Positions 1-47,873 of a DNA stretch of 47,873 bases are shown piece after piece. Position 1 is the first letter of the stretch; each line of letters begins with the position of its first letter. This DNA is from a bacterium (lineage in GTDB: Bacteria; Electryoneota; Electryoneia; Electryoneales; Electryoneaceae), in assembly GCA_019912845.1 (NCBI GenBank), contig JAIOHU010000187.1, positions 1 through 47,873 of the forward strand, in the 5' to 3' direction. The notes under the pieces are model-generated. The model was not told the DNA's origin, did not search any database, and worked only from the letters and a program-made list of their open reading frames with translations. Made by a program: the position numbers and the translations under genes.

Positions 1-2606
1 CTCCACCACCCCCACCTGCAAATGAGCCAGAAGTTCGGATTCCAAAATCCAGCCCCAGCTCTAATTCAAGGAGGGCAAAGTATTCTCCACCACCGCAACA
101 AAATCAGTCTAGAACCTACGAGACCAAGCCGAGGTATGACTCTAATCTACTCAATCCCTTCGCCGAACCTGTCAATAAAAAAGAGTATTCTACCAGGGTA
201 ATCCCTCCCTCACGGGATCGAGTGGACCTGGAAGAGACCAACCAGTCTGACATAGTGAATCCTGATGCCGAGCAGATCAACAACAATTTTTCCGCACCGG
301 TTTCAAGTACACTGGAATTACAGTCACGCGAGAAATCATCCCTGGTTGATACCGCCGATCCTTCCTTTAAAAGCGGCTGGTTAATTGTATCAAGTGAACC
401 GACAGCGGCGATTGTTTCGTTTAATCACATGGAGCTTGGCAAAACACCCCTTGAAGCGCAACACTTGCCCACCGGTAGAAATATCATCGAAATAGAAAAG
501 GATGGGTATGAACCATTCAGGGAGACGATCTACCTGCAACCCGGTCGTCGCACAAAACTGCATGTTACCCTGGACCCCATCAATGCCTCGCAATTTATTC
601 AGAAATATGGGAAACTCGAGGTAACCTCGGAGCCGGACAATGCAGAAGTTCGTTTTAATGGCAGTTTCCTCGGTAATACACCTCTCTCCAGAAACGATGT
701 CGGATTGGGGCGTGGCTACCTGGTGGTTTCAAAAGAGGGATTCCAAACTCAGGATCGAACAATACAATTAGGATTTGAAGACACCGCAGTAGAGCATTTT
801 TACCTGCCAGCATGGACAGGAACGCTGATTGTCTCTGCAAATCTGACAGGAGCACAAATTTTCCTCGACGGAAAATTTCTTGCAGAATACCGAGGTTCTG
901 AGCTGATTTTCTCGAATATCAAAACAGGGATGCATGAAGTTCGTGGTGTCTATGAAGGACTATCAGACGCGGTTCATTATGTGAAGGTTGATGCGGGACG
1001 TACCCACAATATTTTTCTGCAAATTGGTGGTGATAATCAACGTGACAGTACACCGATAAAAAATAATTTTGCACAGTTGTACATTGACTCCAGTCCGTCC
1101 GGTGGATTAGTCTATCTTGATCAGATCAGCACAGGGCAACGTACCCCAGCTCACCTGCCGAACATGCTGCCTGGAAGATACCTGGTTGGAGTCTATATCG
1201 AAGGTTATGGTTTCGCGCAACGGTATGTCTATCTCGCTCCAAATTCCCATGAAAATGTTTATCTTTCACCCCAAACCATTGCAGATTTTTATTCCAGCCC
1301 GAGAATGGAAAGTGGCGGTGGGCTCTATTTTTACCAGAATGGCATGTACAACCAGAATTACACTTCCCATCGCACAAATGTAGCCGAGCAGATTATCACC
1401 TGGCAAAAACAATATGACCGAGGCGGGCTGGAAACCGCAGTTGATGTCATCGCGACTCGTGATGGTGGATTTGTATTTGGTGGTTATCAGGAGATTGGCA
1501 GTGAAAGAGATGCTCTCCTGGTTAAAATAGATCAATATGGTGAAGTGATCTGGTCACGGGTGTTCGAAGCGAGGGGATGGGAGAAAATAACCTCAATCGC
1601 TCAGACTGAAGAAGGTGGTTTTGTCTTCACGGGATTGACAAAAACGGATGAATTGAGTGAGTCAAATGGTTGGTTCGTTCGGGTGGATCATGCTGGAAAT
1701 GTACTCTGGTCACGCACCTACGGCAGCGACCAGGAGGATATACTCCGGAAAGTAAATGTCTTGCCCGATGGAGAATTTCTGTTGACCGGAGAATCATCAT
1801 CTGGAGGATCGGGTAAAACTGATGGCTGGGTATTGCAGGTTTCAGATCAGGGGTTTGTGAACTGGCAACGGTTCTATGGCAGCACTGAAGCTGATGGGTT
1901 TTACGATTCAGTGCGAGATTATGAAACGCAAACAATTACCCTGGTTGGTTATACAACTTCACCCTCAACGTTAAACCAGGATGGCTGGATTGTTTCCATC
2001 GACCAGAATCATGGCAATCAGAATTGGGAAACTCGTCACGGCGGACGGTTTGCGGACGAGTTGATAAAAATCCGTCGCTCGGACTATGAAGGGTTTGTTG
2101 CGCTCGGTCAGTCTAACATCGAAGAGGTGGAAGAGGATAGTACAGAAATGAATATCCCCAAGGAGACCTGGTTGGTTCGTACCGACGAGAAGGGGTTGGA
2201 GAATTGGTCGCACATTTACGGTGCACAAAACGAAATGGTCGCAACAGATTTCCGTCAAACTGAGGATGGAGGTTTCATAATCAGTGGCATTACAGAGCCG
2301 AATACCGATTATGCGGATGGATTGCTGATGAAGGTCGACGCTCTCGGAGAAATTGAATGGAATCGCAGATTTGGCGGTAATGGTGAGGATGCTTTGTATG
2401 CAATTTGCCATACCCATGATCGAGGTTTTATACTAGCTGGATTCAGTAGTTCTGACAGTTCATGGCCGGGTGATATCTGGATCATAAAAACCTCGCCATC
2501 CGGGTTGATCTATTCCGAAGCGCACGAGGAGGCAGAGGAGTCCGGTGGGATAAACATCCTCGATGTATTAGGTGTGACAAAAGCGGTATATGATATTTTA
2601 CGGTAG
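1..2606 (+). CDS. PEGA-repeat protein with C-terminal propeller-type repeats (5' partial)
   Basis: The frame is open from base 3 to the TAG at 2604-2606, so the gene starts before the window. A GTG at 222 is available but the in-frame codons before it encode a Pro/Ser/Gln-rich linker, which argues against it as the start. Numbered from that GTG, four PEGA domains lie at about 51-117, 131-195, 199-268 and 284-352, each with the 'VSSEP..A.V..N....G.TP' pattern. From about 395 to 770 there are about six 45-60-residue repeats of the form DGGF...G....D.W..K.D..G...W...YG, which I read as a beta-propeller-like fold. PEGA domains are usually cell-surface or periplasmic carbohydrate- or peptidoglycan-associated modules, and a role at the cell surface is inference. 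The N-terminal signal cannot be seen. The next gene encodes a peptidoglycan synthase 142 bases downstream. Confidence 0.85.
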   Translation, partial: PPPPPANEPEVRIPKSSPSSNSRRAKYSPPPQQNQSRTYETKPRYDSNLLNPFAEPVNKKEYSTRVIPPSRDRVDLEETNQSDIVNPDAEQINNNFSAPVSSTLELQSREKSSLVDTADPSFKSGWLIVSSEPTAAIVSFNHMELGKTPLEAQHLPTGRNIIEIEKDGYEPFRETIYLQPGRRTKLHVTLDPINASQFIQKYGKLEVTSEPDNAEVRFNGSFLGNTPLSRNDVGLGRGYLVVSKEGFQTQDRTIQLGFEDTAVEHFYLPAWTGTLIVSANLTGAQIFLDGKFLAEYRGSELIFSNIKTGMHEVRGVYEGLSDAVHYVKVDAGRTHNIFLQIGGDNQRDSTPIKNNFAQLYIDSSPSGGLVYLDQISTGQRTPAHLPNMLPGRYLVGVYIEGYGFAQRYVYLAPNSHENVYLSPQTIADFYSSPRMESGGGLYFYQNGMYNQNYTSHRTNVAEQIITWQKQYDRGGLETAVDVIATRDGGFVFGGYQEIGSERDALLVKIDQYGEVIWSRVFEARGWEKITSIAQTEEGGFVFTGLTKTDELSESNGWFVRVDHAGNVLWSRTYGSDQEDILRKVNVLPDGEFLLTGESSSGGSGKTDGWVLQVSDQGFVNWQRFYGSTEADGFYDSVRDYETQTITLVGYTTSPSTLNQDGWIVSIDQNHGNQNWETRHGGRFADELIKIRRSDYEGFVALGQSNIEEVEEDSTEMNIPKETWLVRTDEKGLENWSHIYGAQNEMVATDFRQTEDGGFIISGITEPNTDYADGLLMKVDALGEIEWNRRFGGNGEDALYAICHTHDRGFILAGFSSSDSSWPGDIWIIKTSPSGLIYSEAHEEAEESGGINILDVLGVTKAVYDILR

Positions 2607-2607
2607 T

Positions 2608-2682
2608 GCCTGTTCAGAATCGGTTTAAGTGTCGAAATTTCCTCGCGTCATTCCAGCAGTGTTTTAGCTGGAATCCAGGAGG
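2608..2682 (+). repeat. Dispersed inverted-repeat element, copy 1
   Basis: The gap before pbpC contains CGCGTCATTCCAGC (2644-2657), a short spacer and GCTGGAATCCAGGAGG (2667-2682). The arms TTCCAGC (2651-2657) and GCTGGAA (2667-2673) form a perfect 7-bp stem. The left flank (2608-2643, starting GCCTGTTC) resembles the flank of copies at 17183-17255 and 25379-25473. It is a non-coding repetitive element of the REP/MITE kind. Confidence 0.75.
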
Positions 2683-2748
2683 TATCCGAAAAAGCTAAGC
2701 GTTGTAGAAAAAGCAGTAGCTTAATTTGAGCATTTACGAAATGGTGAT

Positions 2749-5085
2749 GTGACCACGAATTTTCCATATATAATAAATAAAAGACTCCTGACTAGATTCG
2801 GGAGTCTTTTTCTTGTCTTGCTACTGCTAAGCTGGTGGTTGTGGTTGTCGCCCTCTGTCGTTGATGATCTGAAGGTGTTGCCATCCCTTCAAATTCTGGA
2901 TTGCGAAGGATCACTATTGCGTGTTTATTTATCAGAAGATGATTCCTACCATTTTCCGGTTACTCTTGATGAAATTTCGCCACATTTAGTCGCAGCAACT
3001 TTATCCTACGAAGACCATTATTTCTATTCTCATCCGGGAATAAATCCAATCTCTCTGATACGTGCTGGTTGGCTGAACCTCAAGGCGGGGAAGGTGTTGA
3101 GCGGAGGGTCTACGATCAGCCAACAGGTTGCCAGGATGCTTGAAAATCGTCCGCGAAATCTGCCCTCCAAGCTCATCGAAGCTCTTCATGCGTTCCAACT
3201 GGAGGCACGCTATTCAAAAGATGAAATACTTGAGGCATACCTGAATCGCGCACCTTATGGTGGGAATATCGTCGGAGTCGGGGCGTCGTCTCGAATTTAC
3301 TTTGATAAACATGTATCGGTGCTCGGTCCTGGTGAAGCGGCTCTACTGGCATCACTTCCCAAATCACCTGAAAGCAGAAGACCAGACCGTCATCACAAAG
3401 TTGCAGTACACAGCCGGGATGAAGTTTTGAGACGGATGCTGAAACGTTCCGAAATCAGCGAAGCTCAATATCTCAGTGCGATTCAAGAGGATGTACCGAA
3501 TTCATTGCTTGAGTTTTCCTTGTATGCCCCTCATCTATGTGATCTATTGAAACAGTCAGCGGATGATAGCACAGCCACAATCCGTTCAACAGTTGACCTG
3601 GATATGCAACAAACAGCGACGCGACTATTACAACAACACGTTCAATCCTACAATCCACAGGGCATTCGCAATGGTTGTGTCGTGATTATTGAAAATCAGA
3701 CTGCTGCAGTTCGTTCGCTGGTGGGTTCAGCAGATTATTTTGATCGTGATGATGGTGGACAGGTAAATGGCGCCTACGCTCTTCGTTCCCCGGGATCAAC
3801 ATTAAAACCCTTTGTTTATGCCCTCGCCATGGACCGTGGATTGATTACTCCAACCAGCTTGTTGGAGGATATTCCGATTAACTATTCTGGCTACGAACCT
3901 ACCAATTTTGACGAAAAATTTCATGGTGCGGTAACGGTGAAAAACGCTCTGATCCATTCGATGAATGTCCCAGCGGTTATTCTTACCAACAGGGTAGGAT
4001 TAGAGAACTTCCTCTACTTCCTGCAAAAGGGAGGTATTTCATCGATATATGGGAATGAAGAAAGCTTGAATCTTGGACTTTCGACCGTGCTCGGAGGTGT
4101 GGGGATAAGGTTGATCGAGTTGACAAATTTGTATGCTACACTGGGTCGTATGGGTGCTTACAAGCCATTTCGGTTGATGGAGTCAGAGGAATCTGCAAGG
4201 GAAACTCAAATTTTGTCAGAAGGTGCTTCCTGGCTTACGACCGGTATACTCACCGAATTGCAACGACAGGATTTTCCACAGAACTGGCAATCAACCGCCC
4301 ACTTGCCGAGTATTGCCTGGAAAACTGGTACATCGTACGGTTATCATGACGCGTGGAGCATTGGATATACGCCGGAATATACCATTGGTGTGTGGGTCGG
4401 TAATTTTTCCGGTGAGGGAAACCCGAAACTGATCGGTGCAGAGGCGGCGGGACCATTGCTCTTTCAACTGTTCAGCGTGATTGCGGAGGAAAATAGTGAC
4501 TGGTTTGCGGAGCCAGATGAGATTGACACACGTACTACCTGTACTATCTCAGGGATGCCTGCAAATCCCTGGTGTGTATCCACTGTTCAAACAGCTTATA
4601 TTCGAGGAGTTTCTCCCGAGAAAACTTGTGATCTGCATGTCCAATTGCTTATTGACAAGGAGACAAATACTCAGCTCTGCCCTCAGTGCCGGGCAGTTAG
4701 AGATGGTGAGGTTAAAACTTTTGTGCAGTGGACTCAAACCATTGCGACATGGCGAAAGCGTAACGGTTTTCCAGTATCTGAGCTTCCGGCGCATTTTCGT
4801 TCGTGCAAATCTGTTCTCGCTCAGCATGCCCCTCAAATCCATTCACCAGCGGAGGATTGTTCCTATTTTCTCCGTGACCATGTCCCGTTGCATGATCAGC
4901 AAATTTTACTGGAAGCATCCGTGGCGCCGGAAGTCAAAGTTGTTTACTGGTTTGTGGATGGCAAACTGATTGCCAATACTGGAGCAGGCGAAGCGGTTTT
5001 TTATCCGCCTGAACGTGGGCATCATGAAGTAGTCTGTATGGATGATGAGGGACGTCAGGCGACGCGAAGGCTGATCATCGAATAA
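2749..5085 (+). CDS. pbpC: Penicillin-binding protein 1C (bifunctional glycosyltransferase/transpeptidase)
   Basis: A class A PBP of the 1C type that polymerises lipid II glycan strands and crosslinks stem peptides on the periplasmic side of the inner membrane. A membrane anchor lies at about 17-34. The GT51 glycosyltransferase domain shows the catalytic Glu in SYEDHYFYSHPG (E88) and GGSTISQQ (119-126). The transpeptidase domain has SPGSTLKPF (SxxK, S350/K353), SMN (404-406) and KTGT (525-528). The C-terminal part after about 590 contains several Cys residues and a BiPBP_C-like beta domain, which is the 1C signature. Length (778 aa) is usual for the family. The start is GTG at 2749, with a weak ribosome site; no better start keeps the membrane anchor. 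The alpha-2-macroglobulin gene that accompanies pbpC in E. coli is not present on either side. Confidence 0.93.
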   Translation: MTTNFPYIINKRLLTRFGSLFLVLLLLSWWLWLSPSVVDDLKVLPSLQILDCEGSLLRVYLSEDDSYHFPVTLDEISPHLVAATLSYEDHYFYSHPGINPISLIRAGWLNLKAGKVLSGGSTISQQVARMLENRPRNLPSKLIEALHAFQLEARYSKDEILEAYLNRAPYGGNIVGVGASSRIYFDKHVSVLGPGEAALLASLPKSPESRRPDRHHKVAVHSRDEVLRRMLKRSEISEAQYLSAIQEDVPNSLLEFSLYAPHLCDLLKQSADDSTATIRSTVDLDMQQTATRLLQQHVQSYNPQGIRNGCVVIIENQTAAVRSLVGSADYFDRDDGGQVNGAYALRSPGSTLKPFVYALAMDRGLITPTSLLEDIPINYSGYEPTNFDEKFHGAVTVKNALIHSMNVPAVILTNRVGLENFLYFLQKGGISSIYGNEESLNLGLSTVLGGVGIRLIELTNLYATLGRMGAYKPFRLMESEESARETQILSEGASWLTTGILTELQRQDFPQNWQSTAHLPSIAWKTGTSYGYHDAWSIGYTPEYTIGVWVGNFSGEGNPKLIGAEAAGPLLFQLFSVIAEENSDWFAEPDEIDTRTTCTISGMPANPWCVSTVQTAYIRGVSPEKTCDLHVQLLIDKETNTQLCPQCRAVRDGEVKTFVQWTQTIATWRKRNGFPVSELPAHFRSCKSVLAQHAPQIHSPAEDCSYFLRDHVPLHDQQILLEASVAPEVKVVYWFVDGKLIANTGAGEAVFYPPERGHHEVVCMDDEGRQATRRLIIE

Positions 5086-5131
5086 TATACACCATTTTCT
5101 CAAAATTTAACTCAGCAATTCGAGGAAACTT

Positions 5132-6271
5132 ATCATAGCTAATCGATCTCAAAAACTTAAGCCTTTTCAGGGTTTGCTTTTCCTGATGGTGTTTACGCTC
5201 TTTAACTCCATCAGTTACTCTTCGGAGTCGAACGTCGACTCAAGCTGGACAGTTCTGGGGGCACCCTATGTCAGTTACTCTTCAGATTACGGTTTTGTTT
5301 TCGGTTTGGGTCTGGGGGCAGCTCAGGGCAACGACAAGTTTGTCGCCCTGACAATGAATTTAGCGACCAAAGGGAATTACGGGATTGGGGTACGTGGCGA
5401 AGTGAAGCTGGGGAAATGGCGGGTTGGTCGTGAAATCAATTATTACCGTCTGCGACGTTATCTCTACTCACCAACAGGTTCACCTCCTGACACTTTGGCG
5501 AAAGTGAAAATGGATCAGTTCAAACTGCATTTGTCTGCACTAACTGCGGTTGCAAAGAACCTGGAAATAGGACCAGAACTCTACTACAGCTATGCCAAAG
5601 GACGCGAACCTCAAACCAAAAATGATCTTTCACTATCCCTCGACTCACTACCTGAGTTTCAACTGGGAACAGATTTCATGGTGGGTGCTCGAGGACGGTA
5701 TCGAACAGTCAGCCCCGTGCGTCCAATGAATGGAATGCTTCTGGAAACTGGAATCAGAGTCGGCAGGACCACATCTGACTATAAAACAAATCCTGAAATA
5801 AATTTTGCGGTTGATGCGAGAGCGATGCTGGCGAGAAAAATCAGCTCCAGGATTCGTATTTATCTGCGAGGTGAGGGGGAATACCAATATAGAACACCAC
5901 ATTCAGTGAGAGCATTTATCGGAGGAGAACAAACACTGCGTGGTCAACCTGACAGGAGAGATTTTGGGAGAAGGAAGGTGCTGAGTCGTGCCCAGCTTCA
6001 TGTAAACTTGATCCACGACTGGCTCTTCCCATCACAATTTGTGAACCGAGTTATACCGTTTGCGCCTGTCCAACCTCTTGAGATTGAGGCAATTGCTTTC
6101 CATGATGCGGGCATTGCCGGTGATCCTGATTGTGGCTGGCGAAGGACACGTCATGGGTACGGTGCTGGTTTACGTTTTATTGTCCCGCCAGAACTGATTT
6201 TCCATATCGACTACGCGATAACCCCCGAGGGGTTAAGTGCAGTCTATTTCGGGGCAGGTGCTACTTTATAG
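5132..6271 (+). CDS. Omp85/BamA-like outer-membrane beta-barrel without POTRA domains
   Basis: About 365-380 aa of alternating beta strands with a signal-like N-terminus. The motif GGEQTLRGQPDRRDFGRRK (near residue 255 counted from TTG at 5174) resembles the conserved (V/L)RG(Y/F/Q) loop-6 signature of the BamA/TamA 'surface antigen' barrel, and the protein ends in a barrel-like strand (YFGAGATL). There are no POTRA repeats, so it is a bare barrel of unknown function. Start choice is difficult: the first standard start is TTG at 5174, which gives a signal peptide without a basic n-region. In-frame codons ATC (5132) and ATA (5135) follow GAGG at 5122-5125 at good spacing and would add about 14 residues containing Arg and Lys. 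I give the longer form, but this start is uncertain. The gene follows pbpC by 46 bases and may be co-transcribed. Confidence 0.7.
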   Translation: MIANRSQKLKPFQGLLFLMVFTLFNSISYSSESNVDSSWTVLGAPYVSYSSDYGFVFGLGLGAAQGNDKFVALTMNLATKGNYGIGVRGEVKLGKWRVGREINYYRLRRYLYSPTGSPPDTLAKVKMDQFKLHLSALTAVAKNLEIGPELYYSYAKGREPQTKNDLSLSLDSLPEFQLGTDFMVGARGRYRTVSPVRPMNGMLLETGIRVGRTTSDYKTNPEINFAVDARAMLARKISSRIRIYLRGEGEYQYRTPHSVRAFIGGEQTLRGQPDRRDFGRRKVLSRAQLHVNLIHDWLFPSQFVNRVIPFAPVQPLEIEAIAFHDAGIAGDPDCGWRRTRHGYGAGLRFIVPPELIFHIDYAITPEGLSAVYFGAGATL

Positions 6272-6283
6272 TGAGAGGTTTAA

Positions 6284-6314
6284 AACAAAAATGACCGGGC
6301 AAAACCCGATCATC
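6284..6314 (-). terminator. Rho-independent terminator for the TylF-type gene
   Basis: Read on the minus strand, a hairpin with stem ATGATCGGG / CCCGGTCAT (one mismatch, TTTTG loop) is followed by TTTTTGTTTT, 20 bases after the stop of the gene at 6334. It lies between convergent genes. Confidence 0.75.
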
Positions 6315-6333
6315 AATAGCATTCAATAAATTC

Positions 6334-7644
6334 TTATGCTTTTCTACACCATACACCAGTATCATCAATTTTGTTCAAATCGAGTTTGATCCCACGTTCG
6401 ACCTCAAATTCAATCACAGCCTTCCGGCAACCTTCCCAGTATCCAAAATCATCGATCTGTATGAAGCCGCGAGGATGGATTTTATCGTAAAGATGGCTGA
6501 ATATCTCTTTTGTGGATTGATACCAGTCAGCGTCGGCATGTAAGAAAGCAATTTCAGGCAGACGATGTTTCCATTCGGGCAGAGTATCTTCATAATAACC
6601 TTTTACCGGAACAAGTATATCTTCCACGCCCAGCTTTCCGCCGATCTCCATCAAACTTTCCACTGGTCCTGCACAGGTGCCGGAACCCCAACCAGTCGAC
6701 TCCGCAGTGACTCCATCATGAATATCTTCCTCGGTCGGTTGCGGCATGCCTTCATAACTGTCGAAAGCATATACTTTTCTGCTGTTGCCAAACAATTTGC
6801 TCAAGTATGCAAGCAGGGCACTGGAGCCGCCACCAGCGACACCACATTCGACGATAACTCCAGGAATGTCCTCTTCAAAAACTTTTCTGCCAAGCGTGTA
6901 AATTGAAAAGAGACGTGCTTCACTAAGCATCGTATAGGGTCGTATCAGGCTATACACCTCGCTGAATACTTCGTCATCATTTTTAGCGGTGTTAAGTTCC
7001 GGGCGATCCTGTTGAATCCGTTTCAACAACTCAAGTGCATTCTGGTTGTTTGGGAAGAGCCGCAGTTCTTCACGGATCGCTTCAAGCCCATCGTAGGGGC
7101 GATTCATGCCAAAAAATGCAAGGGCACGTAAATAATCCAGATTCTCACACGATAGACGGTTTGCTTTCAGTTTTCCCACTTCGCGTAAAACAACAGAAAA
7201 CTCTTTGCTTTCGAGAACTTTTACGATGGGACGTAAATCAACTGTTTTCGCAGATCGTTTTGGTTGAGTAGATTGAGTTTTACCAGTCAAAAAGCCAGGT
7301 TTAAATTCCTGATCAACCTCACCAAAGGGTGTCGAAAGATTTGCAGATGTACTCTTATGCTGCCTTAGCAGGACATCAACATGAGAGAGCAGATATTTCG
7401 CATCCTTGCTGGATGGATCATGCTTCAGTTCCGCTTGAGCTGCGTGTTTCGCATCCTGGTAACGAGACATCCGCAGGAAAATACCAGCCTTTACCAGATT
7501 GCTACCTTGCAATTTCTGGTGAGTACGTTCTGCCTGCTGTAAAATTTCAAGCGCACGCTCAGGATTACCAGTGTTTGCTGTTTGCATTGCCTCACGCAGC
7601 AGCATGACTCCTTCTTGTGCGGATGGATATCTTGTGTCACTCAT
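6334..7644 (-). CDS. TPR protein fused to a TylF/MycF-family methyltransferase
   Basis: The N-terminal half (about 1-110 and 125-210) has tetratricopeptide-like helical pairs (for example PERALEILQQAERTHQ and QDAKHAAQAELKHDPSS). The C-terminal half (about 215-436) is a TylF-family SAM-dependent O-methyltransferase: ECGVAGGGSSALLAYL is the SAM-binding loop, YAFDSYEGMPQP the acidic second strand, LHADADWYQST and QIDDFGYWEGC the metal/catalytic region. In the family these enzymes methylate sugar hydroxyls. The substrate here is unknown and a glycan or glycosylated surface molecule is an inference. ATG at 7642-7644 follows an AGGGA-type ribosome site. The gene stands alone with its own terminator. 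Confidence 0.85.
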   Translation of the reverse strand: MSDTRYPSAQEGVMLLREAMQTANTGNPERALEILQQAERTHQKLQGSNLVKAGIFLRMSRYQDAKHAAQAELKHDPSSKDAKYLLSHVDVLLRQHKSTSANLSTPFGEVDQEFKPGFLTGKTQSTQPKRSAKTVDLRPIVKVLESKEFSVVLREVGKLKANRLSCENLDYLRALAFFGMNRPYDGLEAIREELRLFPNNQNALELLKRIQQDRPELNTAKNDDEVFSEVYSLIRPYTMLSEARLFSIYTLGRKVFEEDIPGVIVECGVAGGGSSALLAYLSKLFGNSRKVYAFDSYEGMPQPTEEDIHDGVTAESTGWGSGTCAGPVESLMEIGGKLGVEDILVPVKGYYEDTLPEWKHRLPEIAFLHADADWYQSTKEIFSHLYDKIHPRGFIQIDDFGYWEGCRKAVIEFEVERGIKLDLNKIDDTGVWCRKA

Positions 7645-7932
7645 GAGAATTATCCCTTAAATCATTACTTCAACAATTTTTACACGATTAGCTCATGAAT
7701 TCGGTTTGCAAACAGTATGCCTCCCGTATAAAGCATAGGGGTATCATTACAGAATCCTTTGTGCGTGGCTATTCAGGACGAAAGAAAGCACGTCTATCTT
7801 ACTTGAGCTTTTCAGTGTAAACCTGAGGTTATACTGGAAGTTGACGGAGATTTGTGCTTTGAAACAGGCAAGGATTGCCTGTTGGAAGCGAGGAACGCTG
7901 AGGGTTTCAGGGTCTTTGTGGGAATATCAGAG
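7645..7932. other. Intergenic region with a perfect hairpin
   Basis: No convincing reading frame. It contains an 8-bp perfect inverted repeat AACAGGCA (7863-7870) / TGCCTGTT (7876-7883) with a 5-base loop and no T-run, upstream of the TylF-type gene. It may be a transcript 3' structure of the sensor kinase gene or an operator. Confidence 0.3.
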
Positions 7933-10215
7933 TTAATCTGATTGCTTCATTTTTGTATCAGGGATACAGACATTTTCAATTGGTACTGTCAAGCGGATGG
8001 TTGTGCCCTCGGTCTTAGTGGAATCAATGGTAAGAGTTCCACCGAGAAATTTCGCTCGTTCTGCAATGCCGAATAGTCCAAGACCATTTGATTCTGGCTT
8101 ACCATTTGTACCCATACCCTCACCATTATCCAGGATCGTCAGTGTCAAGGTATCAGCATTTGCCCGCATATCCACTTCGGTATAATCGCACTTTGCATGC
8201 TTGCTCGCGTTGTTCAATGCCTCCTTGACGATACGATATATCTGAATATCAGCACGTTTTGAAAATGTATATTCTTGCACTTCGAGGTTGACACTACATG
8301 CGATCTTCGTCATCCTCTCGAACTCCTTACAGTGCCATTCCAGAGTCTCCACCAGTCCAAAATCGTCCAGCATGGTGGGACGTAAGCCCTGGATAATCGT
8401 ATGGGCTGATTCAATGGTCTGATTGATATGACGCAGGACTCCATCCATCCATTTTACGTATTTAGGACCAATTTGAAAGAGATCATGTGTGTGAAGTGAT
8501 AGTTCGAGTTTAATAGCAGAAAGCATCTGTCCGACTTCATCATGGAAATTATGGGCGATATCTTTACGCAATTCCTCATCCTGATCATAGTACCGTTCCA
8601 TCAGTCGATGCAGAGTTTCAAGGTTTTTTGCCAGTTCTAAATTGGATTCATTGAGTTGCAAGTTTATTTCTTCAGTCTTTTTTTTCGCATTTTCCAATTC
8701 TCTGTTCGTTTTATGAAGTTCAATTGTCGCGCGTCTTCGAGTTCTTATGTACTTATAAATGAAATAGACGGTCAAAAAAATGACTGGCGGCAAAACCAGG
8801 ATCACCAGAATCCACCTATACCGCCACGACCACCAAAGCCAGAATGGTTGATAAACCGCACGTAAAATTTCAATGTTCTGACCCTCACTGGCGAGATACA
8901 AGTTCCTACCAGAAGTTTTAAGTGGTTCATAGTGCCTGGGGAGATTATTCATCAGCGAAACTGGTTCGAGTTCAATGTTTGTCAGTAGATGCAATCCTCC
9001 TTTTCTGGCAAGGAGCAACGTCACTAAATCTTCATGTCCTGGGTGCGACAAAAAACTGTGTAACTGAACGCTGCCTCTCAGGTTTTTCTGATGGTAGGTG
9101 GTGTTAAAGTCTCTATCCAAAATGGAACAGGTTTCCTCAACCTGATCGGCAAAAAATAGCCAATGTTCCTGGTCTTGCAGTTTAACTGGAAGTGCTACAA
9201 CCTCGCCATTAAATGTTTTTTCGCTTAGTATTTTTCCTGTTTTCACATCCAATTGGTAGAGGGTATGCAGATCAAAAGGAGTATCAAATGTTTCTTTGGA
9301 GAAGATGCCATAAAGTTTCGTTTCTTTAAAGTGATCAAGAAACAGCCTGGTAGAACCACCTGCAGCACCAAGATCGTTTACCCAGTAGGGATTTCCATCC
9401 TCTTTTAACGCTACAAAATAACCATGCCTGTCATCTAAACCGTTGTGAACTCGTCCATTGGAAGGTATATCGGACGACAAGAGGTATTCGTTGATACCAT
9501 CACTATCAAGATCGTATGATTCTTTCAATACCAGAGGTGAACCTGAACTGAATACGGTTCTCGGTCGGAATGGTACCAGTGAGTTCATGATATACAGGGT
9601 TCTGGGAAGATTAACATAGCCAAAGTACAATCTGAACCAGAAAGCAGCACCTTCCGACTCATTTTCATTTATGGTGAAGATTGAAGATATCGTCAGATCA
9701 ACAGGTTTTTCGTCCTCGAGATTTTCTGGATAGATATAGTTGAAAACATGAGTTGTATCTTTTTCTTGAGCATCATATTGAACAATCAGGGCTGATTTTT
9801 TGCTGAAGACAGCAAAATAACCCTCTTTGACATTGTCGAGATCGCCATCAGCGACACCCAGCCACCTGTACTTTCTGGTATACTCCACCAGACCATGGGG
9901 AGAGGTATCGAGAATCATCTGATCGAAAACAACATCTGTCACACTACTGCAGGAAAAGATATAAATCTCATGGGCTTTACTGTCAAAATAAGCCTGTAAC
10001 AGTACATCTTCATCAACTCCAGGGAGTTGGATGGCATCAACCGCTGTTACATATTCAGGAAATGTATGCTCTGTTTTCCAGATGATCGGATAACTACGAG
10101 CATCTTCTCGGTCAAATCCGCATCCATTAAGAAGAATGCCAAGGCAAGCAGTGAGCAACAATTGCCACAAGGCTGAAGGACGATTGAAACGTGGTGTGGT
10201 GATTCCTCTTGCCAT
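7933..10215 (-). CDS. Lipoprotein-type sensor histidine kinase (HisKA_3/NarL-partner class)
   Basis: The N-terminal signal ends in the lipobox LLNGC (Cys32), so the protein starts as a lipid-modified periplasmic sensor. Residues about 40-455 are beta-rich and include FG-GAP-like 'DxDxDG' stretches (GDLDNVKEG, DLDSDGINEY), suggesting a propeller sensor. A membrane helix lies at about 465-487 and a coiled coil at about 490-545. The dimerisation/phosphoacceptor motif HNFHDEVGQ has the phosphorylated His at about 558. The HATPase domain follows, with EALNNASKHAK, DNGEGMG and GLGLFGIAERA. Kinases of this class pair with NarL/FixJ-type response regulators, but none is encoded nearby. Ligand unknown. 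The start is the ATG at 10213-10215, which gives an intact signal peptide. Confidence 0.9.
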   Translation of the reverse strand: MARGITTPRFNRPSALWQLLLTACLGILLNGCGFDREDARSYPIIWKTEHTFPEYVTAVDAIQLPGVDEDVLLQAYFDSKAHEIYIFSCSSVTDVVFDQMILDTSPHGLVEYTRKYRWLGVADGDLDNVKEGYFAVFSKKSALIVQYDAQEKDTTHVFNYIYPENLEDEKPVDLTISSIFTINENESEGAAFWFRLYFGYVNLPRTLYIMNSLVPFRPRTVFSSGSPLVLKESYDLDSDGINEYLLSSDIPSNGRVHNGLDDRHGYFVALKEDGNPYWVNDLGAAGGSTRLFLDHFKETKLYGIFSKETFDTPFDLHTLYQLDVKTGKILSEKTFNGEVVALPVKLQDQEHWLFFADQVEETCSILDRDFNTTYHQKNLRGSVQLHSFLSHPGHEDLVTLLLARKGGLHLLTNIELEPVSLMNNLPRHYEPLKTSGRNLYLASEGQNIEILRAVYQPFWLWWSWRYRWILVILVLPPVIFLTVYFIYKYIRTRRRATIELHKTNRELENAKKKTEEINLQLNESNLELAKNLETLHRLMERYYDQDEELRKDIAHNFHDEVGQMLSAIKLELSLHTHDLFQIGPKYVKWMDGVLRHINQTIESAHTIIQGLRPTMLDDFGLVETLEWHCKEFERMTKIACSVNLEVQEYTFSKRADIQIYRIVKEALNNASKHAKCDYTEVDMRANADTLTLTILDNGEGMGTNGKPESNGLGLFGIAERAKFLGGTLTIDSTKTEGTTIRLTVPIENVCIPDTKMKQSD

Positions 10216-10375
10216 TCAGGGAAGTTCCCCAACAGAATAATGTAAACAGAATGGAAAAATTTTGTGTGAATGTAAAAAGGGAGCCGACGTAAAACCAGAG
10301 TCCTGTACGAAGATATTCAATTCAAGATCTCCGGTGTTCTTAACATCAGAGCTAAAGGACTCCTGAATTTGTAAA

Positions 10376-11308
10376 TTACGGGCTTGTCGACGATTCTTTG
10401 ACTGCATTTGCAAGGGTGATCACACAATCAACATAATCATCACTGTGATTGTATGAATAGATAGCTTTTTTCCGTTTTTTAAGGTTGTCGGTACGATATC
10501 CATGCCGGCTGAGATAATTCGCTACTGAAGCTACTGCATCTTCAAGGTGGTACAAATCAATGACTCCATCTGAATCACCATCGCGTGCGTATGCCTCAAA
10601 TGAAGTGGGTAAAAACTGCGACATCCCGAATGCACCCGCCCAGGAGCCACGAGTATCCAGGGGGTCCATGATCCCCTTCTCTGCCATTGTGAGCAATGTC
10701 AAAAGTTCACGGTATGCCCAACGTGCCTTACGTTTCGCACGTTTATCCGCAACTTTGCGTAGCTCTGTTTCTTCGGTTGGATCGGTGTCTTTTAATACTT
10801 TATCCCAGAAATTCGGTGCAATGGTTTCGATATTATCTGTATTAAGCAGTGCAAGGCTGGCAAAAACATTCATGAGACGATGTTTGCCATGATCTTTCCC
10901 GAGATTACTCTCTACTTGAAGGATTGCGACCACGACTTCTGGATCTACATGGCTCTCTCCCAGACCGTTCATGATCCGTTCACGGTTTTCTTCCAGAAAC
11001 GTTTTCGTTTCAATTATGGATGTTTCACCCTTAAAACGAGTATAGCCGGCTGTACCATCAGGCTGTCGGATATTCACGTTCAGCAGCTTTTCAAATACTT
11101 CAAATCGTTCATCTGTGAAATGTCTGGATACAAACTCCCGTTTCAGTCCATCTTCTACGAGGCGATTTTGAAGTGCCATCAGTTCAGAATCTATCGCCGA
11201 AATGGTGTCATCTCCATAGGTACCATGAGGTAACACGAAGAAGAATGCTATGAGTAATAAAAATGTGGGAACAGGTGAAAGAGTTTGTTTTGTCGTCATT
11301 GCTATCAT
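10376..11308 (-). CDS. MltB-like lytic murein transglycosylase
   Basis: A secreted SLT_2/MltB-family enzyme of about 310 aa that cleaves the glycan strands of peptidoglycan. A signal peptide lies at about 10-32. The catalytic Glu is in AILQVESNLG (about E133). Other family motifs are GSWAGAFGMSQFLPTSF and AIYSYNHSDDYV, the substrate-groove Asn/Tyr region, and DGDSDGVIDL, which looks like an inserted Ca-binding DxDxDG loop as in MltB. No lipobox is present, unlike E. coli MltB. Start: ATG at 11306-11308 is preferred over the upstream TTG; a second ATG at 11299 also works. It is the last gene of a minus-strand run and starts 9 bases after the stop of the zinc-ribbon gene. Confidence 0.88.
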   Translation of the reverse strand: MIAMTTKQTLSPVPTFLLLIAFFFVLPHGTYGDDTISAIDSELMALQNRLVEDGLKREFVSRHFTDERFEVFEKLLNVNIRQPDGTAGYTRFKGETSIIETKTFLEENRERIMNGLGESHVDPEVVVAILQVESNLGKDHGKHRLMNVFASLALLNTDNIETIAPNFWDKVLKDTDPTEETELRKVADKRAKRKARWAYRELLTLLTMAEKGIMDPLDTRGSWAGAFGMSQFLPTSFEAYARDGDSDGVIDLYHLEDAVASVANYLSRHGYRTDNLKKRKKAIYSYNHSDDYVDCVITLANAVKESSTSP

Positions 11309-11317
11309 CAATTAGGA

Positions 11318-12367
11318 CTACTTATGTTTGTTTTTGGTTCGATAAAACATTTCAATCATGAATAGAATACTGCGCATAACGATTTGAAAAGCACGTCTGC
11401 CATTGAAACTTTGTACTCCGGGACGTTTCACCACACGATGAACAATTCGGTTCCTGTAATCAGTTAAATCACGCAAATGCTGATCAATTGAGGCTGGCCA
11501 TGCACCGAGGCGCTCTTCGATCAACTTCAGTTTCGCTCGTTTCTCGTTCATGCCAGGGCGACGTCCCTCGCGTCGAATCACATCATAACCGATTTCCAGA
11601 CGATCAAGCACGTGGTCGTAATAAAAATCCAATGCGATTAGCAACATTACCACTGCAGCAACATCTTCGTCATTACGAACAAGATCTGCGGCATTTTGGA
11701 GATAATTCAACCACAAGGGCTTCTCAAACTCACCGATTTCACCAATTGCACGCCAATGTACAATGACATCCTTCAAATCACTTCGTGGGTCGAAAGAGCG
11801 ACTGAATAGCACAAAGTTTGATACGCCAATACTCAAAGGCATCAGGAACTGATTCGCGGAAAACATCTCACGTGACGCTCGTCCACCCGACAGCAGAAAG
11901 AACACTTCAGGGGGTTTATTGTAGGTGACACCGAAATCTATTAATGTCAGGTCGTCCGGAGTTGCGCTCGCATCTCCGCCTGTGGTATATCCTGGCACCA
12001 TGGGCAGGGGAAATACGCGGTCAATGAAGATTTCTATATAAGCTTTGAAATTGTTGAGATATCCATCAACATACTGGAACTTAGTTGCACACTTAGGGCA
12101 GATAATCTCTTCGTCCAACCGTTCACAATTTCGATCAAACACCCCATCGCACACGGGACAGGAGACCTTGAAGAATGGCAAGAATCCAGGTTCACCAGAC
12201 TCTAGTGCATTCTCCCAGTGCTTTGTGGGGTCTGATGGGGATTTTTTTGAAAGGGATTTATTAACTTCCTCTGGATTCGCTATCGGTTTCATTGGAATGG
12301 ATTTTCGCGCTGTGCCAGTAGGATCAATACTATCACGTATTTTATCTATTTTCTTGTCATTTGCCAT
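11318..12367 (-). CDS. Zinc-ribbon protein with HEPN-like C-terminal domain
   Basis: 349 aa. Four cysteines (C70-x2-C73 and C90-x2-C93) make an N-terminal zinc ribbon after a disordered Lys/Pro-rich stretch. The C-terminal third is all-helical and ends in DYRNRIVHRVV, which matches the RxxxxH motif of HEPN-like domains such as DUF4145. The middle part is unrecognised. HEPN proteins are often nucleases or nucleotide-binding helpers, but nothing here proves activity. The ATG at 12365-12367 overlaps the end of the preceding barrel gene by 22 bases, so the genes are probably translationally coupled. This cytoplasmic-looking protein sits among envelope genes, which is odd. No signal peptide. Confidence 0.65.
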   Translation of the reverse strand: MANDKKIDKIRDSIDPTGTARKSIPMKPIANPEEVNKSLSKKSPSDPTKHWENALESGEPGFLPFFKVSCPVCDGVFDRNCERLDEEIICPKCATKFQYVDGYLNNFKAYIEIFIDRVFPLPMVPGYTTGGDASATPDDLTLIDFGVTYNKPPEVFFLLSGGRASREMFSANQFLMPLSIGVSNFVLFSRSFDPRSDLKDVIVHWRAIGEIGEFEKPLWLNYLQNAADLVRNDEDVAAVVMLLIALDFYYDHVLDRLEIGYDVIRREGRRPGMNEKRAKLKLIEERLGAWPASIDQHLRDLTDYRNRIVHRVVKRPGVQSFNGRRAFQIVMRSILFMIEMFYRTKNKHK

Positions 12368-14031
12368 TCTAGACCTAACTTCATTTGAAATTCATGTTTA
12401 TCACTGACACTCTCATCCAAGTTTAAGGTAGAACGTAAACTTGTCCAAATCAGCAGGCTGTTTTTGAGCTGCATTCCAAAGTATGCTGAGCTGCTAAGAG
12501 CATTGCCGAAAATCAGACGTACCGGAAAAACTCCCGGCCCGACCATCTCTGTGGTGGTCAAATATACATCACCACCAGTGACATGATAATAGGCTATGGC
12601 TCCTTCCAGAACAATAGCAGAGAGTTTTGCACTGCGACTATAAAATTGGAACAGGAAGCCATCATTGTCAACCGATTTTCCAGCACCGACACGTACCCCT
12701 GAATTTAACAATGAGCCATTGTGACGCAGGATCAACATTCCCGAAAGACGTTCGTACCATAGGTCATGCAGAGAAGATGAGGGTGCCAGTTTCGTAGAAA
12801 AACGCAGCTCTTGATCTATGTCATACAGTAGCGGAAATTGGAAATAGAGCTTACCTGCACCCGATGATTGGTCGATAATTTCCTCATAGGTTTGTGACCA
12901 CCAGCCGCCAAAGTGGACATTGGCAAGTTTTCCGCGAATGCCAGCAATAACTCCACTGCTGCCATTTACCAGACTGCCATAAGGAAGCGAGGGGCGTGAG
13001 TGAAGTACAGCATATCCACTGGTAATTCGATATCCTGCCAGTGAAATCGAATAGTCCAGTAGTTGTTTTTCGATGGCTGCTCGAAACAGATTCGCACCGG
13101 CACCCTGTGTTGCTGTCTCGACCGATAAAGAGCCATTCTTCCTGCTTCCATATTTGATGTTTGTTCCAATAGTTTTCAAGCTGGTTTGAAGTTCGCCGTA
13201 TCGTTTACCGGTTTGCTCGCTGCTGAGTGCATCAGAAAAACTTGACTGCCAGGAGATGAGCTGAACAGAGAGATTGTGTACTACACGATAGCCAGCACTG
13301 AAGCCGAGGTGGTTTTCCTGAATGAAATTACGTGAAATAGTGGAGCTGTGATCGCCCTGTGTGCTGTATAGAAGCCAGCCTGAATCTGAATAACGGCTAT
13401 CATAGTTTTGCACTCCACCCCATCCACGCAGGATCAGCCTTTCCTTGCGATACTCACCTGCAATGCCACGCCATCCATATCCCTCTTCCGAGGATATGTC
13501 ACGGTAGAGGCTGTTCTTCCAAATTTTAGGATCGATATTTCCCCGTAAACTTCCCCCAATTCCGGCACGACTACCTATTATCCACCCCTCATCTTCCTGG
13601 AGTCTGAAATCTCCCAGTATTACCAAACCCTCTTTGAAACGTTTTTCTATGGAAAAACGAGTCAGATCGGCAATGTCTTTCTCGCCTTTGTCTCGTTGCA
13701 GGAGTAATGTTGCAGAATAGTTTTCCTTCCGAATCATAAGGCGTTGATAGACATAATTGTCTGTGGAAGCAGTAAGGTCTCCGCTTCGATACCTGTAGGT
13801 CATCTCAAGTGGTGAGGTCCAAAATGAGCTCCGAACATCAGGTTGAAGCTTGCTGGATGCGAAAGATTTCATATTGTCACCTTCCATCCACTCCCAGGAT
13901 GCTTCTGCTTGCTCGATATTTTCAGGGTCGAGTAAAGCTTGCAGGCTGTCTATTTCAGGGTTTTCCTGGCTCAGGGAGGTGGTGAAAGAGATAAAAAGTA
14001 GGAGTGTCGTCAGTAAAAATAGTTTCACCAT
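12346..14031 (-). CDS. Outer-membrane beta-barrel protein, unknown function
   Basis: 561 aa. The signal peptide MVKLFLLTTLLLFISFTTSLS is followed by amphipathic strands rich in aromatic and Ser/Thr/Gly residues throughout, as in a large barrel of roughly 20-26 strands. A short helix-hairpin-like segment near the N-terminus (EIDSLQALLDPENIEQAEASW) resembles the start of helix-hairpin-helix/TonB-associated barrels seen in FCB genomes, but I cannot assign the family. ATG at 14029-14031 follows GGGGAG and overlaps the TGA of the porin-like gene (14025-14027), so I chose it over an upstream TTG. It is part of the minus-strand run 15605 to 10376. Confidence 0.7.
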   Translation of the reverse strand: MVKLFLLTTLLLFISFTTSLSQENPEIDSLQALLDPENIEQAEASWEWMEGDNMKSFASSKLQPDVRSSFWTSPLEMTYRYRSGDLTASTDNYVYQRLMIRKENYSATLLLQRDKGEKDIADLTRFSIEKRFKEGLVILGDFRLQEDEGWIIGSRAGIGGSLRGNIDPKIWKNSLYRDISSEEGYGWRGIAGEYRKERLILRGWGGVQNYDSRYSDSGWLLYSTQGDHSSTISRNFIQENHLGFSAGYRVVHNLSVQLISWQSSFSDALSSEQTGKRYGELQTSLKTIGTNIKYGSRKNGSLSVETATQGAGANLFRAAIEKQLLDYSISLAGYRITSGYAVLHSRPSLPYGSLVNGSSGVIAGIRGKLANVHFGGWWSQTYEEIIDQSSGAGKLYFQFPLLYDIDQELRFSTKLAPSSSLHDLWYERLSGMLILRHNGSLLNSGVRVGAGKSVDNDGFLFQFYSRSAKLSAIVLEGAIAYYHVTGGDVYLTTTEMVGPGVFPVRLIFGNALSSSAYFGMQLKNSLLIWTSLRSTLNLDESVSDKHEFQMKLGLEWQMTRK

Positions 14032-14867
14032 GAACTCCCCGACAAAGTAATCCCCTGAGCATGCGACCAACCGAGATATGGATGGTTGTCGTAGGAGCTG
14101 TTAACGGAAATTTGCTTGTGATGGACTCCCACCCCAAAATGCATACGTTGGTTTTTCTGGTCGTATCCAAACCGGACAGCAAGTCCACCACCAGTATAAA
14201 TCTCGAGTCCTGCTCGGTAAAAGACATCTTCAGAATCATCAACTTCAAACTCAAAATGAGGTGTGAAACGGGGGGTAAGTAATAGAGAGAAACCAGTGAT
14301 CAGTTTCCCGGAAGGTTTGTAAGTATCAACTGAACCAACACTGTACAAATCCCGGTATACCACTCCAAAATTAACAACATGATGCAGGTATAATAAGCCC
14401 GGTGAGATAAAGATTCTGTTGTCGTCCCTGTAGCCTTCAATTTGTTGTTGTTCATAAGAGCTTTCTATACCGAAAGCCAGATTGTGTCTAATTTGTTTTG
14501 AGAGCGAGAGTGCAATTGCCTGTTCGGAATAGAGATCATTTCCGAATCCAGAAACCCTTAATCCACCTGTCCAGTCGCCATGAGGAAGAACAGCTTGGAA
14601 CAGGTACATATCCAGTTCGCTGATCCCCCATTGATTGATATAGCCAGCAGTGATAGCATAAGAGGTTATCCATGATGTGCCCGCCGGGTTAGCGATTCTG
14701 CAGTCGGGGTCGGTGGGTTGACTGAGTAAATGAACACCGATTCCCGTGGCAGCTACACCTCTTGAGTCTCGTTCTGCAGCGAACGTTAGCCCGGAAGCAA
14801 TGAGGAGAAAAAGGACAACCAGGAGCAGGGTTGACAGTTTACTGAAAGTCTTTGCAGGTATACGCAT
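14025..14867 (-). CDS. PorV/UPF0164-like outer-membrane protein
   Basis: 280 aa. It has a signal peptide (about 10-31, ending FAA) and then SRGVAATGIGVHLLSQPTDPDCRIANPAGTSW. This resembles the 'RGxAMGGAGVAL..DP.A...NPAG' N-terminus of the PorV/PorQ and UPF0164 barrels, related to FadL porins. The rest is beta-strand rich. In Bacteroidetes PorV shuttles T9SS cargo to the attachment complex. Here the gene directly follows a gene for a T9SS-type cargo protein (21-base gap), which fits such a role, but the match is to the family only. It overlaps the next gene by 7 bases. Confidence 0.65.
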   Translation of the reverse strand: MRIPAKTFSKLSTLLLVVLFLLIASGLTFAAERDSRGVAATGIGVHLLSQPTDPDCRIANPAGTSWITSYAITAGYINQWGISELDMYLFQAVLPHGDWTGGLRVSGFGNDLYSEQAIALSLSKQIRHNLAFGIESSYEQQQIEGYRDDNRIFISPGLLYLHHVVNFGVVYRDLYSVGSVDTYKPSGKLITGFSLLLTPRFTPHFEFEVDDSEDVFYRAGLEIYTGGGLAVRFGYDQKNQRMHFGVGVHHKQISVNSSYDNHPYLGWSHAQGITLSGSSW

Positions 14868-14888
14868 AGAGTGCGTTTTGTAGAGCGT

Positions 14889-15605
14889 TTATTTCAGATA
14901 GATAATTTTTTCCATGAACGATTTTCCATCAGCCTGAATTCTGAAAAAATACGTGCCAGTGTGCTGGAGATTCATAACTGATGCACTCAGTTCAATACGG
15001 TTCGTGCCTACTGCAAGGAATTTATCACCTCTGAAGATTTCGCCTCCAAGCAGGTTGAACAAACTAAGTTCAATCATTTGAGTATGACTTGTAGAAAGCG
15101 TAAGAGTGGCGACCTCATTGAATGGATTGGGGTAAAGGGAGAGGATTTCAAATTCCATCGGTTGCCAGGTATCATTCTCCTCTAAACTGTTCACCACGCC
15201 CGTTTCGACAATCGCCGCAGTATATGGACCAGAACCGAAAGTGCCATCACCCTCTGTGAATTCCGCCTCGCAGAAGTATTCAAGATTATCCATCGAGACA
15301 AAAATCCGAAACTGGATAGGATTGCCATTGTCAAACCCCAGGAAACCGAAACCGGGATCACCCTCCCAAGCGGTAACAGAAAAGTTCGCATCGGAGTAAT
15401 ACCCCATACCAACACAGAGATCGCCATCGAATACCGCAATTTCATCCACAGCCGGGGTCAGATTGGTCTCATGAATAACTGAATCAATCACAATAGCGTA
15501 GGGAAGTCCAGTATCATCAACAGGAGTAAAATGCTGTGAGTTTGCAGTCATTGCACCAAAGGACAATGTCAGCAAAAAAACAGCGAGCAGGATACCTGAT
15601 TTCAT
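14889..15605 (-). CDS. Secreted protein with T9SS-type C-terminal sorting domain
   Basis: 238 aa with a signal peptide (cleavage near TANSQ). Residues about 28-135 form a small domain with the pattern TGLPYAIVIDS...AVFDGDLCVG...VTAWEGD...GF..GN.I.FRI, which also occurs near the C-terminus of the protein at 17472. From about residue 155 (LYPNPFNEVATLTLS) comes the sorting domain, ending KIIYLK. The domain is known to direct export through the Por/T9SS and is then removed or anchored. The function of the N-terminal module is unknown. This is the first gene of the run that continues with the PorV-like gene. ATG at 15603-15605 follows GGGGTG. Confidence 0.82.
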   Translation of the reverse strand: MKSGILLAVFLLTLSFGAMTANSQHFTPVDDTGLPYAIVIDSVIHETNLTPAVDEIAVFDGDLCVGMGYYSDANFSVTAWEGDPGFGFLGFDNGNPIQFRIFVSMDNLEYFCEAEFTEGDGTFGSGPYTAAIVETGVVNSLEENDTWQPMEFEILSLYPNPFNEVATLTLSTSHTQMIELSLFNLLGGEIFRGDKFLAVGTNRIELSASVMNLQHTGTYFFRIQADGKSFMEKIIYLK

Positions 15606-15695
15606 GATTCACCCCAATTTCTATGGTAAGTAAACGAACTATTATAAAATACAGGAAAGTAGGATCAAATTCCAACAGCAAAGACGCTGGTACTA

Positions 15696-16808
15696 CTATT
15701 TTACCTCCGGCACACCCATTCTTCTAAAAAAATCAGCATATCTGGTTGCCATGTGTTCCCAGGCGTACTTCTCCTTGAACACCTCACGTGCATGTTGACA
15801 GCCCTGATAAAGACCAGCATCACCTTTTGCCACAATTTCCAGCAGGGGAATCAACGAACCCACATCCTCAAAGGGACTTACAAGCCCGAAGCCAACCTCA
15901 TGAGGCATAGCGGAAGCATGGTTTTCGGAGTTTATGAACAACGGCTTCGCCAGCATCATCGCTTCATAGAGCTTGTTTGGAGCACCGTAGACATAATTCA
16001 GCGCAATTGGATTATAATGCGCCCAGACTCCACTGCTCGCAGTTATGATACGAAAAACATCCTCAAAGGGAACAGAGCCGAGGTTGATCACTTTCGGATG
16101 GGTTAAAAAGGTTTTTTCGAGAAACTCCCCTTTTGTCCTCCCGGAAAAAACAATATGTAGATCGTCAAACTGTTCAACCGCTTCCAGAAGAGTCTCAATA
16201 CCATGAAATCCATCCACAAGCATCCCATTGGCATAGATAAACTTATCCGGCAACCCCTCTTTCGCTTCAACGTTTTCAAGAAATGGAGGAGAATTGTATA
16301 TAATGACATTTTCCCGTGGTAAAGTCCTGTGCCACTCGAGACGTTCCTCGCTAACCTCCGATAGACCATGAATGGTACGCAGGGCAACTTGTGAGAGTTG
16401 ACGCATAACCGGATTCAAGACACGACCTCTGCCAAAAATACGCATGCCGATGCTGTCGTACAGATCGAGAACGAGACGTTTGGGCATTGGGATATATCTG
16501 AAAGAAAAGGGCAGTATATATTCTTCATTGACTGCCATGACAACATCAGGCTGAATCTCGGCAAGCGTATTTTTTATATATTTGTAAAATTCTGCGACCT
16601 TGTTGATGGTATGAATCCCATTGCCAATTTGCAGGTCAGCAATGTGATAATGGATTCCTTCAGGTCGTCCCGGATCAAGAGCACGTTTGCGAGTACAACC
16701 GATAAAATGCACTTCCCGGAACTGTTCTCGCAGGATTGGCAGGGTTTTGTTCGCACGAACATAAGAAGGTAAGTCTGAATAGATATAGGCGATTGTTGCA
16801 TTGAACAT
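15696..16808 (-). CDS. Glycosyltransferase, GT-B fold (GT4-like)
   Basis: 370 aa, cytoplasmic. The C-terminal Rossmann domain carries the pattern of GT1/GT4 enzymes: FIYANGMLVDGFHGIETLLEAV, HIVFSGRTKGEF, VINLGSVPFEDV and APNKLYEAMMLAKPLF, the last being the nucleotide-sugar site with its conserved Glu. The N-terminal half contains VMAVNEEYILPF and LVLDLYDSIG. Donor and acceptor cannot be read from sequence. It starts with ATG at 16806-16808 with a weak ribosome site. The 90-base gap to the sorting-domain gene suggests a separate transcript or a loose operon. Confidence 0.85.
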   Translation of the reverse strand: MFNATIAYIYSDLPSYVRANKTLPILREQFREVHFIGCTRKRALDPGRPEGIHYHIADLQIGNGIHTINKVAEFYKYIKNTLAEIQPDVVMAVNEEYILPFSFRYIPMPKRLVLDLYDSIGMRIFGRGRVLNPVMRQLSQVALRTIHGLSEVSEERLEWHRTLPRENVIIYNSPPFLENVEAKEGLPDKFIYANGMLVDGFHGIETLLEAVEQFDDLHIVFSGRTKGEFLEKTFLTHPKVINLGSVPFEDVFRIITASSGVWAHYNPIALNYVYGAPNKLYEAMMLAKPLFINSENHASAMPHEVGFGLVSPFEDVGSLIPLLEIVAKGDAGLYQGCQHAREVFKEKYAWEHMATRYADFFRRMGVPEVK

Positions 16809-16965
16809 AAGTAGATATCTTGTAGTCGTTAATGGATGTACCTTGATAATACTGCTGCAGGGATAATGATTCCAGCAAGCACCAGGCTGTCCTTGAACGA
16901 ATCAAGTCAGATTGCTTCAAGGATGTTGCATATACTCTAAGTTATTAAGGTCTACAATATCAATA

Positions 16966-17094
16966 TCATTCTGGTTCCCGGCCCAACTCATCACCGGGAT
17001 GACGAGGTTTGTAAATGCGTTTTCGTGCAACAACAAACCCAAACCACACAACAAGTGTAATAATCGCAACAGCCAGATAAAATGGTACTGACAT
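16966..17094 (-). CDS. Possible 42-aa single-span membrane protein
   Basis: A short reading frame (ATG at 17092-17094, TGA at 16966-16968) encodes a hydrophobic helix (about residues 4-23, VPFYLAVAIITLVVWFGF), then a positively charged ARKRIYKPRH segment and an acidic tail. A purine-rich AAGAAG lies 6-11 bases before the start. The layout (helix then basic residues) is normal for a small bitopic membrane protein. The last 12 codons overlap a sequence resembling the dispersed repeat of this window, so the C-terminus may be repeat-derived. No homolog recognised. Confidence 0.4.
   Translation of the reverse strand: MSVPFYLAVAIITLVVWFGFVVARKRIYKPRHPGDELGREPE
16971..17007 (-). repeat. Divergent copy of the dispersed repeat (overlaps small ORF)
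   Basis: On the minus strand it reads CCTCGTCATCCCGGTGATGA, then GTTGGGCCGGGAACCAG. This closely matches the copy at 33781-33821 (shared CGGTGATG, GTTGG, CCGGGA and CCAG blocks). It supplies the last codons of the possible 42-aa protein. Confidence 0.5.
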
Positions 17095-17471
17095 GAAATC
17101 TTCTTGTTTCACAATCTGTCCGAGAGTGAATGAATTCAGATATTACGGATACATTGAATTTCTAAAATCAATAATGTTAATAGTTTCCTGGATGCCAGCT
17201 AACACCATGCTGGCATGACGCAGCGTGAAACTGTGCTCTCAGACAGCCTGTTTCAGCGACCCATACTTTTAAGATGTGGAATATGTGCTTTCACTGCAAT
17301 AGTTTAATCTGGTATATCTCCTTTTAGAAAGTATTTGTATTGCTACCGATAATCATGATGGTAATCTACCTTTAAATTTTCAAATGGATTAGATTATGTT
17401 GAGCACTTGATTTTCAAGCGATCTAAAAGCACATTCCATAAGACAATTTTTCAGCAATTCTATGGAGTAAG
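17095..17471. other. Intergenic region before the beta-helix gene
   Basis: Apart from the repeat copy at 17183-17255 I see no gene here. The AT-rich part 17276-17460 probably holds the promoter of the gene at 17472, but no clear -10/-35 pair stands out. Confidence 0.4.
17183..17255 (-). repeat. Dispersed inverted-repeat element, copy 2
   Basis: ATGCCAGC (17192-17199) and GCTGGCAT (17209-17216) form a perfect 8-bp stem. The outer part (CAGACAGCCTGTTTCAG, 17240-17255 region) matches the flank of the other copies. Orientation is opposite to copy 1. Confidence 0.75.
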
Positions 17472-19862
17472 ATGATGACCAAAACCACGATCTGCCTGCT
17501 ATCCATCTCTGTTGTACTACTTTTCACGATCCCGTCAGCTTTCGCTTACACTACACCCGGTACAGGTGTAAGATGGGGTGGAGATGAGCTTGTTGAGTTT
17601 TCTGATGGTGTAGTTACCTGGGACAGGGACAACCGTCGATATGAAGTGAACGAAGAACTGATCATTGCCTCCGGCGATAGTATTTTCATCAGTTCAACCA
17701 TGCACTTCACTCACAATGGGACACCGGATATCCGTGTACAGGGCAGGTTCACTATTTTCACACCAGTGGGACAGGAAGACTCTGTAGCGGTGTTGGGCAA
17801 TGATAACGATGGTCCTGGCGGTATTCGGATTGAAGATGGTGGACGAGCCTATCTGACCGATATTCTCTTGATTGGCGGTGGAGAGAATGGAAACGATGAC
17901 GGTATTCGTGTGCTTTCGGATAGTTATGTCGAAGCGACAGGATGCCGTATCGGGGATTGGAATCATTACGCTATCGGCTTCAGCGGGGCAGAAGGGCTGA
18001 TTGACAATTGTGTAATTCATGATAGCTACCAGTGGGCGGTGAATATTACACTGGGCTCAAATCCGATCATCAGGAACACTACGCTTCTACGAAATAATCT
18101 TCAGAACACAGGTGCAAAAAATCCTATTTCCATCGGAGTTCAGGGAAGCAACAATCCTGTGATCGAAGATTGCCATATCATCGGGCAGCCGAATAACCGT
18201 CACGGCGGTATTTCCGCCTGGACATTCGGCACTCAATGCGAAGTAACAGTTCGTCGAACTCGAATTGAAAACTGCTCCTATGGCATCGTTGCTTCCGGCG
18301 AAGGGATGCAGGTGCTGGTGACAGACTGTGAGTTATCAAATAATACAGCCATGAATGATCCCATGAATTACGGTTCCGGGATTAATGTAAATGGTAGCGC
18401 ACATGTTGACGCGAGCCGTAATGTTATTTCGGGTAACTTCTGGGGTGTTACAACCATTACAAATGGACGTGCTTCGCTTGGTGATGTAGATAACCTGAAT
18501 CCTGATCTTCAGGGGCAGAACCAACTATTTGATAATGGCAACAATGGTGGGGTATACAACCTCTACAATAACACCAATTTCCCCATGCTGGCGCAAAATA
18601 ACTATTGGGGAACAATGGATGAACAGGAAGTTGAGGATGGCATATTTCACAATCCAGATAATCCGCAACTTGGCTTGGTAGATTATTTACCGCTCTGGGA
18701 ACCTGGTAATGGAGAATTTACCCAGACCTATGAGCTGAACGGTAACTATTTCAGCATGATTTCCCTGAATATCATGCCAGAAAACCTTAACGCTCTGGCA
18801 TTGTTTGGTGAGATTCCAAATGTAGTAATTGTCTACGATGTAAATGGTGGATTTGTGATACCGGAACTGGGATTAAATACCATTGGTGAGATTGATGTGA
18901 CACGTGGCTATCTGGTCTTCTGCAATGAAGCGACGATTTTTGAACTTACCGGTCAACCTGTTGATGTGGAAAACACTGTTTATCATATCTCTTCAGGTAG
19001 ATGGGACTGGTTCGGCAACCCATTGCAGCAGCCAGTTGGCAACGAAATCGCCTGGAGCGGTATGGAAGCGGATATTGCGATTGTGATCGATTCGGATGGT
19101 AATTCATGGATTCCCGCGCTTGATATTAACCTCATCGGTGATGTCCTGCCTGGCGAGGGATACAGAATTTACTCCTATGAAGATTTTGATTTTGTCTATC
19201 AAACTGGCGATGTCGTTGCCTCGATCCCGAATGAATCACGGATAAAAAGCCGGGCGAAAATACCAGCATCTTCTCGAGAAACCGGGCTACCGTATACAGT
19301 TGTAATTGCTCTCGATGAGGATTTGCGCTTACGGACTGCTGAAATCGAGCTGTTCGATGGTGAGTTGCTGGTGGGAAACGGATTGGTGGATAATAGTTCG
19401 AAATATTCACCAGTGACTGCCTGGGGTGGGGATATTGAAAACAACCTGCCGGGATTCGTGGATGGAAACAGAATTGAAATACGTCTTCTCGATGATACAG
19501 GAAGATCAATCGAGTTCGAGAATCGATCAACAGGGTTCTATGGGGAGGCACCCTATTCGTTGTTCCACCTGGAATCAGTTCCCCTTCCAGAAAAGTTTGT
19601 TTTGGGAACTGCTTATCCGAATCCCTTTAACCCGAGTGTGACAATTCCATTTACCCTTCCTGAAAAAGGAGAGGTGCAGTTCAAGGTATTCGATCTACTG
19701 GGACGTGAGTTGTATAAAGCTTCCAAGCGTTATACGGCGGGCATTCATGAGTTCCATTTAACTACGTCCGCACTTGGAAACTCCACCGCCAGCGGTGTAT
19801 ATATCTTGCAGGCTGAGTTTAATTCCGAGATGCAAAGAAGGAAAATTACGCTGCTGAAATAG
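17472..19862 (+). CDS. Secreted right-handed beta-helix protein with T9SS-type sorting domain
   Basis: 796 aa. A signal peptide (about 1-26, ending SAFA) precedes residues about 60-400, which carry NosD/pectate-lyase-like parallel beta-helix repeats with patterns such as GIRIEDGGRAYLTD, GLIDNCVIHDS and NPIIRNTTLLRNN. Residues 405-570 form a module with paired 'NYFSMISLNIMP...' and 'WDWFGNPLQQP' motifs. Residues 597-693 repeat the TGLPY...LFDGELLVGNG...VTAWGGD...GF.DGNRI module also found in the protein at 14889. The sorting domain starts at about 710 (AYPNPFNPSVTIPF) and ends KITLLK. The fold suggests binding or modification of polysaccharide, but no catalytic residues are evident. ATG at 17472 follows GGAG. 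The beta-helix has no close internal identity that would indicate recent duplication. Confidence 0.85.
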   Translation: MMTKTTICLLSISVVLLFTIPSAFAYTTPGTGVRWGGDELVEFSDGVVTWDRDNRRYEVNEELIIASGDSIFISSTMHFTHNGTPDIRVQGRFTIFTPVGQEDSVAVLGNDNDGPGGIRIEDGGRAYLTDILLIGGGENGNDDGIRVLSDSYVEATGCRIGDWNHYAIGFSGAEGLIDNCVIHDSYQWAVNITLGSNPIIRNTTLLRNNLQNTGAKNPISIGVQGSNNPVIEDCHIIGQPNNRHGGISAWTFGTQCEVTVRRTRIENCSYGIVASGEGMQVLVTDCELSNNTAMNDPMNYGSGINVNGSAHVDASRNVISGNFWGVTTITNGRASLGDVDNLNPDLQGQNQLFDNGNNGGVYNLYNNTNFPMLAQNNYWGTMDEQEVEDGIFHNPDNPQLGLVDYLPLWEPGNGEFTQTYELNGNYFSMISLNIMPENLNALALFGEIPNVVIVYDVNGGFVIPELGLNTIGEIDVTRGYLVFCNEATIFELTGQPVDVENTVYHISSGRWDWFGNPLQQPVGNEIAWSGMEADIAIVIDSDGNSWIPALDINLIGDVLPGEGYRIYSYEDFDFVYQTGDVVASIPNESRIKSRAKIPASSRETGLPYTVVIALDEDLRLRTAEIELFDGELLVGNGLVDNSSKYSPVTAWGGDIENNLPGFVDGNRIEIRLLDDTGRSIEFENRSTGFYGEAPYSLFHLESVPLPEKFVLGTAYPNPFNPSVTIPFTLPEKGEVQFKVFDLLGRELYKASKRYTAGIHEFHLTTSALGNSTASGVYILQAEFNSEMQRRKITLLK

Positions 19863-19918
19863 AACGACGCTTAGTTTATTATTTTACAGGGATAGAGCTT
19901 GGGGGAGGAGCTGAGGGG

Positions 19919-19948
19919 TTGTGAATTGAAAACCTCATGACCTATATT
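19919..19948 (+). promoter_or_regulatory. Possible promoter of tRNA-His
   Basis: TTGTGA (19919-19924), an 18-base spacer and TATATT (19943-19948), ending 12 bases before the tRNA. Sigma-70-like by eye only; FCB promoters can differ from this consensus. Confidence 0.3.
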
Positions 19949-19960
19949 CCAAACGCTTTT

Positions 19961-20034
19961 GCAACCGTAGCTCAGATGGCTAGAGCGCCTGACTGTGGAT
20001 CAGGAGGTCCCCGGTTCAAGTCCGGGCGGTTGTA
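19961..20034 (+). tRNA. tRNA-His(GUG), non-canonical (no G-1, U72, A73)
   Basis: The cloverleaf is complete: acceptor GCAACCG (19961-19967) with CGGTTGT (20027-20033), D-arm GCTC/GAGC, anticodon stem CCTGA/TCAGG with loop CTGTGGA (anticodon GTG), and T-arm CCCGG-TTCAAGT-CCGGG. Base -1 is T, so the extra G-1 of normal tRNA-His is not encoded. Position 1-72 is G-U, the discriminator is A73 instead of C73, and the D-loop AGATGGCTA places U at 20a. This set corresponds to the Caulobacter-type tRNA-His identity. CCA is not encoded. Its partner HisRS is at 23759. Confidence 0.95.
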
Positions 20035-20045
20035 CAGATATAGAT

Positions 20046-20080
20046 GAGGATTTGGAATGAATTTCCAAGTCCTCTTTTTT
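20046..20080 (+). terminator. Rho-independent terminator after tRNA-His
   Basis: GAGGA (20046-20050) pairs with TCCTC (20070-20074), continued by TTGGAA/TTCCAA inside, followed by TTTTTT (20075-20080), 12 bases after the tRNA. Confidence 0.85.
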
Positions 20081-20108
20081 GTTCATTGTTCAGCTCAACT
20101 GCAATTTC

Positions 20109-21998
20109 TCAAGGTAAATATACCAGCTTTTTCGTTGCCAGATGTTGACCCTCCTTTGTCCAGCGAACCAGATAAACACCACTTGAGTGCGATTCACCCG
20201 GTGTCCAGGTCTGTTCGAATAGTCCAGCATGATGGGTGGTGAGTGACTTACTGGCGACTTCTTGTCCAGTGAGTGAATAAACAGTCCATTCGTAGTTTCC
20301 TGGGTATGCCAGATCGACGCGTAAGGTAACAGTGCCATTAAATGGATTGGGGAATGCTGAACGTAAGCGAAATCCTTTTACTGCTGCTGGTTGGGTATCA
20401 TCTCCAACTGAAGTTTCTCGTCCAGCAACTGTTCCATCCGAATTGATCTTATACAGGTACATCTTATTGCCTCGATCCTCAAACTGGAAGCTGGCGGCAA
20501 AGACAGCTCCACCATCGGTTGTTCGAACTGATGGACCAATGATATTCAGGTTTCCAGATTGTCGTGTGACCACCTGATCAAGTACTTCAACACTTTGCGC
20601 CGACCACTGATTAACAGCTAGTGAATCAAAATGAAATGTACGGATAAATTGATAATGAATAAAATTCTCACCTCTGTTCTGATGCCCCAAATAAACTGTT
20701 GTAAATTCTGTTCCATCTAAACTGGGTATTATTTCGAACTCATGGGCAAGTACGATATCAAGTGAGTCTATTTCAGCTATATATTCTTCATAATATGGTG
20801 AGCCATCAGGTTTAACGCGAAAGCATTTGGCTATATGATCCTGTCTACTCATATACATAGCAATCATACCGCCATCTGCGCACAGTTTCGGCCTGGATGG
20901 TGTGATTCCACCCTGATCAGATTCTATTCCCGATATACCCCATGGTAATCCCAAACCTGCATTAATCTTCTGATATCTACCATACTCTAGGTCCGTAAAG
21001 TATATAGCTCCTTCTACGTTAGGATGGGTTACGATCTGGCGGAATCTCGTCCCGATGGAATCCAGAATTGAAACAGGTTCTTCATTATCCAGCGTGCCAT
21101 CAGCCATTATGTGGTAACAGTTATACCGCGTTATTTCATCTTGATGTGGGTATATAAGATAGACGCCACCTTCACTATCCTCACCTAGAACTGGGTTTGC
21201 TCCCCTGTCTGAAAAATATTCTTCAAAGTACCACTCTCCTTGAATTTTACGTGTTCCATCAGCGTTGATTCCAGCTATCCACATTAAATCCTCATGAATT
21301 ACCTTTTCGTAGTACACCCATAGACCACCATTCCCATCAGGTACGACAGCGGGGAAATTACCACCCCAGGGTGTCCATTGGCTAGCGTGATGTTCATTAA
21401 CAACTGCACCAGTGGGACCAAAAAGATAATATCCCTCCAGGTCAAATGCCTGTGCATAAATACTCCACGGATATTCTTCATTGATGTTCGCAACCACACA
21501 TACTGTGATTCCGCCATCTGGACGTTGTACTGCCCCGAATAAATCCTGTGTACTTGATAATGAATCAGGGAGTGGTCTAAGTCCACCATCAGGAAAATAA
21601 GCGTACCCATCAACATCAAACCTTTGTACTCGAGTCTTGCCGGAAGTACCTGTGGGATCCTCATAAACCATCCAGAAACCACCATCATCTATCGGGAAAA
21701 ACTGACAAATACCACCGGCGTGATAACGGGATACTAACATCCCGCCATCAACCCATTGGGCATGGGAGGGTGATAGAATTGCGAGGGATAGAATCAGGGT
21801 AAAGAGTATGAAAACAAGTGTATATGAGTGAGAATTACTTGATAATTTGAATAGTCGCTCATGCGTAGCGTCATCCCAGCGCAGGCGGGGAACCAGACAA
21901 GAATAATGTTTTGGAGGTGTTTGCTGTTGAAATTGTTTGGTTGAATCAACAACTTGTCTTTTGACAGTAATCCACTTTTTGATGTCGTATCTCTTCAT
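20109..21998 (-). CDS. Secreted protein with T9SS-type sorting domain, propeller-like body
   Basis: Up to 629 aa. Residues from about 85 to 530 are a series of 'DGG...G...' strands (PDGGITVCVV, PDGNGGLWVYYE, EDSEGGVYLIY) resembling a beta-propeller. The sorting domain begins AFPNPFNGTVTLRV and ends KLVYLP. The hydrophobic signal segment (LVFILFTLILSLAILSPSHA) lies at about 57-77, preceded by an unusually long N-terminus from the ATG at 21996-21998. Codons for about residues 33-43 of that extension fall in a copy of the dispersed repeat (21869-21897). No standard start codon exists between the repeat and the signal segment. Either translation starts at 21998 with an over-long n-region, or the repeat insertion damaged the natural start and the gene is impaired. 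Body function unknown. Confidence 0.75.
   Translation of the reverse strand: MKRYDIKKWITVKRQVVDSTKQFQQQTPPKHYSCLVPRLRWDDATHERLFKLSSNSHSYTLVFILFTLILSLAILSPSHAQWVDGGMLVSRYHAGGICQFFPIDDGGFWMVYEDPTGTSGKTRVQRFDVDGYAYFPDGGLRPLPDSLSSTQDLFGAVQRPDGGITVCVVANINEEYPWSIYAQAFDLEGYYLFGPTGAVVNEHHASQWTPWGGNFPAVVPDGNGGLWVYYEKVIHEDLMWIAGINADGTRKIQGEWYFEEYFSDRGANPVLGEDSEGGVYLIYPHQDEITRYNCYHIMADGTLDNEEPVSILDSIGTRFRQIVTHPNVEGAIYFTDLEYGRYQKINAGLGLPWGISGIESDQGGITPSRPKLCADGGMIAMYMSRQDHIAKCFRVKPDGSPYYEEYIAEIDSLDIVLAHEFEIIPSLDGTEFTTVYLGHQNRGENFIHYQFIRTFHFDSLAVNQWSAQSVEVLDQVVTRQSGNLNIIGPSVRTTDGGAVFAASFQFEDRGNKMYLYKINSDGTVAGRETSVGDDTQPAAVKGFRLRSAFPNPFNGTVTLRVDLAYPGNYEWTVYSLTGQEVASKSLTTHHAGLFEQTWTPGESHSSGVYLVRWTKEGQHLATKKLVYLP
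21869..21897 (+). repeat. Divergent repeat copy inside a coding N-terminus
   Basis: CGTCATCCCAGCGCAGGCGG followed by GGAACCAGA is the typical arm order of the dispersed repeat. It lies within the 5' end of the minus-strand gene at 20109-21998, where it is translated. Confidence 0.65.
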
Positions 21999-22150
21999 AT
22001 AAGTGCTTCCATTCAGACCTCACCAGATATAAAATACACACCAATCCGTCACGTATTCAACTGAACTACAGAATTAACATGATGCCAGTTATGATCAATG
22101 ATAACCGCATGATATCACCCTGAAACAGCATGGCTTCGTCATCTATATCG

Positions 22151-22194
22151 TCTGGATTCTCGCATTCACGGGACTGACGAGTTCCGGGACTGCC
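22151..22194 (-). repeat. Divergent copy of the dispersed repeat
   Basis: On the minus strand it reads CTCGTCAGTCCCGTGAATGC, then GAGAATCCAGA, the same arm order as the other copies (CGTCAxxCC ... GxATCCAG). Confidence 0.5.
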
Positions 22195-22243
22195 TTCTCG
22201 TTGGGGGATGAGAAGTGTGAAGCTCGAAGCAATCCTCGAGTCA

Positions 22244-22270
22244 ACCCTCGTTCAAGTCCGGGTGGTGGTA
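22244..22270 (+). pseudogene. Decayed 3' end of tRNA-His
   Basis: The last 25 bases match the 3' end of the tRNA-His at 19961 in 21 positions, including the block TTCAAGTCCGGG. The T-stem and acceptor pairing are broken and there is no 5' half. An imperfect AAGGT/ACCTT hairpin followed by a T/G-rich run just downstream (about 22277-22315) may be the relic of its terminator. Possible old attachment-site scar. Confidence 0.55.
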
Positions 22271-22428
22271 TAACTTAAAGGTACTGGTTTTCCTGAACCT
22301 TTTGGTTTTGGTGTGGTATCTTATGGCATAAATCTTTTTGATTAATCGGGTCTAGAATTTCGATTTATTAATGCTTAATTTAATTCGAATCAGAGGATAC
22401 CCTATAACTTCAAACATAAGTGTAAAAA

Positions 22429-23220
22429 TTGAAAACTCCGGATATTACTTCATGGTCTCCCTCAAAAATCATCATGGTAGAAAAAAGTATTTCTGGTGCA
22501 GGAACCCATCCATTTGAGGTGTTAACAGATACTGGGAGGGGCGTAATCAAAGTTCCTGGAAACCCCCAGGGAACTGATTCATTGATCTCAGAATTTTTAG
22601 GAACAAGTCTTGCAAAGGCAATTGGATTACAAACATTTCCATTTTCTTTATTAAATCTTTCTGCTGGGGCATTCCAATTTTCAAGGGGGAGTGATTCAAA
22701 ACCTGGACATGGTTTTATTTCCAAGTTTGAAAAGGGGATTGTTTGGGATGGTAGCTCAAGAGTATTTGAGAGGCTGATAAATTTTGAGGATATCACAAAA
22801 CTACTTGTTTTGGACACATGGGTTTGTAATTTTGATAGATACAGCTCCGATATAGGAGGAAAAGAACACAGGAACTATGACAATGTGTTCTTTAAGCACC
22901 AATCAAGTGATCGACTGCAATTAATAGCAATGGATTTCTCTTTTGCATTAACGAGAAGTACACTGCTCGATGTACTTGTAGATGATACACACATCTACGG
23001 CAATTTCCCAGAATTTAAGCCATATTTTAATGATTCCGTTTGTTCGATCTGCTTGAAAACCATAAAAAACTTCAGTAGAATAAGTCTGGAAACGATTATC
23101 AATAAAATGCCAGTAGATTGGAACATTGATCAGGGATTAAAAGATAAAGTTGTTGAATTTTTGGAAGAAAGGGCAGCTTTTTTAGCTTCTCGACCGACCG
23201 AAATCTTCAAACCAGAATAG
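22429..23220 (+). CDS. HipA-like kinase family protein
   Basis: 263 aa, without the N-terminal subdomain of classical HipA. It fits the short 'HipA-like kinase' family. Seen: IKVPGNPQGTDSLISEFLGTSLAKAIGL (nucleotide-binding lobe with NPQG), LVLDTWVCNFDRYSSD (catalytic loop; the expected Asp/Asn region is DTWVCNFDR), YDNVFF and LIAMDFSFAL (metal-binding DFS in place of DFG). Classical HipA phosphorylates glutamyl-tRNA synthetase; the target of this short family is not known to me. The start is uncertain: TTG at 22429, or ATG at 22474 with no clear ribosome site. It is followed after 15 bases by a DUF3037 gene, a recurrent partner, so the two probably act together. Confidence 0.75.
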   Translation: MKTPDITSWSPSKIIMVEKSISGAGTHPFEVLTDTGRGVIKVPGNPQGTDSLISEFLGTSLAKAIGLQTFPFSLLNLSAGAFQFSRGSDSKPGHGFISKFEKGIVWDGSSRVFERLINFEDITKLLVLDTWVCNFDRYSSDIGGKEHRNYDNVFFKHQSSDRLQLIAMDFSFALTRSTLLDVLVDDTHIYGNFPEFKPYFNDSVCSICLKTIKNFSRISLETIINKMPVDWNIDQGLKDKVVEFLEERAAFLASRPTEIFKPE

Positions 23221-23235
23221 ATGTAGAAGGCAAAT

Positions 23236-23622
23236 ATGGAAAACGATTGTTTTTACTCGGTACTGCAATTTTGTCCTGATAGAGCCCGTCAGGAATCAGT
23301 AAATGTTGGTGTTGTAATATTGTGTCCAGCACAAAAGTTTTTGGGACTTAAAACTTCTGAATCAGTTGACAGGTTACGGCTATTGTTTTCCCATATAGAC
23401 TTCGATGAAAAGTTTTTCCAGTTACAATTGAACACAATGGAAAACAGGATTCGCAGTATGAGGGATGATGAGAAAACCAAAGCGGATTTTGAGCATTTTA
23501 TTGACTCAAGGGCACAGGATTTGGTATTTACAAAACTGAGAAGATTGTTCACTGAGACTCCAGTTTCGGAAGTAGATAAATTATTTGAAGAATTGGTCTT
23601 GGTACCTGCTAAGCTGCCGTAA
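23236..23622 (+). CDS. DUF3037 family protein
   Basis: 128 aa. The N-terminus FYSVLQFCPDRARQESVNVGVVILCP is the hallmark of DUF3037. The remainder is helical and charged. It starts at ATG 23236 behind AAGG and 15 bases after the HipA-like kinase gene, so the two form an operon with a terminator at 23673. The family's role is undefined. Its constant pairing with HipA-like kinases suggests a regulator, antitoxin-like partner or substrate, which is inference. Confidence 0.8.
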   Translation: MENDCFYSVLQFCPDRARQESVNVGVVILCPAQKFLGLKTSESVDRLRLLFSHIDFDEKFFQLQLNTMENRIRSMRDDEKTKADFEHFIDSRAQDLVFTKLRRLFTETPVSEVDKLFEELVLVPAKLP

Positions 23623-23672
23623 AATTCGCTTACAATTCAAAACTTACAACTACTTTGAGAGATAGAATAAGG

Positions 23673-23704
23673 ACGGGATGGTTTCCATCTCGTTTCTTTG
23701 TTTT
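23673..23704 (+). terminator. Rho-independent terminator after the HipA-like/DUF3037 pair
   Basis: ACGGGATGG (23673-23681) pairs with CCATCTCGT (23685-23693) through one G-U pair, followed by TTCTTTGTTTT. Confidence 0.75.
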
Positions 23705-23758
23705 ATCTTGTACTGGTTTTTACCTTAGTATCTAATCAGAACCAAATGGAGATAACTG

Positions 23759-25285
23759 ATGGCACGCACCAAACCACGTCTTTACCGTGGCTTTCGTGAT
23801 GTATTTGCAGCCGATGTGCTTGCACGTAATCGCATGATCAACACCGTACGTCAGGTGTATGAACGTTATGGGTTTGTTCCGCTGGAGACTCCGGCGATTG
23901 AATATGTCGAGGTGCTGGGGAAATTTCTGCCCGAAAGCACTCAACCGGATGGCGGGATATTTTCACTGCACAATGAGGATGAGGAGTGGATAGCGTTGCG
24001 GTATGATCTGACCGCTCCGTTATCACGTGTGGTTTCCATGTATCCCGAACTGCCACGTCCGTTCAGGCGTTATCAAGTGGGTCCTGTTTATCGTTTCGAA
24101 AAACCAGGTCCGGGAAGGTTCCGTGAATTTTACCAGTTCGATTTTGATTCGGTTGGTGTTCCTCGTGCGGATGCGGATGCAGAAATTTGCTGTGTTATGG
24201 CAGATACCCTCGAAGCGGTTGGCATCCAACGTGGCGACTATATTATCAAAGTGAATGACAGGAAAATCCTGAATGGTATCCTCGAACTTACCGGATATAA
24301 CAATCTGGACAAGATTGTAGAAGGTGATATTCCCATAGGTCCAGCCAAAGGTAAACCATACAGACGGCAGATCACCTCTGATGATATTTTCCGGGCAATT
24401 GATAAACTGGATAAAGTTGGAATCGAAGGGGTTGAATTGCTATTGACAGGTGGTCGTCTCGATGAATCAGGCGATTACACCCCCGGTTGCGAACTTTCCG
24501 ATGATGCTCTGGAGAAAATCCTGGGCTATCTCAACGCCAAAAAGGACAGCAGGAAGGAAGTATGTGATTTACTTGCTGAAACCATTGGCGACAGCGAGAT
24601 TGGCAAAGAAGGTGTTGAGGAGCTTCGTACCATCGACAGTCATCTCACAGCTCTAGGCTATGATGAATCACGCGTAATTTTCGATCCCACGGTTGTTCGT
24701 GGATTAAGCTACTATACTGGACCAGTTTTTGAAGGTGAACTTACCTTTGAAGTGACCGATGAGAGCGGAAATTCCAAAAGTTTCGGCAGCGTGTTTGGCG
24801 GGGGACGTTACGATGACCTGGTGAAACGGTTTACCGGTCAGATGATTCCTGCAACCGGAGCGAGTATTGGAGTGGATCGTCTATTGGCAGCCTTGAAACA
24901 CCTCGGCAGAATCGACACCAAATCTTCAACTGCGCACGTTCTTGTGACTGTGATGGACAAAAATTTCCGTACAGAATATCACAAATTGGCACACAGTTTA
25001 CGTCAGCAGGGGATAAACACCGAAGTTTATATGGCTGGCGGGAATATCGGGAAACAGTTGAAGTATGCTGATAAAGCGAATATTCCCATCGCAATTATTG
25101 CTGGTGATCGAGAATTTGAGGATGGAAAGCTACAGATAAAAGATTTATGGCTGGGACGGGATCTTTCGGAAGAAGTAGAAGACCGTGAAACATGGCGAAC
25201 AGAACGTCCCGCGCAATTTGAAATCAATGCTGATGAATTACTTGAAAATGTGAAGACTATTCTGAATCAATACAAACTTCTGTAG
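23759..25285 (+). CDS. hisS: Histidyl-tRNA synthetase, divergent (alphaproteobacterial-like) type
   Basis: 508 aa, longer than the about 420-aa common bacterial form. Class II motif 1 region YGFVPLETPAIEY, then RYDLTAPLSR. Motif 2 reads RRYQVGPVYRFEKPGPGRFREFYQFDFDSVG, where canonical enzymes have GPMFRxERPQxGRxRQFHQ. The HisA-specific motif is VVRGLSYYTGPVFEGEL rather than RGLDYYxRTVFE. Motif 3 is ATGASIGVDRLLAAL. The C-terminal anticodon-binding domain runs from about 400. From memory, the EKPGPGR and YYTGPVFE forms are those of the divergent HisRS of alphaproteobacteria such as Caulobacter that charge a tRNA-His lacking G-1. This agrees with the tRNA-His at 19961. ATG at 23759 follows GGAGA. 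Confidence 0.95.
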   Translation: MARTKPRLYRGFRDVFAADVLARNRMINTVRQVYERYGFVPLETPAIEYVEVLGKFLPESTQPDGGIFSLHNEDEEWIALRYDLTAPLSRVVSMYPELPRPFRRYQVGPVYRFEKPGPGRFREFYQFDFDSVGVPRADADAEICCVMADTLEAVGIQRGDYIIKVNDRKILNGILELTGYNNLDKIVEGDIPIGPAKGKPYRRQITSDDIFRAIDKLDKVGIEGVELLLTGGRLDESGDYTPGCELSDDALEKILGYLNAKKDSRKEVCDLLAETIGDSEIGKEGVEELRTIDSHLTALGYDESRVIFDPTVVRGLSYYTGPVFEGELTFEVTDESGNSKSFGSVFGGGRYDDLVKRFTGQMIPATGASIGVDRLLAALKHLGRIDTKSSTAHVLVTVMDKNFRTEYHKLAHSLRQQGINTEVYMAGGNIGKQLKYADKANIPIAIIAGDREFEDGKLQIKDLWLGRDLSEEVEDRETWRTERPAQFEINADELLENVKTILNQYKLL

Positions 25286-25378
25286 TGAATAGTATCAAGG
25301 GTAGTTAGGCAATCAGTCTGTCTGAAGAATGGAAAGTTTGCTGTAAGTTGTTTAATCTAACAGCAATAAATTCAATAC

Positions 25379-25473
25379 CCTCCTGGATGCTTTGCCTACG
25401 GCAGGGTTCTACGAATCCAGCTAAAATCATGCTGGAATGACGAGGTAGGAGACCCTGTTCCTAGACAGGCTGA
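25379..25473 (-). repeat. Dispersed inverted-repeat element, copy 3 (with internal insertion)
   Basis: Outer CCTCCTGGAT (25379-25387 region) and inner AATCCAGC...GCTGGAATGACGAGG are present, but about 23 extra bases (GCTTTGCCTACGGCAGGGTT and a few more) separate the two. The flank GTTCCTAGACAGGCTG matches the other long copies. Confidence 0.7.
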
Positions 25474-25509
25474 TTTGGAAGAGTACTAATAATATTGAGG
25501 GGAATAGAG

Positions 25510-27705
25510 ATGGGCAACGATCATCATACTATCACAATTGGGCAGTTGGATATTGAGGGTCTTTATGGCGAACTCTCGCAAGCTGTCCAAAATGATAACA
25601 CAACATTCAGCGAATACAGCAATCAGACGCAAATTGGCTTGGATCAACTTCGTAAACAGACTAACTGGTTACGACTGAAAGATTTTGCCTCGATCACCCG
25701 AACTGATGAATCTGGTCATTTTGCTGAAATTGTTGTGGATAAAAGCCTGCTTGCAGAAAATGAGAACAATCCTGTGTTCAGAAGTTATCAGGAAGTGCTT
25801 GGTTATATACGTGATAATAAGAATATCTACGGCGTAAATACCGGATTTGGATCGAACCGGAAATTCCGACTTTCAAATGAAGCAGATACATTGAAGTTAT
25901 CCGCGAACATCCTCTATTCTCACGCGACGGGAGTAGGAAAACCATTTGCAGTGGATGTTGTACGTGGGATGATGTTGCTCCGTCTGAAAACCTTCGCTCA
26001 AGGGGTTTCTGGTGTTCATCCAAGACTACTGATACTCTTGCGTGATATGCTGAACAAGGGAGTGATTCCCTACATACCCGAAAAAGGTAGTGTGGGGTCA
26101 AGCGGTGATTTGTGCTCACTTTCGCATCTGTTCCTCGTGTTGCTGGGGAAGGGTAAGGCATGGCTGATTCCCAATGATTGTGAGGAGATGAAATACACTG
26201 GGGGCGAGGAGATACGTGATCCTCGTGGAATGACCTGGTATGAAGAAAATGAGCGTTTGGATCGACGTAAAACTGGCGATGTCAGCGTACTTCTGGATGG
26301 CAGGCAGGCGATGGAGCTTGCAGGGATCAAACCCCTAATGGTTGACGAACTCTTTCCCAAAGCGGGTCTTGCCCTTACCAACGGTGCAACCTCATCCGCT
26401 GCTATGCTTGCCCTCTCAACCTATGACGCAATTCAACTTTACCACATCGCCAATTTATCCGGTAGTTTAACTCACCAGGCGCAATTCGGGCATATGAGAG
26501 CATTTGAGTTGCCAGTTCATCTAATACGTCGGCAGAAAGGACAGCTCCTTACCGCTTTTGAACTGCAGAAATTTTTGAAGGATAGCACACTGACAGGACG
26601 TTGCTCTCTCATCGCCGAATCGCAGGATGACTACAGCATCCGAGCAATGCCTCAGGTTCACGGTGCAGTTTACAACGCCATTGAGCATGTGACCTTTGTT
26701 GCTGAAGCGGAGATTAATGCGGCTACTGATAATCCTCTCTTCTTCTCTGATCTGTTAAAAAATAAAGAAGAATTCTGGCATCAATTTGGAGTGGGTGAAA
26801 AAGCTGCCAGCGATCCCCTTGCCAGTAAAAATGCAAAATCCACACTTGAGACCACGCACTGCTCAGCAGCAAATTTCCATGGAGAACCTGTTGCCACAGC
26901 GGCTGACTATCTCAAACTGGCAGTGGCGGAACTGGCAAGTATTTCAGAACGTCGAATCCAACTTCTTCTCGATTCCAATCACAATCGCGGCTTACCTGCA
27001 AATCTCACCCTTGGTCAAGCTGGACTACATAGTGGATTTATGATCGCTCAATATGCAGCGGCGGGATTGGTTTCAGAGAATAAAGTGCTCGCGCATCCCT
27101 CTTCAGTCGACTCGATACCGACCTCTTCGAATGCGGAAGATCATGTTGCCATGGCAACAAATGCGGCTCGTCATCTGCGAATTGTTGTTCAAAATGTTGC
27201 TCATGTCCTGGCGATTGAACTGATCTGTGGCTTGCAGGCGTGTGATATTCGTACACGATATGCAGGGGGATATGTCGAACGGTCTACTTTGGCGAGATCG
27301 CACCAACTCGTCAACAAGACGAATAAAGAAGATCAACTTCCTATTACTCAATATGTGCAGAAATATATGGGTGAAGATAATCCACGGATGATGTTCCCGA
27401 ATTTTGTGGAAGAGGGTGATGTATCGGCTGCAGAAATACTGGATGTTTCATATCTGGTTTTGAGCCGAAGTGCCCAGCTCACCCGAAGCTATATCAGGGA
27501 TAACCTGCATATTCCTTTTATTATTCATGATGGTGAAATCGGTGAGGAGGAAAGGGCGGGTTCCGGCCCACAACAATTTTCGCCGACTGAAGCTAGTTTC
27601 AAGGAAGTTGAACCAACCTGGATGATTGAGACTGTCGCCAGAGCAATTAGAAATGGCTCTATTCTGAAAGTGCTCGGAAACGAGTGTGTGGATGAAAATC
27701 TTTGA
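25510..27705 (+). CDS. Aromatic amino acid ammonia-lyase/aminomutase family protein (HAL/PAL type, MIO enzyme)
   Basis: 731 aa, well above the about 510 aa of histidine ammonia-lyase. Family signatures from this start: YGVNTGFGS (catalytic Tyr, about 107), GSVGSSGDLCSLSHLF (prosthetic-group site, about 193-208), GLALTNGAT, QDDYSIRAMPQVHGA and EINAATDNPL. The MIO cofactor forms from an internal tripeptide, normally Ala-Ser-Gly; here it is Ser-Ser-Gly (about 197-199). Extra length comes from an N-terminal extension, an insertion after the MIO site and a C-terminal extension of about 80 residues. Substrate cannot be fixed from sequence: histidine, phenylalanine or tyrosine, or an aminomutase reaction, are possible. 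No other hut genes are adjacent. I prefer ATG 25510 (behind GAGGGGAA) to the TTG at 25495. Confidence 0.85.
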   Translation: MGNDHHTITIGQLDIEGLYGELSQAVQNDNTTFSEYSNQTQIGLDQLRKQTNWLRLKDFASITRTDESGHFAEIVVDKSLLAENENNPVFRSYQEVLGYIRDNKNIYGVNTGFGSNRKFRLSNEADTLKLSANILYSHATGVGKPFAVDVVRGMMLLRLKTFAQGVSGVHPRLLILLRDMLNKGVIPYIPEKGSVGSSGDLCSLSHLFLVLLGKGKAWLIPNDCEEMKYTGGEEIRDPRGMTWYEENERLDRRKTGDVSVLLDGRQAMELAGIKPLMVDELFPKAGLALTNGATSSAAMLALSTYDAIQLYHIANLSGSLTHQAQFGHMRAFELPVHLIRRQKGQLLTAFELQKFLKDSTLTGRCSLIAESQDDYSIRAMPQVHGAVYNAIEHVTFVAEAEINAATDNPLFFSDLLKNKEEFWHQFGVGEKAASDPLASKNAKSTLETTHCSAANFHGEPVATAADYLKLAVAELASISERRIQLLLDSNHNRGLPANLTLGQAGLHSGFMIAQYAAAGLVSENKVLAHPSSVDSIPTSSNAEDHVAMATNAARHLRIVVQNVAHVLAIELICGLQACDIRTRYAGGYVERSTLARSHQLVNKTNKEDQLPITQYVQKYMGEDNPRMMFPNFVEEGDVSAAEILDVSYLVLSRSAQLTRSYIRDNLHIPFIIHDGEIGEEERAGSGPQQFSPTEASFKEVEPTWMIETVARAIRNGSILKVLGNECVDENL

Positions 27706-27798
27706 GATTGGATAATTCTAATCAACTAGATCAGATGCTTTGCTTGTTGGCATTGGATTTTTCCAATGTTTAATATCTCTAGAAATGGATTCATTAGA

Positions 27799-27816
27799 CC
27801 CTGGATAAATCCAGGG
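27799..27816. repeat. Palindrome between ammonia-lyase and hemerythrin genes
   Basis: CCCTGGAT (27799-27806) and ATCCAGGG (27809-27816) are exact inverted copies separated by AA. It has no T-run. It could be an operator, or a relic of the dispersed repeat, whose outer arm is GGATCCAGG-like. Confidence 0.35.
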
Positions 27817-27877
27817 CCAATCAGCCTTACAAGGTGATTCAATCTACTAATAGTAAAGAAACGGGTGTGTGGTAATT

Positions 27878-28438
27878 ATGGATTTTGCCTGGGATGAAAC
27901 CATGAGTGTCGGTGTACGTGTTTTTGATGCTCAACACAAATACCTTGTCGCTCAGATACGGCAATTAAGCCATGCATTACGTGAGGGTTCTGGCGAAAAA
28001 GTGATCGAAAATATCCTCTCCCACCTGGCAGCATACACGAGTTTCCATTTCAAAACCGAAGAATCATACATGTTGAATTCCAAGTATCCCGAGCACCTTC
28101 AACATCAGGAGGAACACAATAAATTCAAGTATGACCTGGCAGTTTTAATCCAACGTCATCAGGATGGAGACAGGGTTGTAAATACAGATACCTATAATTT
28201 CCTGAGAGACTGGATTCTCTATCATATAAAGGATAAAGAAGGTGGGCATGACAGCAGGCTGGGAAAGTATCTCATTGATAATGGGCATGTCAAACTGACC
28301 ACTCATCCAAAAGCGGAAGAGGTCATTCCTCCCCATCTGGCAGAAGATGCACTTGATCCTGAAAGTCTGGATCAAACCCCAGATGATACTGAGGATAAGG
28401 ATACGGAAGATGAGTCTGAGAGAGGAAAAGAGGAGTGA
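27878..28438 (+). CDS. Bacteriohemerythrin
   Basis: 186 aa, soluble, a four-helix bundle that binds O2 at a non-haem di-iron site. Ligands visible: H20 (DAQHKYL), H57 and E61 (HFKTEE), H76 and H80 (HQEEH), H116 (WILYHI). The seventh ligand, normally Asp five residues after the last His, is Glu (E121) here; alternatives are D119 or D125. Typical length is about 135 aa. A C-terminal acidic tail of about 50 residues (DPESLDQTPDDTEDKDTEDE...) is extra and probably disordered. ATG at 27878 places WDETMSVGV at the usual position; GTG at 27869 would add three residues. Confidence 0.9.
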   Translation: MDFAWDETMSVGVRVFDAQHKYLVAQIRQLSHALREGSGEKVIENILSHLAAYTSFHFKTEESYMLNSKYPEHLQHQEEHNKFKYDLAVLIQRHQDGDRVVNTDTYNFLRDWILYHIKDKEGGHDSRLGKYLIDNGHVKLTTHPKAEEVIPPHLAEDALDPESLDQTPDDTEDKDTEDESERGKEE

Positions 28439-28504
28439 AGATTAATGATTAGAGTGAAGGGTTTCCAGAATAAACAGAACGGTCGTTCTATAGCATTTTA
28501 CCCT

Positions 28505-30391
28505 TTAATATCCGTTCTCACGCAGCCAGAGTTCGAGCATTCCGAGGTTCCAGAGTGTAAAACCGAAGTCTCCAACTCTCTCGGCGTGTGCTTGCAACAT
28601 CTTCTGGACGCCTGGTTCATCGATGAAATTATTTTCCGCTGAACGTGAATCGGTAAATAGATTCCTCCAGTAAGAATTCCATTCATTGCCAATCCATTCA
28701 AACACAGGTACCCTGAATCCATATTTTCCTTTTTGTACTTCCAGACCGGGCATTTCATCTTTTGCCAACTTCCAGAGCAATCCCTTTCTCTGTCCATTCA
28801 ACATGCGCATTTTTGTGGGAATCTTCACCGCATATTCCCAGAGTTGCTGATCGAGGAACGGACTTCTGGCTTCGAGGCTGTGTGTCATTGTTGCATTATC
28901 AACTTTTACCAGGTAATCGCCCGGTAACATAAAATGAGCGTCATGCCACATCTGACGTTCCACTTCACTGTCAGCCGGAAGTCTGTCGAAGAGGAGGTGC
29001 ATATCGGTGATTGGATCGGTTTCCTGGAGGTGATGGCGCATTGGTTCTGCCAGAATAGTAAATCGCTCGTATTCCTCCCAAACCAATTCAGGGGAGAGAA
29101 CCCCGAGTGCACCATCAACAATCAACCGACTTAAGGTTTCTCCTCTGGCTGCCAGGTGACCCAATTTTCCTGGTATATTGCTCATCACCGAAGAAACTTT
29201 ATGCAGAAAACGACCGCCGTTGATTCCAATCATAGAACGTAATCGATCAGTTGTTTGCAGATTCGTGGCACGTAAATAACCTGCGAAAAGTTCATCTCCT
29301 CCATCACCAGTCAATGCAACAGTTACATGCTGTCTTGCCAGTTGAGCGACAAGCATAGAGGGAAGAATTGAGGAGTCGCCGAATGGTTCACTGGTATGTC
29401 GTGCAATTTGTGTCAATAGATCGGTGTTTTTGGGGTCAGCCTGTAAGGTGGTGTGCTCGGTACCCAGGTATTTTGCAATTTGGGAAGCGAGATTTGATTC
29501 GTCATAGGGGTGATCTTCAAATGCGATGGTGTATGTGTGTACCTTTTCCAACGATTCTTTCATCGCCCAGGCTACCAACCTGCTGTCAACCCCACCGCTA
29601 AGAAAAGCACCAAGCGGAACATCGCTGAACAACCTTTTCTCTACAGCCTCGAGGAGGAGGTCCTTAATCTTCGACTGCACGATCGCAACGGGTTCATCAA
29701 GTTTTGGTTCTGGTTTAAAACTCCAATAGCACTGAGGAGTTGAGTCACTATCCTTCTCAAATACCTGGAAGTGTGCGGGAGGTAGTTTTCGCACTCCATT
29801 AGTGATACATGTGTATTCAGGAATAAAACGAAACGCCATCAAGTTGAGTACAGCCTGTCGGTTCAGCTCCAGTTTTTCTGGAACTCCTCTCTGCAACGCC
29901 GGAAGTGTCGATGCAAAAACAAGTCTGCCCTCATTCTCGTAAATGAATAACGGTTTTTGTCCGTGACGGTCCCTTGCGAGGATCAGACGTTTTCTTTTGT
30001 TGTCCCACAGTGCAAATGCAAACATCCCCGTTATTTTTTGCAGTAAATCGGATTCTCCCCACTCTTCGTACCCATGGATCAAAACTTCACTGTCGGTATT
30101 TGAGGTGAAAATGTGACCGGCATTTACCAGTTCATCTCTTAGAGGTTGAAAATTATAAATCTCTCCATTAAAAATTAAATAGATATCGCCAGATTCGTTC
30201 GTCATGGGTTGATGCCCACTCGGGCTTAAATCGATAATGCTCAGACGTCGATGCACCATCCCCCATCCCTCACCGATCTCGATGCCGTAATCATCGGGGC
30301 CACGAGTCTCCATACGGTTGCCCATGGACATCAACGTATCCCTGGTAATCGCCTCTCTATTCCACGTTATAATACCGGCAATACCGCACAT
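28505..30391 (-). CDS. asnB: Asparagine synthase (glutamine-hydrolysing) family protein
   Basis: 628 aa. The N-terminal class II glutamine amidotransferase begins MCGIAGI with nucleophile Cys2, followed by RGPDDYG, HRRLSIIDLS and FNGEIYN. The synthase domain has the PP-loop GAFLSGGVDSRLVAWAM (about 255-271) and LTGDGGDELFAGY. It converts aspartate and glutamine to asparagine, or amidates another carboxylate. In polysaccharide clusters such proteins often amidate uronic acids or act in capsule synthesis, and a glycosyltransferase and a second homolog lie directly upstream on the other strand. ATG at 30389-30391 lies behind GGAG. Gene-symbol use is by family. Confidence 0.88.
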   Translation of the reverse strand: MCGIAGIITWNREAITRDTLMSMGNRMETRGPDDYGIEIGEGWGMVHRRLSIIDLSPSGHQPMTNESGDIYLIFNGEIYNFQPLRDELVNAGHIFTSNTDSEVLIHGYEEWGESDLLQKITGMFAFALWDNKRKRLILARDRHGQKPLFIYENEGRLVFASTLPALQRGVPEKLELNRQAVLNLMAFRFIPEYTCITNGVRKLPPAHFQVFEKDSDSTPQCYWSFKPEPKLDEPVAIVQSKIKDLLLEAVEKRLFSDVPLGAFLSGGVDSRLVAWAMKESLEKVHTYTIAFEDHPYDESNLASQIAKYLGTEHTTLQADPKNTDLLTQIARHTSEPFGDSSILPSMLVAQLARQHVTVALTGDGGDELFAGYLRATNLQTTDRLRSMIGINGGRFLHKVSSVMSNIPGKLGHLAARGETLSRLIVDGALGVLSPELVWEEYERFTILAEPMRHHLQETDPITDMHLLFDRLPADSEVERQMWHDAHFMLPGDYLVKVDNATMTHSLEARSPFLDQQLWEYAVKIPTKMRMLNGQRKGLLWKLAKDEMPGLEVQKGKYGFRVPVFEWIGNEWNSYWRNLFTDSRSAENNFIDEPGVQKMLQAHAERVGDFGFTLWNLGMLELWLRENGY

Positions 30392-30629
30392 AATTTGCTG
30401 AACTCCTTGATTGACTTATCTTTGAGGAATCGGAAAGATGCGATGATATCAACGGTAAAACAAGATGCATCTCTAATTCGATTCTAAAATATTCTTGAAT
30501 AAATAGCTTGAACCAATATGATAGAGGAGTCAGTGAATGGAATGTTGTAAGCAATTGCTCGGGTGTATGAGTACCATTATCTTCCAAAGTTAATTCAGAT
30601 ATTGAAAACACGCAGGTGATCAAAACACA
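30392..30629. promoter_or_regulatory. Divergent promoter region between asnB-like and glycosyltransferase genes
   Basis: 238 bases between two outward-reading starts. AT-rich with no gene. Promoters for both directions must lie here, but I cannot name the boxes. Confidence 0.4.
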
Positions 30630-31778
30630 ATGTCTCACATTTGCCATATAGCCACAGCACACAAAGCTTTCGATACACGTATTTTCGTACGTGAATGCAG
30701 ATCTTTACAGCAAGCAGGATATAGAATCACTCTTATCATTCCTCATGACAAAGAGGAAGTTGTGGATGGCGTCCACATTATCCCAATTGAATATCCTGTA
30801 GGATTTTTGCAACGACGTTTCCTGGCAGCCAGGAAGGCTGCCGTGATTGCGCAAAGCATAGACTGCGATGCGTACCATTTTCATGATCCGGATTTGCTTC
30901 CAGTGATGAGGAAGGTTGCACGTAAGACTGGGAGACCAGTCATCTGGGATGCGCATGAAAATTACTATACGACAATTGCATTTTATAATCCTTTCAAAGT
31001 TCCAATCGTCAGTCGATTAGCCGCTCGTTATTTCAATTATATGGAATTAGCAGCATGCCGTAAAGATTTTGCAGGTGTGGTGACGATTAACGATATTATG
31101 GCAAAACGTTATCGAGATATTGGAGTTCGAACAGCATCGGTTGGAAATTTCCCTGAACTTGAAGCCTTTTCTTATCCACCTTCCGTCGCTAAATCAGATG
31201 TTCCCTTATTTGTAATGGCAGGGACGATTTGGAGTGCGAATATGCCTCATATTATTGCTGAAGCATTCGCTGAGGTACGTCAGAAATTTAGTTGCAAGTT
31301 AGCTTTTTGGGGAAGATTTGATGATGTTGACCCGAAAGAACTGGTTAAGATAGCACGAAGTAAGGGTGCTCCGGAGGAAGATGTGAGAGCAGAGGGTCCC
31401 TTTCCTCGTGATGTACTTGTGAACGAATTACTTCCTACTGCCTGGGCGGGTTGCGTACTATTTGACAACAGCGATTACAACAACCGTGTCGGTCAGCCAA
31501 ATCGATTTTTTGAACTTTGGGCGAACGGTGTTTCAGCAATCGTCTCAGAGAAAACACTTGTTGCAAAACAGGTGGAGGAAATTGGAGGAGGGCTGGTCAT
31601 GGATAATTCAGTTTCATCACTTGCAAATGCATTTGAGCGGATCATTCTCGAAGCGAACTTAGCAGATAAACTTGGACTAGCTGGACGAAAAGCTATAGAA
31701 TCCAAGTTTAACTGGGATGTAAACTTTAACGAATTGCTTAAACTCTATCATGATTTGGGATTAACCCCAGAGAACTAA
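30630..31778 (+). CDS. Glycosyltransferase, GT-B fold (GT4-like)
   Basis: 382 aa. The N-terminal MSHICHIATAHKAFDTRIFVRECRSLQQAGYRITLI is typical of GT4 enzymes that act in O-antigen or capsule assembly, with HFHDPDLLPVM and VIWDAHENYYTT motifs. The C-terminal half contains FVMAGTIWSANMPHIIAEAF, LAFWGRFDDVDPKEL and GQPNRFFELWANGVSAIV, the last being the nucleotide-sugar E-x7-E-like region. No membrane segments. It is followed by a second asparagine-synthase homolog 17 bases after its stop, so these two are an operon. Confidence 0.87.
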   Translation: MSHICHIATAHKAFDTRIFVRECRSLQQAGYRITLIIPHDKEEVVDGVHIIPIEYPVGFLQRRFLAARKAAVIAQSIDCDAYHFHDPDLLPVMRKVARKTGRPVIWDAHENYYTTIAFYNPFKVPIVSRLAARYFNYMELAACRKDFAGVVTINDIMAKRYRDIGVRTASVGNFPELEAFSYPPSVAKSDVPLFVMAGTIWSANMPHIIAEAFAEVRQKFSCKLAFWGRFDDVDPKELVKIARSKGAPEEDVRAEGPFPRDVLVNELLPTAWAGCVLFDNSDYNNRVGQPNRFFELWANGVSAIVSEKTLVAKQVEEIGGGLVMDNSVSSLANAFERIILEANLADKLGLAGRKAIESKFNWDVNFNELLKLYHDLGLTPEN

Positions 31779-31795
31779 TTAGTCAGAGGTTTGAT

Positions 31796-33688
31796 TTGTG
31801 CGGATTAGCAGCAATATTGAAAAAAGCTGATACTGAGCTATCACCAGCGATTATCCAGAATATGACTGATCTTGTGAGTCATCGGGGTCCGGATGATCAG
31901 GATGTGAGATTCTATACGCTTGATGCAAATGGCGACCACTCAGTGAGTGACCATGCCAATTCACCATGGACTGTAGCACTTGGTCATAGACGTTTGTCAA
32001 TCCTTGATCTTTCAGAAGCGGGACGTCAACCCATGCAGTACCGCAAAAATCTCTGGATGATCTTCAATGGCGAAGTTTATAATTTTGTAGAATTGCGTGA
32101 AGAACTGGAAAAACTTGGACACGAGTTTCATACTGGCACCGATACAGAAGTGATTCTGGCAGCATACGATCAATGGGGTACAGACTGTTTCGCACGTTTT
32201 CATGGTATGTGGGGGATCATAATCCTGGATGTGCTAAAAAAGGAGATCATTCTCTGCCGAGACCGTATGGGTATCAAGCCCCTCTACTGGTGGAAACGTG
32301 GCGATATCTTAGCAATAACCAGCGAGATCAAACAATTCCTGGAAGTACCCGGATTTGAAGCTTCCATTGATATAAACACCGCAAGGGAATTTCTTCTCAC
32401 CGGTTATGAAGAGCCCAGACAGTCCTTCTTTCAGGGAGTACATCCCGTTCCGGCAGGCACCTTTCTTTCAATTTCCCTGAACTCTCTGATTCCAAGCGAG
32501 CCAGTATCATATTGGAATCCAGAACAAATAACTCCAGCCATTTTTGACCCAAAAGAAGCGGGACGTGAATTTGTTCGTGAGTTTCGTAACAGCGTACGTT
32601 TTCATCTTCGTAGTGATGTGCCGGTTGGTTGTGCTTTGAGTGGAGGGTTGGATTCCTCCAGTATTGCGGTTATGGTGGACGATATTCAACGCGATAAAGG
32701 AAAATTGCACACTTTCAGCTCTGTTTTCCCCGGTGATCCCATCGACGAATCAGAATATATTGACGCTGTCAGTGCTCAGATAACCTCCTCCCCTCACGCC
32801 GTGACCCCGAGTTCCTCCCAATTTATGGCAGACATGAATGATCTGATTTGGGCGATGGATGAACCTTTCCCTAGCTTTTCCATGTATGCCTCTTACGAGG
32901 TCGCACGGCTTACTCGCGGAAATGGTGTTCCTGTAACATTGAACGGTCAGGGTGGTGATGAACTTTTCACCGGCTATTGGCAGTCCTACTTTCTGCATCT
33001 CTATCGTCAGTTTCAGCAGGGTCATTATTTTAATGTTTTAGGGAATTTTGTCGGAGCGATGTTGCCCAGTGGGAACAGTGAGATGATTCGTCAGACCCCA
33101 ATCATGTACAAAAGATATCGCACAAGGTCGAACCCATCCTCAACCGCGCCCCTCTTGCAAATGCCGGAAGCAACAGGGCAGAATCCCCTCCAGAAAATCA
33201 TGAAAATGGATGATCAAGCGAGACGGGTGTATGAGGTTCGTGAGCTGCACCTTCCCAGGTTGCTGAAATGGGATGATCGGATTTCCATGAACTTTTCTGT
33301 GGAGGGACGTTATCCCTTCCTTGACCATAAAGTGATTGAATTGTGTCTTTCGTTCCACCCTTCGGTGCTTTATACGAGGGGTTGGGTGAAACTGCCGTTA
33401 CGTCTGGGGATGAGCCATCGTCTCCCGAAAAAAGTAATCCAGAGACGAACCAAATTTGGCTTCCTGACACCTATGGAACGTTGGATGAGCGGCCCGCTGG
33501 CACCCATGTTAAAGGAATGGAGCAACCAGGACCACGCAGTGTGGCAACTGGTGGATAAAAATAAAACACAAAAACTGACTGAGAGCATGAAAATCCCGGG
33601 AGCCAACCAGATTCACAACTGCGAAACACTATTTCGTATTTTCCTGTTCGATAGATGGATGGAACGGTTTGGGGTTGCTTTGTCGTAA
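31796..33688 (+). CDS. Asparagine synthase (glutamine-hydrolysing) family protein, second copy
   Basis: 630 aa. The start is TTG at 31796: the next codon must be the catalytic Cys2 (M-C-G-L-A-A), and an AGAGG ribosome site precedes it, so the unusual start is well supported. Amidotransferase motifs are SHRGPDDQDV, GHRRLSILDLSEAG and FNGEVYNF; the synthase PP-loop is GCALSGGLDSSSIAVM, with LNGQGGDELFTGYW. It is clearly diverged from the copy at 28505, with distinct insertions, so not a recent duplicate. Likely works with the preceding glycosyltransferase. Confidence 0.88.
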   Translation: MCGLAAILKKADTELSPAIIQNMTDLVSHRGPDDQDVRFYTLDANGDHSVSDHANSPWTVALGHRRLSILDLSEAGRQPMQYRKNLWMIFNGEVYNFVELREELEKLGHEFHTGTDTEVILAAYDQWGTDCFARFHGMWGIIILDVLKKEIILCRDRMGIKPLYWWKRGDILAITSEIKQFLEVPGFEASIDINTAREFLLTGYEEPRQSFFQGVHPVPAGTFLSISLNSLIPSEPVSYWNPEQITPAIFDPKEAGREFVREFRNSVRFHLRSDVPVGCALSGGLDSSSIAVMVDDIQRDKGKLHTFSSVFPGDPIDESEYIDAVSAQITSSPHAVTPSSSQFMADMNDLIWAMDEPFPSFSMYASYEVARLTRGNGVPVTLNGQGGDELFTGYWQSYFLHLYRQFQQGHYFNVLGNFVGAMLPSGNSEMIRQTPIMYKRYRTRSNPSSTAPLLQMPEATGQNPLQKIMKMDDQARRVYEVRELHLPRLLKWDDRISMNFSVEGRYPFLDHKVIELCLSFHPSVLYTRGWVKLPLRLGMSHRLPKKVIQRRTKFGFLTPMERWMSGPLAPMLKEWSNQDHAVWQLVDKNKTQKLTESMKIPGANQIHNCETLFRIFLFDRWMERFGVALS

Positions 33689-33894
33689 CTTTTAGTCAAG
33701 ATCATATCCATTACCAGAGGGACAGTTACAATTAATGCGATAGTCAAAGTATTTCGTTTCTCTAAAGGATTATCCGATCGCGCATCATCGCGGTGATGCG
33801 TTGGACCGGGATCCAGGAAGGTAAAAATCAGGCTTCAGGAGCATTTGGACACTTGAAAAGCCCCTTAAACCTTATTTACTTACGCTGATCTTTT
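33689..33894. other. Intergenic region with a divergent repeat hairpin
   Basis: 206 bases before tRNA-Arg. The only structure is the repeat copy at 33781-33821. TTGAAA (33853-33858) with AT-rich DNA 17 bases later may be the tRNA promoter. Confidence 0.35.
33781..33821 (+). repeat. Divergent copy of the dispersed repeat
   Basis: CGCATCA (33781-33787) and TGATGCG (33794-33800) form a 7-bp stem, followed by GTTGGACCGGGATCCAGG. The outer arm and order match the other copies. Confidence 0.6.
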
Positions 33895-33978
<84 letters not shown>

Positions 33979-34016
33979 CAATGACTTACAAACTATAATT
34001 CCTTCCAGAACTGAAA

Positions 34017-34037
34017 ATGGTACACTGGTGGTACACT
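34017..34037 (+). repeat. Terminal direct repeat, left copy
   Basis: Two GGTACACT units with 11-base phasing. A near-identical copy (20 of 21 bases) lies at 41653-41673, 115 bases before attR. Presence at both ends suggests integrase arm-type binding sites. Confidence 0.65.
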
Positions 34038-34085
34038 AAATTTCAATAAATCCCTAAAACAATAATCTTCTAAAATCCTGCGAAT

Positions 34086-34110
34086 CACCCTGAAAATGGG
34101 TGTTTTTTAT
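34086..34110 (+). terminator. Rho-independent terminator inside the left end
   Basis: CACCC - TGAAAAT - GGGTG followed by TTTTTTATTTTA. It could stop tRNA-Arg transcription from running into the integrase gene. Confidence 0.65.
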
Positions 34111-34269
34111 TTTATGGTGTACCGTGAATGTACCATATCGACTATGGATGGTTGTTAAATACAGTAATAACAAATAGATGTAACAGTTTCTCCGGTGATT
34201 AATAATCCGTTGTTGACTTTTGCTGTGCGTTATTGTACCTTGTTGAAGCACACACACAAGGAGGCAATC

Positions 34270-35313
34270 ATGGCAGTAATTCAAGAGCGTACAAAAAGTG
34301 ATGGCAAAACCAGTTACAGGGTATTGGTACGGATAAAAGGATATCCTGCACAATCAGCAACTTTTAAACGTATAACGGATGCCAAGAGCTGGGCAGTGCA
34401 AACTGAAGCGGATATACGTCAAGGCAGGCATTTCAGGACGTATGAAGCGAAAAAGCACACCCTGGAAGATGCAATCAAGCGTTACAATGAAACCTATGTA
34501 GACTCCCTTAAAACCAGCAAAGATAGAAAGCGTCAACTAGGGTGGTGGAATAAACAAATCGGTAAACACACCCTGGCAGAGGTCACTCCTGCACTAATCA
34601 CCCAAAAGAGAGACGAGTTATCAAAAGGGAATCGTTCTGCCTCAACGGTCAACCGCTATCTGGCAGCACTAAGCCACCTATTCACTGTTATCGCGAAAGA
34701 GTGGCAATGGGTTGAAGCGAATCCGATGAACCAGGTTTCCAAGCTGAAAGAACCCAGGGGTAGAGTAAGGTTTCTTGATAAAGATGAACGTGAAAGGCTA
34801 TTGGAAGCCTGTAAGAGTAGCAAGAATTCAGACTTATACCTTGCAGTCAGACTTGCCCTTGCAACTGGTGCAAGACGTTCTGAAATATGGAATCTGGAGT
34901 GGAGCCAAATAGACTTTGATCGTGAAACGATAATCCTGCATGAGACAAAAAACAATGATCGAAGAAAGCTCCATATATCCGGTGAGGTATACGAAATGCT
35001 TTTAGAAAAAAGTAAAATTAGAAGATTAGATACCAACCGATTATTCCCAGGTAAACTTGATCCCACCAAACCTTTCGATTTTACACAACCCTGGAGAACT
35101 GCACTCAAACAGGCAAAGATTGAAGACTTTAAGTGGCATGATCTAAGGCACACAACGGCAAGTTATCTGGCAATGAATGGTGCAACACCTGGGGAGATTG
35201 CTGGAGCCCTGGGACACCGTACACTGCAAATGGTGAAGCGTTACTCCCACCTGTCTGAGGATCATATCTCGAGTGTTCTTCAATCCATGAATCAGAAAGT
35301 GTTTGGAGGTTAA
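34270..35313 (+). CDS. int: Tyrosine-type site-specific integrase
   Basis: 347 aa. An N-terminal Arm-like domain (about 1-60, TSYRVLVRIKGYPAQSATF), then a SAM-like core-binding domain (62-155), and a catalytic domain from about 165. Catalytic residues: R202 (TGARRSEI), K227 (HETKNNDR), H290 and R293 (WHDLRHTTASYLAMNGA), H316 (ALGHRT) and nucleophile Y325 (KRYSHL); all six are present, so it should be active. ATG at 34270 behind AAGGAGG is clearly the start, not the GTG/ATT codons upstream. It integrates the element into tRNA-Arg. Confidence 0.95.
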   Translation: MAVIQERTKSDGKTSYRVLVRIKGYPAQSATFKRITDAKSWAVQTEADIRQGRHFRTYEAKKHTLEDAIKRYNETYVDSLKTSKDRKRQLGWWNKQIGKHTLAEVTPALITQKRDELSKGNRSASTVNRYLAALSHLFTVIAKEWQWVEANPMNQVSKLKEPRGRVRFLDKDERERLLEACKSSKNSDLYLAVRLALATGARRSEIWNLEWSQIDFDRETIILHETKNNDRRKLHISGEVYEMLLEKSKIRRLDTNRLFPGKLDPTKPFDFTQPWRTALKQAKIEDFKWHDLRHTTASYLAMNGATPGEIAGALGHRTLQMVKRYSHLSEDHISSVLQSMNQKVFGG

Positions 35314-35315
35314 AC

Positions 35316-36011
35316 ATGGATGAATATGAAGCAATGAATATTGAAGAATACCGAGAAATGGTTATTCAGGTAGAGTACTATCTTGGTTTTGCAGAAAAGG
35401 GCGCAATCGATGCCTACGCAAATCTAATAAGATATGCTGCTGAATTTATTAGGAAAGACTACCCAATTCCAAAGATATTGAAAGACTACATTGTACCAGC
35501 TTTATATCGCATCTTTGAAAGAACAGAATTGAAGACTATTATTGTTGAAAACTTGGACAGCATTAAGGGAGCAAAGAATCAAAAGAAACTGGCAGAAAGG
35601 GACAATAACAATTTGAATATTAGGGATTACCAGACTGAAATCCAGTGGCTGGAGGAGATTCTTGAAAGGGATAAAAGCATTATAAGAACAATGGGTAGTG
35701 TTGAAAAAATACTCGGCATAGTAGCTGGTAAAGGAAAGAATTTAATAACCATTAATAGAATAAATAGTAAAGAATCAAGCGATTGGATGATAGTAGCTCA
35801 AATTATATCGCTGGTTGAAAAAGGGAATTCACTGGCTGATGCGACTAATACAGTTTCAGAACAATGGAATAGAGGATGGGACATCACGATGAAACTATAT
35901 TATGACAACCATAAACGCATACGTGAACAAATAGATCAGGCGAAAGAGATTCAACACCAACGTGAGTTAAACCGAAAACTAATCGAGAATAACGCCAAGG
36001 AGCAGAATTAA
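35316..36011 (+). CDS. Unknown protein of the integrative element, 231 aa
   Basis: Starts 2 bases after the integrase stop behind GGAGG, so it is co-translated with int. It is highly charged and helical; residues about 60-125 look coiled-coil prone (LAERDNNNLNIRDYQTEIQWLEEILERDK), as does the C-terminus (HKRIREQIDQAKEIQHQRELNRKL). The part TINRINSKESSDWMIVAQIISLVEKGNSLADATNTVSEQW resembles a sigma-like or helix-turn-helix segment only loosely. No signal peptide or membrane helix. I do not recognise the family. Tight coupling to int suggests a recombination or regulation role. Confidence 0.7.
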   Translation: MDEYEAMNIEEYREMVIQVEYYLGFAEKGAIDAYANLIRYAAEFIRKDYPIPKILKDYIVPALYRIFERTELKTIIVENLDSIKGAKNQKKLAERDNNNLNIRDYQTEIQWLEEILERDKSIIRTMGSVEKILGIVAGKGKNLITINRINSKESSDWMIVAQIISLVEKGNSLADATNTVSEQWNRGWDITMKLYYDNHKRIREQIDQAKEIQHQRELNRKLIENNAKEQN

Positions 36012-36105
36012 ACCTACCTATTTAATTCCGTGATATGCTCGCCTTCAATTGGTATTATTAGCCCCATGTAGTGATTAAGTGGTCAAATCAACATGGAGGT
36101 TCAAA

Positions 36106-36318
36106 ATGCAGCAACAAGTTCAAGATTCACCATTGTTGACGGTTAAACAGTTCTGTGAACGCTACCCCTTCATTTCGCAGGGTGGCTTGCGCTGGAAGAT
36201 TTTTAACTGTCAAGAGAACGGTTTCCAGGACGCTTTTTCCTGGATTGGAAAAAGAGTATACGTGAAACCGGAAGCATTCTTTCGGATCGTTGAAGATCAA
36301 AACGGACGGAGGAACTAA
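36106..36318 (+). CDS. Excisionase-like/AlpA-like small DNA-binding protein
   Basis: 70 aa. LLTVKQFCERYPFISQGGLRWKIFNC resembles the winged-helix start of MerR-type excisionases (LTVKQFxxxxP.....LR..I), followed by KRVYVKPEAFFRIVE, the usual wing and final helix of such proteins. In integrative elements this protein directs excision and/or activates replication genes. ATG at 36106 follows GGAGG (36095-36099), so I chose it over the GTG at 36079. The next gene overlaps its stop by one base. Confidence 0.8.
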   Translation: MQQQVQDSPLLTVKQFCERYPFISQGGLRWKIFNCQENGFQDAFSWIGKRVYVKPEAFFRIVEDQNGRRN

Positions 36319-36641
36319 TGCAGTCAAAAAAGAAAGCCGCCCTGGATGCTACGAACATCCAGAACGGCACAAAAAAAAGGCGCAAACCTGAACACAAATG
36401 TATTCAACAAGTATCTGAATCGCAAGTTCTAACCAGGCTTGCTCTCATATTAAATCCACTGATTATACCTATCAACGAATTAACTCCCCTTGAGGTAGAA
36501 GCTACTGTGAAACAATGGCAGGAAGAGCGTGACTATTGGATAGAACAAACAAACCAGGCAATAGAAAATGCCTTGTATGTCAAACGTCAACAACTACACT
36601 GGAAAAAAACCGGAATAGTTCCGGGAGGTGAGGTGCAATGA
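36318..36641 (+). CDS. Unknown small protein preceding the primase, 107 aa
   Basis: ATG overlaps the previous TAA by one base (TAATG), and its own TGA overlaps the next ATG (ATGA), which shows a translationally coupled operon. The N-terminus is very basic (QSKKKAALDATNIQNGTKKRRKPEHK), the rest is helical with a run of acidic and aromatic residues. It could be a primase accessory or DNA-binding factor, but no family is recognised. Confidence 0.7.
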   Translation: MQSKKKAALDATNIQNGTKKRRKPEHKCIQQVSESQVLTRLALILNPLIIPINELTPLEVEATVKQWQEERDYWIEQTNQAIENALYVKRQQLHWKKTGIVPGGEVQ

Positions 36642-39037
36642 TAGACAAACTTATCAGATACGCTCTCCAGTATAGTGAACTCCTGGGATGGAAAGTATTT
36701 CCAGTAAAGGAGGATAAAAAGCCATGCACACCACACGGTTTCAAAGATGCAGTATCAAATCCTCAAGGCATTGAAATTCTATTCACCCGATACCCTGAAG
36801 CTGGGGGTATCGGAGTGGCAACCGGAAAAGAATCTGGCATCTTTGTAGTTGATGTTGATGGTAAACAGGGTAAGGAATCACTGAAAAACTTGCTAAAGGA
36901 AAATGGTGAACTTCCTCATACAGTCATGCAGTACACTGGTTCAGGTTGGTATCATTTATTTTTCAAATATCCGGTTGATACACGGATTAAAAATAGTGCA
37001 AGTCAGATTGCAACAGGAATCGATATTCGTGGAGAGGGTGGCTATGTTGTTGTACCACCCTCAAAACACCCCTCCGGTAAAACTTACGGATGGAGGGAAT
37101 TCTACAGCCCTGAAGAGCATGAAATCGCACCTGCACCCGGTTGGTTGATTCAACTTTGTATTACGCCTAAAAAAAGGAAAATAGATTCGTACTCCCAAAA
37201 CACAACCGGATCAACTCCCTATGGTGAAGCTGCCCTATTAAATCAACTTGAACACCTGAAATCAGTACAACCGGGAAGCCGAAACCATGCACTGAATAAG
37301 GTTGCATTTTCACTCGGTCAACTGGTAGCTGGTGGAGAGTTGGATGAATCCAGAGTTGCACAAGCATTGCAGATTGCCGGAAGTGAAATAGGGTTGGAAA
37401 ATCAAGAGGTCGATAAAACCATTCGCTCTGGTATTGAATCGGGGAAAGGTCAACCGAAATCTGCTCCAGACAAAAAACAGTATGTTTCAAGGGATAAGAA
37501 TACACACCAGAATATCACTGTTTTACCCTGGGAAGAACCGATCCCCTTAATACGTGAACTACCACCAGCCAGACAGTTTCCAGTACACGCTTTGCCCGGG
37601 TTGATCGGGGAGACTGTTGAAGCACTGGTTGATATGGTTCAAGTACCTGCTTCCCTTGCTGCCGGATCAGTTCTCGCGGCGAGTAGTTATGCAACCCAGG
37701 CACTCGCAGATATTGTGCTTCCTTTTGGTGGGAACTCCACCAGACCGCTCTCTCTGTACTTCATATCTATAGCCGCAAGCAGTGACAGGAAAAGTACAGT
37801 TGACAGTATCGTTCTGGAGGGTATCCTGCAACACCAGAAAGCACTTTATCGCAAGTATGAATCAGAATTGGAAGCCTATAAGACAGAGGAATCACTCTTC
37901 TCTAAAATACATCAACAAATCCTGAACGAATCGGGGAAAAAATCTAAGGATGCTGGTGAATCAGTATTGGTTGAAGGAAGGCAAAAAATTGAAGAGCTTG
38001 GAGATAGACCATTGCCACCACTAGAACCATTTTTGCTAATACCAGAACCAACCATGGAGGGTATGACTCTGTTATTTGCCAGAGGGCAACCATCGCTTGC
38101 GTTGTTCAGCAATGAAGGTGCGTTGATGTTATTCGGTCACTCAATGCAGAAGGAAAAGAGGTTGAATACTGCAGGGATGCTATCAACCCTCTGGGATGGT
38201 CAAGCGATTAGTAGAATTCGTGCGGGTGATATAAATATGCTACTCCCAGGCAGGCGGTTAGCAATTCATTTGATGGTACAACCCAGGATAGGGAGAACAT
38301 TGTTTTCTGATTCTGAATTGGAAGATCAAGGTTTTCTTTCACGTCTCCTTGTTGTTGCACCAGAGAGTAAAGCAGGAAGCCGGGAGTTTCGAGACCCACA
38401 AGCGATAGAAGAACACACGGTTGCGAGGTTTTCAGAACGTATAAGAGAACTTTTACAATCAGATTATCCCCTTGAGGAAGGCAAAAGGAATGAGTTGAAA
38501 CCAAGACGATTGACCTTTACCAGTGAAGCGAAACCTATCTGGGTGAATTTCAGTAATGAAATAGAAGGGCAAATCGGGAAAGGTGGTGAGTATGAATCTA
38601 TCAAAGGTTTTGCCGGGAAACTGGCGGAGCAGGCGGCAAGGATTGCAGGAGTCTTTTCAGTGATGCAAAACCAGCATTGTGAACGGATAGAGGGTGAAAC
38701 CATGCAACAGGCTTGTACTATTGCAAGGTTCTATGGTGGTGAAGCGTTACGGTTGTTTCAAGCTGGCAAGGTTAACCCACACCTTGAAGAGTGTGAAAAG
38801 GTATTGGATTGGATTTTCTCTTCCTGGGATGAAGGTTACATATCTCCACCAGATATTTACCAACTCGCTCCTGGAAGTGTACGTGATAGGCGCAAAGCAA
38901 AAAAGATACTGGCAACACTGGAGAATCATGCCTGGATCGTAAGAGAACCAGAGGGGGCAGTTACCAGGGGAATAAAACGAAAGGAAGCATACAGAATCCG
39001 GAGAGAATTCTGGATGGATAAAAATCGAAGGAATTAA
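36638..39037 (+). CDS. Bifunctional primase-polymerase with DUF3987 (YfjI-like) domain
   Basis: 799 aa. The N-terminal prim-pol domain of archaeo-eukaryotic primase type has YSELLGWKVFPV, the metal-binding FVVDVDG (D72, D74), GSGWYHLFF (H106) and GIDIRGEGGYVVVPPS. The second half (about 305-790) matches the DUF3987/YfjI family, often the helicase-like partner in satellites and plasmids: LPGLIGETVEALVDMVQVP, IAASSDRKSTVD (degenerate P-loop), ALFSNEGALMLF, LSTLWDGQAISRIRAGD and LMVQPRIG. Together these form a one-protein initiator. It overlaps the upstream gene by 4 bases and is followed at once by an inverted repeat array, a likely origin. Confidence 0.9.
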   Translation: MIDKLIRYALQYSELLGWKVFPVKEDKKPCTPHGFKDAVSNPQGIEILFTRYPEAGGIGVATGKESGIFVVDVDGKQGKESLKNLLKENGELPHTVMQYTGSGWYHLFFKYPVDTRIKNSASQIATGIDIRGEGGYVVVPPSKHPSGKTYGWREFYSPEEHEIAPAPGWLIQLCITPKKRKIDSYSQNTTGSTPYGEAALLNQLEHLKSVQPGSRNHALNKVAFSLGQLVAGGELDESRVAQALQIAGSEIGLENQEVDKTIRSGIESGKGQPKSAPDKKQYVSRDKNTHQNITVLPWEEPIPLIRELPPARQFPVHALPGLIGETVEALVDMVQVPASLAAGSVLAASSYATQALADIVLPFGGNSTRPLSLYFISIAASSDRKSTVDSIVLEGILQHQKALYRKYESELEAYKTEESLFSKIHQQILNESGKKSKDAGESVLVEGRQKIEELGDRPLPPLEPFLLIPEPTMEGMTLLFARGQPSLALFSNEGALMLFGHSMQKEKRLNTAGMLSTLWDGQAISRIRAGDINMLLPGRRLAIHLMVQPRIGRTLFSDSELEDQGFLSRLLVVAPESKAGSREFRDPQAIEEHTVARFSERIRELLQSDYPLEEGKRNELKPRRLTFTSEAKPIWVNFSNEIEGQIGKGGEYESIKGFAGKLAEQAARIAGVFSVMQNQHCERIEGETMQQACTIARFYGGEALRLFQAGKVNPHLEECEKVLDWIFSSWDEGYISPPDIYQLAPGSVRDRRKAKKILATLENHAWIVREPEGAVTRGIKRKEAYRIRREFWMDKNRRN

Positions 39038-39046
39038 ATCCTGCAC

Positions 39047-39110
39047 CTGCTAATCTTGCTAAAGTTGCTAATCCAGTGACGAGAATTAGCAGGATTAGCA
39101 GAATTAGCAG
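39047..39110. repeat. Inverted array of 9-bp TTAGCA repeats (candidate origin or terminator)
   Basis: Left arm 39047-39073 holds three tandem TGCTAA units at 9-bp spacing; right arm 39083-39110 holds three tandem TTAGCA units at the same spacing in the opposite direction. The 9-base spacer is CAGTGACGA. The arms match in 21 of 27 positions. It starts 10 bases after the primase-polymerase stop. Possible iteron-type binding site for the replication protein, or a long transcript hairpin. Confidence 0.7.
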
Positions 39111-39179
39111 GGTGTGAACTTTGAATCTTGAAATAATTGAACATATATTGTGTATTCGGAAGAAATGAAGGGATTAAAT

Positions 39180-39791
39180 ATGTTGCCAAAATATTGTGGA
39201 CTTCTAAACTCTTCTATTCTCGTCATACTCTTTTTAGGTTGTAGTCTGGGTGAAGGTACTTACCATGGTACAGGCGAGGATGAAGGTGAGTTGATGTGGT
39301 TTAGAATAGTTAAAAAAAAGAATGTTGGAAATGAGGTTGAATATACATGGAATGCACGATTTACAAACAGAGCAACTGATACGCTTCTTTTTAAAAAAAA
39401 ATCAATGGAGATAGCTACTCTTTTTCCTAATTTTGCTGTGAATGCATATAACCATATGAACGAAAGAATTTCACCCTCTGGAAGTTCATATTCAGTTATT
39501 GCGTGTAAATCGGGTACCCATAGATTTCAATTTAATCAGAATTTAATATTGAATGACTCAAATCTTTCAGAGACTCAAAAAACAGCTTTAATGCAATCTG
39601 TTTCCAATCTAAGCAATTCAGAGTTGTATTACGTCATACTACCAGACCAATATATCGATATTGTCGGGTTGGTAAATTATAAAGAGAACGTGATTAGCTA
39701 TATAGACCATTTCGAACCAAGCTGGAATGTTGAGCGTAGTTCAGAATTAAAAAGTAGGTGGCACTCCTATTCTCGATTAGTTGTGCACTAA
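39180..39791 (+). CDS. Putative lipoprotein of the integrative element
   Basis: About 203 aa. The N-terminus MLPKYCGLLNSSILVILFLGC ends in a lipobox (LFLGC), after which the protein is beta-rich and hydrophilic. I chose ATG 39180, which has AAGGGA at a 6-base spacing; an earlier in-frame ATG (39165) and GTG (39150) exist. No domain is recognised. The DNA is noticeably more A+T rich than its neighbours, suggesting that it is cargo acquired separately. A surface lipoprotein could serve as an exclusion or fitness factor, but nothing shows this. Confidence 0.65.
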   Translation: MLPKYCGLLNSSILVILFLGCSLGEGTYHGTGEDEGELMWFRIVKKKNVGNEVEYTWNARFTNRATDTLLFKKKSMEIATLFPNFAVNAYNHMNERISPSGSSYSVIACKSGTHRFQFNQNLILNDSNLSETQKTALMQSVSNLSNSELYYVILPDQYIDIVGLVNYKENVISYIDHFEPSWNVERSSELKSRWHSYSRLVVH

Positions 39792-39877
39792 TTCAGCTAC
39801 TGACTAAAAACCTTATGCATATTCATTATAGTGCCAAATTGAAGTATTAAAGATTAGAGCAATGTAAGAGGTATAGA

Positions 39878-40330
39878 TTGCCTGCTAAAACAGAAAAAAA
39901 ACAGGGGAGAAAAACTCAAAATAGATTCCAAGCTGGAGAATCGGGGAATCCTAATGGTAGACCGAGTGGTTCACGGAATAAAGCGTCTCTAGCGGTCGAG
40001 GAGCTACTTGAAGGTGAACTGGAAGGATTAACACGGAAAGCCATTGAACTCGCTCTGGAGGGCAATATACAGGCTTTACGCCTATGCTTAGACCGTCTCT
40101 GTCCACCAAAGAAAGACCGGAAGGTTTCGTTTGCCATTCCTGAAGTGCAGACCACCAGCGATGTCGTAAAAGCACTCTCAGCAATCACCAAAGCGGTTTC
40201 TCTGGGTGAACTCACTACCCAGGAAGGACAGGCGGTTGCGTCTATCATGGAGCACTACCGGAAAGCGATTGAACTGGAAGAGGTGGAGAAACGGTTGACC
40301 GAACTGGAGAACCATATCAAATCAAACTAA
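39878..40330 (+). CDS. DUF5681 family protein
   Basis: 150 aa. It begins at TTG 39878 behind AAGAGG. The sequence FQAGESGNPNGRPSGSRNKAS is the DUF5681 signature, a Gly/Asn/Pro/Arg-rich DNA-binding-like N-terminus, followed by ELLEGELEGLTRKAIELALEGNIQALRLCLDRLCPP. In phages this domain occurs beside packaging genes and is thought to act like a terminase small subunit. No large terminase is present here. The C-terminal coiled coil (HYRKAIELEEVEKRLTELENHI) may give oligomerisation. Confidence 0.85.
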   Translation: MPAKTEKKQGRKTQNRFQAGESGNPNGRPSGSRNKASLAVEELLEGELEGLTRKAIELALEGNIQALRLCLDRLCPPKKDRKVSFAIPEVQTTSDVVKALSAITKAVSLGELTTQEGQAVASIMEHYRKAIELEEVEKRLTELENHIKSN

Positions 40331-40345
40331 CCGGAGGAAGGGAGA

Positions 40346-40633
40346 GTGCATCGATTGATAAACCGTCTAAGAAAATTGGAAACACGAAAAAGAGAAGATA
40401 TACCAATTCGCTTTGTACGTGAGGAAATATCGTATGAGGAAGCGGTTGAACGGTATCCGGGTGAATTGATCTTTCACGGTGATGAAAATGATCTTTCAGG
40501 GGAAGATAAGAAGTTGTTCGAATCACTGAAAACTTGCTCTGGGTTTAGAAAAGAATACTACAGGATATGGGTTGAATTCATGCATCTATCACCAGAAGAA
40601 ATGGAAGCATACCTTGTAAGCAAAGGGATATGA
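40346..40633 (+). CDS. Small unknown protein of the element, 95 aa
   Basis: GTG start at 40346, 15 bases after the DUF5681 stop, behind GGAGGAAGGGAG. The sequence is charged, without cysteines beyond one, signal or membrane helix, and contains ISYEEAVERYPGELIFHGD. The next gene has a loosely similar EEYRQLVEDYPEL stretch, so the two may be distant paralogs. It resembles small phage accessory proteins but no family is recognised. Confidence 0.6.
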   Translation: MHRLINRLRKLETRKREDIPIRFVREEISYEEAVERYPGELIFHGDENDLSGEDKKLFESLKTCSGFRKEYYRIWVEFMHLSPEEMEAYLVSKGI

Positions 40634-40648
40634 TATTAGAGGCAACAT

Positions 40649-40873
40649 ATGAAATACATGAAACGTATTGACAGGGTTAAAAACAGGATTCATATTGAAG
40701 TCTCCAGGCGAGTGGTTTCGGTTGAATCTGAAGAATACAGACAACTGGTGGAGGATTATCCCGAATTGTCTACTCGCTCTGCATCATATTTCAAACAATT
40801 GAATATCCTCCTAGTTGCTACCGATGTAGATAAACAGGCAATGGAAGAAGCAATACATTCAGCATACAGGTAA
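40649..40873 (+). CDS. Small unknown protein of the element, 74 aa
   Basis: ATG at 40649 follows AGAGG and lies 15 bases after the previous stop, so it is the last of three co-directional genes (39878, 40346, 40649). The N-terminal half is basic (MKYMKRIDRVKNRIHIEVSRR), the rest mixed. No family recognised. Confidence 0.6.
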   Translation: MKYMKRIDRVKNRIHIEVSRRVVSVESEEYRQLVEDYPELSTRSASYFKQLNILLVATDVDKQAMEEAIHSAYR

Positions 40874-40880
40874 AGCTATA

Positions 40881-41564
40881 TTAAGGTAGCTTGTGAAGAA
40901 CCTTCCCTTCAGGATCAAATAAAGTCAGACTGGAAACACTTCTTGATATGGTACTGAAATCACTTTTATCTAAAAGTTCAATGGAGCCAATAGTTACTCT
41001 ATTCCGACCGTTCTCATCATTTAATTTAATGTAGTTATTATATTCATCTCCTTTAAGTGTACTTCCCATCGTCAATGGGTATGAACTACTATTACTATAA
41101 CTAATAAAATATCCTTCTCCTTCCTCTGTGTTAGATACGTCAATATACAAGTTACTTGAAAGAGTCCCGGATATAGAATGAACACCTTCACTGTCAGCTT
41201 CAACCTTAAAATATGGGTATAAATCTATGTTTGGATTCGAACTAATGCCTTTTCTGGGAGAAACTAATGATAATATGCATGAACTTGTATTATATTCTAT
41301 TTCAAATCTTCTCTTTCCCTGATCAAACATAGATATGTTATTTGAAGTTAAAACCAAACCTGTTTCTAATTCATCAAGGTCTTTATCAAATATTGCATCT
41401 GATATAAGAATCTTCTTTGCAATTATCACACTGGAAATCAGTGTATCCTGTGTTGAAATCCCTGCTTCTGCTTCAGAAGGTGTATATTCTACTACTTTAC
41501 TGAGTAAAGTGATTATTATAGTAATCAGAATTACTCCCCAAAGTGGTACAGGTTTTGATAGCAT
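40881..41564 (-). CDS. Unknown membrane-anchored protein of the element
   Basis: 227 aa, transcribed toward the DUF5681 group. One N-terminal membrane helix (PLWGVILITIIITLLSKVV), probably an uncleaved anchor, then a Ser/Thr/Asn-rich beta-type domain with many short strands (KRRFEIEYNTSSCILSLVSP, SISGTLSSNLYIDVSN). It resembles the FG-GAP-free beta repeats of surface proteins only in composition. The gene is more A+T rich than chromosomal neighbours. Function unknown. ATG at 41562-41564 behind GAGG. Confidence 0.6.
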   Translation of the reverse strand: MLSKPVPLWGVILITIIITLLSKVVEYTPSEAEAGISTQDTLISSVIIAKKILISDAIFDKDLDELETGLVLTSNNISMFDQGKRRFEIEYNTSSCILSLVSPRKGISSNPNIDLYPYFKVEADSEGVHSISGTLSSNLYIDVSNTEEGEGYFISYSNSSSYPLTMGSTLKGDEYNNYIKLNDENGRNRVTIGSIELLDKSDFSTISRSVSSLTLFDPEGKVLHKLP

Positions 41565-41652
41565 TTTCCATTACCTCATCTTTGTAACTGCAATTCAAGC
41601 CATTTTTTTTGATAGAATCGAATTAATAATAGGTGCTGAACTGAATTAGAAT

Positions 41653-41673
41653 ATGGTACACTGATGGTACACT
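41653..41673 (+). repeat. Terminal direct repeat, right copy
   Basis: ATGGTACACTGATGGTACACT; one base differs from the left copy at 34017-34037. The following AATAAATCCCT block (about 41691-41701) is also shared with the left end (about 34045-34055). Confidence 0.65.
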
Positions 41674-41787
41674 CGAATTCAAAAAGATGCAATAAATCCC
41701 TGAAAATACCAATAAAGATTTAGGCGTAACTCCAGAGATAACTTATAGTTGATTGTTGTAAGGTGTTGATAGTATTAGGGTTAGAGT

Positions 41788-41841
41788 GATTCCTAATCCG
41801 TAGGTCGCGCGTTCGAATCGCGCCGGGGGTACTAATAAAAA
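41788..41841 (+). repeat. attR of the integrative element (tRNA-Arg 3' half)
   Basis: 54 bases identical to the tRNA-Arg 3' portion at 33925-33978. The 5' half of the tRNA is absent, so it is not a gene. Marks the right boundary. Confidence 0.92.
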
Positions 41842-42052
41842 TAGTAGTTTACAAGTCGCTATTCCTTCCAGAATTGAAAATTAAAAGCTGATGATACAAT
41901 TCGAGCCAATTGATTTATTTTTCGATTTGCATTGGGAAACTACTGATTTTCATTATATGTTTATTCTATACTGCGATGAAGACTGCACATTTATATCGAG
42001 CCGCTTGACCAACCATGTTTTGGTGATCTTCACCAAAGCCTGGAGGTAGGAT

Positions 42053-44317
42053 TTGGATACCCCTGCAAGATTAAGAAAAAATAATTGTTTAAAATATATA
42101 GTTGTCCTGATTATCCTTTCTCTAGGAAGCCTGGAACTACCTCTTTCAGCATTTGGGGAAGAGAAAGCTCCCAATCGTGTACCCAAAATTGATTCCTCTA
42201 TCAAAGTGGATGCTGTTCTTGACGAGGAGGTTTGGGATAAAGCACTTGTGATGGAGTTGAAGTATGAAGTCCGTCCCAGCGAAAATGTCCCACCGCCAGT
42301 AAGAACCGAAGTGTTGCTCGCATATAATGAGACTCATCTTTTTGCCGCATTTCGTGCTTATGATCCAGACCCGACACAAATCCGTGCTCGATTTTCGGAT
42401 CGTGATCAGTTGTGGGAGGATGACTGGGTAGCACTGAATTTCGACACATTTAACGATGAGAGACGATCCTTCCTTCTGGTCTGCAACCCCCTGGGGATTC
42501 AGGCAGACAATATCGAAGAGACCAACGCTAACAGCTCCGAATGGGACATCATTTGGGAATCACAGGGGAAGATTACCAACGCAGGATACCAGGTCGAAAT
42601 TGCGATTCCATTCAGTTCCATGCGTTTCCAACGTTCAGATGAGGATCAGCTCTGGGGCTTTGATGCAATTAGAAGCTACCCTCGATCTGTACGTCACCAC
42701 ATCGGGTTATTTCCACGTGACCGTGATAACAATTGTTACCTCTGCCAGACAGAAAAACTGATCGGTTTCGCAGGTGTGATACCTGGCAAGAATCTGGAGA
42801 TCGATCCGACAGCTTCTTACGCGCTAACCCAGGAACGTACTATAGACGATGGCATAAGTGGTCCCTTTAATGATTCACGTAGTGAGGATATTGGCTTCAC
42901 TGCGCATTGGGGAGTAACACCAAATGTTACTCTGAGTACCGCAGTCAATCCCGATTTTTCCCAGGTGGAAGCGGATGCTTCACAGTTAGATATCAACACT
43001 CAGTTCGCGTTGTACTACTCAGAGCGACGTCCCTTTTTCCTCAATGGAATTGAATACTTTAACACACGCCTGCGTACAGTGCATACACGTACGCTTGCTG
43101 ATCCACGATGGGGTGCCAAACTGACAGGTAAAGAGGGTGGGCATTCTATTGGGGCGTTTTTCGTTGAAGATGAGATCACAAATTACCTGATCCCTTCCAG
43201 TCAGGGCTCCGATATTTCAAATGTTGACAAAAAAAATCAGTCGGCGGTAATTCGCTACAAATATGATATAGGGCGTTCTTCAAATATCGGCATGGTTGCC
43301 ACAGACCGTGAAACAGATGACGCCTACAATCGCATGGGTGGAGTAGATGGTGGTTTCAGGTTTACACCGCAGGACTGGGTTCGATTTCAGTATCTCTATT
43401 CCGTAAGCCAATATCCCGTTGAAGTTCTCGAGGATGAGGATATCAACGATCAACCGGAGAGTGAATTTTACGGGTCAGCGTTCGATGTCAGCTATAACCA
43501 TAGTACCAGCGGACTGGACTGGTACGGCGTCTACCGTGAAATGACACCAAACTTCCGAGCTGACCTGGGCTTCATCCCCCAGGTTGATTTCAGATATTCA
43601 GAAGCAGGATTGGGCTACACTTGGCAGGAGGATTCTGATAATTGGTGGACCAGCCTCAACTGGGGTGGGGCATATGAGTACGAGGTGGATTTTCGGAGTA
43701 CAATTTTGAACAGGGGAGTTGGTTCCTGGTTTAATTTTTCAGGTCAACGAGAATCATACTTCAATCTATACGGACGAACCGGGTCACGGCATTATGATAG
43801 TAAGGAATTTGATCTATCGTACGTCTGGTTCGAGTATGGTTTTCAAGCGACTGGTGATCTCTCCATGGAACTGGAATTTCAAATTGGCGAACAGATCGAC
43901 TACGAGAACACGCGGAAAGGAAATCAGTTCTGGAGTGAGTATGATATTGTCTACCAGTTCGGGAAACACCTGTCGACTTCATTCACGCAAGAATACGAAC
44001 ATCTGAATGTATCGGGTGGCAGACTCTACACCGCAAACATCAGTTATCTGAGGTTGGTTTATCAGTTCAATCCGAGAATGTTCGTGAGAACTGTTGTTCA
44101 ATATGTGGATTATCGATTTGATCCAACACTTTATGAGGATGAACAGTCGTTACGCTATCAGGCACTGTTCAACCAGTTTCTCTTTTCCTACAAACTGAAT
44201 CCTCAGACGGTTTTTTACCTCGGGTACTCAGATTATTCCTCTGGTGAAGAGGAGTATGTAATTCGTCAGACGAACAGAACAGTGTTCGCAAAACTGGGGT
44301 ATGCTTTTGTGTTATAA
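42053..44317 (+). CDS. CBM9-like/DUF5916 outer-membrane protein
   Basis: 754 aa. A signal peptide lies at about 12-34. Residues about 42-230 form a CBM9-like domain (IDSSIKVDAVLDEEVWDKA, AAFRAYDPDPTQIRA, DDWVALNFDTFNDERRSFLLVCNPLGIQAD, IPFSSMRF). From about 250 on the DUF5916 barrel begins: NLEIDPTASYALTQER, FSQVEADASQLDINTQF, FYSERRPFFLNGIEYF-type motif (YYSERRPFFLNG) and many alternating strands to the end. Proteins of this family are outer-membrane carbohydrate-related receptors of unknown substrate. TTG 42053 follows GGAGG (42042-42046). This is the first chromosomal gene right of the element; the region before it has no promoter I can name. Confidence 0.88.
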   Translation: MDTPARLRKNNCLKYIVVLIILSLGSLELPLSAFGEEKAPNRVPKIDSSIKVDAVLDEEVWDKALVMELKYEVRPSENVPPPVRTEVLLAYNETHLFAAFRAYDPDPTQIRARFSDRDQLWEDDWVALNFDTFNDERRSFLLVCNPLGIQADNIEETNANSSEWDIIWESQGKITNAGYQVEIAIPFSSMRFQRSDEDQLWGFDAIRSYPRSVRHHIGLFPRDRDNNCYLCQTEKLIGFAGVIPGKNLEIDPTASYALTQERTIDDGISGPFNDSRSEDIGFTAHWGVTPNVTLSTAVNPDFSQVEADASQLDINTQFALYYSERRPFFLNGIEYFNTRLRTVHTRTLADPRWGAKLTGKEGGHSIGAFFVEDEITNYLIPSSQGSDISNVDKKNQSAVIRYKYDIGRSSNIGMVATDRETDDAYNRMGGVDGGFRFTPQDWVRFQYLYSVSQYPVEVLEDEDINDQPESEFYGSAFDVSYNHSTSGLDWYGVYREMTPNFRADLGFIPQVDFRYSEAGLGYTWQEDSDNWWTSLNWGGAYEYEVDFRSTILNRGVGSWFNFSGQRESYFNLYGRTGSRHYDSKEFDLSYVWFEYGFQATGDLSMELEFQIGEQIDYENTRKGNQFWSEYDIVYQFGKHLSTSFTQEYEHLNVSGGRLYTANISYLRLVYQFNPRMFVRTVVQYVDYRFDPTLYEDEQSLRYQALFNQFLFSYKLNPQTVFYLGYSDYSSGEEEYVIRQTNRTVFAKLGYAFVL

Positions 44318-44323
44318 TCGCTT

Positions 44324-44351
44324 TTCCGCGACATCTACGGATGTTGCGGAA
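44324..44351. terminator. Hairpin between convergent genes
   Basis: TTCCGCGACAT (44324-44334) pairs with ATGTTGCGGAA (44341-44351), including one G-U pair, around a six-base loop. There is no T-run. Possibly a bidirectional terminator between the genes ending at 44317 and 44398. Confidence 0.45.
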
Positions 44352-44397
44352 CGATCAATGAATTATTTTACGGGATTAAACCTTGATCAATATTCAA

Positions 44398-46566
44398 TCA
44401 TTTCAAAAGGATAACCTTGTTTTCGTGGAACGTTACTCCCTCGAGAGAGCCTTTCAGGTAATAAACACCACTGCCAAGTGTTTTTGAATCAATCTGCCAG
44501 GAATGCAGTCCCGGGGATAGGGACGAATTTGCAAATGTCATCACCTCCTGCCCCACCAGATTATACAGTTGCAGGGAGAGGAATCCTTGTTTGGGTAAAT
44601 TCACCTGGACAGTTGCGAAGCTGTTGAAGGGATTCGGATAAACAGTTGGAATCAACAATCTTGCAGGGGTCAGACTGGTTTCACTTACACTTACAGGCGG
44701 TCGTGGAAGCATCAGCAGTTCGTTTGAAAATGCACTTTCGCTTCCATCTGTAAAGATCGCTTTGACACGGTAATGGTGATGAACCCAGGGCGTTAAACCT
44801 TCATAAAGCAGATAATTCTCAGTTACATTTTCCAGAACCTGGGTCGGTTCAGGTGCAGTATCGAAATACACATCGTAGGATTCAATATCAACATCCGCGA
44901 AATAATTCAGGTAGAGTGAAACCGCTTCGGGGTGATTTTCGCCCCAGAGATATGGTCTGTCTGCCTCTCCGATCATCTCAGTTCGCACAGCGCGGTAAGT
45001 GCTCACCGGTGAACCATTCACGGAATCAATTGATAATTTCCACAATAAATCACCAGCCATATTCACTTCAGTGACTTGAATCTGACCATCTCCGGGATGA
45101 CCCCAGCCTATCAGGGTGTTGCCATTTTGTTGCCGTCTGGAACTACCCATGGACAGGCTGAAACTGCCAGGGTCTTGCTGATAGCTCCACGTCAGAGTTG
45201 CGGTCAGATTTTCTTCATCTAGAATATATTCTTTGGAGCTGGAAAGTTGCGGATGATGATTTTGTCCATTATCAAAAACCATCAGGTTACCATTCTCAAG
45301 CCTTCTCGCATCATGTTGGTGATAAGTACCATTGTCGTCAATAAAGGTGAATTCATTGCCGCTACCACCTCCCAATCTCCAGATGACCTCACCTGTATTT
45401 CGGTCAATTTTGGTTAATTCGCTGGTGATCCGGCTTGAGATGATGATGTTCTCATCGTGGTCAATTTCAATTGAATTTATATGAATGCAATCAATAGTTT
45501 CGCCTCGTGGGTTTACATGCGTTGTATCCATATCCATTATCGGGATGTGGTCAAGACTTCGCCAATTCAGCAAAACATTATGGTTTGCATCTAGTTCCTG
45601 GATTACTCCACCAACAACTACCGCTTCCGGGTGACCCCCATCAACAAACTGACTCATATCAACTATTCTTCGATCTTGCCCGATAATAAGATAGTTTCCA
45701 TTCTCCAGAATCAGCAGTTCGTGGGAATCGGTAGTGAATCCATTCTGTACCTGAACAGAATCTATTTTGTTATAGCTCAAATCCATAACATACCAGTAGC
45801 GCACCGAAAACATAAACATGGTCATGAGCTCAAGATCGGGGAAAGGTTCAAAATGGAAGATGGATGTTTCCTGTTCTCGATAGAAATATTTTATATCACC
45901 ACTGTTATCCATAATGAGGGCGTAAAATGGTGCCCTGGGAAGCTGGGTACGTACTGGAACCATGTATAAATAACCAGGAGATACACCTGGATTGTTTGTA
46001 ACCTCATAATTGAAAAAATCGTTCGGGAGTGAAACCTCATTCAAGTCGGTGAGAGATGTACTGTTCGGTCTTTGGGGAATGGGTGTAACTGGCTGTTCAA
46101 TTTCTTCAGGATATGGATAGCCGTAACGTGACTCCCAAACCTGCTCATCAATATGCCGGGACATGGTTTCTGTAAGTTCCAGCGGAACAGTTTTGAAATT
46201 GAAGTCAATTCCCTGGAACTCATCACCTGTAACAGGATCAACCCTGGGGAGTAATTTCACAGTGACCATTTCATCAACAAGAAATGCAGTCTCAGGCTTC
46301 AGGATAAGTGTCCGATCATCAAGTGCAATGCTAGCATTAAAAGTGTGCTGGCCACTTCTCTCACCTGAAATTAACATTTCGGTTTTGAGTGGAATTCGGG
46401 AAATTTCGGTTGAATAACGAATACTGATTGACGTTGTACAGGAAATCCAGCTTTCGTTGTGAGCCGGATTGGAATATTCCATGTGAATTGAATTTGCCAG
46501 TGTGCTTGAAGTTATCGCAACGACAAAAACGATGACAATCGAAGTAAAAAATCTGTAGTTACTCAT
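44398..46566 (-). CDS. Arylsulfotransferase-like (ASST family) secreted protein with T9SS-type sorting domain
   Basis: 722 aa. A signal peptide (about 5-25) and an Ig-like N-terminal part are followed by a propeller of the ASST/arylsulfotransferase family. Conserved His-rich strand motifs are seen: DSHELLILENGNYLIIGQD, CIHINSIEIDHDENIIISSR, GEVIWRLGGGSGNEF and YHQHDARRLENGNLMVFDNG. Family enzymes transfer sulfuryl groups between phenols through a His. Then comes a fibronectin-like stretch (SVSLYLNYFADVDIESYDVYF...) and the sorting domain VYPNPFNSFATVQVNL ... NKVILLK. Exported beyond the outer membrane if the T9SS assignment is right. ATG at 46564-46566 is preferred to the TTG seven codons upstream. 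Its substrate is unknown. Confidence 0.8.
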   Translation of the reverse strand: MSNYRFFTSIVIVFVVAITSSTLANSIHMEYSNPAHNESWISCTTSISIRYSTEISRIPLKTEMLISGERSGQHTFNASIALDDRTLILKPETAFLVDEMVTVKLLPRVDPVTGDEFQGIDFNFKTVPLELTETMSRHIDEQVWESRYGYPYPEEIEQPVTPIPQRPNSTSLTDLNEVSLPNDFFNYEVTNNPGVSPGYLYMVPVRTQLPRAPFYALIMDNSGDIKYFYREQETSIFHFEPFPDLELMTMFMFSVRYWYVMDLSYNKIDSVQVQNGFTTDSHELLILENGNYLIIGQDRRIVDMSQFVDGGHPEAVVVGGVIQELDANHNVLLNWRSLDHIPIMDMDTTHVNPRGETIDCIHINSIEIDHDENIIISSRITSELTKIDRNTGEVIWRLGGGSGNEFTFIDDNGTYHQHDARRLENGNLMVFDNGQNHHPQLSSSKEYILDEENLTATLTWSYQQDPGSFSLSMGSSRRQQNGNTLIGWGHPGDGQIQVTEVNMAGDLLWKLSIDSVNGSPVSTYRAVRTEMIGEADRPYLWGENHPEAVSLYLNYFADVDIESYDVYFDTAPEPTQVLENVTENYLLYEGLTPWVHHHYRVKAIFTDGSESAFSNELLMLPRPPVSVSETSLTPARLLIPTVYPNPFNSFATVQVNLPKQGFLSLQLYNLVGQEVMTFANSSLSPGLHSWQIDSKTLGSGVYYLKGSLEGVTFHENKVILLK

Positions 46567-46670
46567 TTTAATTTCCGTCACTGTCAAGAATGAATGAACT
46601 GAATTCTCATGTCTATTAACATACGATAGCTGACAATTTCAATTCAACATGTTGTCAAATGGGAGTTCCC

Positions 46671-46705
46671 CAAAAAATACCCATGCAGATTTCTCAGCAT
46701 GGGTA
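46671..46705 (-). terminator. Rho-independent terminator after the Gly-rich protein gene
   Basis: Read on the minus strand, TACCCATGC...GCATGGGTA (9-bp perfect stem, 46697-46705 with 46678-46686) is followed by TTTTTT (46672-46677). It is 32 bases past the stop of the gene at 46737. Confidence 0.88.
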
Positions 46706-46736
46706 ACTTCCAGAAAATTCACTGATTCAAAAATGA

Positions 46737-47552
46737 TTATCCACCAAAGATTACCCCGAAACGAAAGTATGGCTGGTTTACACTTAACTTAGAGCCTTCA
46801 CCCGATAATTCTCGTGTGAAGAACATCCAGTTCCCTGCATCAAAACTTGTCAAATTGTAACCGATAGAGCCTTCAAGTGCCATCCAGTCCAGAATATGCA
46901 CACGTGTCGTAAAATAGGGGTTGAACATTATATATGGCTGCACCAGATCAGTGACAATGTTGTTATTGGGTTGATCAGGGTCGAGGGGTGGATGAGTATA
47001 TTGACCGACTAGATCAAACCAATCGGAAGTGCCGTCATCCTGGATGAGACGGATGTTAACCGCTCCCCCACCGAGTAATCCACCAACGCCAAAGTTAACC
47101 GGTCCATACATCCATGGACTATATTCAACGATAAATCCACCACCCCCAACTGAAATTTCCATTTCACGGTTGTAATCCTTGGGGGCAAGTGGGTTTGTAT
47201 TGTCAGTGTAAATGCCACTGTATGATCCCATTACTCCAAAACCGCCACCACCAATTCGCCATCCGCCACCAACATGTCCAAGCCCGTATCCACCAGCACC
47301 GAACAAACCATTTTCAGGAATTTCAATTCCCATATCCAGAGCGAGGTCTTTGATATCATTAAATTCAACTAATTGATATTGCATGATGAAACCACCATGA
47401 CCATTAAATCCACCAGGACTACGCTTGGTTCTCCAGGTTTTCCACTCGTAGTCTTTGCCGTTGTCGTCAGAATCTTGAGAAGCATAGCCGAGTAATGGAA
47501 TTGTCAACAAGGCAGCCAACAGAAGGATCAATGGTGTTCGTAACATTTTCAT
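46737..47552 (-). CDS. Secreted Gly-rich barrel-like protein, unknown function
   Basis: 271 aa. A signal peptide (about 4-25, ending GYASQ), then a Gly-rich beta protein (GLFGAGGYGLGHVGGGWRIGGGGFGVMG, ISVGGGGFIVEYSPWMYGPVNFGVGGLLGGGAVNIRL) that ends FRFGVIFGG, which looks like an outer-membrane barrel C-terminal strand. Similar Gly-rich proteins occur in thermophilic and FCB-type genomes, but I do not recognise the family. Start: ATG at 47550-47552 behind GGAGG at 6-base spacing. It has its own terminator and a palindromic upstream region, so it is probably a single transcript. Confidence 0.7.
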   Translation of the reverse strand: MKMLRTPLILLLAALLTIPLLGYASQDSDDNGKDYEWKTWRTKRSPGGFNGHGGFIMQYQLVEFNDIKDLALDMGIEIPENGLFGAGGYGLGHVGGGWRIGGGGFGVMGSYSGIYTDNTNPLAPKDYNREMEISVGGGGFIVEYSPWMYGPVNFGVGGLLGGGAVNIRLIQDDGTSDWFDLVGQYTHPPLDPDQPNNNIVTDLVQPYIMFNPYFTTRVHILDWMALEGSIGYNLTSFDAGNWMFFTRELSGEGSKLSVNQPYFRFGVIFGG

Positions 47553-47619
47553 GGTTTACCTCCATTTTTCTATGTGAATTTTTCTCTTCCAGCTCGAAAA
47601 GACTGCTCGTGTAAATAAT

Positions 47620-47661
47620 TAGCAATTTGCATACCAAAAAAATTGCTAGTTCACGAACTAG
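47620..47661. promoter_or_regulatory. Nested inverted repeats upstream of the Gly-rich gene
   Basis: TAGCAATT (47620-47627) and AATTGCTA (47641-47648) are exact inverted copies, and the second runs directly into CTAGTTC-AC-GAACTAG (47646-47661), a perfect 16-base palindrome. Lies 68-109 bases before the ATG. Likely operator, but no regulator is known. Confidence 0.4.
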
Positions 47662-47820
47662 TGCTTTCAGGATAAAAATATCCATTTGTCTTGAGTGGGA
47701 AATTGCTGAATCGGTGAGGATTGAAGGAAAAAACTACACTAAGGTGTTGATAATTATCTGTTTATTGCAGAGGAAAACAGGACAAAAATCAGATCAAATA
47801 ACTTCATTCTCGCAGAGTAA

Positions 47821-47873
47821 GCTGTCCCAAAATGCTCATTCCGACCGCGTCATGCCAGCGTGGTGTTAGCTGG
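47821..47873 (+). repeat. Dispersed inverted-repeat element, copy 4 (cut by the window end)
   Basis: CGCGTCATGCCAGCGTGGTG and TTAGCTGG continue to the last base. The inner arm is GCCAGC...GCTGG; the outer arm lies beyond the window. Confidence 0.7.

Follow-up and report, generated by a model that had tools for sequence, protein, structure and literature searches.

The window, a 47,873-nucleotide stretch from a draft genome of the phylum Electryoneota (the FCB-group phylum that includes Ca. Hatepunaea), encodes a tRNA-His without G-1 and a divergent histidyl-tRNA synthetase (HisRS). Among bacteria, the literature gives such a pair only for some alphaproteobacteria (PMC9976931, PMC3937112, PMC3875453). 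The Caulobacter HisRS has been shown biochemically to recognize the anticodon, A73 and U72 and works without G-1 (PMC9976931), the Caulobacter-type pair is orthogonal to the ordinary pair (PMC3875453), and the motif-2 loop of the enzyme of this type (RRCH HisRS) has Gly123 instead of Gln (PMC3937112). Does the window carry the same pair and, in a host that is indeed, as the preliminary description supposed, of FCB type and far from the alphaproteobacteria, how was it acquired?

The tRNA-His and HisRS of the window

19961..20034, + strand: tRNA-His(GUG), identified by ARAGORN (whose call is one base longer), the Rfam covariance model RF00005 (68.5 bits) and sequence; sole genome copy
23759..25285, + strand: hisS, histidyl-tRNA synthetase of the G-1-independent type, 508 aa, identified by TIGR00442 and tree; sole copy
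24107..24109, + strand: codon for Gly117 of the motif-2 loop, where ordinary HisRS has Gln (clade alignment)
24440..24487, + strand: clade-specific stretch of the insertion domain, about 12 extra residues (LLTGGRLDESGDYTPG; alignment)

Base -1 of the tRNA-His (19960) is T, and G-1 is not encoded. The acceptor stem reads GCAACCG/CGGTTGT, with G1 (19961) paired to U72 (20033) and A at position 73 (20034; 20033-20034 are TA), bearing out the features first described for this tRNA. The genome is a 297-contig draft, 92% complete, with a reported contamination of 0.29%. One tRNA among the 44 above the Rfam cut-off has the GUG anticodon; all but seven of the 44 were read singly, and these seven, at 82-89 nt, are the size of Leu, Ser or Tyr tRNAs. 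Neither a second tRNA-His (by tRNA search) nor a second HisRS (by a single match) was found in the 92% complete draft, and so the canonical partners that might have told against the preliminary description did not appear, although a second copy of either could lie in the unassembled part. Thg1 (PF04446), the G-1 addition enzyme also named there, is absent from this genome and 30 relatives, in a search that used PF04446 alone and detected the Methanosarcina acetivorans positive control.

The HisRS scores 368.9 bits against TIGR00442 (cut-off 286.75) and carries PF13393 and PF03129, the class II core and anticodon domains. It belongs to the same enzyme family as ordinary HisRS, including those of the window's own family, with the same reaction and one copy per genome; ordinary HisRS, however, has motif-2 Gln and lacks the GRxDxSG insertion, and its tRNA has G-1 and C73. 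None of the three marks of the ordinary G-1:C73 pair (G-1, C73 and motif-2 Gln) is found in the window. Both motifs singled out earlier, EKPGPGRFREF and YYTGPVFE, are present. Gly117 is diagnostic: Gly occupies this position in 35 of 35 members of the clade described below and Gln in 27 of 28 outsiders, the remaining outsider being the human sequence, with Ala. YYTGPVFE (or PIFE) is shared by ordinary HisRS from this phylum and fails as a distinguishing mark, and U20a, likewise carried by ordinary relatives (G011, G016 and G003, for example), was dropped as evidence. Insertion residues R233, D235, S237 and G238 are present in all 35 clade members and fall in a gap in 24 of the 28 outsiders; clade members share both the GRxDxSG insertion and a C-terminal stretch. 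Judged from sequence, then, the diagnostic marks are tRNA position -1, U72 and A73 together with the motif-2 Gly of HisRS. An AlphaFold model of the enzyme has a pLDDT of 85.9, with confidence below 50 for the motif-2 loop (115-118), which makes it uninformative on A73 contacts.

Phylogeny and distribution of the pair

In three trees, the window HisRS forms one clade, with 100/100 support, with the G-1-independent HisRS of Rhodobacterales/Hyphomicrobiales and with HisRS of Planctomycetota and Zixibacteria. The clade has a long stem and leaves out the ordinary HisRS of the window's own phylum. This outcome supports the proposal that the window pair is of the same co-evolved type as that of Caulobacter-like alphaproteobacteria, as do the likenesses to the RRCH pair (G-1 not encoded, G1-U72, A73, motif-2 Gly, the same insertion), the host phylum being a difference. 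Of the two origins first offered, the trees support shared descent with transfer as the probable one and contradict an independent look-alike. Alphaproteobacterial HisRS branch beside planctomycete sequences with moderate support. A eukaryotic sister of the alphaproteobacterial HisRS was rejected (AU p 0.0002) using a single partial human row, a weak test for eukaryotes generally.

The type of tRNA-His tracks the type of HisRS with zero exceptions. All 27 clade genomes or records in which a tRNA-His was found have U72/A73, with base -1 unconstrained, and G-1/C73 accompanies Gln-type HisRS in at least 15 relatives from the same phylum; clade genomes G036, G040 and G052, where the strict pattern gave no tRNA-His, were left out of the counts. 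Among tRNAs of the U72/A73 type, base -1 is T in 38 cases, C in 12, A in 5 and G in 5; among those of the C73 type it is G in 46 of 48. The U72/A73 type occurs in 58 of the 86 Zixibacteria that gave a match, where it is the commoner type among those sampled, in 15 of 392 Planctomycetota, and in 5 of 39 Electryoneota, where it is patchy. The window is one case of this wider distribution. No report of the pair in Planctomycetota or Zixibacteria was found in the open-access literature. A putative G-1-independent pair is present in three phyla besides the alphaproteobacteria, by inheritance and gene transfer.

Probable transfer and the layout of the locus

The host's family mates retain the ordinary G-1/C73 pair, which implies that the host lineage exchanged both partners. 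Its HisRS is placed inside the f3 pair (support 100/93), and the donor was apparently an f3-like relative in the same phylum. A HisRS grouping with another family, in a draft of 297 contigs, might also mean that the contig is a piece of another organism. That explanation is highly improbable and was rejected on composition and the neighboring PBP1C gene: the contig has a tetranucleotide correlation of 0.93 with the host's own genome, compared with 0.73 with G008 and 0.34 with G013, both represented by short samples, the low reported contamination points the same way, and PBP1C has its closest counterpart in family f1 (54% identity) and is far from f3 (34%), although at 52% identity in G026 (f2) this marker excludes f3 and does not alone single out f1. 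HisRS inside f3, PBP1C nearest f1 and a good compositional fit together argue for transfer rather than misbinning.

Several features lie around hisS in the window:

20109..21998, - strand: gene with a T9SS sorting tail (PF18962), between tRNA-His and hisS
22245..22270, + strand: imperfect copy of the 3' end of tRNA-His (direct repeat D2), an att-like scar between tRNA-His and hisS
22429..23622, + strand: HipA_2-like kinase and DUF3037 gene pair (PF20613, PF11236), between tRNA-His and hisS
25495..27705, + strand: histidine-ammonia-lyase-like gene (MIO-type aromatic amino acid lyase; PF00221, E=6e-139), downstream of hisS

Directly upstream of hisS (about 70 to 160 nt) is where tRNA-His lies in G013, G026 and the planctomycetes G186, G171 and G185, so that linked units occur in two phyla and the pair could travel as a single unit. 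Linkage is seen in some clade members only and is absent at the alphaproteobacterial hisS loci examined, from which the window, with its tRNA-His gene near hisS, differs. In the window the two genes are separated by an insertion; repeat D2 matches the tRNA-His 3' end at 22 of 26 bases, and for its inner 21 bases shuffled sequences gave an expectation of 0 at 3 mismatches.

The lyase-like gene scores below the histidine ammonia-lyase cut-offs (PRK09367, 478.8 vs 524; hutH, 452.9 vs 539), and its MIO triad is SSG, not ASG. Such a gene follows hisS in eight clade loci (the window and seven others), the order being seen in Electryoneota, Zixibacteria and Planctomycetota, whereas hisZ/hisG, missing from the surroundings of hisS in the window, adjoin it in the Paroceanicella, Cereibacter and Ruegeria loci. 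Nothing linking hisS to histidine ammonia-lyase was found in the open-access literature.

Explanations and implications

We consider it highly probable that the window carries a G-1:C73-independent pair that displaced the ordinary one by horizontal transfer from an f3-like lineage of the phylum, the two genes later being split. RNase P would trim the tRNA-His to G1, at a presumed cut site, with G-1 neither encoded nor added; U-1 could pair with A73, in which case RNase P might keep U-1. HisRS would recognize the anticodon, A73 and U72, as in Caulobacter, with the motif-2 Gly standing where Gln reportedly contacts G-1:C73. We infer charging by these elements without G-1, and orthogonality to the G-1/C73 pair; biochemistry was found for alphaproteobacterial members and none outside them. 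Trypanosome and Acanthamoeba tRNA-His, eukaryotic cases likened here by literature description only, also function without G-1 (PMC9976931, PMC6471195). The tRNA-His and hisS most probably moved together as a linked unit, in what would be a one-step co-transfer, before a later insertion drove them apart. Co-transfer is plausible, though it may not apply to every case.

The alternative that hisS was transferred alone, the resident tRNA-His mutating afterwards to fit, draws on the many clade members with the genes apart, including all alphaproteobacterial hisS loci examined. It is unlikely, though it deserves a hearing: an orthogonal incoming HisRS would charge a resident G-1/C73 tRNA poorly, given Caulobacter orthogonality (PMC3875453), linked units exist in two phyla, and the body of the window tRNA resembles those of other clade members, tRNAs being too short for a decisive tree. 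Eukaryotic tRNA-His combines A73 with an added G-1 (PMC6471195), and an unrecognized enzyme might do the same for a gene that merely looks unusual; with no Thg1 family member found, Gly replacing the G-1:C73-contacting Gln, and the same combination functioning without G-1 in Caulobacter (PMC9976931), this is very unlikely. Loss of G-1 and change of HisRS in Electryoneota apart from the alphaproteobacteria would suit the distant hosts and patchy distribution, but is extremely improbable against a monophyletic HisRS on a long stem and the sharing of Gly117, the GRxDxSG insertion and the C-terminal stretch.

Beyond displacement of the ordinary pair by an f3-like one, we tentatively suggest, as a possible if doubtful extension, that tRNA-His, hisS and the lyase-like gene form a self-sufficient transferable unit of Planctomycetota/FCB-type origin, the source, rather than a eukaryotic donor, of the alphaproteobacterial pair. 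One-step replacement would be feasible because recognition would be mutual between the incoming enzyme and tRNA and would not extend to their resident counterparts.

A tRNA-His with A73 can no longer serve as an alphaproteobacteria-only marker, and the clade is a source of many candidate orthogonal histidine pairs that code engineering could draw on. Three more phyla and a single HisRS clade would mean that tRNA/synthetase identity rules have crossed phylum borders, and linked tRNA-hisS genes suggest a route by which an orthogonal pair may invade.

The tRNA-His and HisRS of the window

The window carries a histidine tRNA and a histidyl-tRNA synthetase (HisRS) gene:

19961-20034, + strand: tRNA-His(GUG), detected by both ARAGORN and the Rfam tRNA model
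23759-25285, + strand: HisRS gene (hisS), 508 aa, passing the HisRS equivalog model

The preliminary description of a tRNA-His without encoded G-1, with a G1-U72 pair and A73, is confirmed by ARAGORN, the Rfam model and the sequence: position -1 holds T, a G1-U72 wobble forms the first pair of the acceptor stem (GCAACCG/CGGTTGT), and the discriminator base is A73. A genome search for a second tRNA-His, a second HisRS or a Thg1 (G-1-adding) enzyme left that description standing. Only one tRNA with the GUG anticodon occurs among the 44 tRNA genes above the Rfam cut-off (most anticodons were checked one by one; the remaining seven tRNAs are 82-89 nt, the size of long-variable-arm tRNAs), HisRS has a single match in the genome (4.65 Mb, 92% complete), and a family search that was positive for a control archaeon found no Thg1 in this genome or 30 relatives.

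The contig is part of its own genome, since its tetranucleotide profile is closest to that genome's other contigs and its PBP1C to the window's family, f1. Tetranucleotide correlation with other contigs of the same genome is 0.93, and lower with relatives (comparison samples were short); PBP1C identity is 54% and 51% to f1 members, 52% to family f2 genome G026 and 32-34% to family f3 genomes. The phylum has 39 genomes in the collection, including G026, Candidatus Hatepunaea meridiana (Candidatus Electryoneota, FCB group, according to NCBI).

HisRS trees, of 49 to 60 sequences each, bear out the proposed kinship with alphaproteobacterial enzymes: the window HisRS belongs to a 100/100 clade with Rhodobacterales, Hyphomicrobiales, Planctomycetota, Zixibacteria and four other Electryoneota. 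Ordinary HisRS from the window's family and phylum fall outside this clade, as do those of Bacteroides, E. coli and Sphingomonas in the largest tree. In alignment, the motif-2 loop position corresponding to residue 117 of the window enzyme is Gly in 35/35 clade members; outside the clade it is Gln in 27/28, the human enzyme having Ala. This Gly/Gln site has been tied to G-1:C73 recognition (PMC3937112). A GRxDxSG insertion of about 12 residues and a C-terminal stretch are likewise common to the clade and absent elsewhere.

Correspondence of tRNA type and HisRS type

U72/A73 tRNA-His was found in 5 of 39 Electryoneota, 15 of 392 Planctomycetota and, among matches listed, 58 of the 86 Zixibacteria that matched the search pattern. 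In a further two Zixibacteria, G480 and G509, U72 is combined with U73 instead. HisRS sequence was read in two Zixibacteria; the others with U72/A73 probably have the clade enzyme, judging by their tRNA.

With a search pattern free at positions -1, 72 and 73, every clade-HisRS genome with a tRNA-His found has U72 and A73 (5 Electryoneota, 15 Planctomycetota, 2 Zixibacteria), as do two alphaproteobacterial records (pattern free at 72 and allowing A, C or T at 73) and three more planctomycetes from tRNA searches (n=27 in total), while Electryoneota with Gln-type HisRS and a tRNA-His found have G-1 and C73. Fisher's test, which ignores relatedness, gives p = 1e-11 for the full set and 6e-5 when restricted to the phylum. 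Among the U72/A73 tRNAs, position -1 is T in 38, C in 12, A in 5 and G in 5, versus G in 46 of 48 C72/C73 tRNAs, the two others being a misread locus and a CPR genome. Because -1 bases are so mixed, the G-1 requirement appears to be gone from the U72/A73 type, as expected if its HisRS no longer reads G-1.

Three CPR genomes, C24_bin60 (L096), Falkowbacteria (L097) and Vogelbacteria (L099), encode a tRNA-His without G-1 directly downstream of a Gln-type hisS, a combination unlike both known types; the first two have U-1/A73 with G1-C72, the third C-1/C73. In Phycisphaerales SJ659 (G049, locus L113), a second, truncated tRNA-His lies about 8.6 kb from the intact copy.

Gene neighborhoods of tRNA-His and hisS

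In G013 (family f3), G026 and planctomycetes G186, G171 and G185, the tRNA-His gene immediately precedes a co-oriented hisS. C73-type loci examined had no hisS in the fetched flank, save one CPR genome in which tRNA-His follows hisS. The window keeps the tRNA-His to hisS order, with 3.7 kb between them holding a T9SS-tail gene, an imperfect 26-base repeat of the tRNA-His 3' end (22 of 26 bases identical; two mismatches in the inner 21, zero such repeats expected) and a HipA_2/DUF3037 pair. No integrase was found in this stretch. The simplest reading of the sequence is that an insertion at the tRNA-His 3' end separated the two genes.

The region 33895-41828 holds an integrative element at tRNA-Arg(CCT):

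33944-33965 and 41807-41828: exact 22-bp copies of the tRNA-Arg(CCT) 3' region, bounding the element
34195-35313: tyrosine integrase
36638-39037: Prim-Pol/DUF3987 protein

Downstream of hisS is a further recurrent neighbor:

25495-27705: histidine-ammonia-lyase-like (HAL-like) gene, directly downstream of the clade hisS

Besides the window, SKW228 (family f3), the two named Zixibacteria and four planctomycetes (B33T1L10, GoSlDig27, OFTM357 and G171) have such a lyase after hisS; the gene is directly downstream of clade hisS at the window and loci L074, L080, L081, L084, L087, L091 and L279, in three phyla. None was found flanking the phylum's ordinary hisS loci (flanks up to 1.5 kb). The window protein scores under the NCBIfam histidine ammonia-lyase cut-offs, and the MIO triad of these copies is mostly SSG in place of ASG. 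As a guess, the lyase might link histidine supply with breakdown.

Origin and charging of the pair

The preliminary description allowed either transfer or independent origin, and the trees favor common descent together with transfer, through the single HisRS clade shared with alphaproteobacteria and through groupings within the phylum. There, the window HisRS groups with SKW228 and G013 of f3 (100/93, 100/96), while members of its own family keep ordinary HisRS (G003 also keeps an ordinary tRNA-His), which indicates a transfer into the window lineage. Alphaproteobacterial HisRS form one clade, closest in the tree to planctomycetes G171 and G186 with moderate support (94/85, 82/83). A clade of alphaproteobacterial and human HisRS was rejected (p 0.0002; one partial human sequence).

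Caulobacter HisRS charges via the anticodon, A73 and U72 without G-1, orthogonally to the G-1/C73 pair (PMC9976931, PMC3875453). By analogy, the best account of the window pair is that its HisRS would read these same three elements with no need for G-1, and that the pair would be orthogonal to the G-1/C73 pair. We found no published tests of such recognition or orthogonality for bacterial members outside the alphaproteobacteria. The charging principle itself is already known; what is new here is the distribution of the pair, its probable transfer and the linkage of tRNA-His to hisS.
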